Positions 1 to 64,000 of a stretch of 64,000 nt of DNA are shown here, piece by piece. The notes under the pieces were generated by a model that saw nothing but the letters and a program-made list of their open reading frames with translations, was not told the DNA's origin and searched no databases. Within the stretch, counting starts at the first letter, position 1; every line of letters begins with the position of its first letter. The position numbers and the translations under genes were made by a program. Source of the stretch: Linnemannia hyalina (Eukaryota; Mortierellomycota; Mortierellomycetes; Mortierellales; Mortierellaceae); assembly GCA_019671135.1 (NCBI GenBank), contig JAHRHY010000017.1, positions 1,288,181-1,352,180 on the forward strand, read 5' to 3'.

Positions 1-252
1 AAATGGGCCGGAATGGGTCGGAATGGTTGGCGTTGGGCTGGAGCCATGCGTGGCTGCTACAATCATGCGTAACTGGGACAATCGGTTTTTCTCCTTCAGC
101 AGGTCGTCGTTGTCGCTTATGTTACCTAAATGGGTCGGAATGGTAGGCCTCAGGCTGGAAGCATTCCCCCGGTACCAGTGCCTCCGCCGCCTGATCGATG
201 ACCCATCCTCACTCCCCTCACCCTCTCACTCAATCGTTGTCTGACTTGTAGT

Positions 253-396
253 TAGCCAATCTAATCGATTTATTTGAATTCCCTATGGTTTGCATTGGGT
301 TTGTGCGCATTCGAGTCGAAATTTTTAATCCGTTTCGAATGCGCACAAATCCTAAGCAAAACATAGGAAATTCGAATAAATTCGATTAGACGCTCT
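253..396. repeat. Foldback inverted repeat flanked by 9-bp direct repeats
   Basis: Positions 261-389 form one long imperfect palindrome. It opens CTAATCGATTTATTTGAATT and closes with the near-complement AATTCGAATAAATTCGATTAG (one base shorter here: ATTCGAATAAATTCGATTAG). The inner segments GTGCGCATTCGA and TCGAATGCGCAC pair exactly across the middle. The 9-mer ACTTGTAGT occurs at 244-252 and again at 397-405, as expected for a target-site duplication of a MITE. Nine bp would suit a Mutator-like element, but the extreme ends next to the duplication do not match each other well. No coding capacity. Confidence 0.6.
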
Positions 397-405
397 ACTT
401 GTAGT

Positions 406-1684
406 CTCGAACTATTGAACCACGTCAGCAATTGCAACGTAAGCATCCCCGTCTGAAATGGCATCAAAGCTTGCTTCGCAGTTGTTACCATTATAACTTA
501 GGAGTTGTGCTGTAAAGAGGCGGCAATCTGAGCAATTGTGGTCTGTTTACTCTAAAATACCGTTTGTTTTCCTTTATAGTAGGGACAGTAACAACTTGTC
601 GACCTTTGTTGGCCGTTCCCACGTCCACGATGCTTGGCACACCTACTGATGGAGGAGGAAGAGGAGGTAAAAGGGGGGAAAGAGGGAAAAGAAGAAGAGG
701 AGGAAGAAGAAGAGGAGGAAGAAGAGGAGGAATGAGGAGGAAGAGTAAGGGGTGATGGCATTGAGTTTGGCGGTGATAGTGGTGGTACATTTGGTGGAAA
801 GGAAGTGGAGAGTGGAGGAAGTAGAGGGAGCGCTAGCAGTAGAGCGACCTTGTTAAGTTGGTCGCCTTGGCCCGTCTGTATCCTGTAAAGGTCGCAGAAG
901 GAGAGACATCAGGGGTGGAAGTGGTAGTAAGAGTGACACGGTGAGAGCGAGTGGAAGGTATGCTGGCTACTGACAGATAAAAAAAAAAAAAAAAAAAAAA
1001 GAGAAAGGAAGGAAAGAAAATATGCTTGTCCGTGAAAGAGAAAGAAAAGTCATCGGCTCTACTCTCTCCATTCTCCATTTTCGCATCTTAACATGCTTAC
1101 TGCTTACCGGCAGATCTTCTTACCGGCGTGGCTCTCATTCCGCAGTCGCATTTTAACATGGTTACCGGCAGATCTGCTTACCGGTATGACTCTGATTGCA
1201 ACCCCCATCCATCTCTCATTTTAATTTAATTAACTTTAAACTAAAAAAAACGCACACAGCACACACAACACACACAACACACACAAACACTTACACACAC
1301 ACTACACATACACCATACACACCATACACACACCACAACACCACACACACCACAACACCGTGAGAAAGAGAAAGAGGGAACATCACATGATTTACGATAA
1401 GTCAGGTGATGGAGATAACGATTTTGTATTAGTAGATGAACGAACTTTTCTCTTTTTTGTTCTCATCCATCCATCCTCAACTAAACCATAGAGACCCCTT
1501 TTTCGTCACAAGCAGTTTGAATAAAACGAACTTTCGCAATCATCATCGTCATCGTTTCAAAGAAATGCAATTGCACTGAATCAGTGTATATAAAAACGAA
1601 ATTAGCTACATGCTTTTCATCCTACAGGCTGATCAGTACTTTGTGTTGCCTAAAACACTCTTCCAACTCCTATCAATTGTAGTC
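406..1684. other. Non-coding stretch with simple-sequence tracts
   Basis: I see no credible gene. It holds a purine-rich GAGGAAGAGGAGG tract (about 645-755), a poly-A run near 978-1000, and a CA-rich low-complexity tract at 1250-1362. The short ORFs over these tracts are composition artefacts. Confidence 0.6.
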
Positions 1685-3046
1685 CTACATCTGGCGTTTA
1701 GTGAGGATTTGTGCCGTTCCTGCTCTTGCACCTTTGTTTTTGTTATTCCAATTTCTGACATCCTCCCAGCCTACACCCGCCAAATTGCAACTAGACTTGC
1801 TCATGTTGATGCCGCTGTCGTCCTTGAGGTATGCTCGCACATATCTGTCAAAGCACATGTCCTTGTCGACTTTCCAGCGCCGCATAGTGTAGTCTCGCCA
1901 CATGTTGATTATCGCCATACTCCACTGTGGTTGGCCACCTTGCCGGAAGAATTCCATACGGATCGTCACATCGTGTAGCACTGTCGAGTCCTCGTACATG
2001 ATGAATCGCATCTCACCGTCCTCCTCTACTGTGCAGTGCACATTCTCAGCATAATCAGACGCGAGTGCATAGGCCGCACAGTTCGCCATTGGTACCGATG
2101 ACTCGCCCTCTGCAGCAAGTGCCGCCCATAGTTCATCCCAGAGCAGCGTCACCGTTGCCAACACCCTTGCTGCCCCCCATCCGCCTGCGTGGTTGCCCGT
2201 TTCACCGCCCAACTGAGCTGCCGCCTGGATCAGGACCGTATTAATATACCTTCCCAACGTATTACCATTCAAAGCACTCTTGCACGCCATAACAACATGA
2301 GAGCAATGGTCACCGGTGATCCCATCGGCTAGACTCCCTGTCCGTGCTAGTAATGTTATGGCCACCATATGCGCTGCACCACATGGCAGCTCCCCCTCGT
2401 ATGTCGTTTCCAATTTGCCTAGCCTCCATCGATCATCCGCTCCACGTCTCCTTGCCCAGATCCACCATGGGTCGAGCTGCATCTTGGTGCATGGCGTACA
2501 GATACGCATCGCTAAAAACTGGTACCATGGTCCGTGCACAGCAACTGCAGGCATGATTTGACGCAGCTTTGGGTGACTTCTGGAGCTCATAGTTGTACTA
2601 GTCGTCCTCGGCACTTCAGCTATCGTTCTGATCATACCCAGTATGTTATGCGGATGCTCCTCCAACACCCGGCCCATCACACCGCCTACGGTACACATCG
2701 CGTCCAAGCCAAGGCGTACCGAATCCTTCGTACCATTGACCGCATGAGCGACTGCGACTAGCAAATCCGCGCACGAACTAGCATCCATAAACAAACTCTT
2801 GGGCTCATCCTCCGTCGTGAGCTCATGCTCCATCGTGAGCTCATGCATCAATGCTCGATATCTCGCATGATTTCTTGACCGACAAGCGCCACCATCCAAA
2901 CATTCACAGTTTTCCGCCAACAGATGGAGCTCCTGCTGCAAGTTACCTGGCATGTGATCGTCATCTAGGCGCTGAAACTCTGCCCGCTCAAAATGATCGT
3001 TGGCTTCGTACATTGCGCCAGGCATTGCTGGTATACGACTGGTCAT
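1685..3046 (-). CDS. Orphan 453-aa hypothetical protein (single exon)
   Basis: This is the longest open frame in the first 25 kb: 453 codons from ATG to stop with no intron needed. The composition is that of a real soluble protein, with no signal peptide or obvious membrane segment. The N-terminal region (residues about 45-60) has a small cysteine cluster (CECLDGGAC). The middle is Ala/Gly-rich and helical (for example GGWGAARVLATVTLLWDEL). The C-terminus is Trp- and charge-rich and ends in a basic Asn/Lys stretch. I do not recognise a family and propose no function. Its single-exon structure contrasts with the intron-rich P450 nearby and would fit a lineage-specific gene or a domesticated element ORF. 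A downstream solo-LTR-like block and the splice-site-like array separate it from the P450 gene. Confidence 0.55.
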   Translation of the reverse strand: MTSRIPAMPGAMYEANDHFERAEFQRLDDDHMPGNLQQELHLLAENCECLDGGACRSRNHARYRALMHELTMEHELTTEDEPKSLFMDASSCADLLVAVAHAVNGTKDSVRLGLDAMCTVGGVMGRVLEEHPHNILGMIRTIAEVPRTTSTTMSSRSHPKLRQIMPAVAVHGPWYQFLAMRICTPCTKMQLDPWWIWARRRGADDRWRLGKLETTYEGELPCGAAHMVAITLLARTGSLADGITGDHCSHVVMACKSALNGNTLGRYINTVLIQAAAQLGGETGNHAGGWGAARVLATVTLLWDELWAALAAEGESSVPMANCAAYALASDYAENVHCTVEEDGEMRFIMYEDSTVLHDVTIRMEFFRQGGQPQWSMAIINMWRDYTMRRWKVDKDMCFDRYVRAYLKDDSGINMSKSSCNLAGVGWEDVRNWNNKNKGARAGTAQILTKRQM

Positions 3047-3528
3047 TGAGAATGGTGGGTTTTTCGTCTTGACCGAGTTGTTATTAGTGGCTGCTGCGTT
3101 ACTAAGTCGTGAAAGAATAGCTAAGGGCAGAAAAAGATGTTAGTCCTTTTGAAGGGCTAATATATCTTTATATCGGCGTGAGAGTAAGTGCTTTATGGAC
3201 AACCCCTGTAATAATTAGCTGAAGTCCAGCCATATAGCCTTACCAGAGTGAGCTCAAGAAATGCAGATATGCTTGGGGGTTGTGCAAATCTTTTTGTGAG
3301 CGTTCCTGAAGGTGTTACTGAGAGTGTTCTTGGTAAGGGACTGTGGCGCTCTTATGAGAGTTCGTATGAGGGAGATCGTTCGTGCGGCAGCTCTTGTGAC
3401 GGTCCTTGCGATGGCTCTTGCAGTGTCTTAAGGTAGGATCGGTGCAGGACGCTGAGTAGATGCAACGTCCTTATACAGCTGAAGGTCAATGGTACACTGA
3501 AAAAGAGGGAAGCTGGCAAGACCCAGGG
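3047..3528. other. Intergenic stretch, nothing recognised
   Basis: This is the upstream side of the 453-aa ORF (which reads on the minus strand). No gene, RNA or clear repeat could be supported. Short Cys-rich frames near 3350-3430 arise from a local repeat of TCTTGTGACGG-like words. Confidence 0.4.
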
Positions 3529-3854
3529 TGTAATAGCAACAGATAAGACAAGGATACAAGTGGAAAGACAAGGATATAAGATGAAAAGGCAAAGGAAGAG
3601 ACAAGGGAAACAAGAGGATCGAGTGAAAAGGGCAAGAAATGGTGCTGTTTTTTTGTATTGAAAGAAGGGAGTATTTATAGGCGCAAGTTTACTATAGAGG
3701 AGGATGCAGTCGAGGAAAGTGTAGTAAAAGCGCGGATAGTATTGAAGCAAAGTAAGCAGGCAGAATAGCGAGATGACTCTATATATTGTGTATTCGCAAA
3801 GATGTGATGCAGACAGGAAAAAAATAAATAAAGGGATGTTGTACTGGTGTTACA
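3529..3854 (-). mobile_element. Solo-LTR-like block
   Basis: Read on the minus strand it begins TGTAACACCAG, contains a TATAAATA box (about + 3670-3680), then a pyrimidine-rich CTTGTCTCTT tract, and ends CTATTACA. The same order (TGTAACA start, TATAAATA, CTTGTCTCTT-rich tail, TATTACA end) is seen in the solo LTR at 56904-57696 and, for its end, in the LTR that cuts RecQ at 48153. I find no matching 5-bp target duplication here (CAGGG versus TTTAC), so it may be truncated or recombined. No internal coding region is present. Confidence 0.5.
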
Positions 3855-4187
3855 TTTACAACATGCATCTAAAGTAAGTGATCTATGCATCACACCTACA
3901 GAAGGTCATCATACTTTCAGTTTCGAAGGTTGCCATGCCTTGCCATTTTTGTGTGCTATACTCATATAATCAGTTTTTTTTCGGCGCCCTACGCGTATGT
4001 AAAAATAGATATCGTTTTAATAATGTTCATTATTTCTGATGTCTTTAACATTGGAAACATCTCAGACATTGAAATCAAGAGAGCACAGTGTTTGAACAAA
4101 CTTCATCGATACAATAAAAACACATCAAAATCATCACTTTTCCGAGTGCAGTCAGATCGTCGCAGCATCACTTCCTTTTCCAGCATT

Positions 4188-4615
4188 CTTTGATCGTTTC
4201 CCAGCATCCCTTGATCGTTTCCCAGCATCCCTTGATCTTTTTCCAGTATCCCTTGATCGTTTTCCAGAATCCCTTTCTTTTGCAGCATCCCTTTCTTTTT
4301 ACAGCATCCCTTTATTTTTGCAGCATCCCTTTCTTTTTGCAGCATTCCTTTCTTTTCGCAGCATCCCTTTATTTTTGCAGCATCCCTTTATTTTTGCAGA
4401 TCCTTTAATCTTCCTCCAGATTTCATTGATCTTTTTTTATCATCTTTTTACACAGCATCCCTTTCTTTTTGCAGATCCTTTGATCTTTTTCCAGAATCCC
4501 TTGATCTTTTTTTAGCATTTTTTTACACAGCATCCCTTTCTTTTTCCAGCGTCCCTTTCTTTTTCCAGCATCCCTTTCTATTTCCTGCATCCTTTTCTTT
4601 TTCCAACATCCTTGA
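4188..4615 (+). repeat. Degenerate pyrimidine-rich tandem array with splice-acceptor-like units
   Basis: About 20 imperfect units of roughly 19-22 bp are related to CATCCCTTTCTTTTTGCAG. Early units have the variant TTGATCGTTTCCCAGCATCCC. Almost every unit ends in a pyrimidine run followed by CAG, which is the consensus of a 3' splice site. The array is strongly strand-asymmetric (pyrimidines on the plus strand). It ends about 370 bp upstream of the P450 start codon. The flanks at 3855-4187 and 4616-4981 contain no other gene. Confidence 0.7.
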
Positions 4616-4981
4616 TTTTGCTCTTTTCAGGGTGCCTTCTTTCTCACATCCTCAATCTTTTCGGCGGCATTCCTCCACGCCCTTGATTTTTTTTGGCATC
4701 CCTCCCTCTCCCTGTTTTTTTATGCGTGACCATTCTTACTTTTTCGGCACTGCTTACTCCCTATATCAAGATCCCGCCACATCCCAAATTAACACACTTT
4801 CAACTCTCAATAAACAGTGACCAGTTCCCACACGTTTATCATTCCTTTTTTTTATTCCTTTCTCATCTTCGCCTACTCTCGTCTCTCCTTTACAGCCTAC
4901 ACACTCTACTCTACGTCTTACCCTACCCGTAGCCAACCCTTCTTCCTTCACCCCACTATCACTACCACTAAACAACACAAC

Positions 4982-7265
4982 ATGGCTCTCACGGAACTGG
5001 CCAAATACGCACTCGAGCATGCAACACGCACAAACAACATCAAACTCCTCCTAGCCATATCGGCCATCTTCCTCTACAAGTACCGTTCTCATGCTGTCGG
5101 TACCCGTCACCGCCCAGACCTTAAGGCCCCTAAAGGTGCAGTCCCCTTTCTCGGCCATATGCCCCTCCTCGCCAGCATCCATGGCACCAAGCTGTACGAT
5201 TTCTTTGAGAAGAACTATCGTGAGTTGGGACCTGTCTGGTCGATTTCGTTGCCCTTTATTGGACGTATGGTCCAGGGTGACTCTCCCGAGTTGCTCGAAC
5301 ATGTCTTGAAGCACAACTTTTGGGCGTATGAGAAGGGTCCTATCCTGAAGGGTGTACTCTTTGACCTCTTTGGCAAAGGTGAGTTCTTCTGCTGCTGTTG
5401 CCATTCTTATTTACGTTTAGATTTCAGTTGCAATTCACACGCTCTCTTTTTCCTTTAATCATATTTTGTTTCTTCTTGTGCACTATCTAATCCCTTCCCT
5501 TCTATTTCTTTCTCTGTCACCCAAAATTAGGTATCATCACCTCGGACGGACCCCAATGGAAGTTCCAGCGCAAGATGGCCTCCCACATCTTTAACGTCAA
5601 AGCCTTCCGTGAGTACACCAGCGATGTCTTCAACAAAGAGGCGGAGAAGGTGTTGGCTTACCTCGGCAAAGCTGCTGATGCGGGTACCCAAATTGATTTC
5701 CATGCCCTTATGCTCCACTTTACCCTTGACAGCTTTGGGACGTAAGTTTCAGTTTTTTGTTGTATTTGTTGCCTTTGTTGTGTTTATTGTGCGCACGCAC
5801 CTCTCTCTCCTCGCCTGGCTCTTTAGGCGATAATTAAAAATTGCCCAACATGCCAAAAGAATGTGCGCAAATATTCTTTACTCACATGTTACTTGTCTTC
5901 TCCTTTTGCAGCGTTTCGTTCGGAGAAAGCTTCGGATGCTTGGATAATATCGAGTCCGAGGTCGATTTCGCAGTCGCCTTTGATGAGTTGACCTCTATTT
6001 GTTCTGACCGTCTGATGGATCCTGCCTGGAGGATCCGTGAGGCCTTGACGAAAGTCGGCAAGAAAACTGTCCACGACCGCAACGTGGTTCGTGGGCATGC
6101 ATTCAAGATTATCGAAAAACGTCGTGCAGAGGTATACTACAAGCCTAAGAAGGATCTGTTGCAGTTGTTTATGGAGACCAAGGATGAGGAGGGGAATGAG
6201 TTGACAGATGAGCACCTTGTCGATGTCATCTTGAACTTTACTGTAAGTGGGTGCGCAGTGTGAAAGAGATGAATGGAAAGAACTGTATTGATGGCCTTAT
6301 CTGAAACACTTTGCGCTAATGGTCTTCTCGGTATCAGTAACTACCATGCCTCTAACCACTTTTCGTTTTCCTTTCAACTTCTTCGTTGTTATCAGATTGC
6401 AGGACGCGACACGACGGCACAGACCCTCTCCTGGATGTTCTACCTTTTGAACCGAGATGGTACCGACCCCTCCATCAAACAGACTTTGGTCCGAGAGGTC
6501 GATGATGTCCTTGAGGGTGAACTGCCATCGTATGAGTCCTACAAACGGCATAAGTTTGCCGAGGCATGGTATGAAACGACAAGACCCGATGCACTCCTGT
6601 GGTGATGGATTTTCTTTCAATTGAACACATTGCTAACTTTTTTTGCCTCTTCTTTTCTCTATTCTTGTTCCTCTCCCCTTTCTTTAACTGCACCAACAGC
6701 GTCAACGAAGGTAAATAATTGAACCTATACGCTTAGACATGGCCCTCTCATTTTCAGATACTACGAGATCTCCTTTACCAACTCTTGTCGTCCCTCATTT
6801 ATCTTTCTCCACGCCTTGCCTTTTGCTGCGCTCACCACAAAAACAGCTCTCCGAATCTTCCCCGTCGTCCCTCGTAACCTCAAACTCTGCGTCCAAGACG
6901 ACGTGCTCCCCGACGGAACCAAGATTTACGCCGGAGAATGGTTCACCTGGTCCTCCTACGTTATGGGCCGCTCCGAAAAGATCTGGGGTCCAGACGTGCT
7001 CGAATACAAACCCTCTCGTTGGTTGCAAGGCGAAAAGTTCTCGCAGGGAAAATTCAGTTCTTTCCATGCGGGTCCTCGTGTCTGTCTGGGTATGAACTTT
7101 GCGATGCTGGAAGCCCTCACTGTGATAGGACTTATGCTGCAAAAGTTTGACTTGACGCTTGTGGATAGTGCAAAGTTGCCACCTTATGGTGTGTCAGTGA
7201 CGCTCCCCATGCTGGAGGGTTTGCCGATGAAGGTGACGCATCGTCGTGCTGCTGTAGGTCTTTGA
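4982..7265 (+). CDS. Cytochrome P450 monooxygenase, microsomal (CYP52/86/704-like)
   Basis: Six exons fit GT-AG splicing: 4982-5378, 5531-5741, 5912-6242, 6396-6568, 6700-6710 and 6847-7265, giving 513 aa, a normal P450 length. An N-terminal anchor (about residues 20-33, IKLLLAISAIFLYKY) is followed by a proline-rich hinge. The I-helix motif AGRDTT (315-320) supports oxygen activation. The K-helix ExxR is E374-R377. The heme loop FHAGPRVCLG supplies the Cys thiolate at C454. Exon 5 is an 11-nt microexon that carries the Glu of ExxR. The heme-loop style resembles fatty-acid or alkane hydroxylases, so hydroxylation of a lipid chain at the ER is a reasonable but unproven role. No P450 reductase or pathway partner is adjacent. 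The start is chosen because it sits just before the anchor in a good context (cacaacATGG). Confidence 0.93.
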
Positions 7266-7809
7266 ATAGGGATGACGAGTTAAGAGAACTATACAGTTGA
7301 AACTCCCCTATAGGACAATCCTCTATAGGATATTCCTATCCTATAGCATAATTTTTTTTTAAAAAAAGGTTCCATGCTCGCTCATAGGATATCCTATCGT
7401 TTTCTCCTATGGTGGTGATATGACTGGGAATCGCGTGTTTTCCCCAACATAGAGCCTCTTTTTGAACGCGTTAATTTGCGGTTTGTCCCTCTTTGCCAAG
7501 GAGGATGTCCACATCCTCCCAAGAGGGCATTTAACTCCCTCTTTCAAGAGGTTCACACAAACAAACAAAGATTTTGTACCTCTTTCACAGCCTTTATATG
7601 GCACTGTTGGTGATACAGCTCTACAAGCCAAAGATCAAATTGACAATTAGTGTGCAATTTGTTCCAATTTATGCACACTAGGGCATTGCCATTTGAATTG
7701 TTCTCTTCATTTTTTATGCATTGTTTTATCTGTTTATTATTAGAGGTGTACTATACGAAGTAAACAAAGAATGGTTTGTGGTAATTTTGTTTGAATGAGT
7801 TGGTGTTGG
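7266..7809. other. Intergenic stretch with two hairpins
   Basis: The first is an AT-rich palindrome near 7320-7345 (CTATAGGATA, 4-nt loop, TATCCTATAG) lying after TACAGTTGAAACTCC, which resembles a pogo/Tigger terminus next to a TA. The second is a strong hairpin at 7487-7527: CCCTCTT and AAGAGGG outside, GGAGGATGT and ACATCCTCC inside with a 2-nt loop. The inner stem recurs at 43650-43671. No gene seen. Confidence 0.5.
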
Positions 7810-8240
7810 TTAAAGTGCTGCTTTGAAAACTATGTTTCTGGTGTAATGTTCTTTGGTTGTTGTAAAGGGTGTTGTTGGCGTGTTTGAAGGTCGAAGCATT
7901 GTGGGAGCGTTAAGGATAAGGACCTTTAAGTTGTTAGGGTTTGAACATCTTGATAGTGCAATATAAAGTTGCCCATGTGAAAACACAGGTTGTTGTAGAT
8001 AGACACCTGTTGTTGTTAGCGTTTGTCCTTGCGCCTTGTTGATGGTAAGTGCAAAAGTAGGTCGGATTGGAAATTGCAAGCGCGTGAATTTAATTGGTGT
8101 GGAGCCGTCGTCTTTTGAGGAGAGTGGAATTCGTGGGATGAGAACGATGTTGCTAGTGAATGATCCTGCAATGATCTGTGCTTCTATAATGTATTCGCCG
8201 AGTTTTGTTACTTGTAGTCTGTGTTTTTTCTCGTGTTGGC
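7810..8240 (-). pseudogene. PIF1-type / Helitron helicase C-terminal remnant
   Basis: The minus-strand frame gives the end of a superfamily-1B helicase. A segment RLQVTKLGEYIIEAQIIAG is followed by FALTINKAQGQTL (helicase motif V region) and SHGQLYIALSRCSNP (motif VI region), then a short tail and a stop. In PIF1 and in Helitron Rep-Hel proteins these motifs close the ATPase core. An in-frame stop lies just upstream (near 8265), and the Walker A part and any Rep domain are absent, so this is a 5'-truncated relic. It ends about 170 bp before the left boundary of the giant palindrome. Whether it was a cellular PIF1 or a Helitron cannot be decided from the C-terminus alone. Confidence 0.75.
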
Positions 8241-8707
8241 TGAAGGATCACTTCTTCTGGTATCTCGATGTTATCGAGGTGGATCCCCTCGCTGTAGGTT
8301 CGCTCAGTGCTATCTCTTACTATGAGCAATTAGTTTATGTACGCTTGGTGCTTTGTGTTGCTCCAATCCGCATGTTTTTTGTTTGTTTAAATACTGTAAT
8401 AAACATACTGTATGCTGGGATTTTGGGCCTGCATACTCTCCAATGTGGTCATTTAAGATAACGTAATTAGGATGCTTTTCAATATAGGTTTATATGGTAA
8501 GAAATATGGTGGAAGAAAGCTGTATACACCACGACTTGAAATCACATATGTTCATAGAATGGTGGATGTGAAGTGTGAGACGAACAAAGTCTGTTTTTGG
8601 AAGATGAAAATACTGGAAACAAAGGAGCACTTGATTTTAAAGCTTCGAGTGCTGCAGTCACGGTTCAGGACGAATGGCGGCCATGAATGAAACATCGTGA
8701 AGATGGG

Positions 8708-9076
8708 CTAGGGTCGGCTTACTTTCTCGCAGCTCATTGTCTCCCCGTCCTTCACTGAAACGCCACCTAGAAATCCAACACAAACTTTGTACTTGCACGT
8801 ATCAATGCTGTCTTTCGGCATGATTCTGTTGCACGTGCCTTTGCACAACTGGCAGACTCGTCGTCCAATAGGATAGCGTATACCAGCAACGTCAAGCGCT
8901 TTCAGAATAACGGCGGTGGTCAAGACAGCAGTTGTGTGGGCCTCGGACTCGCCTAGGGTATCATTGAAGGCCGAAGTATACTTGTACAGATCTGCTGCGA
9001 GCGCCTTCGCATAGAAACTGCTGCTATCATGAAAGGAAGGCTCGATCTCATCGTCGACCGCTTCAACATCTACCAT
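8708..9076 (-). CDS. Small hypothetical cysteine-containing protein (left arm)
   Basis: A 122-codon ORF. The N-terminal half is acidic and helical; the C-terminal third has a cysteine cluster CQLCKGTC, then C-x3-VC and one more Cys (residues about 76-116), which could form disulfides or bind metal. There is no signal peptide at the chosen ATG; the frame is open further upstream, so the true start or an upstream exon may differ. I recognise no family. It lies 150 bp from the secreted protein gene at 9228-9671 on the same strand. An identical copy is at 24384-24752. Confidence 0.4.
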   Translation of the reverse strand: MVDVEAVDDEIEPSFHDSSSFYAKALAADLYKYTSAFNDTLGESEAHTTAVLTTAVILKALDVAGIRYPIGRRVCQLCKGTCNRIMPKDSIDTCKYKVCVGFLGGVSVKDGETMSCEKVSRP

Positions 9077-9227
9077 AGGCTTTCTGTCGCTGCAAAGTGC
9101 ACGGCCATGTGATTGGCCAGCGGCTCGCCTTATATGAAATTGTCAGAGTAAAATGCAGGCGTTAGAAATTTGATCGATTGCAACACTGTATACACATCAA
9201 TCTTGCCCACATTTCATCCAAGTTTGA

Positions 9228-9671
9228 TTACCATGTTTCACGCCATTCGTCACTACGAAACACAACGTCTGGAATTTGTAGTCCGTGAGGGATGAAGGAA
9301 AATGAAGGCTTGTACATACAAGAGTAAACTCCCATTGCGTCCGATCTCAGCCTTCCGCAAGCCCACTTTCCGGCCGCCTCCGAATAGTACCGCTTGCCGA
9401 AATCTCCACACATCGTGTCCGACTCCCGAATTCCATCGCGGCTCTCTAATTGGCAGAGGGCGTTAGCGCCAACAAGCCTGGCCTTGAAGTCGACATCAGG
9501 CAGGAAGCCTAGCTGTTCTGTAGCAAGGCCTCCAAGGATACCGTTCAGCAAGTTGCCAACTCCGTCGACAGTGCCTGCTATGGTTCCAAGAAGCTTGCCG
9601 AAGTTGAATGCTTCAGCGTTAAAGGTCAGGCACAGACAGGCCAGCAGAGTCAAAATCGCTCCGGACTTCAT
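9228..9671 (-). CDS. Small secreted cysteine-rich protein A (left arm)
   Basis: 147 codons. The start is placed at the ATG of MKSGAILTLLACLCLTFNAEA, a classic signal peptide with likely cleavage after AEA; the frame is open further upstream but only the signal start makes sense. A Gly/Leu-rich segment follows (GKLLGTIAGTVDGVGNLLNG). Next comes the pattern LCQ ... MCGDFGKRYY ... KWAC ... VYSCMYKPS, which is shared with protein B at 11202-11525. The C-terminus beyond KPS may be read-through of a short intron. Function is unknown; secretion and cysteines suggest an extracellular or effector role (inference). A TATAAAAA box lies about 230 bp upstream, and beyond it is the 74-bp minisatellite shared with divergent gene B. 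Confidence 0.65.
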   Translation of the reverse strand: MKSGAILTLLACLCLTFNAEAFNFGKLLGTIAGTVDGVGNLLNGILGGLATEQLGFLPDVDFKARLVGANALCQLESRDGIRESDTMCGDFGKRYYSEAAGKWACGRLRSDAMGVYSCMYKPSFSFIPHGLQIPDVVFRSDEWRETW

Positions 9672-10100
9672 TTTACGTAGGATGCTTAAGGAGTGGGATA
9701 GATATACAGTAATACGATGTGAGCTTTCTGAAAGGAGAATCTCGTACAGGACACACCGCAAAAACATTAAAAAAATCGGTCTTACATAGAGGAAAAGTTG
9801 GTGAAGTCTTGTAGTCGAAGTGTTTTTGTTGCAAAAGGATGATGGCCAGAGAATCAAGGTTGAATGATGAAATGGAAAGCCAATTCCGTTTCCGTTTTTA
9901 TACGTGATGAGTACTGCAGCCGATATGTACTGAGTATGTGCTACTGGTGCACATAATTTCACCAGATCCATACTTGCAGCATGCGTTTCTGACCATTGTC
10001 CGTTCGTAAGCGCTTTTTTCACTTGTCCTCTGTTATCTCTTCGTCCTTGCAGATCAGATGGCATAAATGGACGTGGGGAAGCATGGGCGCAAAGATGGAG

Positions 10101-10831
10101 AGTAGTCCTTCTTGGTGCATGAACCACAAACATTCATAGAAGTCCATGCCACAGCCTGAGAGCCAAAGCGAGAGAGTAGTCTTGCTTGGTCCATGAGTCA
10201 CAAGCATGCATAGAGGTTCATGCCACAGCGTAAGAGCCAGAGCGAGAGTGTAGTCCTGCTTGGTGCATAAACCACAAGCATGCATAGAGATTCATGCCAC
10301 AGCGTGAGAGCCAGAGCGAGAGTGTAGTCCTGCTTGGTGCATAAACCACAAGCATGCATAGAGATTCATGCCACAGCGTGAGAACAAAAGCGAGAGAGTA
10401 GTCCTGCTTGGTGCATAAACCACAAGCATGCATATAGATTCATGCCACAGCGTAAGAGCCAGAGCGAGAGTGTAGTCCTGCTTGGTGCATGAACCACAAA
10501 CATGGAGATTCATGCCACAGCGTGAGAACAAAAGCGAGAGAGTAGTCCTACTTGGTGCATAAACCACAAATATACATAGAGGTTCATGCCACAGCGTAAG
10601 AGTCAGAGCGAGAGAGTAGTCCTGCTTGGTGCATGAACCACAAACATGGAGATTCATGCCATAGCGTGAGAACAAAAGCGAGAGAGTAGTCCTGCTTGGT
10701 GCATAAACCACAAGCATGCATAGAGATTCATGCCACAGCGTAAGAGCAAAAGCGAGAGTATAGTCCTGCTTGGTGCATAAACCACAAGCATGCATAGAGA
10801 TTCATGCCACAGCGTGAGAGCAAAAGCGAGA
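10101..10831. repeat. 74-bp minisatellite, about 10 copies (left arm)
   Basis: Ten tandem units carry the landmark word GTCCTGCTTGGTGCATAAAC at a 74-bp spacing (about 10111, 10185, 10259, 10333, 10407, 10481, 10551, 10625, 10697, 10771). Two units are about 6 bp shorter (CATGGAG replaces CATGCATAGAG). Because 74 is not a multiple of three, the open frames across it are by-products and I do not call them genes. It lies between two divergent secreted-protein genes. The flanks (9672-10100 and 10832-11201) hold TATA boxes and otherwise nothing recognised. Confidence 0.93.
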
Positions 10832-11201
10832 GGGATCAAGCCCACATGCGATAAGGTGAATTGAAAGCACAGGACAAGTAAGAGGACAATCGCGATTGCA
10901 CAAGGGCCAAGAATACAAGGCATGTGGAGATTTTGTGAACAAGTGCACGGGTTCTGGAACTTATTTGCTCAGTGCCACCATAAAATAATCATCGCATATA
11001 AATGCAGTCTCTTCTGTTCCAGCATTTAATTTCAAATTCCAAGGCCTTCACCTCAGCTCCACCTCAAGCACTGAGTTTCTAAACCGCAACCAGCACATCT
11101 CCCACTCTCAGAGTAAGGCAGCGTGGCATTTCAAAGTATAATGATTATCCTTATGCGTGGAAGCTAATATTGTTTTACGATCGTACGTAGACTCACCAAG
11201 T

Positions 11202-11525
11202 ATGCGTATCAGGGCAACTGTCATATTGCTGGCTACATATCTCGCTAACCTCGGACAAGCTTATACAATCGGAAGACATGGCGGCAAACAAGTTACACAC
11301 ACCCGTGTTCTTCATACGGTCAGTTCCGTCCCGTATGCCTGCAACGGAGATACTGAATGCAAGAGGCTGCTTGCTGAAGCCAAATTGCTGTGCCAGAGGG
11401 ATGATGAGGATGCCGACTACTTGTGCGTCGAATATGGAGCCAAATGCCACCCTGGCGTAGAAGGATTTTGGGGTTGTGCAGTCGACACCGCGGATAGATA
11501 CTTCTGCGCATTTGTCCCAAGTTAG
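11202..11525 (+). CDS. Small secreted cysteine-rich protein B (left arm)
   Basis: 107 codons, starting at the Met of MRIRATVILLATYLANLGQA, a signal peptide with cleavage expected after GQA. The mature part has six or more Cys. Its C-terminal pattern LLCQ ... LCVEYGAKC ... FWGC ... YFCAFVPS lines up with protein A (LCQ, then Cys followed by an acidic/aromatic-Gly pair, then Trp-x-Cys, then aromatic-x-Cys, ending in Pro-Ser), so A and B look like diverged paralogues. It is transcribed away from A. A TATAAAT-like element lies near 10995-11003. Function unknown; a secreted effector-like role is inference. Confidence 0.65.
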   Translation: MRIRATVILLATYLANLGQAYTIGRHGGKQVTHTRVLHTVSSVPYACNGDTECKRLLAEAKLLCQRDDEDADYLCVEYGAKCHPGVEGFWGCAVDTADRYFCAFVPS

Positions 11526-12757
11526 ATAGAGCTGTAAATAGCTTAAATCAAATGGCCAGGCACTTCGAGTGCATTCCCTTGTCTAGTCTCTCAAGTAGCC
11601 ACTGCACTTGCAGGATTACATCGCATTTGTACATTTGCTCATTGAATGATGAACTTGAGGCTTGGCATCCAATTTGTGTTTGTGTTGCACATCATGGTGT
11701 ACTGACAAGAGGGTCACTTGTGAGAACAATAAAATCTCCGGTCCCCCGCTCAAAATGCTCTTCCTGTTGTCCACGAGCATGATAAGCAGGACTAACTTGT
11801 GGAGATCAGTGTCATACCCGACGATGATATATTTTTTTTTTATTTTTTTTTATTTTTTTTTTATTTTAAATGTTCATTCACTAATGTTCCGATCGGCCTT
11901 CAGACTCCTGTCCTTCATTCTCTTGATTCGTGGCCTCATTCATCACCACTTGCCCTTTTTTTTTCTTTTTTTTCTGTATGGACCGACATTGAATCATCCC
12001 CAGAATTGAAATGCCTGAATCGGCTGATCACTTAATTGGAGCGTATGCATCCTGGTTTTCCTTTTCAACTTGCGGGCTCTTTTTAGTTTCTAACTACCAT
12101 TCAACCTCCATGAGATACTCCTTCGAAAATCCTATACAACCTTCTATCAAAGTTTGGAGTTCCTACTCAAAGTTTTTTTTTGACTTGTATGCATGATTTT
12201 ATGTGGATTTGGCAAGTGGCAAGCTGTTTTTTTGTGCAGCCTCAATGCACTTTCTACAGGCAATCCGAAAGGTGATCTGTGTATAGGACATGGTAATGTT
12301 AGCAGCCTTGAGCTGTCAAGTGCGTGAGAAACGATTCTACGAAAAGGCACAGTGGAATACTTTCAGGAACCTGTTCAACGATGTCTGTTTTGTAACAAAC
12401 CCTTTTGTGCCTTCCACAGCATCCTTACACACGCCAACCTCTATTCCGACGCTGAAAGTGGTGTGTGCGAAATCAATCATCATACATACTACAGGAAGCG
12501 TTCGAGCAAGCCTAATGTATTGTCGATGGAGCATCGAACACGTTCATTGGAAAGACAAACAAACGCAACATAACCATGCTGAATTTTCGTCAGCGGCTAA
12601 TACCACTTTGCGAATGGATTTTGTTTATTGGTAGCTTTACAGCAGTCGTTGCAATAGAAGACAGAACGCTTGAGAGGCAGTGAGAGGATGAGACCAGTCA
12701 AAATAAGCGAGGAGAAAGTGTAAGATTTGGTTTATCTTGTTTTGATGATTGGGAGAT
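11526..12757. other. AT-rich non-coding part of left arm with a transposon-derived repeat
   Basis: It contains T8-11 runs separated by single A bases (about 11830-11870). A diverged repeat at about 11845-12263 is shared with 39340-39650; landmark on the right-arm strand: CTGTAGAAAGTGCATTGA and GGCATTTCAATTCTGG. No gene supported. Confidence 0.55.
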
Positions 12758-15700
12758 TTATTGCTCATCGCATTGTGAGGAGTCATTCGCCTTCAATTTT
12801 GATTTTTGAGATTGCTGGTCTTCAGAACGTCGCTTGTGTCCTTCTAGGTAGTCCAGAAAATCGACGTAGCGACGTAGGAAGATCTTCGGAAAGTTGTTGT
12901 CATCGATGCCGATGGACACACGTTGGAGGCCCTCAAGTTCGGTCTCAGGATCAGGCCAAACAACTTGGAAACTGACACCCTCAGCGGGGTAGGTGCTGAT
13001 GTATATCCCAATGGAACTGTAGTCCTATAATTGTAGTGGTTGCTGTTGATCGGATGGGACGCTTGTAGTCCAATCCTGTTGCCCCTGTTTTCGTCGCTTC
13101 TTCTGTTCCTTTTCCATCTTCTCCTGCCATTTTCCCCTGTACGGCGTGGCTGCTCACAGCTGCGAGCGCATTCTCGACATCGCTGGGCTCAAGAACTTGT
13201 CGCAATTTCAAAACCGGGCAAAGCAGGGTCACACGTCGCCATTGATCTTGACGAAAACATGACATCAAGTTCGGAGACATGAGGTGCTGGGAAATAAAAT
13301 GGAGGGATATCTTGATCGTTCTGTTTGGAGTCGTTCTCGACGTGCGCCTTCATAAGATGCTGTGTGGTGATGTTTTTCTGTGAGATGGCGAGTTTTGATT
13401 GCTGATCGCCGTATCCAACAGTCGTCACATCCTCGGCGAGCTGGTCCGGAAGAGAAGTGTTGGTCATCAAAGGCCATGACGACAACAGTCGACTTTTGAA
13501 CGTCTCGGGCGGCACGTCTCCCATGTGTTTTCGTGTACCGAAGGGTTGTCAAATTGTATCATCGCTCGTTCTGCCGCTGATACGAGTGACGCATCCTTCT
13601 CCCGGAAATAGTTGATGGCCGCTTTCGAGGCCAGTGGTTCATCGAGAACGGTTCTTGTGACACCTCCAAAGATCTTGATGCGACCGGACGCTGCCTCCGC
13701 TAGGTGCACTTCATTCTCAAGCACAGTCGACGGAGCGTCCAACAGATGACGGCGAAAAAAAAGAATAGTCCAAGCGATTCCTTGATAGAGGAGCATGAGG
13801 TGAAAAGCTCGGGATGGTTGGCGATCTTGGTCTCCAAAGTAGATTAAGTATTGAAAAAGAGGCAGTAGTACATTAGTAGAAAATAAGGTAGCAGCGAGCA
13901 GTGACATGAGAACATAGGACAATTCAAATGAGATGATAAGCAGGACAACTTACCGGTTGAATTCTCCGCACAAGTTTCCTCGGCGCTCTCGATCCTTCCA
14001 AGATGTAATCATGGTCTCGGTCTTGTCGATGGCAGCATTCCACTTCACGATCTCGAGAATTCCTTCGAATAGCCGTGACGATAGGTCTGAATCTGCCGGC
14101 GAGTCTTTTGTGCAACATCTCTACTGCGACGGAGGGTATAAGGAGTCCGCCTGTCTTTACGAATCGTCGTCCGGTAGCTGCTCCTTGAGGCGATCGACAT
14201 ACGCTTGTACCATATCGGCACCGGTCCATCCTGGAATCTCAATATATTTGGAAGGTGTTCGAGCCATACTCCTTGATGCCGTCGCCGCTGCTCATCGCTC
14301 AATGGAGAGTTCGGGTGCTCGGTCCTGTCCCACAGTAGACGATCGTAAGCTCATTTCGACTGCCTGCTCTTGGAAAACCGTTCAAGATCGGGGATAACAT
14401 TGGTCGCGGATTGGTTTCCAGGTAAGACGACTGGAATTTTGTACTGCCCTTGTCGCTCAGATCCTGGGCTTTGTCCACGACCAGCCTTAGCTTGGACTCG
14501 CTTGAGAAATTGGGATAGGCATGAGCAGCAAGACTCTTTCGCACTGAAAGAAGTTCGTGTCGGACAATAGGTCTCAATGCTGACTCGAATATCGTAAGTC
14601 CTTCCAGCTTGTTATAGAGTATCGAGAGCAGTTCTGAGAATACGTCTTGGAACATGTGAAGACAGACCTGGAGTAAGGCCCAACTTGCGCTGGAAAACGT
14701 CTGGCGGCAATCGGAGATCCGCAAACAGTATTTGAGGACCAAGAGTCGGGAGAGGAAAAGCAAAAGGGTCTTGTTGCATGCGAAGGCGGTGTTATGACCA
14801 GGACCTTGTTCCTCCATTGCTTCGGTGCCAATGGAATCGGGAAGTCGACTGAGATCGTTCAATCCAAGCTCATTCTTTGCCGCATTGAGATATAATCCCC
14901 ATTGAAGGCAGAGCATCCCTAACACCGAACGAGTTTTCCACATCCTACAAGATGGTAAGACATCAGGAAGTGTATGTTAGTCTACGGAAAGGCGAAAGCG
15001 CCGACATTGACAATGGATGTACAAACTCATGAAATGCAGCAAAGTACGTACCGGATACGCCAAATACCGGAAAGTCTTGTGATTGCATGTCCTCCATTCT
15101 TTCCAGTGGCATGTTCGATCTAAACTTTTCGGTGGAGCTGATAAATCCAAGAAAAAGAGCTCAGTCTCGCTTCCGCTTTTTTTGATGACGCCTCGCCGTA
15201 GGACTTTGGCAGCCGCTTAATTCCCTGTTGTCGTGGTAGGTAACGACTTTTCTCCATTCACGAAGCGTCCAGAAAGAGAGAGGCGGGCGAGCCAAGCGCG
15301 AAAAACTTGTTCTCGATTTTTGTTGATGTTGGCCCCGAGATCACCTGTTGAGAGATGAACCAGTTAGACAACGAAGCAATCATAACAAACAGGGAAGAGG
15401 GCAAGAAGCGGGGTCGACAGAACTTACCAGAGAGAGGGGTGCTGGGGCGAGATTGATCCGAGAGTTGGCTAGGGAGAGTAGGGGCTGGAGCCAGGGACAG
15501 GTGGAAGGACTATGTCAGTGCAATTGGATGAGAGGATAAGTTAGTGAATGCATAATGGACAGAATACATGTAAGGTGTGAATGAAAAAGCATGTGTGTTT
15601 GTGCATTACCTGGCGGAGGTCGCTGGACGATGCCGTGGGCCGTCTCTTTAGGTAGCTCCCAGGTAAGTGCTTTGGAAATACGCGTCGAGAGCTCGTCGTC

Positions 15701-15896
15701 CTCGTCCGTGATTGCTACGGAGACACGCTAAAGGGTGAGCTGGTCTGCATCGATGTCACTAGGCCATGGTCTTTTTGGCCATGATGAGGTTTGGAAGATC
15801 ATCAATAGTGTCGCTTGAAGGAATCTTGATAGAGAACGCATTGGAGGTATCCTCTCCATCAACAAGACAGAACAGGGTCAAGTGGTTGTCGGCCAT
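12758..15896 (-). pseudogene. Broken CRN-type effector gene with P-loop domain (left arm)
   Basis: This is the mirror copy of 17564-20702, transcribed outward from the central spacer. The N-terminus (from the ATG at 15896) is a CRN header, HLTLFCLVDGEDTSNAF. It is followed by a frame change and an in-frame TAG where the family has the Trp of LTLW, then the header end IVQRPPPG. Downstream pieces include a P-loop (Walker A) assembled across an intron, and several hundred residues of a recognisable CRN C-terminal region spread over all three frames. The multiple frame breaks and the nonsense codon argue for a pseudogene. CRN proteins of oomycetes and some fungi are effector or genome-conflict proteins with NTPase plus nuclease parts. 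Confidence 0.8.
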
Positions 15897-16021
15897 GGCG
15901 TTGCGAAGCTCGCTATGTGTGGAAGTGTGGAGGTGTGGAAAAGTGTTAAGTGAAAAAAAAGAGGAGGCCCTCCCACTTTTCTCTTTTTATTAATTCCACG
16001 CCAACCAGCCTTCAAAAGTGT

Positions 16022-17438
16022 AAAAAGAAATTAAACCCTTGGTAATATGAAACGTATAGAAGCGAGTCCACAAAATGAAAAGGCAAATAATAATAACCCA
16101 TCCAAACAGAAAGGAAGAACTGAGGAACTGACAAACACGAACCATTTTTTATCACTTCCACACCTCCACACCTCCGCACTATCCTAGCATCTGAATAAGG
16201 ACGCAAGCATGTGTGCAAACTGAATTCAGGGTTACAAACTATCTGGCAGATGAGCATCTTGTGCCTTTTCTTCGCCCGAACTACCATTGTGAGATTGAGC
16301 GTGCAGTTTCTGAGTAATTCGATTTTTTATTAACGCATACCTGTTTGACTGGCGAGGACCTATTTTGATGGTCTATTCCAAACGTACCCCTGTCATTTTC
16401 ACGAAGTGCCATGGCGGTTATAAGCGCCTTTCTGGCGGATGGATCTATGGTACGAAAAAATGAAAAAAAGATGGCAAGGAACAGGGACAAGGAAGAGAAA
16501 GGCGCACCCTGTCAGAGAACAAACAAGACAAACAGCAAAACATGCCCACATGCATACCATGGGGCGTCTCTCTATTTACTTTTTTCCTTCTGCCCTCCCT
16601 CTCTCTCTCATTCTACTTGTAAAACTCACCTTGCTCCCCTCGTCACTACTCTCCACCACAGTTAATCGTCATCTTCACCATCAGTCTTCCTGTCTCCCAT
16701 TACACCATACCTACATTACCACCTGTTGGTCTTCCAACATCTTTCCATCATCCAACGTTCTCTTTCACAGTTTTCTGTACCTTCTCCGCGCTCGGTCAAG
16801 GGCCCTTTGGCGTGCTTGTTCGTCTTGTACCTATCAAGTACCGAGCACCCGAAGCTTGGAGAGGTACAATCTTCGCGTCTATATGCCACCCCACATACCA
16901 CGTGTATTACCGTCGAGCACCTCCTAACCTCAACTTTAACCACTAGCCACTCTATCCGCTTAATTGTCGTTCGCCCATCCAGCTAAAACACAAAACACAC
17001 CAAAAAAATGCATCACTTAATGCGTTGCGAGTACTTGGACAATCGTATCTGCGTGCAAGAAGAACCTCTTCATATTCTGTTTAGCGCGTACCATCTGACA
17101 ATAACATGGTCATTTTCGTTTTCTAGTCTTCCAAGCATCTGCCCTTATCGGACCGATTTTCTTCTACAGCGGACAACCATTAACCGACACTCTGCATGCA
17201 CATACCACCCAGCACCCAAACACGCCAAGCAAGCAGGCAACAGCATCACCTCCAGCTCCTTTCCCATTGTGAGTTGTTTGTTCACTCAACTCCGCGGAAT
17301 ACCATTGTATTGCCCTATCATCATCTACATTGGCTCATCCGCTTTTTCTTTTATTTTCTTCTTTCATTATGCGATAGACCCTGCCTTCAATCTTTTTCGT
17401 ACCAATCCTGTCCAGACTATGAAAGGACTTTGATTTCC
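16022..17438. other. Spacer between the palindrome arms
   Basis: 1417 bp of sequence present once in the window. The left part contains TTCCACACCTCCACACC words that resemble the leader of the CRN copies. The central part (16560-16990) is CT-rich like a fungal 5' UTR. An ATG at 17008 in a good context (caaaaaaATGC) starts a short frame with splice-like signals near 17126, but the gene, if any, could not be modelled with confidence. Both CRN pseudogenes point away from this spacer, so it and the adjoining 125 bp on each side would contain their promoters. Confidence 0.6.
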
Positions 17439-17563
17439 ACACTTTTGAAGGCTGGTTGGCGTGGAATTAATAAAAAGAGAAAAGTGGGAGGGCCTCCTCT
17501 TTTTTTTCACTTAACACTTTTCCACACCTCCACACTTCCACACATAGCGAGCTTCGCAACGCC

Positions 17564-20500
17564 ATGGCCGACAACCACTTGACCCTGTTCTGTCTTGTTG
17601 ATGGAGAGGATACCTCCAATGCGTTCTCTATCAAGATTCCTTCAAGCGACACTATTGATGATCTTCCAAACCTCATCATGGCCAAAAAGACCATGGCCTA
17701 GTGACATCGATGCAGACCAGCTCACCCTTTAGCGTGTCTCCGTAGCAATCACGGACGAGGACGACGAGCTCTCGACGCGTATTTCCAAAGCACTTACCTG
17801 GGAGCTACCTAAAGAGACGGCCCACGGCATCGTCCAGCGACCTCCGCCAGGTAATGCACAAACACACATGCTTTTTCATTCACACCTTACATGTATTCTG
17901 TCCATTATGCATTCACTAACTTATCCTCTCATCCAATTGCACTGACATAGTCCTTCCACCTGTCCCTGGCTCCAGCCCCTACTCTCCCTAGCCAACTCTC
18001 GGATCAATCTCGCCCCAGCACCCCTCTCTCTGGTAAGTTCTGTCGACCCCGCTTCTTGCCCTCTTCCCTGTTTGTTATGATTGCTTCGTTGTCTAACTGG
18101 TTCATCTCTCAACAGGTGATCTCGGGGCCAACATCAACAAAAATCGAGAACAAGTTTTTCGCGCTTGGCTCGCCCGCCTCTCTCTTTCTGGACGCTTCGT
18201 GAATGGAGAAAAGTCGTTACCTACCACGACAACAGGGAATTAAGCGGCTGCCAAAGTCCTACGGCGAGGCGTCATCAAAAAAAGCGGAAGCGAGACTGAG
18301 CTCTTTTTCTTGGATTTATCAGCTCCACCGAAAAGTTTAGATCGAACATGCCACTGGAAAGAATGGAGGACATGCAATCACAAGACTTTCCGGTATTTGG
18401 CGTATCCGGTACGTACTTTGCTGCATTTCATGAGTTTGTACATCCATTGTCAATGTCGGCGCTTTCGCCTTTCCGTAGACTAACATACACTTCCTGATGT
18501 CTTACCATCTTGTAGGATGTGGAAAACTCGTTCGGTGTTAGGGATGCTCTGCCTTCAATGGGGATTATATCTCAATGCGGCAAAGAATGAGCTTGGATTG
18601 AACGATCTCAGTCGACTTCCCGATTCCATTGGCACCGAAGCAATGGAGGAACAAGGTCCTGGTCATAACACCGCCTTCGCATGCAACAAGACCCTTTTGC
18701 TTTTCCTCTCCCGACTCTTGGTCCTCAAATACTGTTTGCGGATCTCCGATTGCCGCCAGACGTTTTCCAGCGCAAGTTGGGCCTTACTCCAGGTCTGTCT
18801 TCACATGTTCCAAGACGTATTCTCAGAACTGCTCTCGATACTCTATAACAAGCTGGAAGGACTTACGATATTCGAGTCAGCATTGAGACCTATTGTCCGA
18901 CACGAACTTCTTTCAGTGCGAAAGAGTCTTGCTGCTCATGCCTATCCCAATTTCTCAAGCGAGTCCAAGCTAAGGCTGGTCGTGGACAAAGCCCAGGATC
19001 TGAGCGACAAGGGCAGTACAAAATTCCAGTCGTCTTACCTGGAAACCAATCCGCGACCAATGTTATCCCCGATCTTGAACGGTTTTCCAAGAGCAGGCAG
19101 TCGAAATGAGCTTACGATCGTCTACTGTGGGACAGGACCGAGCACCCGAACTCTCCATTGAGCGATGAGCAGCGGCGACGGCATCAAGGAGTATGGCTCG
19201 AACACCTTCCAAATATATTGAGATTCCAGGATGGACCGGTGCCGATATGGTACAAGCGTATGTCGATCGCCTCAAGGAGCAGCTACCGGACGACGATTCG
19301 TAAAGACAGGCGGACTCCTTATACCCTCCGTCGCAGTAGAGATGTTGCACAAAAGACTCGCCGGCAGATTCAGACCTATCGTCACGGCTATTCGAAGGAA
19401 TTCTCGAGATCGTGAAGTGGAATGCTGCCATCGACAAGACCGAGACCATGATTACATCTTGGAAGGATCGAGAGCGCCGAGGAAACTTGTGCGGAGAATT
19501 CAACCGGTAAGTTGTCCTGCTTATCATCTCATTTGAATTGTCCTATGTTCTCATGTCACTGCTCGCTGCTACCTTATTTTCTACTAATGTACTACTGCCT
19601 CTTTTTCAATACTTAATCTACTTTGGAGACCAAGATCGCCAACCATCCCGAGCTTTTCACCTCATGCTCCTCTATCAAGGAATCGCTTGGACTATTCTTT
19701 TTTTTCGCCGTCATCTGTTGGACGCTCCGTCGACTGTGCTTGAGAATGAAGTGCACCTAGCGGAGGCAGCGTCCGGTCGCATCAAGATCTTTGGAGGTGT
19801 CACAAGAACCGTTCTCGATGAACCACTGGCCTCGAAAGCGGCCATCAACTATTTCCGGGAGAAGGATGCGTCACTCGTATCAGCGGCAGAACGAGCGATG
19901 ATACAATTTGACAACCCTTCGGTACACGAAAACACATGGGAGACGTGCCGCCCGAGACGTTCAAAAGTCGACTGTTGTCGTCATGGCCTTTGATGACCAA
20001 CACTTCTCTTCCGGACCAGCTCGCCGAGGATGTGACGACTGTTGGATACGGCGATCAGCAATCAAAACTCGCCATCTCACAGAAAAACATCACCACACAG
20101 CATCTTATGAAGGCGCACGTCGAGAACGACTCCAAACAGAACGATCAAGATATCCCTCCATTTTATTTCCCAGCACCTCATGTCTCCGAACTTGATGTCA
20201 TGTTTTCGTCAAGATCAATGGCGACGTGTGACCCTGCTTTGCCCGGTTTTGAAATTGCGACAAGTTCTTGAGCCCAGCGATGTCGAGAATGCGCTCGCAG
20301 CTGTGAGCAGCCACGCCGTACAGGGGAAAATGGCAGGAGAAGATGGAAAAGGAACAGAAGAAGCGACGAAAACAGGGGCAACAGGATTGGACTACAAGCG
20401 TCCCATCCGATCAACAGCAACCACTACAATTATAGGACTACAGTTCCATTGGGATATACATCAGCACCTACCCCGCTGAGGGTGTCAGTTTCCAAGTTGT

Positions 20501-20702
20501 TTGGCCTGATCCTGAGACCGAACTTGAGGGCCTCCAACGTGTGTCCATCGGCATCGATGACAACAACTTTCCGAAGATCTTCCTACGTCGCTACGTCGAT
20601 TTTCTGGACTACCTAGAAGGACACAAGCGACGTTCTGAAGACCAGCAATCTCAAAAATCAAAATTGAAGGCGAATGACTCCTCACAATGCGATGAGCAAT
20701 AA
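17564..20702 (+). pseudogene. Broken CRN-type effector gene with P-loop domain (right arm)
   Basis: Header start ATG at 17564 (HLTLFCLVDGEDTSNAF). A frame change follows near 17700, then a TAG at about 17734 in the LTL(W) position, then the header end IVQRPPPG just before a GT donor near 17851. A clear intron 18409-18515 joins VFGVSG to CGKTRSV, forming a Walker A motif (GxxGxGKT), so an NTPase domain was present. The long frame 18516-19161 continues it. Later segments (19190-19510, 19640-20270, 20180-20480, 20455-20702) are homologous-looking but in shifting frames. The last frame ends at a TAA at 20700-20702. Not all frame changes fall at plausible splice sites. Lesions are identical to the left copy. 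Confidence 0.8.
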
Positions 20703-21934
20703 ATCTCCCAATCATCAAAACAAGATAAACCAAATCTTACACTTTCTCCTCGCTTATTTTGACTGGTCTCATCCTCTCACTGCCTCTCAAGCGTTCTGTC
20801 TTCTATTGCAACGACTGCTGTAAAGCTACCAATAAACAAAATCCATTCGCAAAGTGGTATTAGCCGCTGACGAAAATTCAGCATGGTTATGTTGCGTTTG
20901 TTTGTCTTTCCAATGAACGTGTTCGATGCTCCATCGACAATACATTAGGCTTGCTCGAACGCTTCCTGTAGTATGTATGATGATTGATTTCGCACACACC
21001 ACTTTCAGCGTCGGAATAGAGGTTGGCGTGTGTAAGGATGCTGTGGAAGGCACAAAAGGGTTTGTTACAAAACAGACATCGTTGAACAGGTTCCTGAAAG
21101 TATTCCACTGTGCCTTTTCGTAGAATCGTTTCTCACGCACTTGACAGCTCAAGGCTGCTAACATTACCATGTCCTATACACAGATCACCTTTCGGATTGC
21201 CTGTAGAAAGTGCATTGAGGCTGCACAAAAAAACAGCTTGCCACTTGCCAAATCCACATAAAATCATGCATACAAGTCAAAAAAAAACTTTGAGTAGGAA
21301 CTCCAAACTTTGATAGAAGGTTGTATAGGATTTTCGAAGGAGTATCTCATGGAGGTTGAATGGTAGTTAGAAACTAAAAAGAGCCCGCAAGTTGAAAAGG
21401 AAAACCAGGATGCATACGCTCCAATTAAGTGATCAGCCGATTCAGGCATTTCAATTCTGGGGATGATTCAATGTCGGTCCATACAGAAAAAAAAGAAAAA
21501 AAAAGGGCAAGTGGTGATGAATGAGGCCACGAATCAAGAGAATGAAGGACAGGAGTCTGAAGGCCGATCGGAACATTAGTGAATGAACATTTAAAATAAA
21601 AAAAAAATAAAAAAAAATAAAAAAAAAATATATCATCGTCGGGTATGACACTGATCTCCACAAGTTAGTCCTGCTTATCATGCTCGTGGACAACAGGAAG
21701 AGCATTTTGAGCGGGGGACCGGAGATTTTATTGTTCTCACAAGTGACCCTCTTGTCAGTACACCATGATGTGCAACACAAACACAAATTGGATGCCAAGC
21801 CTCAAGTTCATCATTCAATGAGCAAATGTACAAATGCGATGTAATCCTGCAAGTGCAGTGGCTACTTGAGAGACTAGACAAGGGAATGCACTCGAAGTGC
21901 CTGGCCATTTGATTTAAGCTATTTACAGCTCTAT
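20703..21934. other. AT-rich non-coding part of right arm with a transposon-derived repeat
   Basis: Mirror of 11526-12757. The diverged repeat occupies about 21197-21615 (CTGTAGAAAGTGCATTGA, GGCATTTCAATTCTGG, GGAACATTAGTGAATGA) and is related to 39340-39650. No gene supported. Confidence 0.55.
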
Positions 21935-22258
21935 CTAACTTGGGACAAATGCGCAGAAGTATCTATCCGCGGTGTCGACTGCACAACCCCAAAATCCTTC
22001 TACGCCAGGGTGGCATTTGGCTCCATATTCGACGCACAAGTAGTCGGCATCCTCATCATCCCTCTGGCACAGCAATTTGGCTTCAGCAAGCAGCCTCTTG
22101 CATTCAGTATCTCCGTTGCAGGCATACGGGACGGAACTGACCGTATGAAGAACACGGGTGTGTGTAACTTGTTTGCCGCCATGTCTTCCGATTGTATAAG
22201 CTTGTCCGAGGTTAGCGAGATATGTAGCCAGCAATATGACAGTTGCCCTGATACGCAT
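21935..22258 (-). CDS. Small secreted cysteine-rich protein B (right arm)
   Basis: Identical protein to 11202-11525: signal peptide MRIRATVILLATYLANLGQA, and a Cys-rich mature part ending YFCAFVPS. It reads toward the spacer in this arm; its promoter faces the minisatellite and gene A. On the minus strand a CATATAAATG box lies about 200 bp before the start. The perfect duplicate means expression of the two copies cannot be separated by ordinary short reads. Confidence 0.65.
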   Translation of the reverse strand: MRIRATVILLATYLANLGQAYTIGRHGGKQVTHTRVLHTVSSVPYACNGDTECKRLLAEAKLLCQRDDEDADYLCVEYGAKCHPGVEGFWGCAVDTADRYFCAFVPS

Positions 22259-22628
22259 ACTTGGTGAGTCTACGTACGATCGTAAAACAATATTAGCTTC
22301 CACGCATAAGGATAATCATTATACTTTGAAATGCCACGCTGCCTTACTCTGAGAGTGGGAGATGTGCTGGTTGCGGTTTAGAAACTCAGTGCTTGAGGTG
22401 GAGCTGAGGTGAAGGCCTTGGAATTTGAAATTAAATGCTGGAACAGAAGAGACTGCATTTATATGCGATGATTATTTTATGGTGGCACTGAGCAAATAAG
22501 TTCCAGAACCCGTGCACTTGTTCACAAAATCTCCACATGCCTTGTATTCTTGGCCCTTGTGCAATCGCGATTGTCCTCTTACTTGTCCTGTGCTTTCAAT
22601 TCACCTTATCGCATGTGGGCTTGATCCC

Positions 22629-23359
22629 TCTCGCTTTTGCTCTCACGCTGTGGCATGAATCTCTATGCATGCTTGTGGTTTATGCACCAAGCAGGACTAT
22701 ACTCTCGCTTTTGCTCTTACGCTGTGGCATGAATCTCTATGCATGCTTGTGGTTTATGCACCAAGCAGGACTACTCTCTCGCTTTTGTTCTCACGCTATG
22801 GCATGAATCTCCATGTTTGTGGTTCATGCACCAAGCAGGACTACTCTCTCGCTCTGACTCTTACGCTGTGGCATGAACCTCTATGTATATTTGTGGTTTA
22901 TGCACCAAGTAGGACTACTCTCTCGCTTTTGTTCTCACGCTGTGGCATGAATCTCCATGTTTGTGGTTCATGCACCAAGCAGGACTACACTCTCGCTCTG
23001 GCTCTTACGCTGTGGCATGAATCTATATGCATGCTTGTGGTTTATGCACCAAGCAGGACTACTCTCTCGCTTTTGTTCTCACGCTGTGGCATGAATCTCT
23101 ATGCATGCTTGTGGTTTATGCACCAAGCAGGACTACACTCTCGCTCTGGCTCTCACGCTGTGGCATGAATCTCTATGCATGCTTGTGGTTTATGCACCAA
23201 GCAGGACTACACTCTCGCTCTGGCTCTTACGCTGTGGCATGAACCTCTATGCATGCTTGTGACTCATGGACCAAGCAAGACTACTCTCTCGCTTTGGCTC
23301 TCAGGCTGTGGCATGGACTTCTATGAATGTTTGTGGTTCATGCACCAAGAAGGACTACT
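22629..23359. repeat. 74-bp minisatellite, about 10 copies (right arm)
   Basis: Mirror of 10101-10831 with the same unit order and the same two short units. It sits between divergent genes B (21935-22258) and A (23789-24232). Two tandem arrays keeping identical copy number and variant order is itself evidence for very recent duplication or conversion. Confidence 0.93.
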
Positions 23360-23788
23360 CTCCATCTTTGCGCCCATGCTTCCCCACGTCCATTTATGCC
23401 ATCTGATCTGCAAGGACGAAGAGATAACAGAGGACAAGTGAAAAAAGCGCTTACGAACGGACAATGGTCAGAAACGCATGCTGCAAGTATGGATCTGGTG
23501 AAATTATGTGCACCAGTAGCACATACTCAGTACATATCGGCTGCAGTACTCATCACGTATAAAAACGGAAACGGAATTGGCTTTCCATTTCATCATTCAA
23601 CCTTGATTCTCTGGCCATCATCCTTTTGCAACAAAAACACTTCGACTACAAGACTTCACCAACTTTTCCTCTATGTAAGACCGATTTTTTTAATGTTTTT
23701 GCGGTGTGTCCTGTACGAGATTCTCCTTTCAGAAAGCTCACATCGTATTACTGTATATCTATCCCACTCCTTAAGCATCCTACGTAAA

Positions 23789-24232
23789 ATGAAGTCCGGA
23801 GCGATTTTGACTCTGCTGGCCTGTCTGTGCCTGACCTTTAACGCTGAAGCATTCAACTTCGGCAAGCTTCTTGGAACCATAGCAGGCACTGTCGACGGAG
23901 TTGGCAACTTGCTGAACGGTATCCTTGGAGGCCTTGCTACAGAACAGCTAGGCTTCCTGCCTGATGTCGACTTCAAGGCCAGGCTTGTTGGCGCTAACGC
24001 CCTCTGCCAATTAGAGAGCCGCGATGGAATTCGGGAGTCGGACACGATGTGTGGAGATTTCGGCAAGCGGTACTATTCGGAGGCGGCCGGAAAGTGGGCT
24101 TGCGGAAGGCTGAGATCGGACGCAATGGGAGTTTACTCTTGTATGTACAAGCCTTCATTTTCCTTCATCCCTCACGGACTACAAATTCCAGACGTTGTGT
24201 TTCGTAGTGACGAATGGCGTGAAACATGGTAA
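23789..24232 (+). CDS. Small secreted cysteine-rich protein A (right arm)
   Basis: Identical to 9228-9671. The start is the ATG before KSGAILTLLACLCLTFNAEA. A TATAAAAACGG element is near 23558, about 230 bp upstream, between the minisatellite and the start. A GTAAG donor-like site near 23673 suggests the 5' leader may be spliced. Here gene A reads outward from the palindrome and is followed by the small ORF at 24384. Confidence 0.65.
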   Translation: MKSGAILTLLACLCLTFNAEAFNFGKLLGTIAGTVDGVGNLLNGILGGLATEQLGFLPDVDFKARLVGANALCQLESRDGIRESDTMCGDFGKRYYSEAAGKWACGRLRSDAMGVYSCMYKPSFSFIPHGLQIPDVVFRSDEWRETW

Positions 24233-24383
24233 TCAAACTTGGATGAAATGTGGGCAAGATTGATGTGTATACAGTGTTGCAATCGATCAAATTTCTAACG
24301 CCTGCATTTTACTCTGACAATTTCATATAAGGCGAGCCGCTGGCCAATCACATGGCCGTGCACTTTGCAGCGACAGAAAGCCT

Positions 24384-24752
24384 ATGGTAGATGTTGAAGC
24401 GGTCGACGATGAGATCGAGCCTTCCTTTCATGATAGCAGCAGTTTCTATGCGAAGGCGCTCGCAGCAGATCTGTACAAGTATACTTCGGCCTTCAATGAT
24501 ACCCTAGGCGAGTCCGAGGCCCACACAACTGCTGTCTTGACCACCGCCGTTATTCTGAAAGCGCTTGACGTTGCTGGTATACGCTATCCTATTGGACGAC
24601 GAGTCTGCCAGTTGTGCAAAGGCACGTGCAACAGAATCATGCCGAAAGACAGCATTGATACGTGCAAGTACAAAGTTTGTGTTGGATTTCTAGGTGGCGT
24701 TTCAGTGAAGGACGGGGAGACAATGAGCTGCGAGAAAGTAAGCCGACCCTAG
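24384..24752 (+). CDS. Small hypothetical cysteine-containing protein (right arm)
   Basis: Identical to the 122-aa ORF at 8708-9076. It has an acidic N-terminus and a C-terminal CQLCKGTC cluster. The frame is open upstream through about 24333 without another ATG in that frame, so a spliced upstream exon remains possible. No family recognised. Confidence 0.4.
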   Translation: MVDVEAVDDEIEPSFHDSSSFYAKALAADLYKYTSAFNDTLGESEAHTTAVLTTAVILKALDVAGIRYPIGRRVCQLCKGTCNRIMPKDSIDTCKYKVCVGFLGGVSVKDGETMSCEKVSRP

Positions 24753-25073
24753 CCCATCTTCACGATGTTTCATTCATGGCCGCCATTCGTCCTGAACCGT
24801 GACTGCAGCACTCGAAGCTTTAAAATCAAGTGCTCCTTTGTTTCCAGTATTTTCATCTTCCAAAAACAGACTTTGTTCGTCTCACACTTCACATCCACCA
24901 TTCTATGAACATATGTGATTTCAAGTCGTGGTGTATACAGCTTTCTTCCACCATATTTCTTACCATATAAACCTATATTGAAAAGCATCCTAATTACGTT
25001 ATCTTAAATGACCACATTGGAGAGTATGCAGGCCCAAAATCCCAGCATACAGTATGCGATATAAATGGAATGT

Positions 25074-25325
25074 TGTTACTCAGGGGAGAGGGTCGACGGC
25101 CGGAGTTGTAGGACCGCTGTTAAGTCCTCAATTGGTACGGAGGGGGGGGGGGGAGAGAGGTTGTAGGTTGGAGGGGGGGGGGAAGTGATAATAGCGTCCT
25201 AGAAGAATCACACGAAACGATACACTGCAGCGCGCCAGCGAAACTCTTGTCAATACTGCTCTCGTCCAAGAAGTGATGTGTAAAAGGACAAAGAGCAGAC
25301 AAGAGGGCTCGGCGCACTACTAATA
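25074..25325 (+). mobile_element. Short LTR-like repeat, copy 1
   Basis: It starts TGTTACTCAGGGGAGAGGG and ends GCACTACTAATACA next to the pogo element. It is shared, inverted, with 39897-40142. It contains two G-runs (about 25141-25153 and 25172-25182). Start TGTTA and end TAATACA look like solo-LTR ends, but I find no convincing target duplication. Pogo copy 1 is inserted at the TA of its last bases. Confidence 0.5.
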
Positions 25326-27823
25326 CAGTCGAAAATGGTTTTTGGGCCCATTTTACTAGTGAAAATGGGCCGATAAACGAAACAAACAGACTGAATTACC
25401 TCCATGAAAGAAGTATTCTAAAACTTGAAAACACATTCCCGAGTATATAGTGCACGTGAGCATTGACGCAAACCATGCACAGAGAAAGAAAAGGAAAGTC
25501 GTGTTTTATTCATGTCCATTCGCAACTACTTCAATCAACTCTTCATCCCTAACGGCCGTACAAGCACGCACAAGGTGTTTTACTGCTTTTCGGACCTCCT
25601 CCTTACTTCCTTGACCTCGTCCCCCACTCTGTCGCACTCGCTTGATACCGTCGATTGTGAGAACATCACTGTCTCCTGCCAAACGTTTCAGCGTCTCGAT
25701 AGTTCCATAGATATCTGTGTCTGCGATGGGTGAGCTTCCAGGATCCTCGTGGCTTGAGCAATCGCCAGTGCTTACTTGATGACCGCCCACGCTTTCACGT
25801 TCTCTTCCATCCTCATCCACTTGTTGTAGCTCCTCCTCGGCCTGCTCATCCCTGCTCTCTACCGCTCTGAAACCCACTACATTCGCTGGCCCAATCTCGG
25901 CGATGATATGTTCGAAATATGCCTTCTCCTGCTCTTTGTATCGTTCGTGCTGGGTGGACTGAGGCTTTATCTGCTCATCCTTAGTTGGCCGTCGTCGTCG
26001 AAGCTCCTCGCGCATTTCTGTTGGAAGGACAGGGGTTTTGGCGAAGCAGTTGCGCTGTGTGGAAGGTTTGATCTCACCCCATGCGTCTGGGATCAGTGTC
26101 CAAGCGCGCCCATTGGAGATAGTCGTAGTTTGGTCGAAGTTACGAGCAAGATATATTTCACGGCCAAGCTTCTCCAGAAACGCTCGTTTGAAAGCGCTGA
26201 TAACGCCGGCATTGGGAGGCTGGGCAACCGATGTCGAGTTTGTGGGTAGTCGCCGGATGCAAAGATGGTTCCAAGGAATTCCATGTTGATGGTCGCGCAT
26301 ATCGACATCATTGTGTGATCCTGCGGAATTCAGAAGGAGAAGAATTGGCTGTGAGAGCTCATCATCCAACTGTTCCAGCCAGCGTACGAATACATCGCCG
26401 GTCATCCATCCTTTCTTCGTTCTCACCATGATCATCTTCGAGGCCGCCTCTTCTTCAACGTCTGTAGGGATGTGTTCGCCTAACGGGTATCAGGCAGTCA
26501 TAAAGGTTAAGATCTGAAAAAGAATGCTGTCGTTTGTAGCACTGTCATACATATAGTATATTACCGATAACCACTGGCCTCATGACTGTTTAGTCTTGGC
26601 CAAGGCGAGAGATGTGCCAGAGGCATTGATGCAAAATAAAATGGATACTTTGCAGTCCCGGAGAGCCTTGGCGCCAGATTTGAAACGCGATGTCGTGCAA
26701 GATTTGGTGTCCAGTTCCTTTACATACATCCCAGTCTCATCGCAGTTGAAGATAGTGTCGGGAGTGTACTGGGCGCAAAGTTGGCGAATTTCAACGAGCT
26801 CGGGCTCGATTGCCTCCAAATCGACCGATCCCGCCTCTCCATGAAGCTGACAATACGAGATACGATGCTGTTTCCTGAGAGAGTCGAACCAATAGGCCGA
26901 AAAAGATAACGGCACCTCAGATACAGTGCTACCCGAATCGTCCTTGAGATCGCAAAGAACCATACATGCGAAATGAGCTGCCTCCTTCATCATCTTGCCC
27001 GTCACAGGAACATTCTTCTTGCGTTGATCGTGCAGCCAGTAGAGCAGGGCCTGCTCGATCACTAGACCCTTCCGCTTGACGATGTAATGAGCGCCATCGG
27101 GAAGTGTCTTAGCTGCAGCACGTAGCTATTGATTGACATATTGTAAGTAACAGGAATCTTAATAAATTACTTTTAATGTATACAGCTCTTAGCAGCCTGT
27201 TGAAAATAATAATATACCTTATCTTCTCGGCTCAGCATGCGTTCAAAGGTTTTTCTTGGAAGGTTGACTCCTATCGCAGGTCCATAGGAGCGGGGGAAAA
27301 GCTTGAAAAATGGGATGTTCTCCTTCCGTTTTTCGAGATAGTGATATATGTCCAGCAGCTCGACTTGCGCTTGTAGGGAGCGAGAGACTCTTGCACGCGG
27401 AATCTCGAATTTGTCGGCAGTAGGGAATACAATGATAGCAGCCATGTCATCGTTCCTAGCGCTGTTTAAAAGGTCGTTGTATCGCAGTCGGCGAGTGGCG
27501 TTGATCTCTTCAAGCTATCGGCTGGTGTATGTTTTGTCCTTCTTGGAGGTGAGCTGAGGAGGGGCGGGTTTCTGCTTTTGGGCTCGCGCCTTAACCTCAT
27601 CCGCGAACGAGCGGCGTCGACGGTTGACTTTATTCGTTGCCATGGTGAATGACTGGTTACTGAGGTTACAAGATGCGTCCATGGTGAATGTAAGAGAGAT
27701 GTAAACTACACATCAGTGCTCACGTGCACTATATACTCGGGAATGTGTTTTCAAGTTTTAGAATACTTCTTTCATGGAGGTAATTCAGTCTGTTTGTTTC
27801 GTTTATCGGCCCATTTTCGACTG
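25326..27823 (-). mobile_element. Pogo-type DNA transposon, copy 1 (2498 bp)
   Basis: TA dinucleotides flank both ends (25324-25325 and 27824-27825). The termini are CAGTCGAAAATGG and its complement ending CGACTG, with inverted repeats of roughly 110 bp (through the CACGTGAGCA word). The left TIR carries an extra segment (GTTTTTGGG then CCCATTTT, 7-nt loop, AAAATGGG hairpin) that the right TIR lacks. TA target duplication plus CAGT ends is diagnostic of Tc1/mariner-pogo. Confidence 0.9.
25506..27682 (-). pseudogene. Pogo/Jerky-type transposase, inactive (copy 1)
   Basis: The order from the ATG at 27682 is: basic N-terminus; an in-frame TAG (also present in copy 2); a helix-turn-helix region; an intron; a CENP-B-type HTH (LLYWLHDQRKKNVPVTGKMM); and a DDE domain. 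The first catalytic Asp is intact (FNCDETGM). The second is Asn (LLLNSAGSHND) where copy 2 has Asp. The third is Asn (QPPNAG) where copy 2 has Asp (QPLDAG). A one-base deletion relative to copy 2 near 26580 breaks the frame (LAKTKQS then stop). A 300-residue C-terminal part is open to 25506. The protein would bind the TIRs and cut and paste the element; this copy cannot. Confidence 0.88.
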
Positions 27824-27825
27824 TA

Positions 27826-28324
27826 CGACAACCACGATGTGTGTCGTCCTTTTCTTCCAGACCTTCAGGAGGAGACCTCCTTCAGAAATTCGATTTATGG
27901 AGGTCGACTCCTGTTAAAAGGGATGGGACGAGACTAGGTCCCAGCCCCCGCAGCCCCTCTTCAGCAAAAATTGCAGACGAGGTGGAGAGGTTCAGAGCTT
28001 CCGTAAATCAAAGTCAATGGCGCATATAGTACGTCACCGAAGTAAGTAATCGTAACCCCTTCCCTAACCAAACCACGTCCATGTAATAATGCATCATCTT
28101 CTCACGCCTTTGTCGCCACACGCCTCTGATCCATATCATTTTATTTCCTTTTGTCCTCTTCGCCAAGCCTTTCGCTTCTCTCTCTCTCTCTCTCACTCAC
28201 TCTCTCCTCCAACGACGTAGTCGAAACAAAGAACAACCGACAGTGCCATTACTCCTTTCTTTCCTTTCTCTTTGACTTTCTTTCTTTCAGACATTCACGC
28301 ATTCGCTGCACCCCTTTTGTAACC
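27826..28324. other. Upstream region of the CRN gene
   Basis: No gene seen. It holds a TC-rich tract (CTCTCTCTCTCTCTCAC near 28172-28200), typical of fungal promoters and leaders, ending just before the CRN start codon. Confidence 0.5.
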
Positions 28325-31300
28325 ATGTTGTCTGCCGGATTACTCCGTGCGCAAGGAGTCCGTACCCTCTCTGGGTCTCACCTCAGACATCTCCAATTCC
28401 CACAGGCAAGCATCTCTCATTCGTCTCAATAGTATTCATTCAAATGTTTTTTTGTAACACTAGAGACTAATTCCTTGGCTGCGCCAAATAGCTCCAGTCT
28501 CGCGCACTCAAAGTGTTTTGCGCGATCGATGGCACCAGAAAGGCTTTCCCTGTGGATATCAACGACAACGATAGAGGTTCAGATCTCCAGGAAAGGATCA
28601 AACTGAAACAACCTATCCGCCTCGGTATGCTGGAGGCCAGCGACCTTAATCTGTACAAGGCCCCCGAAGGGGTAGGCACCAACACAGAGCCAGGCGTCAC
28701 TGTCAGAGTGGAAGACGAGATTAGCGCCACCAGCTCTCTGCGTGGCATGTTTGCGGAAACGGACACGGTTCAAGTGATTGTCCAACCTCCAAGTAAGTCC
28801 TTTTAGAAGGGTTATCTTAGCGTTGTGTTCCATAAGGTATTTTGCCTACATTGTCAACTAGCCACTTCTTTGTTTACGTTTGCCAACTGACCACTTCATT
28901 TTGTAGGCTACAGACGCAGCCCGCTGGATGTCGTCCAATACGATAGTCGCTCTGGGGACCTTGTCTGGAATCAGGACGCATTCAAGGACTTTCCTGTCCA
29001 CAGTGTAAACAACTTCAAGACACTGCGTCAACGCCCGGAATTCTGTTTCTTTGACAAGACCAACTTCATCATGGCGCTCGAGTCCTTCTCCCAGGATGCT
29101 CTTGTCTTCCTTCGTCCCCGCAGGTCAGGCAAGTCGCTTGCATTGAGTACACTGGCCCATTTCCATGGTCGTGAACACCTTCCGGACTATAAACCCCTCT
29201 TTGAAGTAAGTTATTTCTTGTCTTTTACCGATCATATTTATTTGCTCCTAGTGTTATTTCGTATGTCTATTGAACCCCGCCTGTTCGTGCTTGTAGGGCC
29301 TTGCCATCGACGAGCATGTGAAAAAGGGGCGTCTGAATCCAGGGCGCTACTTTGTCCTGCGGTTTGATTTCTCTGCAGTCAATCGATCTCAGGACCTAAT
29401 GAAAGCCGAGCACAACTTGAACCTGATGCTGAACGAGTCGATCAAGCGGTTCTATAAGACCTATGAACCATATCTCCGAATGTCAGCCGATTATCTCATT
29501 GATAACTTTATCAAGGACGATGCCGCGGAAAGTTTGACAGCATGCGTGAATGTCGTGCATGATATACTCACCAGTATCAAGAGTCCTGAAGACCCCCTTT
29601 CAATGATCAAAGGAGTAAGTGCAGATGGATATCTCTCCTTTTTTTGTGATTGCAAGTTCCCTACGATGAGAACTAACAAGCTGTCTTGTCACCGTTAGAT
29701 TTACCTCATGGCGGACGAATATGACAGCTACAGCAATGAGTACCTTGTCCCCATCGACAGTGTTCAGTGGAAACCGCCACGACGGGCCGACGCGGACAGC
29801 CTGCTGAAGGGATTCTGGGCGTCTGTGAAGAGTGGACTGGGCTATCGCGAGATCGCCAAATGCTATATTACAGGTGTCTCGCCGCAATCTTTGGTGGACA
29901 ACACGTCTGGATTCAACGTGGCTCGATATGTATCATGGGAACGAAAGCTTGCCGGGGTTTGTGGCTTAACGGACGCAGATGTCGCTGCAGCGCTGGCGCT
30001 GGAAAGGGTCTGTGGTTCCACCGCCAAAGCGAAGAAGCATTTGAAGATCATGAAGGACCATTACAACGGCTTTAATTTCGTTCCTGGCGGACGAGGACCT
30101 TTGACATATAACACAAACACATGCCTCGAGTACTTGCAGGTACGTTTCTTTCACAACATGTCAAAGGCGGATATCTGTACTTGATGCACGTCTGTTCACA
30201 TACACGCTACTTTCTGATTGCGTTTATAGAGCCTCGCAGAAGGAGAACCGATGAAGAATCCGCTTTCAGTCACCAACTCTGAAGCCTCTGACATATCGCT
30301 ACAGATACTTGCGGCATCGCCAGTGGCGACGCAATTGCTAGAGGATGGACTCTTCGACGAAAACGAACAAGGCAAGAAAGTTGAAAAAAGAACGATCCCT
30401 TTTGACGACATTGGGCAAACATTTACTCTCGCAAGCCTGGTAACGTTCAACCCACAAATTGTTGCTGCGGCTGTTGTTATTATTGTGCCTCTCTATAACT
30501 AATTACGCTGTTTTTTTTAAATAATTGCCTTTATATCTTTTAGGCTGGCGAGCTTGCCAAAAGCAAGGCGGCGTGGTTGTCGTATATGGTGCACCTTGGC
30601 GGACTAACTTTCTGTGTCCGCAAGAAAGCGCTACGAGTTCCGAACTTGGTGGCTGCCGAGCGATTTGGTAGAGCTGTTCTGCAAAGGCATCAAGCAAGCC
30701 TGGAGGATGTGAATGGCGCGTTTAGGTCACTCATCGATGAAGGAAAAATCGACAGGATCATGGGATTATACGCCCGCGGTATGCAGCAACACGATGTCGG
30801 AGCCCATGATTTCAAAAAGAAGGAGGAGGACCACTGTAACTCGATGCGTTTCACTCTCTTGGCTAATATCCACCCATCCCTTCGGAAAGTTGGCGTCGAG
30901 ACGACTGTTACCAAGGTATGAGAGATAGACGAAATGTCATGTTGTGATGTGAATATTATCAGAGTATTAGAGTAACTAATAATCGGTATCTCAATTTCTT
31001 CAATAGCCCTCAGGAAAGCCAGGTCGAATTGACATGTTGATATCCATTCCGCTGAAAAAGCGGCTGTTTGTTCTCGAATGGAAGTCCCTCCAAATCGACT
31101 ACATCGATATTGGGTCCGGATCACCGTTGCAAAAGGCCAGTGTCCTTGCGGATATTTGTAACGTTAGGGAGGTGTTGGATTTGAGGTTCAGGAATGACAA
31201 ATTTCGAGCTGGTCAGACCATCAGGGAATGGATTCTTTCTGGACCTCAGGACCAGCTTCGTGAGTACGTGCAGAGCGCAGAGATCCAGAAGTGGAAGGAT

Positions 31301-31414
31301 GGCGGCTATACAATCACGCCGGTTCTTGCCGTCGTAGTTGGATCTCGTCACGTTCTTTTGTGGAATCTTGATGGCGATGTGCTCGACGCGTCTCCGCGAC
31401 TCGCCCTCGAGTGA
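28325..31414 (+). CDS. CRN-type effector-like protein with AAA-like ATPase and PD-(D/E)XK nuclease
   Basis: Eight exons in perfect phase: 28325-28405, 28492-28792, 28907-29205, 29297-29614, 29699-30139, 30230-30439, 30544-30915, 31007-31414; 809 aa. Intron 1 uses a GC donor (cag|gcaagc). Residues about 30-128 form a CRN/ubiquitin-like header (LKVFCAIDGT ... DLNLYKAP ... VQVIVQPPS). Residues about 145-480 match the AAA-ATPase-like family (PF09820 type), with P-loop RPRRSGKS (197-204) and Walker B-like LMADEYDS. The C-terminus has the nuclease site: D683 in GRID and E698-x-K700 in LEWK (PF08011 type). All key residues are present, so the gene looks functional. There is no classical signal peptide, though residues 1-27 are arginine- and serine-rich. 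Family members are proposed to act on host or competitor DNA; the role here is inference. Confidence 0.88.
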
Positions 31415-31425
31415 TGTCACTGGTG

Positions 31426-31426
<1 letters not shown>

Positions 31427-31468
<42 letters not shown>

Positions 31469-31482
31469 GCAACAACAACAAC
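31427..31482 (+). repeat. (CAA)n microsatellite
   Basis: About 18 CAA/CAG units lie just after the CRN stop codon, in the 3' UTR. Not coding in the CRN frame. Confidence 0.9.
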
Positions 31483-31890
31483 ACCCTGTAACAACATGTC
31501 TTTGTATCGGCAACACTTGGTAACAAAACATAATCAGCTCGGAAAGCCAAACGCGGGAGAGAAGGAACAGTCCACCATACTTTACGCGGTCTGTAGGCAA
31601 TGCCTTGCAGGGACGAAGAAGAACCCTCGAAACGGAAATAAAAAATTGCAATATCGCAATAGCTGGAAAATTTAGCGAAGTACCAAGAAGTAAAGAACGT
31701 GAATGCAGGATTTATTGGTTGAGGAACTATTGCGGGGATATCCACAAAAGGTCGGTTTATAAAAGTCACGTGACACATATGGGTTTATCCCCGTCGGCAT
31801 AGGCACGGTTTTAAACCGATAGGCAGCCTTGCATAATTTATTTTTTTCTGGCGGAATCATCCACATGGGACGCATGCATGTCACTCCATT

Positions 31891-32015
31891 CTTCCCTCTT
31901 TCTCCACTCCACATCGCCACATTAGCCTCATTCAGACAAGCCCACACCCCAATCTTCCCTCTTTCTCACTTCACATCGCCACATTAGCCTGATTCAAACA
32001 AGCCCACACCCCAAT
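31891..32015 (+). repeat. 63-bp tandem duplication
   Basis: Two imperfect copies of a 63-bp unit beginning CTTCCCTCTTTCTC and containing ACATCGCCACATTAGCCT and AAGCCCACACCCCAAT. The surrounding 31483-32240 holds no gene; it is the space between the CRN gene and Crypton 1. Confidence 0.85.
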
Positions 32016-32240
32016 ACACATTACACACAACCCCCCCCCAATACCCGACTAATTAATGACACGGGTAAGCTAAAGAGGTATTTGCACAATTGGGCGATAT
32101 GTCCTGTACCTGATTGGCATCCACCATACCACCATACTTACTATTTCGTTCTATTGTTTTATTGTTTCGCGTTAAACAAGTCGTGCAGCTTTTCTGTTAA
32201 AGGCAAAGCCATAGCACGAAACAAACGGCAGCTGACGAGC

Positions 32241-35200
32241 ATGCAAGGCAGCCAGCCGGCAAGAGCAAAATCTAAGCTGGAAACCTACCGCGAACGCAAT
32301 AGGGTTGAACAGCAAAATCACCTCTGTAATAAGCAGAAGGAGCTAACAAGCTCCCAGCTTGTGGCCGAAGCTCGCAAGTCCTTGCAAGCCCAGTCGACGC
32401 GGGACCAGTATGATCGGTACCAGGAGAAGTTCATGGTATGGCAAATTGTAAAATGTACCCCCATTTTTGCACAAGCATAGATAAACTATGGCCCCCGACT
32501 CGACGCACTAACTAACTCAATCACTCCATCCATTGGTATAGGAATGGTGCGACGTTTCTGGATATAAGGATGATTACAACGTCACGAAAGGCAAAGTAAC
32601 CCGTTACTTTGCTTGCCTGACCTGCGAGACGGAAGATCCTCAAAACGGTATGAATATGAAGAATGGAACTAATGTGAGCGGTCATACGATACGACGACGA
32701 CGACGAAACGCTATGGTGGTGTTTGAAATTATAAGAACTAACGAAAATATAAATGCTATAGGTATTATACGGATCAAACCATTGCCAAGAGACAGGAAGG
32801 GAAACAACAGCAAGGACAAGTCCGGCGAACGGCGGGCAAATATGGATGACCCGTGTTCTGATGATGATGTCGATGGAGGCGATGTGGAGGACAAAAGCGA
32901 TGACGACTGCGAGGGGGACGCCAGTCGAGACGTTGACATCCACAACAGCAACAACGATAACAGTGAAGAGCGGTGGTACTCGACGGCAACCATTCTCTTG
33001 CACCTCGCTGCCATTGGCGACCTCTATAAGCATCAGTGTGAAGACAGGAACAATTTAGCGATGGATTATGGCACAGTTCCGGCCCCGAAGACGTACCTTC
33101 AACCTCTGATCGACGTTTACCGCGTGAGGATGTCCGCCAGGAAGAGGTCGACAGATACCGACTTTGGCTCTATCGACTTCACCCAGAACCCAACTTCGAT
33201 TGTTCGGCAGCTAATGAAGCGATTCTGGATGCGCAATGTGGAGGGCGCAGCCAGATTGAGAAAGCGCCGCTTGAAAGGGTTACGCGACCGTGCGGATGTA
33301 AGTCTTTGCTTTTTTATGATGTTCCGCAGCGAGGTCACACGCCAGATCCGACTCCCGGATCTTTTCGCCCACGACGTCGAGCCCAACCGCAACAAAAATA
33401 CGAACGATGCCAGCAGCAGAGAAGGCCAATTCGTGCATGGAGTTGTGCTGATGATGAGGCAAGGCAAGACGAACAAGGACGGCAAGATTCAGTATGGAGT
33501 TGCAGTTCGGAACAAAGAAGTAGATGTGTGTCCAGTTGGCGCGCTAGCCTTTTATTTGCTTGAGCTTTGGTCGGTAAGTGGCGTGCATGTGGTAAATGTC
33601 GGCGGCCGACGCGTCGTGTCACTCATATTTCAACACTCATTTAATAATGCGTTCTTCCCCCCACCTCTTCCTTTTTTTTGCTGTACTAAGAGCAAAAACA
33701 AAAGGGCGCCTGATCTCACCAACCCTAAATGGACCGACTACCATCTGTTAGCTGGAAACAAACCAATGGATGTACCGATGACTTACAACTCCCAGTTCCA
33801 GGCGCAGGTGGAGGCTCTTCATGAGAGCGGGATATTGGACAAGGGCACAGTGACTCACCTTGGGCGCAAGCACGGCTCCAGATTCGCGCATATGTGTGGA
33901 TCTACGGTAGAGGCTATCGCTAAGCACGGGAACTGGGCATCGAACCGTCTCTCAACTCACTATCTCGAGGGTGTAGAGCCTTCAGTGGCCCTTCGATTGG
34001 CTGGATTTGACCGCGACCGTCTAGAGCGCTTTTGGTTGGCTCGGAACACTGTGATCCCCAGCATTGAGCTCCAAAGGCAGTTGTTCCCTTTCATCGAGGA
34101 TGCTTGCTCCGACACGTTCTGGAGGCTCACGATTGACAACATTATGCGTGACTGCGACGTTTTCCACGGACGCGAGGAGTTGCGTGAGAAGCTGCGACGG
34201 GGCGAGTGCAAGGAAGTCAAGCAGGTGTACACGGACAAGGATATGCAGACCGTTCTGTCGAATGAGGTCATTTCAAGAAAGCGCCATCTTAGCCTTCTCG
34301 CCCACCTGCGAAAGGTTATCCTTCAGGATGCAGCTGTCATCCTGTCCGGGGGTGGTGCTGCCGCCGCGCACCCTGTTTTCGATCACCCTGTCTTCAAAAC
34401 ACCTGCGTTTCAAGATTTCCAGCAAACCCTACTCGAGAGCATGAGAAATCCCTCTCCTCTCACGGATTCCCTCGCATCTGCCACACCCATCATCCAACTG
34501 GAGTTTGACAGGGTCGGCGCGAGGCTCGGTGTCCAAGATGCTGCAATCCGGAGCCTGCAGCAAAGCCAGCAAGCCGGACTTCAGAGTTTGCACGCCGGTA
34601 TGAATGTTCTAGCAGCTACTTTACAAGCTCAGAATGATAGGACAGCATCCGAGCTGAAGGACTTGAAGCGGTGCATTGGCAACAATGACAAGCTGGCAGG
34701 CAACAAGCGACAATGTTTGAACAAGGATGCCGTTCGATCTCAGTTGATGCAAGCTCTCAAGTCAACGGTGGAAGCCGTGGTGGCGATTAGCGAGGACAAT
34801 GAGGTGAAGGTCAGTGACGACGTCAACGGCAGTGTAGCAAGCCAGAGTACCACTATGGCTACCGCCATCGCTCTTCTTCAGCTTCCAGAGCCGGACGCTG
34901 GCCAGCAAGAATCAAGACCTCTGACTTCTTCCACTGCAGTTCTTTCAAGGGATGCGCACCGCCGCGCAGCTCTGGCCGCTTTCAACCCCAGCGACAATGT
35001 CGAGGACAGAATGCGACAAGTAGCCGCCTTAGTCGCCGACGAGAAGAGGGCGAGAGGAGAGACCCAACACCATATGCCCCTAATGCCCGAGTGCAAGCTG
35101 ATCCCACGACCGAATACGCTCGACCAACTGTGGCAAGAGTGGTTTTACCACGGCGTCGATGGGTCCCCCTCCATCGCAGAGCTTAATAGGTGGTTCGGTT

Positions 35201-35421
35201 CAGCGTGGCGAGGCAAAGATGCACAGCTCTACAAGTGGAAGAAGGACATTGTACATTCGGTTCTGCGCTCTATCCCAGCTGGCTTGCAGGTTGACAAGTC
35301 CGCTGTAAACAATGCACTTGCCTTCGTAAGAGGGCAAATCGATACTGTTGGTTCAATTGATAAATACTACAAGGCTCTTCCCAAAGCACCCTCGAGAAAG
35401 TACCCAAAGAGAAGAGAATAA
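32241..35421 (+). CDS. Crypton tyrosine recombinase with GCR1_C-like DNA-binding tail (Crypton 1)
   Basis: Exon 1 is 32241-32435 and exon 2 begins at 32542. Two further introns whose lengths are multiples of three (32648-32761 and about 33574-33692) are likely, so the frame stays open either way. The core-binding N-terminus (WCDVSGYKDDYNVTKGKVTRYFACL) precedes the catalytic domain. Arg I is in FRSEVTRQIRLPDLF, the HxxR box is HLGRKHG, and the nucleophile Tyr is in LSTHYLEG. A coiled-coil-like Gln-rich region follows. Near the C-terminus, LIPRPNTLDQLWQEWFYHG and WRGKDAQLYKWKK match the GCR1_C-type domain known in fungal Cryptons. It cuts and joins element DNA by recombination through a circular intermediate. 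All catalytic residues are present. Element ends were not determined. Confidence 0.85.
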
Positions 35422-35814
35422 ACACCATCCTTGGTCTATCACAGTGTTACATGTCAGCTCGCTCTACATATGGTTAGGAGCAGGGTGAGGGCAAAGCTGA
35501 GGGAAGGAGGAGAGAAGAGGATAGTAGAGAGGGGAGTAGAGAGAGTGATGATAGAAGGACCTAGGGATAGAGGGAGGGAAGAGCAGAGAGGAATAGAGAG
35601 CAGAGAGTGTGATGTAAGCAGGAGGGCAACGCAGTTCTCAATGTGTTCAGGCACAGGCACGAGAGGAGAGGGCACATGAAACAATCTATTCACACATATG
35701 TGACTGGTTTATAACTGTCTATCGTGCTCGGAATAAAAAAATCTATAAACCATTATAAGCCGCTAATCTGTGTATAATGACACTGATATTTGTTTGACCT
35801 TTCAATTATTACTA
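35422..35814. other. Inter-Crypton spacer, purine-rich
   Basis: GA-rich low-complexity sequence (35490-35620) followed by AT-rich DNA. It may contain the 5' end of Crypton 2, whose first exon I could not place. Confidence 0.4.
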
Positions 35815-38545
35815 GTCTTTTCTGGTCTTGTACTTGATAAACATGGTCGTATTGCGATCATGGTACCTTTGTCTCTGGGAACTGTTGATAACTACCGCAA
35901 AGCTTGTATTTATCTCTGGAAGCTTCAAAAACAAAGGACCACCTTGTGCCCAAAACCTGCGCCTAACCCACGTGCCGATGGACCTTTGGATGATGCCATC
36001 AACGCTTATGGCGTTCGTCTCGTCTATGACAAGGCTACAACTGAAACAACAAGAAACACAGCTTGTGACACACGCGACACATATGACGGTAATGACAACT
36101 AAACACCATGAAAGCATGCCCTACCTTTTCACAGCAACCTGGCATATCTCCCTTCTTTTATAAGGTAACAAGCTGGTACGTATGGCAACGTACACCTGGC
36201 AACAACAGCCTGTACACCGAACCAAAGGAGTCCGCAAATACAAGTGCATCACCCGGTTCCCCCTCATCCGTGAGCGTCTCTGCATTCTGGCTCGGCACCA
36301 TATGCTCCTCAGAGATGAGGACATCCGGAACCTCAATCTGTCTGATGTCTTTGCAACGCTCAACCGCAAGAACGCCCATGGATCGACGTGGGCCTGTGGA
36401 CTCACGTTCTGCCTACGACGTGGCAAAACAAACAAGAAGGGCGCCATGCTCTACGCCACTACCTTCCGCCACAAGAGCTTTCGTCGCTGTACTGTGGGAG
36501 CATTTGCATTTTACATGCTCGAGCGGTTCATGGTATGTTAAATATTTGTTTACTGGCTACTTGCTGTGAAATGCACCCAAGTTTAACGGACTTTATTTCT
36601 CCTCTTCTTTTCCATACTAGATTAACAAGGAAAGCCCTCCCGACTTCTCAGATGTAGACAAGTGGAAGGACATCAAGGTCCTTGTTGGCAGTGATGTCCC
36701 ATCTGTGCCTGATCCTGACCTCAGCTCTGTCACCAACAGTGCCGCGCAAATCGAGGCAGAGCTAGAGCATGAGCTTGCTCAGGACAAGCTGGACAAGACA
36801 CGCATTGACGCTCTCACAAGCAGAGCACAACAACAGGCAACTGCCGCTGTGATGCGTGCCTGTGAGGTCTTTTCAGTAAGGCTCACCCACGCCGGTCGCC
36901 ATGCAGGTACCAAGGAGGCGTTCAAGCTAGGACTTGGCATCCAGGATATCCAACATCTCGGGCGATGGGTGATGAACCAGATGATGAGTTTCTATGCTCC
37001 CAAGAACCCTATCAAAGGTGTATACTTTATGGCGCACTTTAATGGCACTGATGAGCTCTATATTCTTGAGCGTGACCTCGTCCCACCACCTCCAGAGTTG
37101 CAAGCCATGCTGTTTGGCTGGATCGAGCAAGTTTTTGATGGACATGATGACAGTGTTGTTGAGGCCTGGCACAAGACTTGCATGGAGGAGATGACAGGGT
37201 ACGTGTCGCGTCGTTCCCTATGATCGGTCGACCCTTGGCACGATCGGTCGACCCTTGGCACGATCAGTTGATCCTTGGGCGCAGTTGAATGAGCCCAAGA
37301 CAATTAATTAGCATTGCTCACAATCACATATATATATCCCATAGTACCCCAAATAGTTTGATCCTTACCTAGTAACTTGAATAATACTTTGTCTACACCT
37401 TGAAAACCCATATCTGACTCCCTATTCCCTTTGTTCTCTTCCTCCACCTCTCTTCCTGATCCTGCCTAAGAAAAGGTCAACTCTGCCTTGTTCTAGTCTA
37501 GATTCTCGACAGTACGACCCAGACGAAGTCCGTGAAGATGATGTCTTCTTTGAGGCCAAACCCGATATCCCAGCAGCACAGTCAGGACTCGAGCAAAATG
37601 CGCACACAGACAAGGTTGCATTTCTGAAGCTTATGGTGCGCATGCGGCGGGTCATCATCCAAGACGCCGTTCTTTGCCTGCAGCCTGTACCTGGAACTGG
37701 CAGGACCCTTTCGAACAGTTTGAGAAGCTGCCTGAGATCTTCCAGAGCCAACTGTTTCTGGATTATTCAAAGGAGCTTCTTCAAGCTATTGAGCAAACAT
37801 CGGGAAACCTCTGGCGCCATTGCTGCTGGTATCCATGTTGATGGCGCAGATATTATTGAGGCCATCAACCGATCTGCCTCACAACAGACCGTTCTCAACA
37901 GGACTCTAGCTGCCATGGAAGCCAAGTACCAGCAACAACTTCAACAGCAACATGAGCGACATACACAAGCAATGGGGGTACAGATGGCACAGTACGCCCA
38001 ATTGGTCAAGGAATTCAAGGAGATGACAACATATGCTTATCCAGCATCCTCAGCAACCTCGCTTCCATCACCCATCTTCTCAGCACCCTGACTTCTATTC
38101 TCAACCTTCTCAACACCCTGGTTTCCATCTTCAACATCCTCAACATCCTCAGTACCTTCAACATCCTCAACGTCCCCATTTCCATCCTCAACCTCTTCAC
38201 CATCATGCTCCATATCAACAACAGCAACAACAGCAACAAGCGCCATTCAATTATATAATGCACGCAGACAAAGGTGCATGGACGCTCAGGAACGCTTGGG
38301 ATGAGTACCATGGGCCTCTTGATCGTGCATATGCTGATTCGTACAAGGCTTGGGGGGAGAATCAGAAGAGACAGTACAGGCGCAGGGCAGAACTCATTGA
38401 GCTAATTAGAGAAAAGGCGGCAAGCGAAGACAAAACCATTGACTCGATCCTTGCTTGCAAGGATTACACAGGCATGAGCATCAATGCTGTGAGAGAACCT
38501 CTCAAGGCTGAGAGCGATAAGGCAGCAGCAACGACCGAGGGTTAA
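35815..38545 (+). pseudogene. Second Crypton tyrosine recombinase, frameshifted (Crypton 2)
   Basis: It is in the same orientation and has the same domain order as Crypton 1 but is clearly diverged. The core-binding part (VDNYRKACIYLWKLQ) is joined through an intron near 36090-36164 to the catalytic domain. Arg I is in LLRDEDIRNLNLSD, HxxR is in THAGRHAG, and Tyr is in NQMMSFYAPK. Further introns fit at about 36535-36620 and 37200-37497. After that, homologous segments change frame near 37690, 37810 and 38025, the last in a His/Gln/Pro repeat (QHPQ-type, CCTCAACAT units). The end (MHADKGAWTLRNAWDEYHG ... RRRAELIEL) is a GCR1_C-like domain. The frame changes suggest a dead copy, although sequencing errors in the repeat are possible. 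The N-terminal exon is not identified. Confidence 0.72.
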
Positions 38546-39896
38546 GGAAGGATAGGGAGGACAAAGGGTAGTGAGGACAATAAATACCATATTTGTTTTA
38601 TATTTACTATTTTCCTAGAAAGAATGGAGTCGTAGGCGAAAATGAGACAATAAAACATGAAAACCAACGCCAATGACTTGCTTCCCAAGTGCCAAGACAA
38701 CGTACAGTTCTCTGACAGGTCAAGTGTGGGCAGAATGTAGCAATGAATGAGTCATTAACAAGGGGTCATTAGCATCCATGAACAAGCATTCCAATTCCAC
38801 TCGAATCATCAAAATGACGAAATTTGGCCTGCGTCAAACGCATGGTTTTAGTGCGGACGTTCTAGTTGGAAGGACTACGAACCCAATTGGCCTGAAGTTT
38901 TGTGCAATCCAACGGACTACGAAGTGAAATGTCATGTCCGGACATAAGTCCGCAGAACTTGGACATACATATGAAAATAAGGTTTGGGCATCCACAGGTT
39001 TCAAAAAATTTCAATTCTACGCTTCGTAGTCTATTGTCTCCATCTATCTTGGGGTGCCATTAGGCGAATATGCGACACACACCTATCTCTTGAAGGTGTC
39101 CATCTACTATTAAACTGTACCACTCACTGCAAGATTCATAAGAGTAGTTCTTGTATGTGATTATCTAAGGCAATTATACTCTCAACTGTATCTTTGAGGC
39201 GAAATACAGGTGTTTTGTTACATGGATCTAGCACGATTTCACATTTTATCATGATATTGTACTCTATTGAGAATGGCTGGCTTTGCACATCGAAGAATTC
39301 TAGATCGCACACCATGTCCTTAGTATGGAATTGCTTTCAGTTTGTCTGTAGAAAGTGCATTGATATAGTGGTTTTTAATAAAACCTGTTTGTTCCGTGCT
39401 AAACCCATGTAAAAATTTACATGCAAATCATTCTCCACTACATGCGATCCATTTAATTGATCAAGCGGATTTAGGCATTTCAATTCTGGCGATGATCCAG
39501 TGTCGGAACTTGCAAAAAAAGACAAGTGGTGATGAATGGGGTTATGAATCAGGAGAATGAATGACAGGAATCTGGGGACCGGTTGGAACATTGGTGAATG
39601 AGCATTTCAAAAAAAAACGTCGAAATCACGTTTTGGTTGATCACTTGATTGGAGCACTGTATTTTTTTTTTTTTTTTTTTAGGAGGTGGGGGAGTGATTG
39701 AGGTGTGGCTGGGAACTTGAAGAAGAGGTGCTTGTAGCAGCCAAACGTTCATAGCGACGTTGCTTTTGATCTTCTCCCTGCAGGAGAATTCCAGGCCGCG
39801 TTGTCAATGCTTCGTTCACATTGTTACAAAAAGATGTGGTGGCTAGGCAGTGGCGGCGATGCCTTAGGTTAGCAGTCATATTCTTTAGTAGACATA
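38546..39896. other. Non-coding region with two old repeat relics
   Basis: About 39065-39235 is a diverged, reverse-oriented fragment of the 495-bp MITE found at 57018. Shared words on the minus strand are ATACAGTTGAGA, ACATACAAGAACTACTC, AATCTTGCAGTGAG and TAATAGTAGATGGACA. About 39340-39650 is a relative of the repeat inside the palindrome arms (TGTAGAAAGTGCATTGA, GGCATTTCAATTCTGG, GGAACATTGGTGAATGA). A poly-T run is at 39661-39680. No gene supported. Confidence 0.6.
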
Positions 39897-40142
39897 GTAT
39901 TAGTAGTGCGCCGAGCCCTCTTGTCTGCTCTTTGTCCTTTTACACATCACTTCTTGGACGAGAGCAGTATTGACAAGAGTTTCGCTGGCGCGCTGCAGTG
40001 TATCGTTTCGTGTGATTCTTTTAGGACGCTATTATCACTTCCCCCCCCTCCAACCTACAACCCCCCTTTCCCCCCCCCTACCAATTGAGGACTTAACAGC
40101 GGTCCTACAACTCTGGCCGTCGACCCTCTCCCCTGAGTAACA
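39897..40142 (-). mobile_element. Short LTR-like repeat, copy 2
   Basis: Inverted relative of 25074-25325: minus-strand start TGTTACTCAGGGGAGAGGG at 40142, end CTACTAATAC near 39897. The G-runs have different lengths from copy 1. The region between it and the next gene (40143-40522) shows nothing else. Confidence 0.5.
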
Positions 40143-40522
40143 GTACGGATGCAACAGTCTGGACAAGGGCTGGGAAAAATGCTGTAGCTCTACCATAGTC
40201 AGAACAAAGATCATCATTCCTCGTCCCAGTCTCTGTTTCCTTGTGTCTTGCCCTTCGTACTCTGCCCCTGTGACATTTATGGTCTATTTATCTATATAGG
40301 GAGGGAGGCCAGGTGGGCTCCCAATACATATGATCCTCATGAACGACGTTTTATTCTTTAGAAAAACAAGGTTCGTGATAACAAGGTGGAGGAAACTGTT
40401 GATCTTAAAAAAACGGAAAGGACAAAGGCGGGCACCTGAACTTGGCCGAGAATGCTCAAAGCAAAGAACGACTTAGTTGAAATGCAGCTCATAGATCATA
40501 GGTCGCAGAAAACAGTTCAGTC

Positions 40523-42774
40523 CTACGCCTTCAATACACGAGTCGGTGTATGGAATCCAGGGCACGTCAAGTCCTGTCCTTGTTCCCCTGCGGCATGGCT
40601 TGCCAAGATGTCCGAGATTGTCTTTTCAAGTCGCTTTTGGACATGCACTAGCACATTGATTGTCGTGGCCAACACACCGAAATTGAAATGTGATTTAGGA
40701 GCATAGATGACCGCGATCGATCGGAGCACATAGATGCCTCTGGCCTCCAGTTTCATGGCGTACAGGTGTCCTTCAGTTCCTAACGATCGGATGCGACCAG
40801 GTGTTATAGGTTTGAAGCGCAAAGTACAAGTGTCGACTCTCAAAAGTGAATAAAAAACTTACCAACAATATGGAGACCGATTACCTCCAGATTGCCAACG
40901 TCGATTCCTTGCTTGTTCAAGTCATCGATCGCATCCTTCATCATGCCCGCCATCTTCTCTAGATCATCCTGAACAACCGCCGCGCCTTGACGTACTTTCT
41001 TAGCCTCCATAAAGAAAAGGTAGCAGATAATTCCACGTAGTGACGTCCTCAGCATGAAGTCGGGTCGGCGGCCCAAGCTGTTCTCATCGAGACTCTTCTT
41101 CCTATTTTGACTTGGCGGGAATGCATGGTCCCTACAGTGGAGAATATTGATGGTTAGGCTCATACGCCTTTCAGTGAGTAGTTTGGTTGTGATCACATCC
41201 CGTATTACTTACCACCATCCGACGCTTCCTTTCACACCACAAATATAAGCCTTAAGAAAAGGGTCGAACACATGGATTAAAAGCTCATGTTCGTTAAATG
41301 GCGCGGATGACCACAAAAAATCACCCTCGACCAATCCCACCAGCACCTTCTTTATACTTGTATCGCCGTTCCAGCTCAAAATCAGCTCTTCCGCTTCACG
41401 GTAACTTAAGTTGCTGAGCTCGAGAGCGAGTTTTTGCAATTCTAGCATCGTGGTATCTTCAACTCCCTTCTCAATTGTGACAGATGTGACTGCCCGCCAA
41501 TCCTCGAGCCCAACGGCATCAAACAATGTACTGTCCACATCGTTCCGTTCAAACAGGTAAATGTGGTTCACAGCCCTGTAAAATAGAGATAGAGAAAGAA
41601 AGAAAGAGAGAGTGTATGTGTTAGACAACAGCCTAAATAAAAAGAACCTTCAGAAAGAATTCATAAGTCTATTTACAATCTCTCAACTGAGCTCGTGAGA
41701 GGAACCACGCGTTGAGCGGCATCGATAGCACGTTCGCGGTACTTCCACAATGTGGGAGCCAGATCTTCGCCATTGACAAGCCATGGAGTCCACAAAGCTT
41801 TTGAACAATCCTTGCTTCCGTCTCCAGTGAGATAATAGATACCCCTTGATAGCGAACGTTCACGTTCGCATTCAGATGCTGTTGATTTCTGTGACAGCAG
41901 GTCATCATCGTCTCCAGCATCCCTGCCAGTATTATCTCCTTCTGAAACCTGGTCAGTATCAAAAGTTTCCTGGGGTCCATGCATGGATGCAAGACTAACA
42001 TTGGAATCAGCGGCCGGGCTTTCAGGTCCATCTGGCACCTGGTTACCATCACAAGCCTCCGGAGATCCACTGCTCTGATGCGCTTCGGAATCTTGGGTGC
42101 CGTTGTCGTTCCCCTCCCGGGACTTGGTATATGAGCTAGTGGCGTGAGAACCCTGGCCGTTTTCCATGGCGAAATGTTCAGGATCGGTATTTTCCTTTCC
42201 GAGAGCTTTCTTCTTCGCCCGCCTGACCCTCTTGCTACGGCCTACGTTTTAAGGAACGTGTAGTCAGTGACAGATTCATCAGGAGCACTTTAAAAAAAAG
42301 ACGACCAGAATAGCTCGAGATGATGCACTTACTCTGGTCGTCTAAGTTACGAATTGCACCCAAGACGTTGAATTCAGCAGAGCGAATAGAGTGCTTGCGA
42401 ATGTTGTCGCGGGCAGCGTCCTCAATGTCACTGGCAGTCTTGGCATCTTCCCGCTCCTGCCAGAAGGTTCCAAGACCATTTTCAGGTGATTCCCAACAGA
42501 GTTTCAAGCGTTTGCCTTGGTCGAAATACTGCTGCTCCGGCGAGTCGAGAAGGATCTGCAGCGCATTGCTCCAGTGACTGTGCAACCTTTGCTTGTCCGA
42601 GGTTTTCGGGTCGAAGGTTTTAAAGTAGTCGATGGCTGAGTAAAGGCGAGGGGCTGTCCGGACAAAGTAGAAGGCGTTCTCCACGGCCGCTGACGAAAAC
42701 GGATGTGCCGGCTTGGCCTCCTTGACCTTTTTCGATTTCGGTGCGGATTTTTTCGTTTTTGATTTCGGCGCCAT
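40523..42774 (-). CDS. Nuclear-type protein with PD..ExK nuclease-like domain
   Basis: Five exons in phase on the minus strand: 42774-42333, 42241-41677, 41575-41213, 41131-40863 and 40779-40523; 631 aa. The N-terminus is Lys/Ser-rich (MAPKSKTKKSAPKSKKVKE) and a second basic cluster (KRVRRAKKKALGK) follows exon 2 entry, both nuclear-localisation-like. An acidic Ser/Asp-rich linker comes next. In exon 4, RRPDFMLRT (D481) and LFFMEAKK (E499, K501) form the restriction-nuclease core, followed by helices (DDLEKMAGMMKDAIDDL) and a C-terminal beta part (GHLYAMKLEARGIYVLRSIA). I recognise this as a fungal family of unknown function that often sits with CRN genes. DNA cleavage is inferred from the motif only. 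No signal peptide. Confidence 0.72.
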
Positions 42775-44483
42775 TTCGCCAGTACAAGAGAGTAGAGCAC
42801 ACAGAGTCAAGACTTGGGAAGCGGAGCCAGCCTCGAAGGCGGAGAAAATAAAGGAGTCAATAAGTCTGCGGGAAAGGCCTAGGGAGGGATGGAGGAATTA
42901 ATTTTTCATCTGCTTGTTATTGGAGCGGTAGATAGGACACACATGAACACCCAAAAACAGTTATCTTTCAAGAACTGTCTACTGTAGGGAGTTCAGTTAG
43001 GACGAAAGTGGTGCCAATAAATTTCAATGGAGCATGTATGCGAATCAAAACTGGAGACATTGCGCACACCGGCTTCGTGAGACAATGCTGGATAAGTGTG
43101 ACTCTATCAGCATACTACCACACGGTCACGGCCCTCTCGCCCTGACGAGGGATTCGCGCCCATACGTGAGACACAATGAATGCATCTCCGTAGTGTTAGC
43201 AGCCTTCCCGGCGCAGGAGTCAACCCTCCCGAAAGAGGGGACCACTTGCCCGAGCCGATAGAGCACTCCAGAGCAAATGGCAAAACACACCAGATCGTGC
43301 AACAAACGAAAACAGTAACTAGGCACCTCACCTGCTACACAATGGTCGGCTGAGTTACGGGAAGAGAGAGAGAGAGAGAGAGATGAAAAGGAACAGAGGG
43401 ATGAGAGAAGATGAGAAAAGAAAAGTTTCTTGCATTGTTATCAAATATTAAAAAGAAACGTCATCAGAGATTAAAAAAGATACGTCATCAGATATTAGGG
43501 GCGCAGGACAAAGGACGCCACAATTCTCCTATTGGCTGAAAGAATCAATGGGATCTTTCCTAATATGGATCGAAATTAACTGTCAATTGACACTAGGCTC
43601 GGTTCAGACTATTCAGATTACGAGGGTTGGGAATCCAATTCCCAATCTAAGGAGGATGTGGACATCCTCCTAAGTCCCTCCATCAGAAAAGGCTGGTAAA
43701 AAATGTGGACTATTATTGGCGTCGAACTTAAAAAAGGAAATTCGTTATTTTCCTCCTAAGTTTTTCGTGCAATTATCAATTACATATCGGTCAATTGTCA
43801 ATTAAAAAGGGTTGGCAGCGTCAATTTACAAAAAAAGGAAGGCGTACTGATGCCGTGCAGAGTCTCAATTTACGAAAATGGAAGGCGCACTGTTCTCGTG
43901 TGACCACTGGATATGTGCTAAGGCCGTGTAACTTGGTGTGCTGAGCCGTGTAATATGGAGCGTGCCATGGCAATACAGCTTAACCATGGGGTTTGACATG
44001 CAACAAGAAAACCATTGCATTACAGTTTTTTGTTCTTTACCTTCTTCACTCCTCCTCCCTCCTTTCTCTCTCGCGCTCTTTCCCCTCACCCTTGCATAAT
44101 ACACACGCTGTCACGAGACAAGAGCTTGCTCTTGTGACTTCGCCCTAACAAGTATAAAAGGGCCTTAGATAGCAAATCTATAGCTCTTTACTTGGTATCG
44201 CCAATACAACATACGCTTTAACCTATTCCTTATACTCACTTCTTAGTCCTTGATCAAGGTTCTCTTTATCTACTTCATTCTATTGCTTGGTCTGCTTTCT
44301 TGACACACGCATACACACGCGTACACACACACACACGCATACACACACACACACACACGCTCTCCTGTCCATTTCTCGGCCTATTAACCCTCTCATCAGC
44401 CATCTGTCACTAGTCACCAGCCTCTTTCGTTTCGTTGCCACTTCACCTTTCTACCCGCCATCGCTTCAGTACTCTCTAGTATG
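42775..44483. other. Non-coding region with palindromes and microsatellites
   Basis: It holds a (GA)n tract at 43361-43381; a near-tandem pair of TACGTCATCAGA-like words at 43455-43495; an imperfect palindrome TTGGGAAT/AATTCCCAA near 43627-43645; the hairpin AGGAGGATGT-GG-ACATCCTCCT at 43650-43671 (also at 7499-7520); and a (CA)n tract at 44315-44360. TATA-like GTATAAAAGGG is at 44150, followed by a CT-rich leader for the next gene. Confidence 0.6.
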
Positions 44484-47223
44484 ATCTTTATCCATCAGAA
44501 TATCGTAGGATCCAATACCAGCACAAGGCGCCCACTTCGCCAACGGACTGGAATGCTTTAAGAGTGTTCAAATTTATCGACGGCATTGACGACTTTTCCT
44601 TCCGCGATTTTCTGCTTACTGCCTTCAATTCTAAGCATGAAAGGGTGAAATACTATGTCAATCAGTTCTACGCGCGCGGGGGTCACAAGGCTGTAGTCGA
44701 GTGTTGGGACAAGACCCTGTACAAAGGCGAATATGACGGTCCGGTTGCCAGTTCCGTGACGACTGCTTTGGTACGACGCGTGGAGATCGAGCTAGAAAAG
44801 GTCATTGGTGATGGCCGCCTTCGATGTCCAGCTTGGGGGTACCTCCGGAACACCATGGAGACCTTTGATCTTGAAACCATCGATGATCTTCTTCACTCTA
44901 AGGCGCCTTGCCTTGCCACCTGTTGTAGCAAGGGAGTTATGATAATAAAGTAGTGAGGGAAAAGTGTAGAAAAGGATGTGTTCAGGAGGTGAGCGGGACA
45001 GAAACATATCCTCTTTATTTTGGAATCTGCCTATCTTAAATAACCCTCTTAGCACGTGAGTAAACATGCACCTACTGCGACTAGCAGATGCTAAACATCT
45101 CACACATGTTGTGCACGTACACAACACCACCCTTTTAACAGGATTGCGAGGAAAACGATCTTCTTACGATTTCGCCTTTGTCCCTGTCGTTGGTTCAATG
45201 ATCGTTTTCAGGAAGAGCCAACAGTCGAACTATCTACAGATGGCTATTGGTACGTCTTCAAATCAACTTTTCTTTCTCTCTTCTCCTAGGACCGTGCATT
45301 GTATAATTATCAAGTTGAAAACTGACGAGCAAATAATGCACTTAAATTTTAGGACTTTATCTGCACAGCTTGGCGTGTCCAAAAAGGATCGTAAACGCGA
45401 TGGCAGCCATGAGCCTGTCCGTATCATATCCAACCGCGTACCTTTCGTTGAAGGCGTTGGCTGACGATGGCCTCACCCAAGTCCGAAAACTTGCAAGGAC
45501 GCATCAATGGATCCTTATCTACGACAACATCAACTATTACGACTCAAAGTTCAACCAGAGACTCGACAACCGCAATGTAGTCGTGAGCGGAGTCACCTTG
45601 ACAATCGTCATCAGTCGGCATCAGGATGATGATCTCAGCCAGGATGCTCTGCTTCCCCTCCCCGATCGCCCTCCACTGAAGGACCTTTATCCCCGGCAAG
45701 TTAATGATGAACGCCTTCGCCACGCTTCGCCACGCTTCGCTTTTTTTTCTTTTCGACTGCTTACAGCGACATCACGAGCCATTCCAACACTATGCCGTCC
45801 CGTTCAGAATTCGCCCAATCAGCCCGCTGGATGTTTCAAAGACCTGGGCATTTGAGATCCCCGCTATGGACATCGACCAATCTTCTCTCGACGGCAACAT
45901 GCGAGTCCTCGAGGAAGTCAAGAAACTGCTTCAGCTGGATGATGAGTGGTTCAGAAATCATGTCGTTATTGTGGGAGGCAATCAGCTGACGGTTTCGAGG
46001 GTCAGGACGATGATAAGATACCGCGCTCCGGATGTCTCGGCGTTCAATCGGTTGCAGTGGGCGATCCCTGTCCTACAGCTTTTCCATCTTCAGATGATTG
46101 TGTGTGGCACCATCCTTCGCACTCATTATGGGCATATCACATCACCGGGGTCATTGGCGTACAACATCGGCAAGCTGGGACGGAAGCGCGTCGATAAGAC
46201 GATGCCGTGCTATTACACTGCGAATGAGTTGCTGCGGAACACCTTTGACGCGATGGTCAGGCGAATGTGGCTGGTGGAGCTGGATCGGAAGAGGCTGGAT
46301 ACTTTGGAGGACGATGTTAGTGGATTTTGGGCTGGAGTTGATTGTTATCTCATGGAGGACAGGCAGTGGTTCATCAACCACGTCTTGATGACCAAGGCCC
46401 GGGCGATCAGGGACAAATACCTCGCCAACTCAGCAACACTGTCACAAACACTCGGCACAGCAAACATCAACGCAGCACTTTTTGTCAGGGACATGGTGGC
46501 TTACATGGAGCTTTCGGCAGCCATCAAGGCCGGGGACATTGGCGACTCGAGGCAATCCTGAAGACGATCACTATCATGTTGCAGGCAGGCAACAACCCCA
46601 ACTACGCACAAGAAATGTTACTCATCCATTACGGAACACAGTATTTATGGTCTCCGTTGAGGAAGAGGGCTATTTTTTCGTCTATGCTCATGAACACCAA
46701 GGGCAAGGAGAACAGCTGGATTCCTTCTGACTTATATCAGGAGCATAACATCCACAAGACAAAGCAGAGCATAGCCCGTAGGGGGAGCAATAGGACAAAG
46801 TCAACAATCAAGGACATCACAACTTCCACTATTCGTTCTGTTTCAATAATCGCCATTCGCCTTGACAAGCAACTTTGGGTATCTTTCAACAGCAGTTTTC
46901 ACACGACAAAGGACGCCGAAAAGGACATTCTCAAAATCAGCAACTCACTCGTAGACAACAATATTCTTGGCAAGGACCCGTTCCCGGCGGCACTCGATCA
47001 TGTGGAGCCAGTGACGGATCTTATGAGTGAAGGCTTGAAGAGGTTGCATGGTGGGCAGTTCCAAGCATTCGTCGAGCGCATGGCAAGACTCGGTCCGATC
47101 AATACGGAGGAAGAACTTCAAGTGTTATTAGAGGAGGACACGAGAAACATGGAGAGAGATATCAACAATGAAAACATGGATGTTTACAAACATATCGAAC
47201 GCATCGTTGGTTTGTGTGAATAA
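44484..47223 (+). pseudogene. DUF6589-like, mobile-element-associated protein (one frameshift)
   Basis: Spliced segments fit one protein. They are about 44484-44932 (DWNALRVFKFIDGIDDFSF), about 45145-45250 (GLRGKRSSYDFAFVPVVGSM, QQSNYLQMAIG), and about 45352-45689 (WILIYDNINYYDSKFNQRLD). An intron with donor caa|gttaat and acceptor ttacag near 45771 leads to 45772-46561 (HVVIVGGNQLTVSRVRTM, LQLFHLQMIVCGTILRTHYG). The last part, in another frame (46562-47223: LQAGNNPNYAQEMLLIHYG, WSPLRKRAIF), is needed for family similarity, so a one-base shift lies near 46550. The DNIN and VGGNQLT motifs correspond to conserved DNIN and VGDQLT in DUF6589; the second Asp appears as Asn here. The domain may be an RNase-H-like transposase relic (inference). 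It ends 11 bp from the stop of the convergent RecQ fragment. Confidence 0.62.
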
Positions 47224-47234
47224 TAAAATGAGTG

Positions 47235-48152
47235 TTACTTTGATTTTTTGTTATAAGGGCGCTTGGGTTTGGATATCAATTGGTCGGGTGTCCATGCTTT
47301 CCAGACTTGATTAACCAAGGTTGTAACTTGGCGTTTTGGTGTAATAATCGCTGAGCTGCTACTGGATGCGCTCTCCTGGTATGTGCTAGTCAGGTTTGTT
47401 GGACTGTCGAGTATCTGGGCAGTAGAACCTGTTCCTTGAGATGACTGCTGCGAAATAGTCAGGTTCTGCCATGTTTGTTGAGGTTGATTGAATGTTGGTA
47501 TTGCGTTGTCAATAGCTCTGTTCAGCTCAATAAGGTCATTGGCGAGCGTGTTTAAGGCGTAGTCGTCGTCAGGCCTCCAATTCAGGATCAGCTCTATAGA
47601 TTCAACAGCCTTGACCTTCTCGAACTCCTTTGCCAGCTTGTCGATCTTCTTGTCCTCCATCAAAACATCCGCGGTCGAAAACATACACAGCTCTGCATAG
47701 ATCTCCTCGTGCATGCGCTCTCTCCAGGCAAGAATTATATCCTTGGCTTGCTCCTTCTGCTCTGTAGTCCGTGTCGCGCTCCTGTTGGCTGTCAATGACT
47801 TTGCGGAGACCTCCACAAAAGTGATCTCCTTTGACCGGATCGTTCTCTTTGTCGGATGGCAATTGTCGCAACAGTTCTTGTTGGGTTCAGAAGTGTTGCC
47901 AAATTTTTCATCCAAGACCGCCCTCCGACAACCTGTGGTCTTGAAGAAAAAGTCGATATCCTTGTTGGCGTGTTTTCTTTTCTCGGATGGCGGAGCGATG
48001 AGTAATATTCCTGTTCCTTGGATTTCAGGATCCCGAGCTGCACGACCAAGTCGCTGAACCAAAGTCACCAGCGTATTCTTCCACCAACAACCGAACTGTA
48101 TAACACGAGCTACATCTCTGACATCGCAACCCATACCGGCAGCCTCGGTCGC
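47235..48152 (-). pseudogene. RecQ-like helicase C-terminal fragment, cut by an LTR
   Basis: At 48152 the frame starts abruptly inside motif V (ATEAAGMGCDVRDVARVIQF), followed by motif VI QRLGRAARD and a RecQ zinc-binding region (TGCRRAVLDEKFG ... NCCDNCHP). A low-complexity tail ends in a basic SKPKRPYNKKSK. Only the second RecA lobe end and the Zn domain remain; Walker A and DEAH are missing. The codon before 48152 abuts CTATTACA on the minus strand, the end of an LTR, so the insertion separated the N-terminal half. RecQ helicases unwind DNA in repair; fungal subtelomeric RecQ families are also common. This fragment cannot act alone. Confidence 0.82.
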
Positions 48153-49160
48153 TGTAATAGGAACAGAGATAAAGGCCAGGGGACAAGGACAAGGACAAGG
48201 AAGAGACAAGAGTAAACAGGGACAAGGACAAGAAAGAGACAAGAGGGAACAGGAGAGCAAGGTTGAAAGGTGCAAGAATTGATGATGGTGTTATTACGAG
48301 GATTGGGACTATATATACAGAGTGGATGTTGCTGACTAATGGGCGCTGACTAATGGAAGTGCTGACTAATGGGGTGCTGACTAATGGGGTGCTGACTGGA
48401 AAATAATAACCGGGGTTGTGATAAGCAATGAGGTTATGGAAAAAGGGAATAACGAAACAAAGAGAGGGATCTGTTTAATTCAGGGACGAAGAGTCCTTAT
48501 GTACTCTTCGTCCTAATGATACACGTGATTATAGCACATAACCCTCCACGGGGGGAGAGGCTGTAAGCCGGGCTTAAGATTAGGGCTAGAAGTAGTGTAT
48601 CTATGCTAGTAATTGTGTGTGCTTCTTACTAACTGACAAAACGACGTGGAGTAGAGTACTATGACTAAACGAAAGAGTTGTCGTTTGGATGTTTGAGGGG
48701 AAAAAAGGAAACCTCATATGAAAGAACGGGTATAAGGGAAAAATAGAAAAACCTTGGAAGGGCAAAGCCCTGGAGAGCAGGTGTAGAAAAGACAATAATG
48801 ACTACAGTAGAATATGTATATGTGTGTGTGAGGATAAAAATAAAAACCTCGGTAGATATGTTGATAAGCTGTGAGGAAAAAATAAAAACCTCAATATAGT
48901 GAATTTGATTGCAAGAGGAAAGCGGGAAAACCTCTGCGGATGTTTGTTATTATTGTGAGGAAAAAGGTTGTGGCACCATTAAAAAACCTCGAACAAATCG
49001 TCAGTGCGATTTTTGTTCAAACAAAACGTCGATGCGTTTTATGTGTCAATCGGAGGATATCAATCCTTCCCGATCCGAGAACGAGTTCTAGGTCTCAACT
49101 CATTGATTTTTGATTGACTGGACTGAGTGAGCTTATTGCGATTAAGGTTGTGTTCACCTT
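48153..49160 (-). mobile_element. 3' LTR (or LTR plus 3' UTR) of Ty3/gypsy element 1
   Basis: On the minus strand it starts TGAACACAACC right after an AAAAAAGG polypurine tract beyond the pol stop, and ends CTATTACA at 48153. TATATATAG lies near 48310-48318, followed by a CTTGTCC-rich tail. It contains five copies of GCTGACTAATGG (48331-48398, period 14-16) and five short hairpins of the form GAGG, A-rich, CCTC (48695, 48830, 48873, 48915, 48957). The 5' partner LTR was not found, so the start is provisional. Confidence 0.55.
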
Positions 49161-49162
49161 TT

Positions 49163-52100
49163 TTAGAACTTGTTCTTCTTTTTGTTCGAGCGATTGCTAC
49201 TGTGAGGTTCGCTCATTTGCTCGTCGGTGGTAAGCGTTGGCTGATCCGTTTGCGAATCATGACGAGAGTGCGGACGAGGATCCTCATTACGGGGTGGGTG
49301 ATCGGCCCAATAGTCCGTGATGCATTTCCTCTCAACAAAATTGTCCTCTGGTTCCCAGGTGTTGTCGTTATCAGAATAATTTCTCCACTTGACAAAGTAC
49401 TCCCATGTCCCTTCCTTTGTACAACGAGCGTCAAGAACTTTCTCGACTTCGTACGTAAGGAAAGAGTCTGGGTCTTCATATACAAGTTTGAGCTGCGAGG
49501 GCGCATAGTTACGACCAAGCATAGAGCCAGTGCCATCTTTGAGGATGTATGCACCGCCCTTGTTTTTACCAACAACAGTAAACGGTCCTTCATATCTCGG
49601 AGAGAGGGAGTCTCCTTTGATAGGATCAACCGCCATAACTGTGGAACCATCAGGAAATTCGTTGTGCAGTATCGTTTTATTGAATCTCTCAATCATTTTC
49701 CGCTGATTAGATTTCGCCTTCGCTTCAATAGCGGGGAACACGATCGTGGTCATAAATTCGAGTCTCTTCAGCAAGTCTTCATGGGACATGACCTGGTTCG
49801 AGAGGTCAGTGTAATTGTAGTGTCCGTTTTCCTTGCGTGCGAAGAAAAGAGAGTAAGGCGTGGAACCATGCAGACTCGCAATGTTTGCATTGAGGGCAAA
49901 TTGGGCCATGGGAACATGACGATCCCATTCGTGGTTTTTGCCTTTGGTCTCTTTTCGAAGAATTTCTTTGACCGCTTTAACCCGGTTCTCGGCTAGTCCA
50001 TTGCCTCTCGGATGATAGGGTGTGACAAGACGGTGATGGATACCCAATTGTTCTGTCATTGTTTTTGTGACCTGATTGGAAAATTCTTTTCCGTTATCTG
50101 ATTGAAGGACTCGGGGGAATCCGATCAGGGTAAAAATGTCAAACAGCGTGGTCGCAACAGTAGCGGCTGTTTTATCAGGTATAGCTCTCAAAATAACGAA
50201 GCGGGTGCATACGTCTGTCAGGACGAGAAGATATTTGTTGTTTTTCGAGGACAAATGGAATTCACCAGCGAGATCTACAGTCATATGCTCGCCTGGTAAA
50301 TGTGCATGAATAGCCTTGAGGGGATGGTACCCTTTGCGAGTGATATTAATGCGTTGACACTCAGGGCATTGTTTGACGTGCTCAAGACAATCCTTGACCA
50401 TGAATGGCCACGTCTTATCTTGGGCGTGAATTTTGTCAACCATTTTGTTCGCACCAATGTGACCGAGGGAGTGAACCTCAGTCATGAGTGAAGGACGGTC
50501 TTTCGCCGCGACAGTGATTCTAGGAACCGATTTGTCTTTGAGCATATGAATGTAGCCGTACACTTTCATTGGTGTTTTCAACTTAGGCCTGTCAGTCCAC
50601 AACTTCTGAGGGAACTGACGAGATAACGCATCAGGTAACACATTGAGTACTCCAGGACGGTAAACAATGTTGAACGAGTAAGCCATGATGGTGTCAAACC
50701 AAGTTGTCATCATTGGGTTCAAATCTTGCTGTGAGTGAAGAAAAGTAAGAGCCCGATGATCGGTGAACAAGGTAAAATGGTAACCCCAAAGATATTGATG
50801 GAATTTTTTCAATGCGAAAACGATCGCTAATAACTCCTTCTTAGTAGCGGAATATTTTCTCTCTCGGTCCTGCAAAGTGCGAGCCATGAAAGATATGTAG
50901 TTGACGTTCGAGGGAACGGACTGCATATCCTTCGGTTCGGGTACACCTTCCGGCAACTGATACAGTACCGCACCAATTCCAACGTTGGACGCGTCCGTGG
51001 CAACGTAGAACGGTCGACTGAAGTCTGGGAAGGATAACACAGGAGCTCGTACAAGTAGTTCCTTGAGTCCATTGAAAGAATCCATTTCATCTTTTGATAA
51101 TTTAAAAGTTCCTTCTCTGTAACGAAGTGCATCAAGTGGTGCAGCAATAGTACTGTAGAGAGGGATATATTCACGAAAGAAATTGAGGGTGCCCAAATAT
51201 GATTGCACTTGTTTGGCAGTGGTAGGTGGTGCCCATTCGTGAATGTTAGCCAACTTGGTAGGGTCGACTTTCTTTCCAAAGAGATCAACAATGAATCCCA
51301 GCAGAGAGATCTGTGTGCTGAAAAAATTGCACTTGTTCTTGTTGATGATCAATTTCGCCTCGTTGAGTCTTTCGATCACACATTTGACATGAGCTGCATG
51401 CTCTTCTCTGCTTTTTGAAAAGATAACAATGTCACCAATAAAGTTCAGAACAAAAGGCAAATCGCCAAGTATGCGAGACATACCTCTTTGGAACAAGCTC
51501 GAGAGTGGCTTCAGACCAAAGGGGGCCTTTTTGAACATGTATTGTTTTCCCTCATGCATGAAAGCAGTGAGGTACCTATCTTCTTTATGAATAGGTAGAC
51601 GATGGTACGCTTGGGTGAGATCGATGGTGCTGTAAATGGAATGACCAGCTACTTTTTGCATTATGTCGGAGATAAGAGGGAGAGGGAAATTATCCTCCGG
51701 TAAATGCACATTGAGAGCACGGGGGTCAAGACACACGCGCCACAATGACTTCTTTCCGTTCAAATCTTTCTTTGCTGCTAGGGTGAGTGTGTTGTTATGT
51801 GGATTGCCTGCTGGTGCAAGCTCAATCACATCATCCTCTAACCAGCGTGCGACTGTCTCGTCCAGGATAGGTCTCTGGGAGTGAGCAAATTGTCTTGGTC
51901 GTCGATACACAATGGTACCTTTTGGAACAGGTAGATACACCATCATCTCAGGAACGGGACAATGACTTGTCTTTGAGATATTTTCATTGTCTTTGAGTGC
52001 TTTGCTGATGGCATCTAGGAATCTTCCTTTCATGCGCTTAAACTCGGCGGTGAGTTCCTCTTCAGGGGCGGTAATCGGACGCAAAGATGGTTTCTCGTCT

Positions 52101-53176
52101 TCGACGGGAACATCATGTGCAGGTGCCATCTCTTTTATTTCTGGGAGGCCGCAGAGAGCGAAACCCATATGATAAAAAAGATCCATTCCGATTGTAAGAG
52201 CAAACTCTTGATCTTCGATTATTTCAAAAGGGGCTGAGAGAAACTGACCATTGAATTCGAATTCAACTTGATCAGTTACACCAATGCGTTCAACAGTAGT
52301 CTTGTTTGCTAGTGTAAAATTACCGAGGATCTTAGTGAAAGGAATGTTATGTTCCTTGACTATGTCCTGTCTGATAAAAGAATGTGTAGCACCAGTATCT
52401 ATTAACGCATGGTATGTCCTCTTGAATGCACGGATTTCGATTCGAAATCTATTGTCGTGTTCTACTGCATCCTTAATAGCAGCATAGTGTCTGATAGTTA
52501 ATTTGTCAGATGCGAAAGTGTCGAGTTCCTCAGTCGTCATACCAATGCTACTGTCATCGTCACTGTGGTGGTCCATGTTAGCCTGACTTTGAGCAGCAAA
52601 GTTAGACAGGCTAGCAAAAGACGGTTCTTTTGTTTCAAAGTATGGCACAGAGACAAGGGCAGATTGTTTTGGTGGCAACGAGCGAAACGCGTATTGGGGT
52701 CGTGCACTTGTAGGTGCAGGTACATCCTTATCAGTTGTAACTGATTGTTCGCTATCAGGTAAAGGGGTTACAGATAAATCATTTTCTGTAGTTACAGACA
52801 GATTGTTTTCTTCTGCTGAAGAAGTTTGGACAGCAAGCGAAGGAGACAGAATTGGACCAAGAGGGATAGTATTAGAACCAGTCAGTGGTAATTGTTTATT
52901 ACTAGGTTCTGTTATGACAGGAGAGGGAAGTGTCTTGTCGTTCGTCTCTACGGGGTCCTCAGGTTCACTTGTCTGTAGAGAAATAGTAGCATGAGTGAGC
53001 AAGGTTTGATCAGACACAGACAAAAGTTCAGATTCAGAAAAAGGAGGTATAGACAATTTACCTTCTTTCTTGTTTTTGTAGCTCTTGCCACCCTTGCTGT
53101 CAAAGTTTTTCTTGCGATCACTGTTGCAGTAGGGGGCAGTGTGGCCATTCTTGTTGACTTGGTGCAGTGCCTGCAA
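49163..53176 (-). CDS. pol: Ty3/gypsy chromovirus Pol polyprotein (protease, RT, RNase H, integrase, chromodomain)
   Basis: A 1337-residue frame overlapping gag by about 230 nt in the -1 frame, so it is probably expressed by frameshifting; the nominal first codon is TTG. Protease has D260 in LIDTGATHSF. RT spans about 415-600 with PFGLKPLSSLFQRGM, but the catalytic YxDD is FIGD (579-582): one Asp is replaced by Gly (GGT). RNase H spans about 690-810 (ATDASNVGIGAVLY, SATKKELLAI, TDHRALTFL). Integrase has the zinc segment HSLGHIG ... CPECQRI and the DDE residues in VDLAGEF, QSDNGKEF and GLAENRVK. The C-terminal chromodomain (YEVEKVLDARC ... YFVKWRNYSDNDNTWEPE) targets insertion to chromatin marks. 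The frame is fully open, but the RT lesion should abolish reverse transcription. Confidence 0.93.
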   Translation of the reverse strand: MQALHQVNKNGHTAPYCNSDRKKNFDSKGGKSYKNKKEGKLSIPPFSESELLSVSDQTLLTHATISLQTSEPEDPVETNDKTLPSPVITEPSNKQLPLTGSNTIPLGPILSPSLAVQTSSAEENNLSVTTENDLSVTPLPDSEQSVTTDKDVPAPTSARPQYAFRSLPPKQSALVSVPYFETKEPSFASLSNFAAQSQANMDHHSDDDSSIGMTTEELDTFASDKLTIRHYAAIKDAVEHDNRFRIEIRAFKRTYHALIDTGATHSFIRQDIVKEHNIPFTKILGNFTLANKTTVERIGVTDQVEFEFNGQFLSAPFEIIEDQEFALTIGMDLFYHMGFALCGLPEIKEMAPAHDVPVEDEKPSLRPITAPEEELTAEFKRMKGRFLDAISKALKDNENISKTSHCPVPEMMVYLPVPKGTIVYRRPRQFAHSQRPILDETVARWLEDDVIELAPAGNPHNNTLTLAAKKDLNGKKSLWRVCLDPRALNVHLPEDNFPLPLISDIMQKVAGHSIYSTIDLTQAYHRLPIHKEDRYLTAFMHEGKQYMFKKAPFGLKPLSSLFQRGMSRILGDLPFVLNFIGDIVIFSKSREEHAAHVKCVIERLNEAKLIINKNKCNFFSTQISLLGFIVDLFGKKVDPTKLANIHEWAPPTTAKQVQSYLGTLNFFREYIPLYSTIAAPLDALRYREGTFKLSKDEMDSFNGLKELLVRAPVLSFPDFSRPFYVATDASNVGIGAVLYQLPEGVPEPKDMQSVPSNVNYISFMARTLQDRERKYSATKKELLAIVFALKKFHQYLWGYHFTLFTDHRALTFLHSQQDLNPMMTTWFDTIMAYSFNIVYRPGVLNVLPDALSRQFPQKLWTDRPKLKTPMKVYGYIHMLKDKSVPRITVAAKDRPSLMTEVHSLGHIGANKMVDKIHAQDKTWPFMVKDCLEHVKQCPECQRINITRKGYHPLKAIHAHLPGEHMTVDLAGEFHLSSKNNKYLLVLTDVCTRFVILRAIPDKTAATVATTLFDIFTLIGFPRVLQSDNGKEFSNQVTKTMTEQLGIHHRLVTPYHPRGNGLAENRVKAVKEILRKETKGKNHEWDRHVPMAQFALNANIASLHGSTPYSLFFARKENGHYNYTDLSNQVMSHEDLLKRLEFMTTIVFPAIEAKAKSNQRKMIERFNKTILHNEFPDGSTVMAVDPIKGDSLSPRYEGPFTVVGKNKGGAYILKDGTGSMLGRNYAPSQLKLVYEDPDSFLTYEVEKVLDARCTKEGTWEYFVKWRNYSDNDNTWEPEDNFVERKCITDYWADHPPRNEDPRPHSRHDSQTDQPTLTTDEQMSEPHSSNRSNKKKNKF

Positions 53177-54504
53177 TTCTTGGTATCATGCGAGTAATTT
53201 TCACCGTGATTGTCACAGTGGAAAGTCTTCTTGCCAGAGTTAGACGAAGATGGGAACGACGACGAATCAGCAGTCGGCTTGCCTTTGCCACGGCGGTCGT
53301 TCTTGCGGTGACGCTGTCTCTTGTGACCATGGTTATTACTGGTCTTGGACGAGGAGGCATCCTTGTCATCTTCATCATCGTCGACGAGACTGTGGGGTCT
53401 CTTGAGAGAGTCGTCTGGTCCTTCCATTACACTGAGGTTGGTTAGGATCTCACAGATAGAGTCCAGTTTGACCTCAGATAAGGAGGTGCCAATCTTCTGA
53501 ATCGACGTCTTGATCAGGTTGAGCTCCACCGATGGGATTGAACTCATGATGCCAGACAGTACAGTGGCGTTGTTATCATCAATTCGATACACGCGCACTG
53601 ATCGTTGGAGACGAAGAGCGAAGTTTCGGTACGACTCCTTGTGACGACGGCCAATTTCGGCGACACGAGCAACGGTGTTGAAGCGTTCAGTCGGAGTCAA
53701 AACACTGTCGACGAAGGCAACTTCACATTCCTCCCAAGTTAGAGAAGAACTACTGTGACGAGTCAGCTCATCAGTGAACTGCTGTCGTGTCTGATCGTCC
53801 AGAATCGCCATACAGAGCAGGCGTTGGGCACTGGCGAGGAAAGGAGTCTCGCCGTAACTGTTCTCACAGTAAGTCTTGAATCCGTCGAGGAACAGGTGAG
53901 GGTCGCGGATGACTTGATACGATTGTCCCTTGCCGTGCTTGTTGTCACCAAATCGGGGAGTGCCCGAATCGAGTGTCAACTTCTTGCTGTCGACCCTGAT
54001 AGCGGTGGCCATAGTCGCCGTGGGATTGGTAATGATCGGTGCCATCGGTTGGTCGAGAGCCAGTGCTGCTGACAGACGCGCACAATCCGCGGTCTTTTGT
54101 CGCACGACTTCCAAGAGTTGGATGGCTTCCTTCTGCCACATCTGGTAATTGACATCGAGAGGGTTCTTGTGCATCTTGAGCAGGGTCCGACGGTATAGCT
54201 TGGACCAAGTAGAGAGATCGTGTTTCTTGGTGGTGATGGCTTCCTCAAGACCGCTGGTGAGCTCGGAGTCACTCTCATCGTCAGCATCCGTCATGGCAGA
54301 AAAGGTGTTCAGGTCGAAGACTGGAGAGGGCTGCGTGTGCTGGTTTGCCGACAAGATGGACGAGGCTTGTTCGTTGTCATCGCTCATAATGATGTCCTCT
54401 TGGGATGCAGGGGTGGGAGATGGAACGACAACAAAGGTGCCGGTGGCATCGATAGCCAAGTCTTGGAGAGTGGGTAACTCGTTGTTGTCAACGTTGTCAG
54501 ACAT
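52948..54504 (-). CDS. gag: Ty3/gypsy Gag
   Basis: 518 codons. An acidic N-terminal region is followed by a capsid-like helical core (FLDGFKTYCENSYGETPF ... LTWEECEVAFVD ... ESYRNFALRLQRSVRVY) and a basic, Ser-rich tail (HKRQRHRKNDRRGKGK). A C/H cluster CDNHGENYSHDTKNC is of the C-x2-H-x5-H-x4-C kind. The final 75 residues lie in the pol overlap. A TGA in the pol frame just 5' of the C/H cluster means that any shift must occur after it. Gag would build the particle and bind the RNA. Confidence 0.9.
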   Translation of the reverse strand: MSDNVDNNELPTLQDLAIDATGTFVVVPSPTPASQEDIIMSDDNEQASSILSANQHTQPSPVFDLNTFSAMTDADDESDSELTSGLEEAITTKKHDLSTWSKLYRRTLLKMHKNPLDVNYQMWQKEAIQLLEVVRQKTADCARLSAALALDQPMAPIITNPTATMATAIRVDSKKLTLDSGTPRFGDNKHGKGQSYQVIRDPHLFLDGFKTYCENSYGETPFLASAQRLLCMAILDDQTRQQFTDELTRHSSSSLTWEECEVAFVDSVLTPTERFNTVARVAEIGRRHKESYRNFALRLQRSVRVYRIDDNNATVLSGIMSSIPSVELNLIKTSIQKIGTSLSEVKLDSICEILTNLSVMEGPDDSLKRPHSLVDDDEDDKDASSSKTSNNHGHKRQRHRKNDRRGKGKPTADSSSFPSSSNSGKKTFHCDNHGENYSHDTKNCRHCTKSTRMATLPPTATVIARKTLTARVARATKTRKKVNCLYLLFLNLNFCLCLIKPCSLMLLFLYRQVNLRTP

Positions 54505-55140
54505 AGGAGTGATGATTTTTTGTTTTTAGAGTGAGAGTGTGGGAGTGATCGTATTTTTTTTTTTTTTTTTTTTTTAAAAAAAATGAAGAGTGATATCCCC
54601 CCTCTCAAGAAAAGCTTGCTGGTCCTTTTTCTGAACAGGAAGGGTCTCCATTTAATCACTCATCGCTTGTACATTTCCTAGGGTAGTAATGTTATTTGAA
54701 CTAGACAGGATGTATATTGCAATAAGCGCGACACCATCCTATGGGGATGTCTACGCTTTTCATTATCACTCTCCCTTCTCGTAGCTGCAGTGCGTGATCG
54801 TGAATGCAGTTGGGACAGCATCGTTTGCATGCACGAGTCATGATGCGAATGAGGGTACTGTCGCATTTTTATGTATCGGTATGTACATGTGAGTGCAATT
54901 TAATGGAGATAGATACATGCGAAGAAGAGGCGTACAAATCTCTTGTTCATGGGATTGTTGTCTGGACATGTACCTTTACACCATTTGGGTCAAGTGGATC
55001 GATGGTTCAATAACACTAAGGGAAAATAAGATAATTTATGATAGAAACAACAGTGGGCTAACTATCTGTGATATTGTGTTTATTTCTATTGAAGCATCAT
55101 ACACAACCTAAGGATGAGACTGCGCACGGGAGTTAAGGTA
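54505..55140. other. Leader/flank between gypsy element 1 and pogo copy 2
   Basis: Poly-T/poly-A tract (54551-54582) in the gag leader, then AT-rich sequence. The expected 5' LTR (CTATTACA end, TGAACACAACC start on the minus strand) and a primer-binding site were not found, so the element appears 5'-truncated. No gene. Confidence 0.5.
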
Positions 55141-56903
55141 CAGTCGAAAATGGTTTTTGGGCCCATTTTACTAGTGAAAATGGGCCGATAAACGAAACAA
55201 ACAGACTGAATTACCTCCATGAAAGAAGTATTCTAAAACTTGAAAACACAGTCCCGAGTATATAGTGCACGTGAGCATTGACGTGTAGTTTACATCTCTC
55301 TTACATTCACCATGGACGCATCTTGTAACCTCAGTAACCAGTCATTCACCATGGCAACGAATAAAGTCAACCGTCGACGCCGCTCGTTCGCGGATGAGGT
55401 TAAGGCGCGAGCCCAAAAGCAGAAACCCGCCCCTCCTCAGCTCACCTCCAAGAAGGACAAAACATACACCAGCCGATAGCTTGAAGAGATCAACGCCACT
55501 CGCCGACTGCGATACAACGACCTTTTAAACAGCGCTAGGAACGATGACATGGCTGCTATCATTGTATTCCCTACTGCCGACAAATTCGAGATTCCGCGTG
55601 CAAGAGTCTCTCGCTCCCTACAAGCGCAAGTCGAGCTGCTGGACATATATCACTATCTCGAAAAACGGAAGGAGAACATCCCATTTTTCAAGCTTTTCCC
55701 CCGCTCCTATGGACCTGCGATAGGAGTCAACCTTCCAAGAAAAACCTTTGAACGCATGCTGAGCCGAGAAGATAAGGTATATTATTATTTTCAACAGGCT
55801 GCTAAGAGCTGTATACATTAAAAGTAATTTATTAAGATTCCTGTTACTTACAATATGTCAATCAATAGCTACGTGCTGCAGCAAAGACACTTCCCGATGG
55901 CGCTCATTACATCGTCAAGCGGAAGGGTCTAGTGATCGAGCAGGCCCTGCTCTACTGGCTGCACGATCAACGCAAGAAGAATGTTCCTGTGACGGGCAAG
56001 ATGATGAAGGAAGCAGCTCATTTCGCATGTATGGTTCTTTGCGATCTCAAGGACGATTCGGGTAGCACTGTATCTGAGGTGCCGTTATCTTTTTCGGCCT
56101 ATTGGTTCGACTCTCTCAGGAAACAGCATCGTATCTCGTATTGTCAGCTTCATGGAGAGGCGGGATCGGTCGATTTGGAGGCAATCGAGCCCGAGCTCGT
56201 TGAAATTCGCCAACTTTGCGCCCAGTACACTCCCGACACTATCTTCAACTGCGATGAGACTGGGATGTATGTAAAGGAACTGGACACCAAATCTTACACG
56301 ACATCGCTTTTCAAATCTGGCGCCAAGGCTCTCCGGGACTGCAAAGTATCCATTTTATTTTGCATCAATGCCTCTGGCACGTCTCTCGCCTTGGCCAAGA
56401 CTAAACAGTCATTGAGGCCAGTGGTTATCGGTAATATACTATATGTATGACAGTGCTACAAATGACAGCATTCTTTTTTCAGATCTTAACCTTTATGACT
56501 GCTTGATACCCATTAGGCGAACACATCCCTACAGACGTTGAAGAAGAGGCGGCCTCGAAGATGATCATGGTGAGAACGAAGAAAGGATGGATGACCGGCG
56601 ATGTATTCGTACGCTGGCTGGAACAGTTGGATGATGAGCTCTCACAGCCAATTCTTCTTCTTCTGGATTCCGCAGGATCACACAATGATGTCGATATGCG
56701 CGACCATCAACAGGGAATTCCTTGGAAGTATCTTTGCATCCGGCGACTACCCACAAACTCGACATCGGTTACCCAGCCTCTCGATGCCGGCGTTATCAGC
56801 GCTTTCAAACGAGCGTTTCTGGAGAAACTTGGCCGTGAAATATATCTTGCTCGTAACTTCGACCAAACTACGACTATCTCTAATGGGCGCGCTTGGACAC
56901 TGA

Positions 56904-57696
56904 TGTAACAGGATTGTAGATTGCCTCCTGCTTTTGGCTGCCTTGTTCCTTACTTCCTTGTTAATATCTTGTGTGTCTGTCTTACACACTACCCCTGCTT
57001 ATTATTACTTCACCATAGCGGCCCCTTCATGTGCAGAGGATATAAAAAGGCATATAAAAAATATCCAAAGTCCAAGGAACGGAGTGTTGACTTCCATAAC
57101 TGGCATATCTCTTCATAGTGGGCAACAGAACACAGAATAAAATAGCAATAGACAGCACAAGAATTTTTAAAATGTAATCTCTCCCCTGTATTTCACGACA
57201 AAGATACAGTTGAGAATACAAGTGCTTTAGATGATCACATACAAGAACTACTCTGTCGAATCTTGCAGTGAGGGTTACAGGTTAATAGTAGATGGACATA
57301 TTCAAGAGTTTGGTGTGCGAAAAATAAGAAGACTTTGTTGTTTGGAGAATAGGTTGGTGTTTAGTAGGATAGTTAAACAAAAAATGTTACAATGGTTGTC
57401 TTATATGCTTGGTATCATATATACATTCTCATCCCATAGTCGCTATGGATATTGTCGAGATCTACAGAGATGTAACAAACACCATATGATAACTTGGACG
57501 TGAAAGGCCTCCATAATCCCTCATACCATAGACGTATAAATACCCTGTCCCTCCTGTACAATAAACCTCATTCCTTCTTGCCTTTTCCTCTTGTCCCTAC
57601 ACCCTCTTGTCTCTTTCCCTTGCTATTATCCTTGCCTCTTGCCTTCCTTCCTTGCCATCACCCTTGCCTCTTCTCTCTTGCTCTGCGCCTATTACA
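56904..57696 (+). mobile_element. Solo LTR with 5-bp target duplication
   Basis: Ends TGTAACAGG ... CCTATTACA (TGTAA/TTACA inverted). It is flanked by ACTGA at 56899-56903 and 57697-57701, while pogo copy 1 has a single ACTGA at the matching place. Without the nested MITE the LTR is about 295 bp. It has a TATAAATA box (about 57536) and AATAAA (about 57560), then a pyrimidine-rich CTTGTCTCTT end. Confidence 0.92.
57018..57512 (+). mobile_element. 495-bp MITE, copy 1 (3-bp TSD ATA)
   Basis: Starts GCGGCCCCTTCATGTGC, ends GACGTGAAAGGCCTCC; the ends are imperfect inverted repeats. ATA flanks both sides (57015-57017, 57513-57515). Same length as the copy at 61120-61614. It is non-coding; the A/T-only 3-bp duplications suggest a PIF/Harbinger-type source. 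Confidence 0.88.
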
Positions 57697-58313
57697 ACTG
57701 ATCCCAGACGCATGGGGTGAGATCAAACCTTCCACACTGCGCAACTGCTTCGCCAAAACCCCTGTCCTTCCAACAGAAATGCGCGAGGAGCTTCGACGAC
57801 GACGGCCAACTAAGGATGAGCAGATAAAGCCTCAGTCCACCCAGCACGAACGATACAAAGAGCAGGAGAAGGCATATTTCGAACATATCATCGCCGAGAT
57901 TGGGCCAGCGAATGTAGCGGGTTTCAGAGCGGTAGAGAGCAGGGATGAGCAGACCGAGGAGGAGCTACAACAAGTGGATGAGGAGGGAAGAGAACGTGAA
58001 AGCGTGGACGGTCATCAAGTAAGCACTGGCGATTGCTCAAGCCACGAGGATCCTGGAAGCTCACCCATCGCAGACACAGATATCTATGGAACTATCGAGA
58101 CGCTGAAACGTTTGGCAGGAGACAGTGATGTTCTCACAGTCGACGGTATCAAGCGAGTGCGACAGAGTGGGGGACGAGGCCAAGGAAGTAAGGAGGAGCT
58201 CCGAAAAGCAGTAAAACACCTTGTGCGTGCTTGTACGGCCGTTAGGGATGAAGAGTTGGTTGAAGTAGTTGCGAATGGATATGAATAAAACACGACTTTC
58301 CTTTTCTTTCTCT

Positions 58314-59627
58314 TCGAACTCTGACCTTCGGCTTTCTCTTCTTCACGATGCACACGACTCCGCTATAGCTGGTCACTTCGGTTTCGAGAAGACGTACGGT
58401 CATCTCCACTCGCGGTTCTTCTGGCCATCTATGGCGAAGGACACCCGGCTGTATGTGCAGACCTGTGAGTCGTGCCAAAGGACTAAGCCCAGCAACCAAC
58501 CACCTGCTGGCCTCCTCCAGCCCCTACCCATTCCCGATCGACCCTGGCAAACGGTGACAATGGACTTTGTCGGCCCCCTACCCAAGACCCCACGCGGCTT
58601 TGACTCCATTACGGTCTTTGTTGACAAACTCACAAAGCAAGTGCACTTTGCCCCCTGCCACACCACCGACTCCGCCTCGCAAGTTGCACGCATTTTTTTC
58701 GACCATGTTTTCCGCTTGCACGGCATGCCGACCACCATTGTCTCCGACCGCGATACCAAGTTCACGAGCCGCTTTTGGAAAGAATTGAGCCGTCTGATGG
58801 ACGTCCACCTTGCCATGTCGACTGCCTTCCACCCTCAGACCGATGGCCAGACCGAGCGTGCCAACCGCACCCTTATCACCATGCTTCGTAACTTTGTCGA
58901 CCAACGGCAGTCTAACTGGGACCTCCTACTTTCCGCCGCCGAATTTGCCACGAACAATGCCACCAATGCCTCCACTGGAGTCTCCCCGTTCTTCTTGAAC
59001 TCCGGAGCCCATCCCAACATGCCCATGTCATTGTTGACCCCTACTCCCGGCCCCAACCCATCGGTTAACGAGTTCGTGCAATCTCGAAGCGAAGCCCTCA
59101 CCCTCGCTAAGGAGTCCCTTGCTGCCGCCCAAGAACGTCAAGCAGCCAACGCCGACATCCATCGGCGAGAGCATGATTTCAAGGTTGGTGACCACGTTCT
59201 CCTTAACCTTGAGAATATCACCTTACCCTCGGACCGCACCCGCACGTCGCAGAAACTCTTGGCTCGCTTTGCCGGCCCCCACACCATTGTTGAACAGCTG
59301 TCCCCGGTCTCCTTCCGCCTTGATCTTCCACCGTCCATGAAGATTCACCCCGTCTTCCACGTCGACCGATTCCGACGCTACCAACCATCACCTGCGACGC
59401 TAGGACCAAGAACACCAGCACGGCCACCACCGGTTATCGTTGAAGACGAGGAAGAGTATGAGGTCGAGGCCATTGCAGATCATAGGAAGGTTAACAACAA
59501 CATGGAGTACCTTCTACAATGGCAAGGATACCCGCGCGAGGACTGGACATGGGAACCAGAGAGTGAACTGGCACACTGTAAGGACATCCTCAACAAGTAC
59601 AAGCGCGACCATGGCCTTAGGACTTAG
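58314..59627 (+). pseudogene. Ty3/gypsy chromovirus integrase-chromodomain fragment (element 2)
   Basis: A 5'-truncated pol, open to a TAG at 59627. Zinc domain: H-x-H then C-x2-C in HDSAIAGHFGFEK ... CESCQRTK. Catalytic DDE: MDFVGPLP, VSDRDTKF, GQTERANR. C-terminal chromodomain: EVEAIADHRK ... YLLQWQGYPREDWTWEPESE. Protease, RT and RNase H are absent upstream, where pogo copy 2 is joined instead. The nominal ATG at 58269 belongs to pogo sequence. It is a different lineage from element 1. Confidence 0.9.
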
Positions 59628-59640
59628 CGGATTTTTTTTT

Positions 59641-59652
59641 AAGAGGGGAAGG
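59641..59652 (+). other. Polypurine tract of gypsy element 2
   Basis: AAGAGGGGAAGG immediately before the LTR start; primes plus-strand DNA synthesis in LTR retrotransposons. Confidence 0.8.
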
Positions 59653-59859
59653 TGCAACATATTAGGTTTATCATTGCTCTCTAGTTAGTCATTCCTTGTC
59701 ACTCTCTATCATCTCTGACTCACTATGACACTACACCTAGAAACCTAGTTGGCGACTTTGTATATATATTTAGTTGTACCATAGTAATAACATCAATCAT
59801 CACTGCTTCAACTCTCCTCCCCGTTCTATACTTCTCTGTTCCAGTCTTCGCCTGTTGCA
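59653..59859 (+). mobile_element. LTR of gypsy element 2 (207 bp)
   Basis: Starts TGCAACATATTAGG and ends CGCCTGTTGCA, with perfect TGCAACA/TGTTGCA inverted ends. A TATATATATTTAG box is near 59760. It follows the integrase stop and polypurine tract, as a 3' LTR should. No 5' LTR in the window. Confidence 0.9.
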
Positions 59860-60813
59860 CCTCTTCACTCTTCTTCTCCCATCCCCATTGTCCTCCCCGA
59901 CGGATCTCGCTCCTTCTCTGCCCACACCGCCCACATCACCTTTGCACGACAACAATACTCCACCACTCTCGATCCCCTCGTCTACCCTTTAAAGAGCTAC
60001 GACCTCCTCCTTGGCAAACCTTGGCTCACACAAACCAACCCTCTCATCAACTGGCGAACCAACAACCTCCGCATCCGCTACAACGACATCGACATAGACT
60101 GGGACTGTACCCGCTTTCAGTCATCTTCCATCAGCACTCCCACTCGCGGCCTTCTCCTCTCCCACATCCACTTCTACACAGAGGCAACAACCCCCGGCAG
60201 CGAAATATACCTTGCCCTCATTCGTTCCAACGACAAAGACAACGACAAAGACAACAACAACAATAACGACAATGACAATGACCAGCCCACCTCTAACCAA
60301 CAACTGCCCTCGATCACTCCCATCACACCACGACCACCTCCCTCTCTTCCCCCTGACATCCACTCCATTGTTCACGACGAGTTCCCCGACGTTTTTCCCT
60401 CTTCACTTCCTTCTGGTCTACCTCCGGACCGTGGAGATGCCATGCGCATCGAAACGGACCCGAGCGCTGACCCTCCTTTCAAGCCCGTTATTCGTTTGTC
60501 TATTGCAGAGTTGGACGAATTGAACAAGCAACTTGATGAGTTACTCTCTAAAAAACTCATCAAGCCCAGCACTTCTCCCTACGGCGCCCCAGTGCTCTTT
60601 GTCAAGAAGGCCGACGGTTCTCTACGTATGTGTGTTGACTATCGTGGTCTCAACCGCATTACAAGAAAGAACCGCCATCCCTTACCTAGAATTGATGAGT
60701 TGATCGACCGTTTTCGGGGCGCAAAGTACTTTACCAAGTTGGACTTAATCTCGGGGTATCATCAACAACGCATCTATGAGCCTCACACTCATAAGACCGC
60801 CTTCCGTTGTCGA
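59860..60813 (+). pseudogene. Ty3/gypsy protease-RT fragment (element 3)
   Basis: Open frame without a proper start, joined directly to the LTR end. Late protease segment [19 protein letters not shown], a Asp/Asn-rich linker, then the RT N-terminal half: [48 protein letters not shown] (with the first catalytic Asp). It breaks after HKTAFRCR at about 60813, where an LTR begins, so YxDD, RNase H and integrase are missing. It could be the 5' half of the same family as element 2, with the order rearranged. Confidence 0.85.
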
Positions 60814-61902
60814 TGTCGCATATTTGCCTGTCTCGGGGGTGTCAGCTAATGTAATTAGGCTAGAGACAGTAATTTAGTCATATGACCAGACACCGACATA
60901 AATGGAGGTGTCTGGGCTGTTAACAAAGATCCCTCTCTTGTCTTATCAATTCGATTGTGCGTGACTAGCGTAAAAAATTTCATTTTTTTTGATAAATACA
61001 ACAAGGATCGGGATCAGGATCCATCGAACGATTGACAGGATCCATCCATTCATTTATTTATTCATTCAACCCATTACGAGGAACACTCCATCAATCTACA
61101 GGAGCGATTCAGGACGTAAGCGGCCCCTTCATGTGCAGAGGATATAAAAAGGCATATAAAAAATATCCAAAGTCCAAGGAACGGAGTGTTGACTTCCATA
61201 ACTGGCATATCTCTTCATAGTGGGCAACAGAACACAGAATAAAATAGCAATAGACAGCACAAGAATTTTTAAAATGTAATCTCTCCCCTGTATTTCACGA
61301 CAAAGATACAGTTGGGAATACAAGTGCTTTAGATGATCACATACAAGAACTACTCTGTCGAATCTTGCAGTGAGGGTTACAGGTTAATAGTAGATGGACA
61401 TATTCAAGAGTTTGGTGTGCGAAAAATAAGAAGACTTTGTTGTTTGGAGAATGTAGTTGTGTTTAGTAGGATAATCGCGCAAGGAATGTTACAGTGGTTG
61501 TTTTAAATGGTTGATATCATACATACACTCTCCTCTAATGGACGCGGTGGATATCGTCAAGATCTGCAGAGATGTAACAAACACCATATGATAATTTGGA
61601 CTTGAAAGGCCTCCTAACGGGAGCATTTACGGATCAGTACAGAACAGGACCTTTACTGTCAGGATTTTCCTCTATTTTCAGGATAATCCAACAAGGACAG
61701 GATCCTTTTCTTTTATTTGTGGTCATTTCGTGCGTGTATCTGGTCACTAGTGACAAGGTTACAGCAGAGACTGATCATTAATACGAAGTGTAACAGGCGG
61801 TTACTTTCGTTGTTATTATTTGGTTACTATTCTACCTTTTTGTGTTGGAGCTTTCAAGTGCGATCATACATCTGTGTGGTCATTTGAGGTCTTCATATAA
61901 CA
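60814..61902 (+). mobile_element. LTR of Ty3/gypsy-like element 4 (with nested MITE)
   Basis: Starts TGTCGCATATTTGCC exactly where RT homology stops, and ends ATAACA. Next comes CGGTAGCAGAGATTC, which resembles an initiator-Met tRNA primer-binding site (TGGTAGCAGAG) with one mismatch. Removing the MITE leaves about 590 bp. The leader up to the gag ATG (61903-62242) is non-coding. The partner LTR lies beyond the window. Confidence 0.6.
61120..61614 (+). mobile_element. 495-bp MITE, copy 2 (3-bp TSD TAA)
   Basis: Same ends and length as 57018-57512 with scattered substitutions in the last third. TAA flanks at 61117-61119 and 61615-61617. Confidence 0.88.
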
Positions 61903-62242
61903 CGGTAGCAGAGATTCATTAGAAAACTCACCGTTAGTTTTGATCAAGGACATTCTTGTTCAAATAAACGCGGGATTCGTCTTTGTTGGCATTTAGGTGT
62001 GCCCTCATCCGAATTCATTTGCATCAGAAAACTTTTAGTTTTTTCTGGGTGTTGTTTTTAATTTTTATTTTGAATCAAGTGGATCACTGAGCAAAAAAGT
62101 ACTGGAAGTTGACGTTAGTAGTAACAGTATTATTTTTTCTGGGGTGCAGTCTGGTTGATCATCAGTTTTCAAAAGCTCATTTCGTTTTCTGTTTATTCTG
62201 CTTGTCTGTTTGTTTTCTTTTCCTTTAATTGGGTCATAGAAA

Positions 62243-63934
62243 ATGGCAGCGAATACGGCAAAGAAGAACGAGGACGTTGGCAATAAGGTTGTTGGTGCGT
62301 TAGATGCACTTACCTTGACGTCGGGACGAGATGAGGGAGCAGGCATGGACGTTGATGTTGACATGCAGGAGACTGTTGGCTCTGACTTTATGGATGCCCA
62401 TGCAGCCAGAGGAAAGATGAAGGAGTATTCGATGCAACTGGCGACGTTGACGAGACAGAAGATGCAGTTAGCCGCGCGCATCCAAGGGTTGAGCCAAGAG
62501 GAGGGCGACCAGGAGCGACCAAAGTTGGCGGAACTGACACGTCAGATCGCTGAGGCCAAGACCGCGATGAACGAGTGGAATGTCATGCTGGATGACCTAG
62601 AGAGTGCTGAGAGGTCCATGGGGAGGACGGCATTCTCTAGTGTTGTGACCAGAGAGGAGAATGAGGAGTTGGGGGTTAAGAAGGGTGGAAAGATTGACGA
62701 GATCAAGTTGTCGAATGAGTTTCCGCGTTACCATCGGTTGGTCGAGGCTCATCTGCTTCCTGTTCTTGACATCAAGATCCACGGTCCCTTGATTACCAAC
62801 GTCCGAGAGTTCCTGTACGAATTCCATAGAATAGGAGTAACAAAGTTCACGACGGGCGGGTTCGATGAGAGATGTTCAAGGTTGTTGTGCTTGGCGAATA
62901 TGGATCGCAAAGCGTCTAATGCCATGAATGCAGTCTTGAGTCGTGACCCTGAAGGAAAGTGGCCGTGGGCGAGATGCGAGAAAGTGTTTGTGGAGAGTGC
63001 TATGACGCAGACTGAGAGAACAGATGAGGTTGAGAAGGTGATCAAGATGGGATTAGAACGAGGTGAATCGTACAAGCAGTACTACCATCGGATGAAGAGG
63101 TTGATGGATGTGTACCAAGTCAAGGACTTACCCAAGTTCGCTGATTTGTTATTCTTGCTGCAGAGAGCGGTCGACCCGAGCGTTCTTACGATGATCTTGT
63201 TGCAGAAGCGCATTGCGGTCCTTGAGGGGATGCTGGGTGTGGCGCCTGATGAAACAACCTTCGAGTCTTACATGGACAGTTTGCAGCATATGCAGGGACC
63301 CGCAGACAATGATGAGTGGGCACCGGTTATTTTGGAGAGGAGACGATTAACCGGGGCTGCAGATAACGAAGCAGCGAGGCAGGCCCAGAGTTTAAAGGAT
63401 AAGCTCATCAACCAGCAGAAGAGGGCAGCGGCAACAGCAACGCTTGCGACGACAAGTGGAACGCGTGTCGGGGGGACTACTGGTGGTAGCATCAACCAAG
63501 TTCCTACAGCGGGTGACAGTTCGGTCCAGAAGGGGAATGCTGGATTCGGCGGTCAACGTGGCGCCTTCGGTAATGGTAGTGGTTCTGGTGCGCCTAGAGG
63601 TCGAGGAGGCAGTCATGGTCGTGGAGGTTACAAGAGGAACTTCAACCGTGGACACCATCCTTATCCTGGCAGAGGAAACAGCAATGGTAAGCTAAACCAC
63701 ACTGTTGAGTATGATGATGCATCTGAAGAAAAAGTTGAAGTAGATGGTGGTGAGATGTCTGTTGTCGACCAAGATGTCGTTGAGATGAGTAACGAAAATG
63801 GTGACGTCACCGAAGTCGAACATGACCGCATGACTAACGACGCGTCTTTCATTCTGCATTCCAAACAGGTGGAAACAAGCAGTGAGATGCAACAAACTGA
63901 TGTACATGAACTGGAGGAGCAGTCGCACAGTTTA
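62243..63934 (+). CDS. gag: Gag-like protein of LTR element 4, RGG-tailed, interrupted by MITE
   Basis: A 564-codon open frame from the ATG at 62243. Residues about 45-115 form a charged coiled coil (KMKEYSMQLATLTRQKMQL). A capsid-like helical core follows (EFPRYHRLVEAHLLP ... KWPWARCEKVFVESAM ... YKQYYHRMKRLMDVYQ). The C-terminus carries an RGG/GR-rich RNA-binding segment (GAPRGRGGSHGRGGYKR) and then an acidic tail, with no CCHC zinc knuckle. At 63935 a MITE inserts; the frame runs through it without a stop to the window edge, so the product is altered or truncated. The leader, LTR and PBS upstream support a retrotransposon gag. Confidence 0.72.
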
Positions 63935-64000
63935 GCGGCCCCTTCATGTGCAGAGGATATAATAAGGCATATAAAAAATATCCAAAGTCCAAGGAACGGA
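63935..64000 (+). mobile_element. 495-bp MITE, copy 3 (5' end only; window edge)
   Basis: Starts GCGGCCCCTTCATGTGC after TTA (63932-63934) inside the gag frame. The first 66 bp match the other copies (AATAAGG for AAAAAGG). Confidence 0.85.

Follow-up and report, generated by a model that had tools for sequence, protein, structure and literature searches.

The window analysed here, a stretch of 64,000 nucleotides from contig C9 of the soil fungus Linnemannia hyalina, carries the same 7.6 kb twice, in opposite orientation, and raises the question of how such a structure was formed and why its two halves are so alike. The initial annotation offered three origins: a very recent inverted duplication, a palindrome kept uniform by arm-to-arm gene conversion like those on sex chromosomes, or an artefact of the assembly.

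Structure and gene content of the window palindrome

The left arm (8404–16021, forward strand) and the right arm (17439–25056, reverse strand), of 7,618 bases each, mirror one another exactly: the 7,618 mirrored positions, summing to 33460, hold no mismatch, no indel and no N, and BLAST likewise returned 7618 bases at 100% identity with no gaps. The arm boundaries, the absence of any net indel and the ten-copy minisatellite (10098–10832, mirrored at 22628–23362; 10.0 copies of 74 bases) had thus been described correctly, as had the 1.4-kb spacer (16022–17438; 1,417 bases) and the lack of likeness across the axis in both the outer flanks and the spacer. The palindrome is confirmed in the assembled sequence, and its description as "near-perfect" was too weak, the arms being perfect as assembled. 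They surround a spacer present once, the arrangement expected of a fold-back inverted duplication. Among the matches scored in the 51.5-Mb assembly, the whole arm and a 601-base piece of it matched at full length only at the two window loci.

Each arm contains an N-terminal stretch of a Crinkler (CRN) gene, at 15759–15881 on the reverse strand and at 17579–17701 on the forward strand, so that the two copies lie head to head. The score of 40.3 bits against a cut-off of 24.6 places the stretch in PF20147, with a match that is partial (profile positions 1–40 of 106) and interrupted by one stop. The Crinkler-type gene body (12678–15632, reverse strand; mirrored at 17828–20782, forward strand) has only short open frames, and its DNA matches at about 67–87% sequences on C13, C5, C17 and at further loci, some of them adjoining CRN domains. 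Two further proteins are predicted from translation and look secreted by eye. The first, of 147 aa (9228–9671, reverse strand; mirrored at 23789–24232, forward strand), has two matches in the database, one from L. hyalina itself and the other from Mortierella sp. GBA39. The second, a small cysteine-containing protein (11202–11525, forward strand; mirrored at 21935–22258, reverse strand), had no match in a database search at E 0.001; the segment 10972–11723 has a 98% DNA copy on C14. Pfam gave one weak match to the open frames of the arms, under its cut-off, and scanning the window for tRNA genes and Rfam families gave no hit. The view that the palindrome duplicates effector-like genes is borne out in part, by a Crinkler-family gene that is interrupted in frame and by two short, secreted-looking frames. 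Because the interruption is present in both arms, an advantage from extra Crinkler dosage hardly accounts for this copy and was set aside as a weak reading.

A recurrent class of palindromes in the assembly

The window palindrome is one member of a recurrent class in this genome, which is beyond what the window alone could show. Genome searches found at least nine large inverted duplications, namely that of the window and eight more on seven contigs, the sampled arms of these eight being identical or nearly so, and five of the nine carry Crinkler-type effector-like genes. The centre is a foldback repeat in four of the nine and a CRN promoter, upstream of a CRN gene, in two. Of 40 places scored for the foldback repeat at the centre of C15:739 kb, 39 are further copies; the centre of C1:62 kb is 81–83% alike to this repeat. 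A second foldback family lies at the centre of C10:1261 kb and of C33:112 kb and stands alone at C13:310 kb, which was rejected as a palindrome. C13:231 kb and C10:188 kb are wide-spacer pairs, in which mirror symmetry is absent near the centre and appears with probes placed further out.

That seven of the nine palindromes show no arm difference in the sampled bases would also be expected if old palindromes were held identical by arm-to-arm gene conversion in the sex-chromosome style, in which case identity would carry no information on age. We regard this explanation as doubtful, though it is the best placed of the rival ones. Gene conversion is hinted at by the sequence of a single palindrome, that on C23, where no difference is found from the spacer edge to 1,153 bases off centre, 17 clustered differences follow at 1,153–1,952 bases, and the outermost part is more divergent; the probability of this placement by chance is 0.015–0.05 if clusters are counted as events and 2e-5 if single differences are. 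Against it stands the inverted CRN pair at C13:309 kb, which is only 95% identical over 482 columns and indicates that inverted pairs do decay. The head-to-head CRN pair at C33:3014 kb, alike at 74–89% in short pieces only, points the same way, although these two genes may be ordinary relatives. In the window, whose arms do not differ, conversion and youth would leave the same picture. The analogy with sex chromosomes finds no support here.

An artefact, whether from SMRTbell adapters that were missed, giving palindromic reads, or from a misassembly of repeats, is unlikely in view of the unlike outer flanks and of the eight further palindromes. A missed adapter yields the order A-R-R'-A', in which the same flank is expected on both outer sides. 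The sequence outside the arms differs, however, in the window and in the seven further palindromes probed there, all but that on C33 (that on C13 gave one 70-column match at 74%), and the missed-adapter artefact was rejected for this reason. Adapter strings gave no full-length match in the window or in the further loci searched, with a 9-base fragment in three loci; the palindrome centres that were read contain genomic sequence, and the foldback repeats and CRN upstream regions found there also speak against an artefact. The assembly was made with HGAP4 from PacBio Sequel reads, which are public (SRX11233978; PMC8444964), and read correction may have made the arms alike; four of the nine palindromes, moreover, are no more than 65 kb away from the end of a contig. 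The differences retained between the C23 arms, on the other hand, mean that correction did not erase everything, and the assembly paper makes no mention of whole-genome amplification (PMC8444964). Also in favour of an artefact, palindromes reported in the rotifer A. vaga were not recovered in A. ricciae, and errors of scaffolding were considered for some of the breaks in collinearity (PMC5916493).

Edges of the window palindrome

On the left, a helicase-bearing repeat (7677–8401, reverse strand) is truncated 2 bases short of the arm. Its copies elsewhere (95% on C48 and C3, 88% on C15, and a piece at 85% on C6) all lose similarity at 8400–8401, and beyond this point those on C48, C15 and C6 run on into other sequence; in C48 and C15 a foldback repeat follows at a distance of about 0.5 kb. 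By this comparison the left outer edge of the palindrome is a breakpoint. An empty-site search with 1.5 kb of the missing part of the helicase repeat found nothing beyond the right arm; its only matches in the window, to foldback-like pieces, lie within the arms and at 39 kb. Each arm includes one side of a foldback repeat (11858–12293, mirrored at 21167–21602), a genome-wide repeat with matches at about 74–77%, often in inverted pairs. On the right, an LTR-like repeat (25074–25326) begins 17 bases outside the arm; it has copies at some 40 places, 40 having been scored out of 110 candidates, and the starts of seven compared copies agree within one base. It is followed by a pogo/Tc5-like transposon (25324–27818, reverse strand) with DDE_1 and HTH_Tnp_Tc5 domains, a rearranged second copy of which lies at 55139–58313. 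Despite this mobile-element-like sequence at or near both outer edges, an origin of the two copies by transposition, or by dispersed repeats recombining with one another, rather than by fold-back is most improbable, since neither a target-site duplication nor a terminal repeat was seen by eye at the arm edges, which led us to reject the arm as a transposon, no third full-length arm copy was present among the matches scored, and the right inner edge apparently does not coincide with the end of an element.

The spacer is a single-copy member of a sequence family found mostly on contig C33; its main matches, of 68–80%, are spread over 12 loci, with 10 on C33. In four C33-family loci BLAST similarity stops at 17404; after a gap, AAGGACTTTRRTTTCC-like sequence follows up to 17438, where these loci diverge from the window; for the final 34 spacer bases the resemblance to the family was judged only by eye. 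Judged from these four relatives rather than from the ancestral site, the spacer/right-arm junction (17422–17439) is a breakpoint with respect to unrearranged sequence of the C33 type. A search of the window for 1.1 kb of the part of the family missing here did not find it. The left spacer edge (16027–16040) has inverted homology to 17423–17437, an imperfect match of 14–15 bases that is statistically weak, since random pairs attain its local score in about 1% of cases at comparison sizes of 15–20 and in 2–5% at sizes of 25–30. The centre of the window palindrome has no foldback repeat, and the promoter motif common to several CRN genes is absent from this palindrome and hence does not explain it.

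Probable fold-back priming and its relation to known systems

For the window itself, recent inverted duplication is the best supported of the three origins. The window palindrome was probably created by fold-back priming at a broken DNA end, with copying of the neighbouring 7.6 kb, and it is likely that the palindrome set of the assembly was made by broken ends folding back and copying themselves. In the window, the DNA would have been broken at the right end of the spacer, and the broken 3' end would have looped back over 1.4 kb and paired where the spacer edges show their short, imperfect inverted homology; the arm would then have been copied by synthesis, and the copy would afterwards have been joined to unrelated DNA. 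At four of the other loci the central foldback repeat would have been the hairpin. Spacers of human fold-back inverted duplications span 766–70,466 bp with a median of 3,428 in the published portion consulted (PMC3907307), and parts of two further reports describe perfect palindromic duplications arising from an imperfect inverted repeat in yeast sae2 clones (PMC10622511) and possible interaction, in single-stranded DNA, between inverted repeats separated by as much as 30 kb (PMC10164571). What counts against fold-back, besides the weak spacer-edge homology and the lack of a foldback repeat at the window centre, is that the copied sequence is not directly adjacent to the spacer-edge homology, and that the left outer edge at the helicase repeat and the right inner edge at the spacer both look like breakpoints, so that a simple single fold-back in place is insufficient without fragment capture or a spacer flip. 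Either the copied piece would have been the broken fragment, captured later between two flanks, or the copy would have been made in place and arm-to-arm recombination would have flipped the spacer; instead of a real flip, the spacer could have been misoriented by the assembler.

Compared with known systems, as far as the consulted parts of the cited papers describe them, the palindrome has close counterparts in human fold-back inverted duplications in which the spacer is disomic (PMC3907307). These share the inverted copy across a kilobase-scale spacer, in some cases other DNA joined beyond and, if the weak match in the window is genuine, the short inverted homology at the spacer edge. The human events are large, mostly terminal and found in patients, whereas the window palindrome is of kilobase scale, interstitial, one of a recurrent set in a single fungal genome and identical over the full arm. 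Inverted duplications induced by double-strand breaks in yeast sae2/mre11 strains (PMC10622511) likewise have a central inverted repeat, a passage from imperfect to perfect and secondary outside joins, but they arose in laboratory strains under selection, while L. hyalina is a natural isolate that has retained several copies and the window centre is without a repeat. The sex-chromosome palindromes of mammals and willow (PMC7023750) resemble ours in gene-bearing arms and a kilobase spacer, the willow arms being >99% identical on average; L. hyalina has no known sex chromosome, its arms are shorter, and conversion is only a candidate. The genome of another soil organism, Folsomia candida, contains 11 palindromes formed by inverted duplication (PMC5490193), which differ in being collinear gene blocks with a wide Ks range and, in the text examined, are not tied to foldback repeats. 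Among the matches listed, our literature search gave no account of large palindromes from either Linnemannia or Mortierella.

A more far-reaching picture, which we put forward tentatively, is that of a standing palindrome engine, in which foldback repeats and Crinkler promoters would keep making kilobase inverted duplications, and head-to-head pairs of effector-like genes would start identical, exchange sequence between arms and then decay. Fold-back inverted duplication is already known from human disease and from yeast strains with defective repair. A set of these structures in a natural genome, ranging from identical arms to arms 95% alike and in part centred on foldback repeats or gene promoters, would make it possible to study how they form and persist and whether they contribute to the growth of a large family of effector-like genes.

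Identity of the window arms

The initial annotation described the two arms of the window palindrome (8404-16021 and 17439-25056) as pairing base for base, and this was borne out across 7,618 mirrored positions without a single mismatch. Its observation that the outer flanks and the 1,417-base spacer (16022-17438) differ also held, the sequences across the axis being unlike on comparison. Provided that the assembly is correct, the true divergence of the arms is below about 0.04% (rule of three, 0/7,618). Full-length matches to the arm occur at only two places in the 51.5-Mb assembly, and a 752-base piece of it has a third copy on contig C14 with 16 mismatches, which indicates that this piece was duplicated at an earlier time. 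One arm-encoded protein matches L. hyalina KI688_004874 at 100% over 80% of the query. The window forms the terminal 64 kb of contig C9. The published assembly, built with HGAP4 from PacBio Sequel reads of L. hyalina from cornfield soil, has public raw reads and comprises 52 contigs and 51.56 Mb (PMC8444964), versus 50 contigs and 51.51 Mb in the version analysed here.

Junctions of the window palindrome

The spacer resembles a sequence family, 12 loci of which were compared (main matches 68-80%). BLAST similarity stops at 17404 in four of these loci; past a gap, the same four share, by eye, the common final bases up to 17438 and then run on into sequence absent from the window, which places a break at the arm edge. 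The left arm is bordered on its outer side by a helicase repeat that ends at 8401, 2 bases short of the arm, while its copies on C48, C15 and C6 extend beyond the truncation point, and a foldback repeat (a dispersed self-complementary repeat) lies about 0.5 kb further along the copies on C48 and C15. At the right outer edge an LTR-like repeat is found 17 bases from the arm. The edges of the spacer match each other in inverted orientation, AAGG(A)CTTTGATTTC against AAGG-GTTTAATTTC, a likeness equalled by about 1% of random pairs at window sizes of 15-20 and by 2-5% at 25-30.

Relatives of the spacer are clustered at C33:2.57-2.83 Mb (L047-L055, L057), and the one frame scanned from this cluster, that of L052, gave no Pfam match. 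The window also holds two pogo/Tc5-like transposon copies that are 98-99% alike (25324-27818 and 55139-58313, the latter split by other sequence), an LTR-like pair at 57017-61614 (93.5% alike, 4,102 bases apart) and a third LTR-like fragment at the contig end (63933-64000).

Palindromes elsewhere in the assembly and their centres

Some of the genome searches, which covered window sequences, the Crinkler family (CRN, PF20147) and three other families, yielded match pairs that scored equally, lay on opposite strands and mirrored each other about an axis; these pairs were pursued as candidate palindromes. Including that of the window, nine palindromes were found on seven contigs, four of them no more than 65 kb from where a contig ends; being drawn from a biased sample, this total is a lower bound. 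Seven of the nine have no arm difference in the sampled bases, the one centred at C10:188,938 has one, and that on C23 has more.

In four palindromes the mirrored positions differ only around the centre: C1:62,204 (21 mismatches in 3,925 positions, none more than 24 bases from the centre), C15:739,082 (18 in 2,083, within 44 bases), C9:639,186 (47 in 2,187, within 64 bases) and C10:1,261,261 (51 in 1,061, within 80 bases). Probes placed further out found the C1 arms identical at 6 kb with identity lost at 8 and 10 kb, the C15 arms identical at 3 kb and ending near 4 kb, the C9 arms identical at 3.0 and 4.5 kb with identity lost at 6 kb, and the C10 arms identical at 1.9 and 5 kb with identity lost at 8 and 12 kb. 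The palindrome centred at C23:3,203,890 has arms of about 3 kb with patchy identity, and the sequence further out is unlike. The remaining three were compared by probes only. At C10:188,938 the central 1.9 kb is unlike, the arms are identical at 2.4 and 3.9 kb and end near 7.5 kb (one mismatch in the last probe), and the sequence at 8.9 kb is unlike; at C13:231,389 the two sides are not identical at 5 or 7 kb, show full identity at 9 kb (473 bases) and at 10.5 kb (201 bases), and share a 74% match across 70 columns at 12 kb; at C33:111,923, where the inner part was probed, a 200-base stretch at 3 kb is identical, and roughly 190 bases at the centre are asymmetric. At C13:309 kb there is an older, smaller inverted pair whose halves agree at 95% in 482 columns, and equal-score, opposite-strand pairs at C1:239139-240592 and C13:547278-613446 could be further inverted duplications.

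The C15 centre is a copy of a self-complementary 450-base repeat, which matches itself in both orientations (C15:738858-739307). Of 118 candidate places 40 were scored, and these include 39 other copies, 38 of them with equal score; many lie within 70 kb of contig ends, and the repeat is perhaps subtelomeric. The C1 centre resembles this repeat at 81-83%. The centres at C10:1261 and C33:112 kb are members of a second foldback family, which also occurs beside the helicase repeat on C48 and alone at C13:310 kb, a site rejected as a palindrome since it is a lone foldback repeat. At C9:639 and at C23 the centre is situated upstream of head-to-head CRN domains, at a distance of about 220-280 bases. 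The former carries the motif GGCGCNNNAATTACGTCACCGA, found 164 times genome-wide with up to 2 mismatches versus 0 for the reversed pattern, and the latter, by eye, a diverged form of it; some sites among the 100 of 164 matches listed lie, by eye, upstream of a Crinkler domain by no more than 500 bases, and the motif may be a shared promoter element. No foldback repeat was seen at the centres of the window, C10:188 and C13:231 palindromes, all three of which have wide spacers.

Gene families and the origin of the palindromes

Among 109 CRN matches (125 candidates scored) there are five equal-score mirror pairs, all head-to-head. No palindromes were seen in two conserved families: by eye, no mirror pair was present among 64 genome matches to P450, or among the protein kinase matches listed (155 in all). 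NDC10_II, whose copies in this genome are often near-identical, gave one pair within 50 kb among 69 matches, a count that leaves out copies on C47 that score equally and are separated by hundreds of kb. This pair is the C33 palindrome, and CRN genes are thus not the only sites of palindromes. The Crinkler family is large in this soil fungus and includes several pairs that stand head-to-head and range in similarity. Two equal-scoring Crinkler matches, at C33:3041148-3041384 and C23:3169258-3169494, are both flanked by LTR-like repeats at similar spacing, and the segment carrying them is perhaps duplicated between contigs.

The identity of the arms may reflect youth, gene conversion or inflation by read correction; the C23 palindrome argues for some gene conversion, though on a count of 5-18 events that varies with the treatment of clusters. 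In the window, the breakpoints lie at two opposite kinds of arm edge, which is awkward for the simplest fold-back, and we therefore propose either that a folded fragment would have been captured or that copying would have occurred in place, followed by a flip of the spacer. The combined evidence fits fold-back priming, in which a broken end folds back and copies the neighbouring DNA, as described in human and yeast studies (PMC3907307, PMC10622511).
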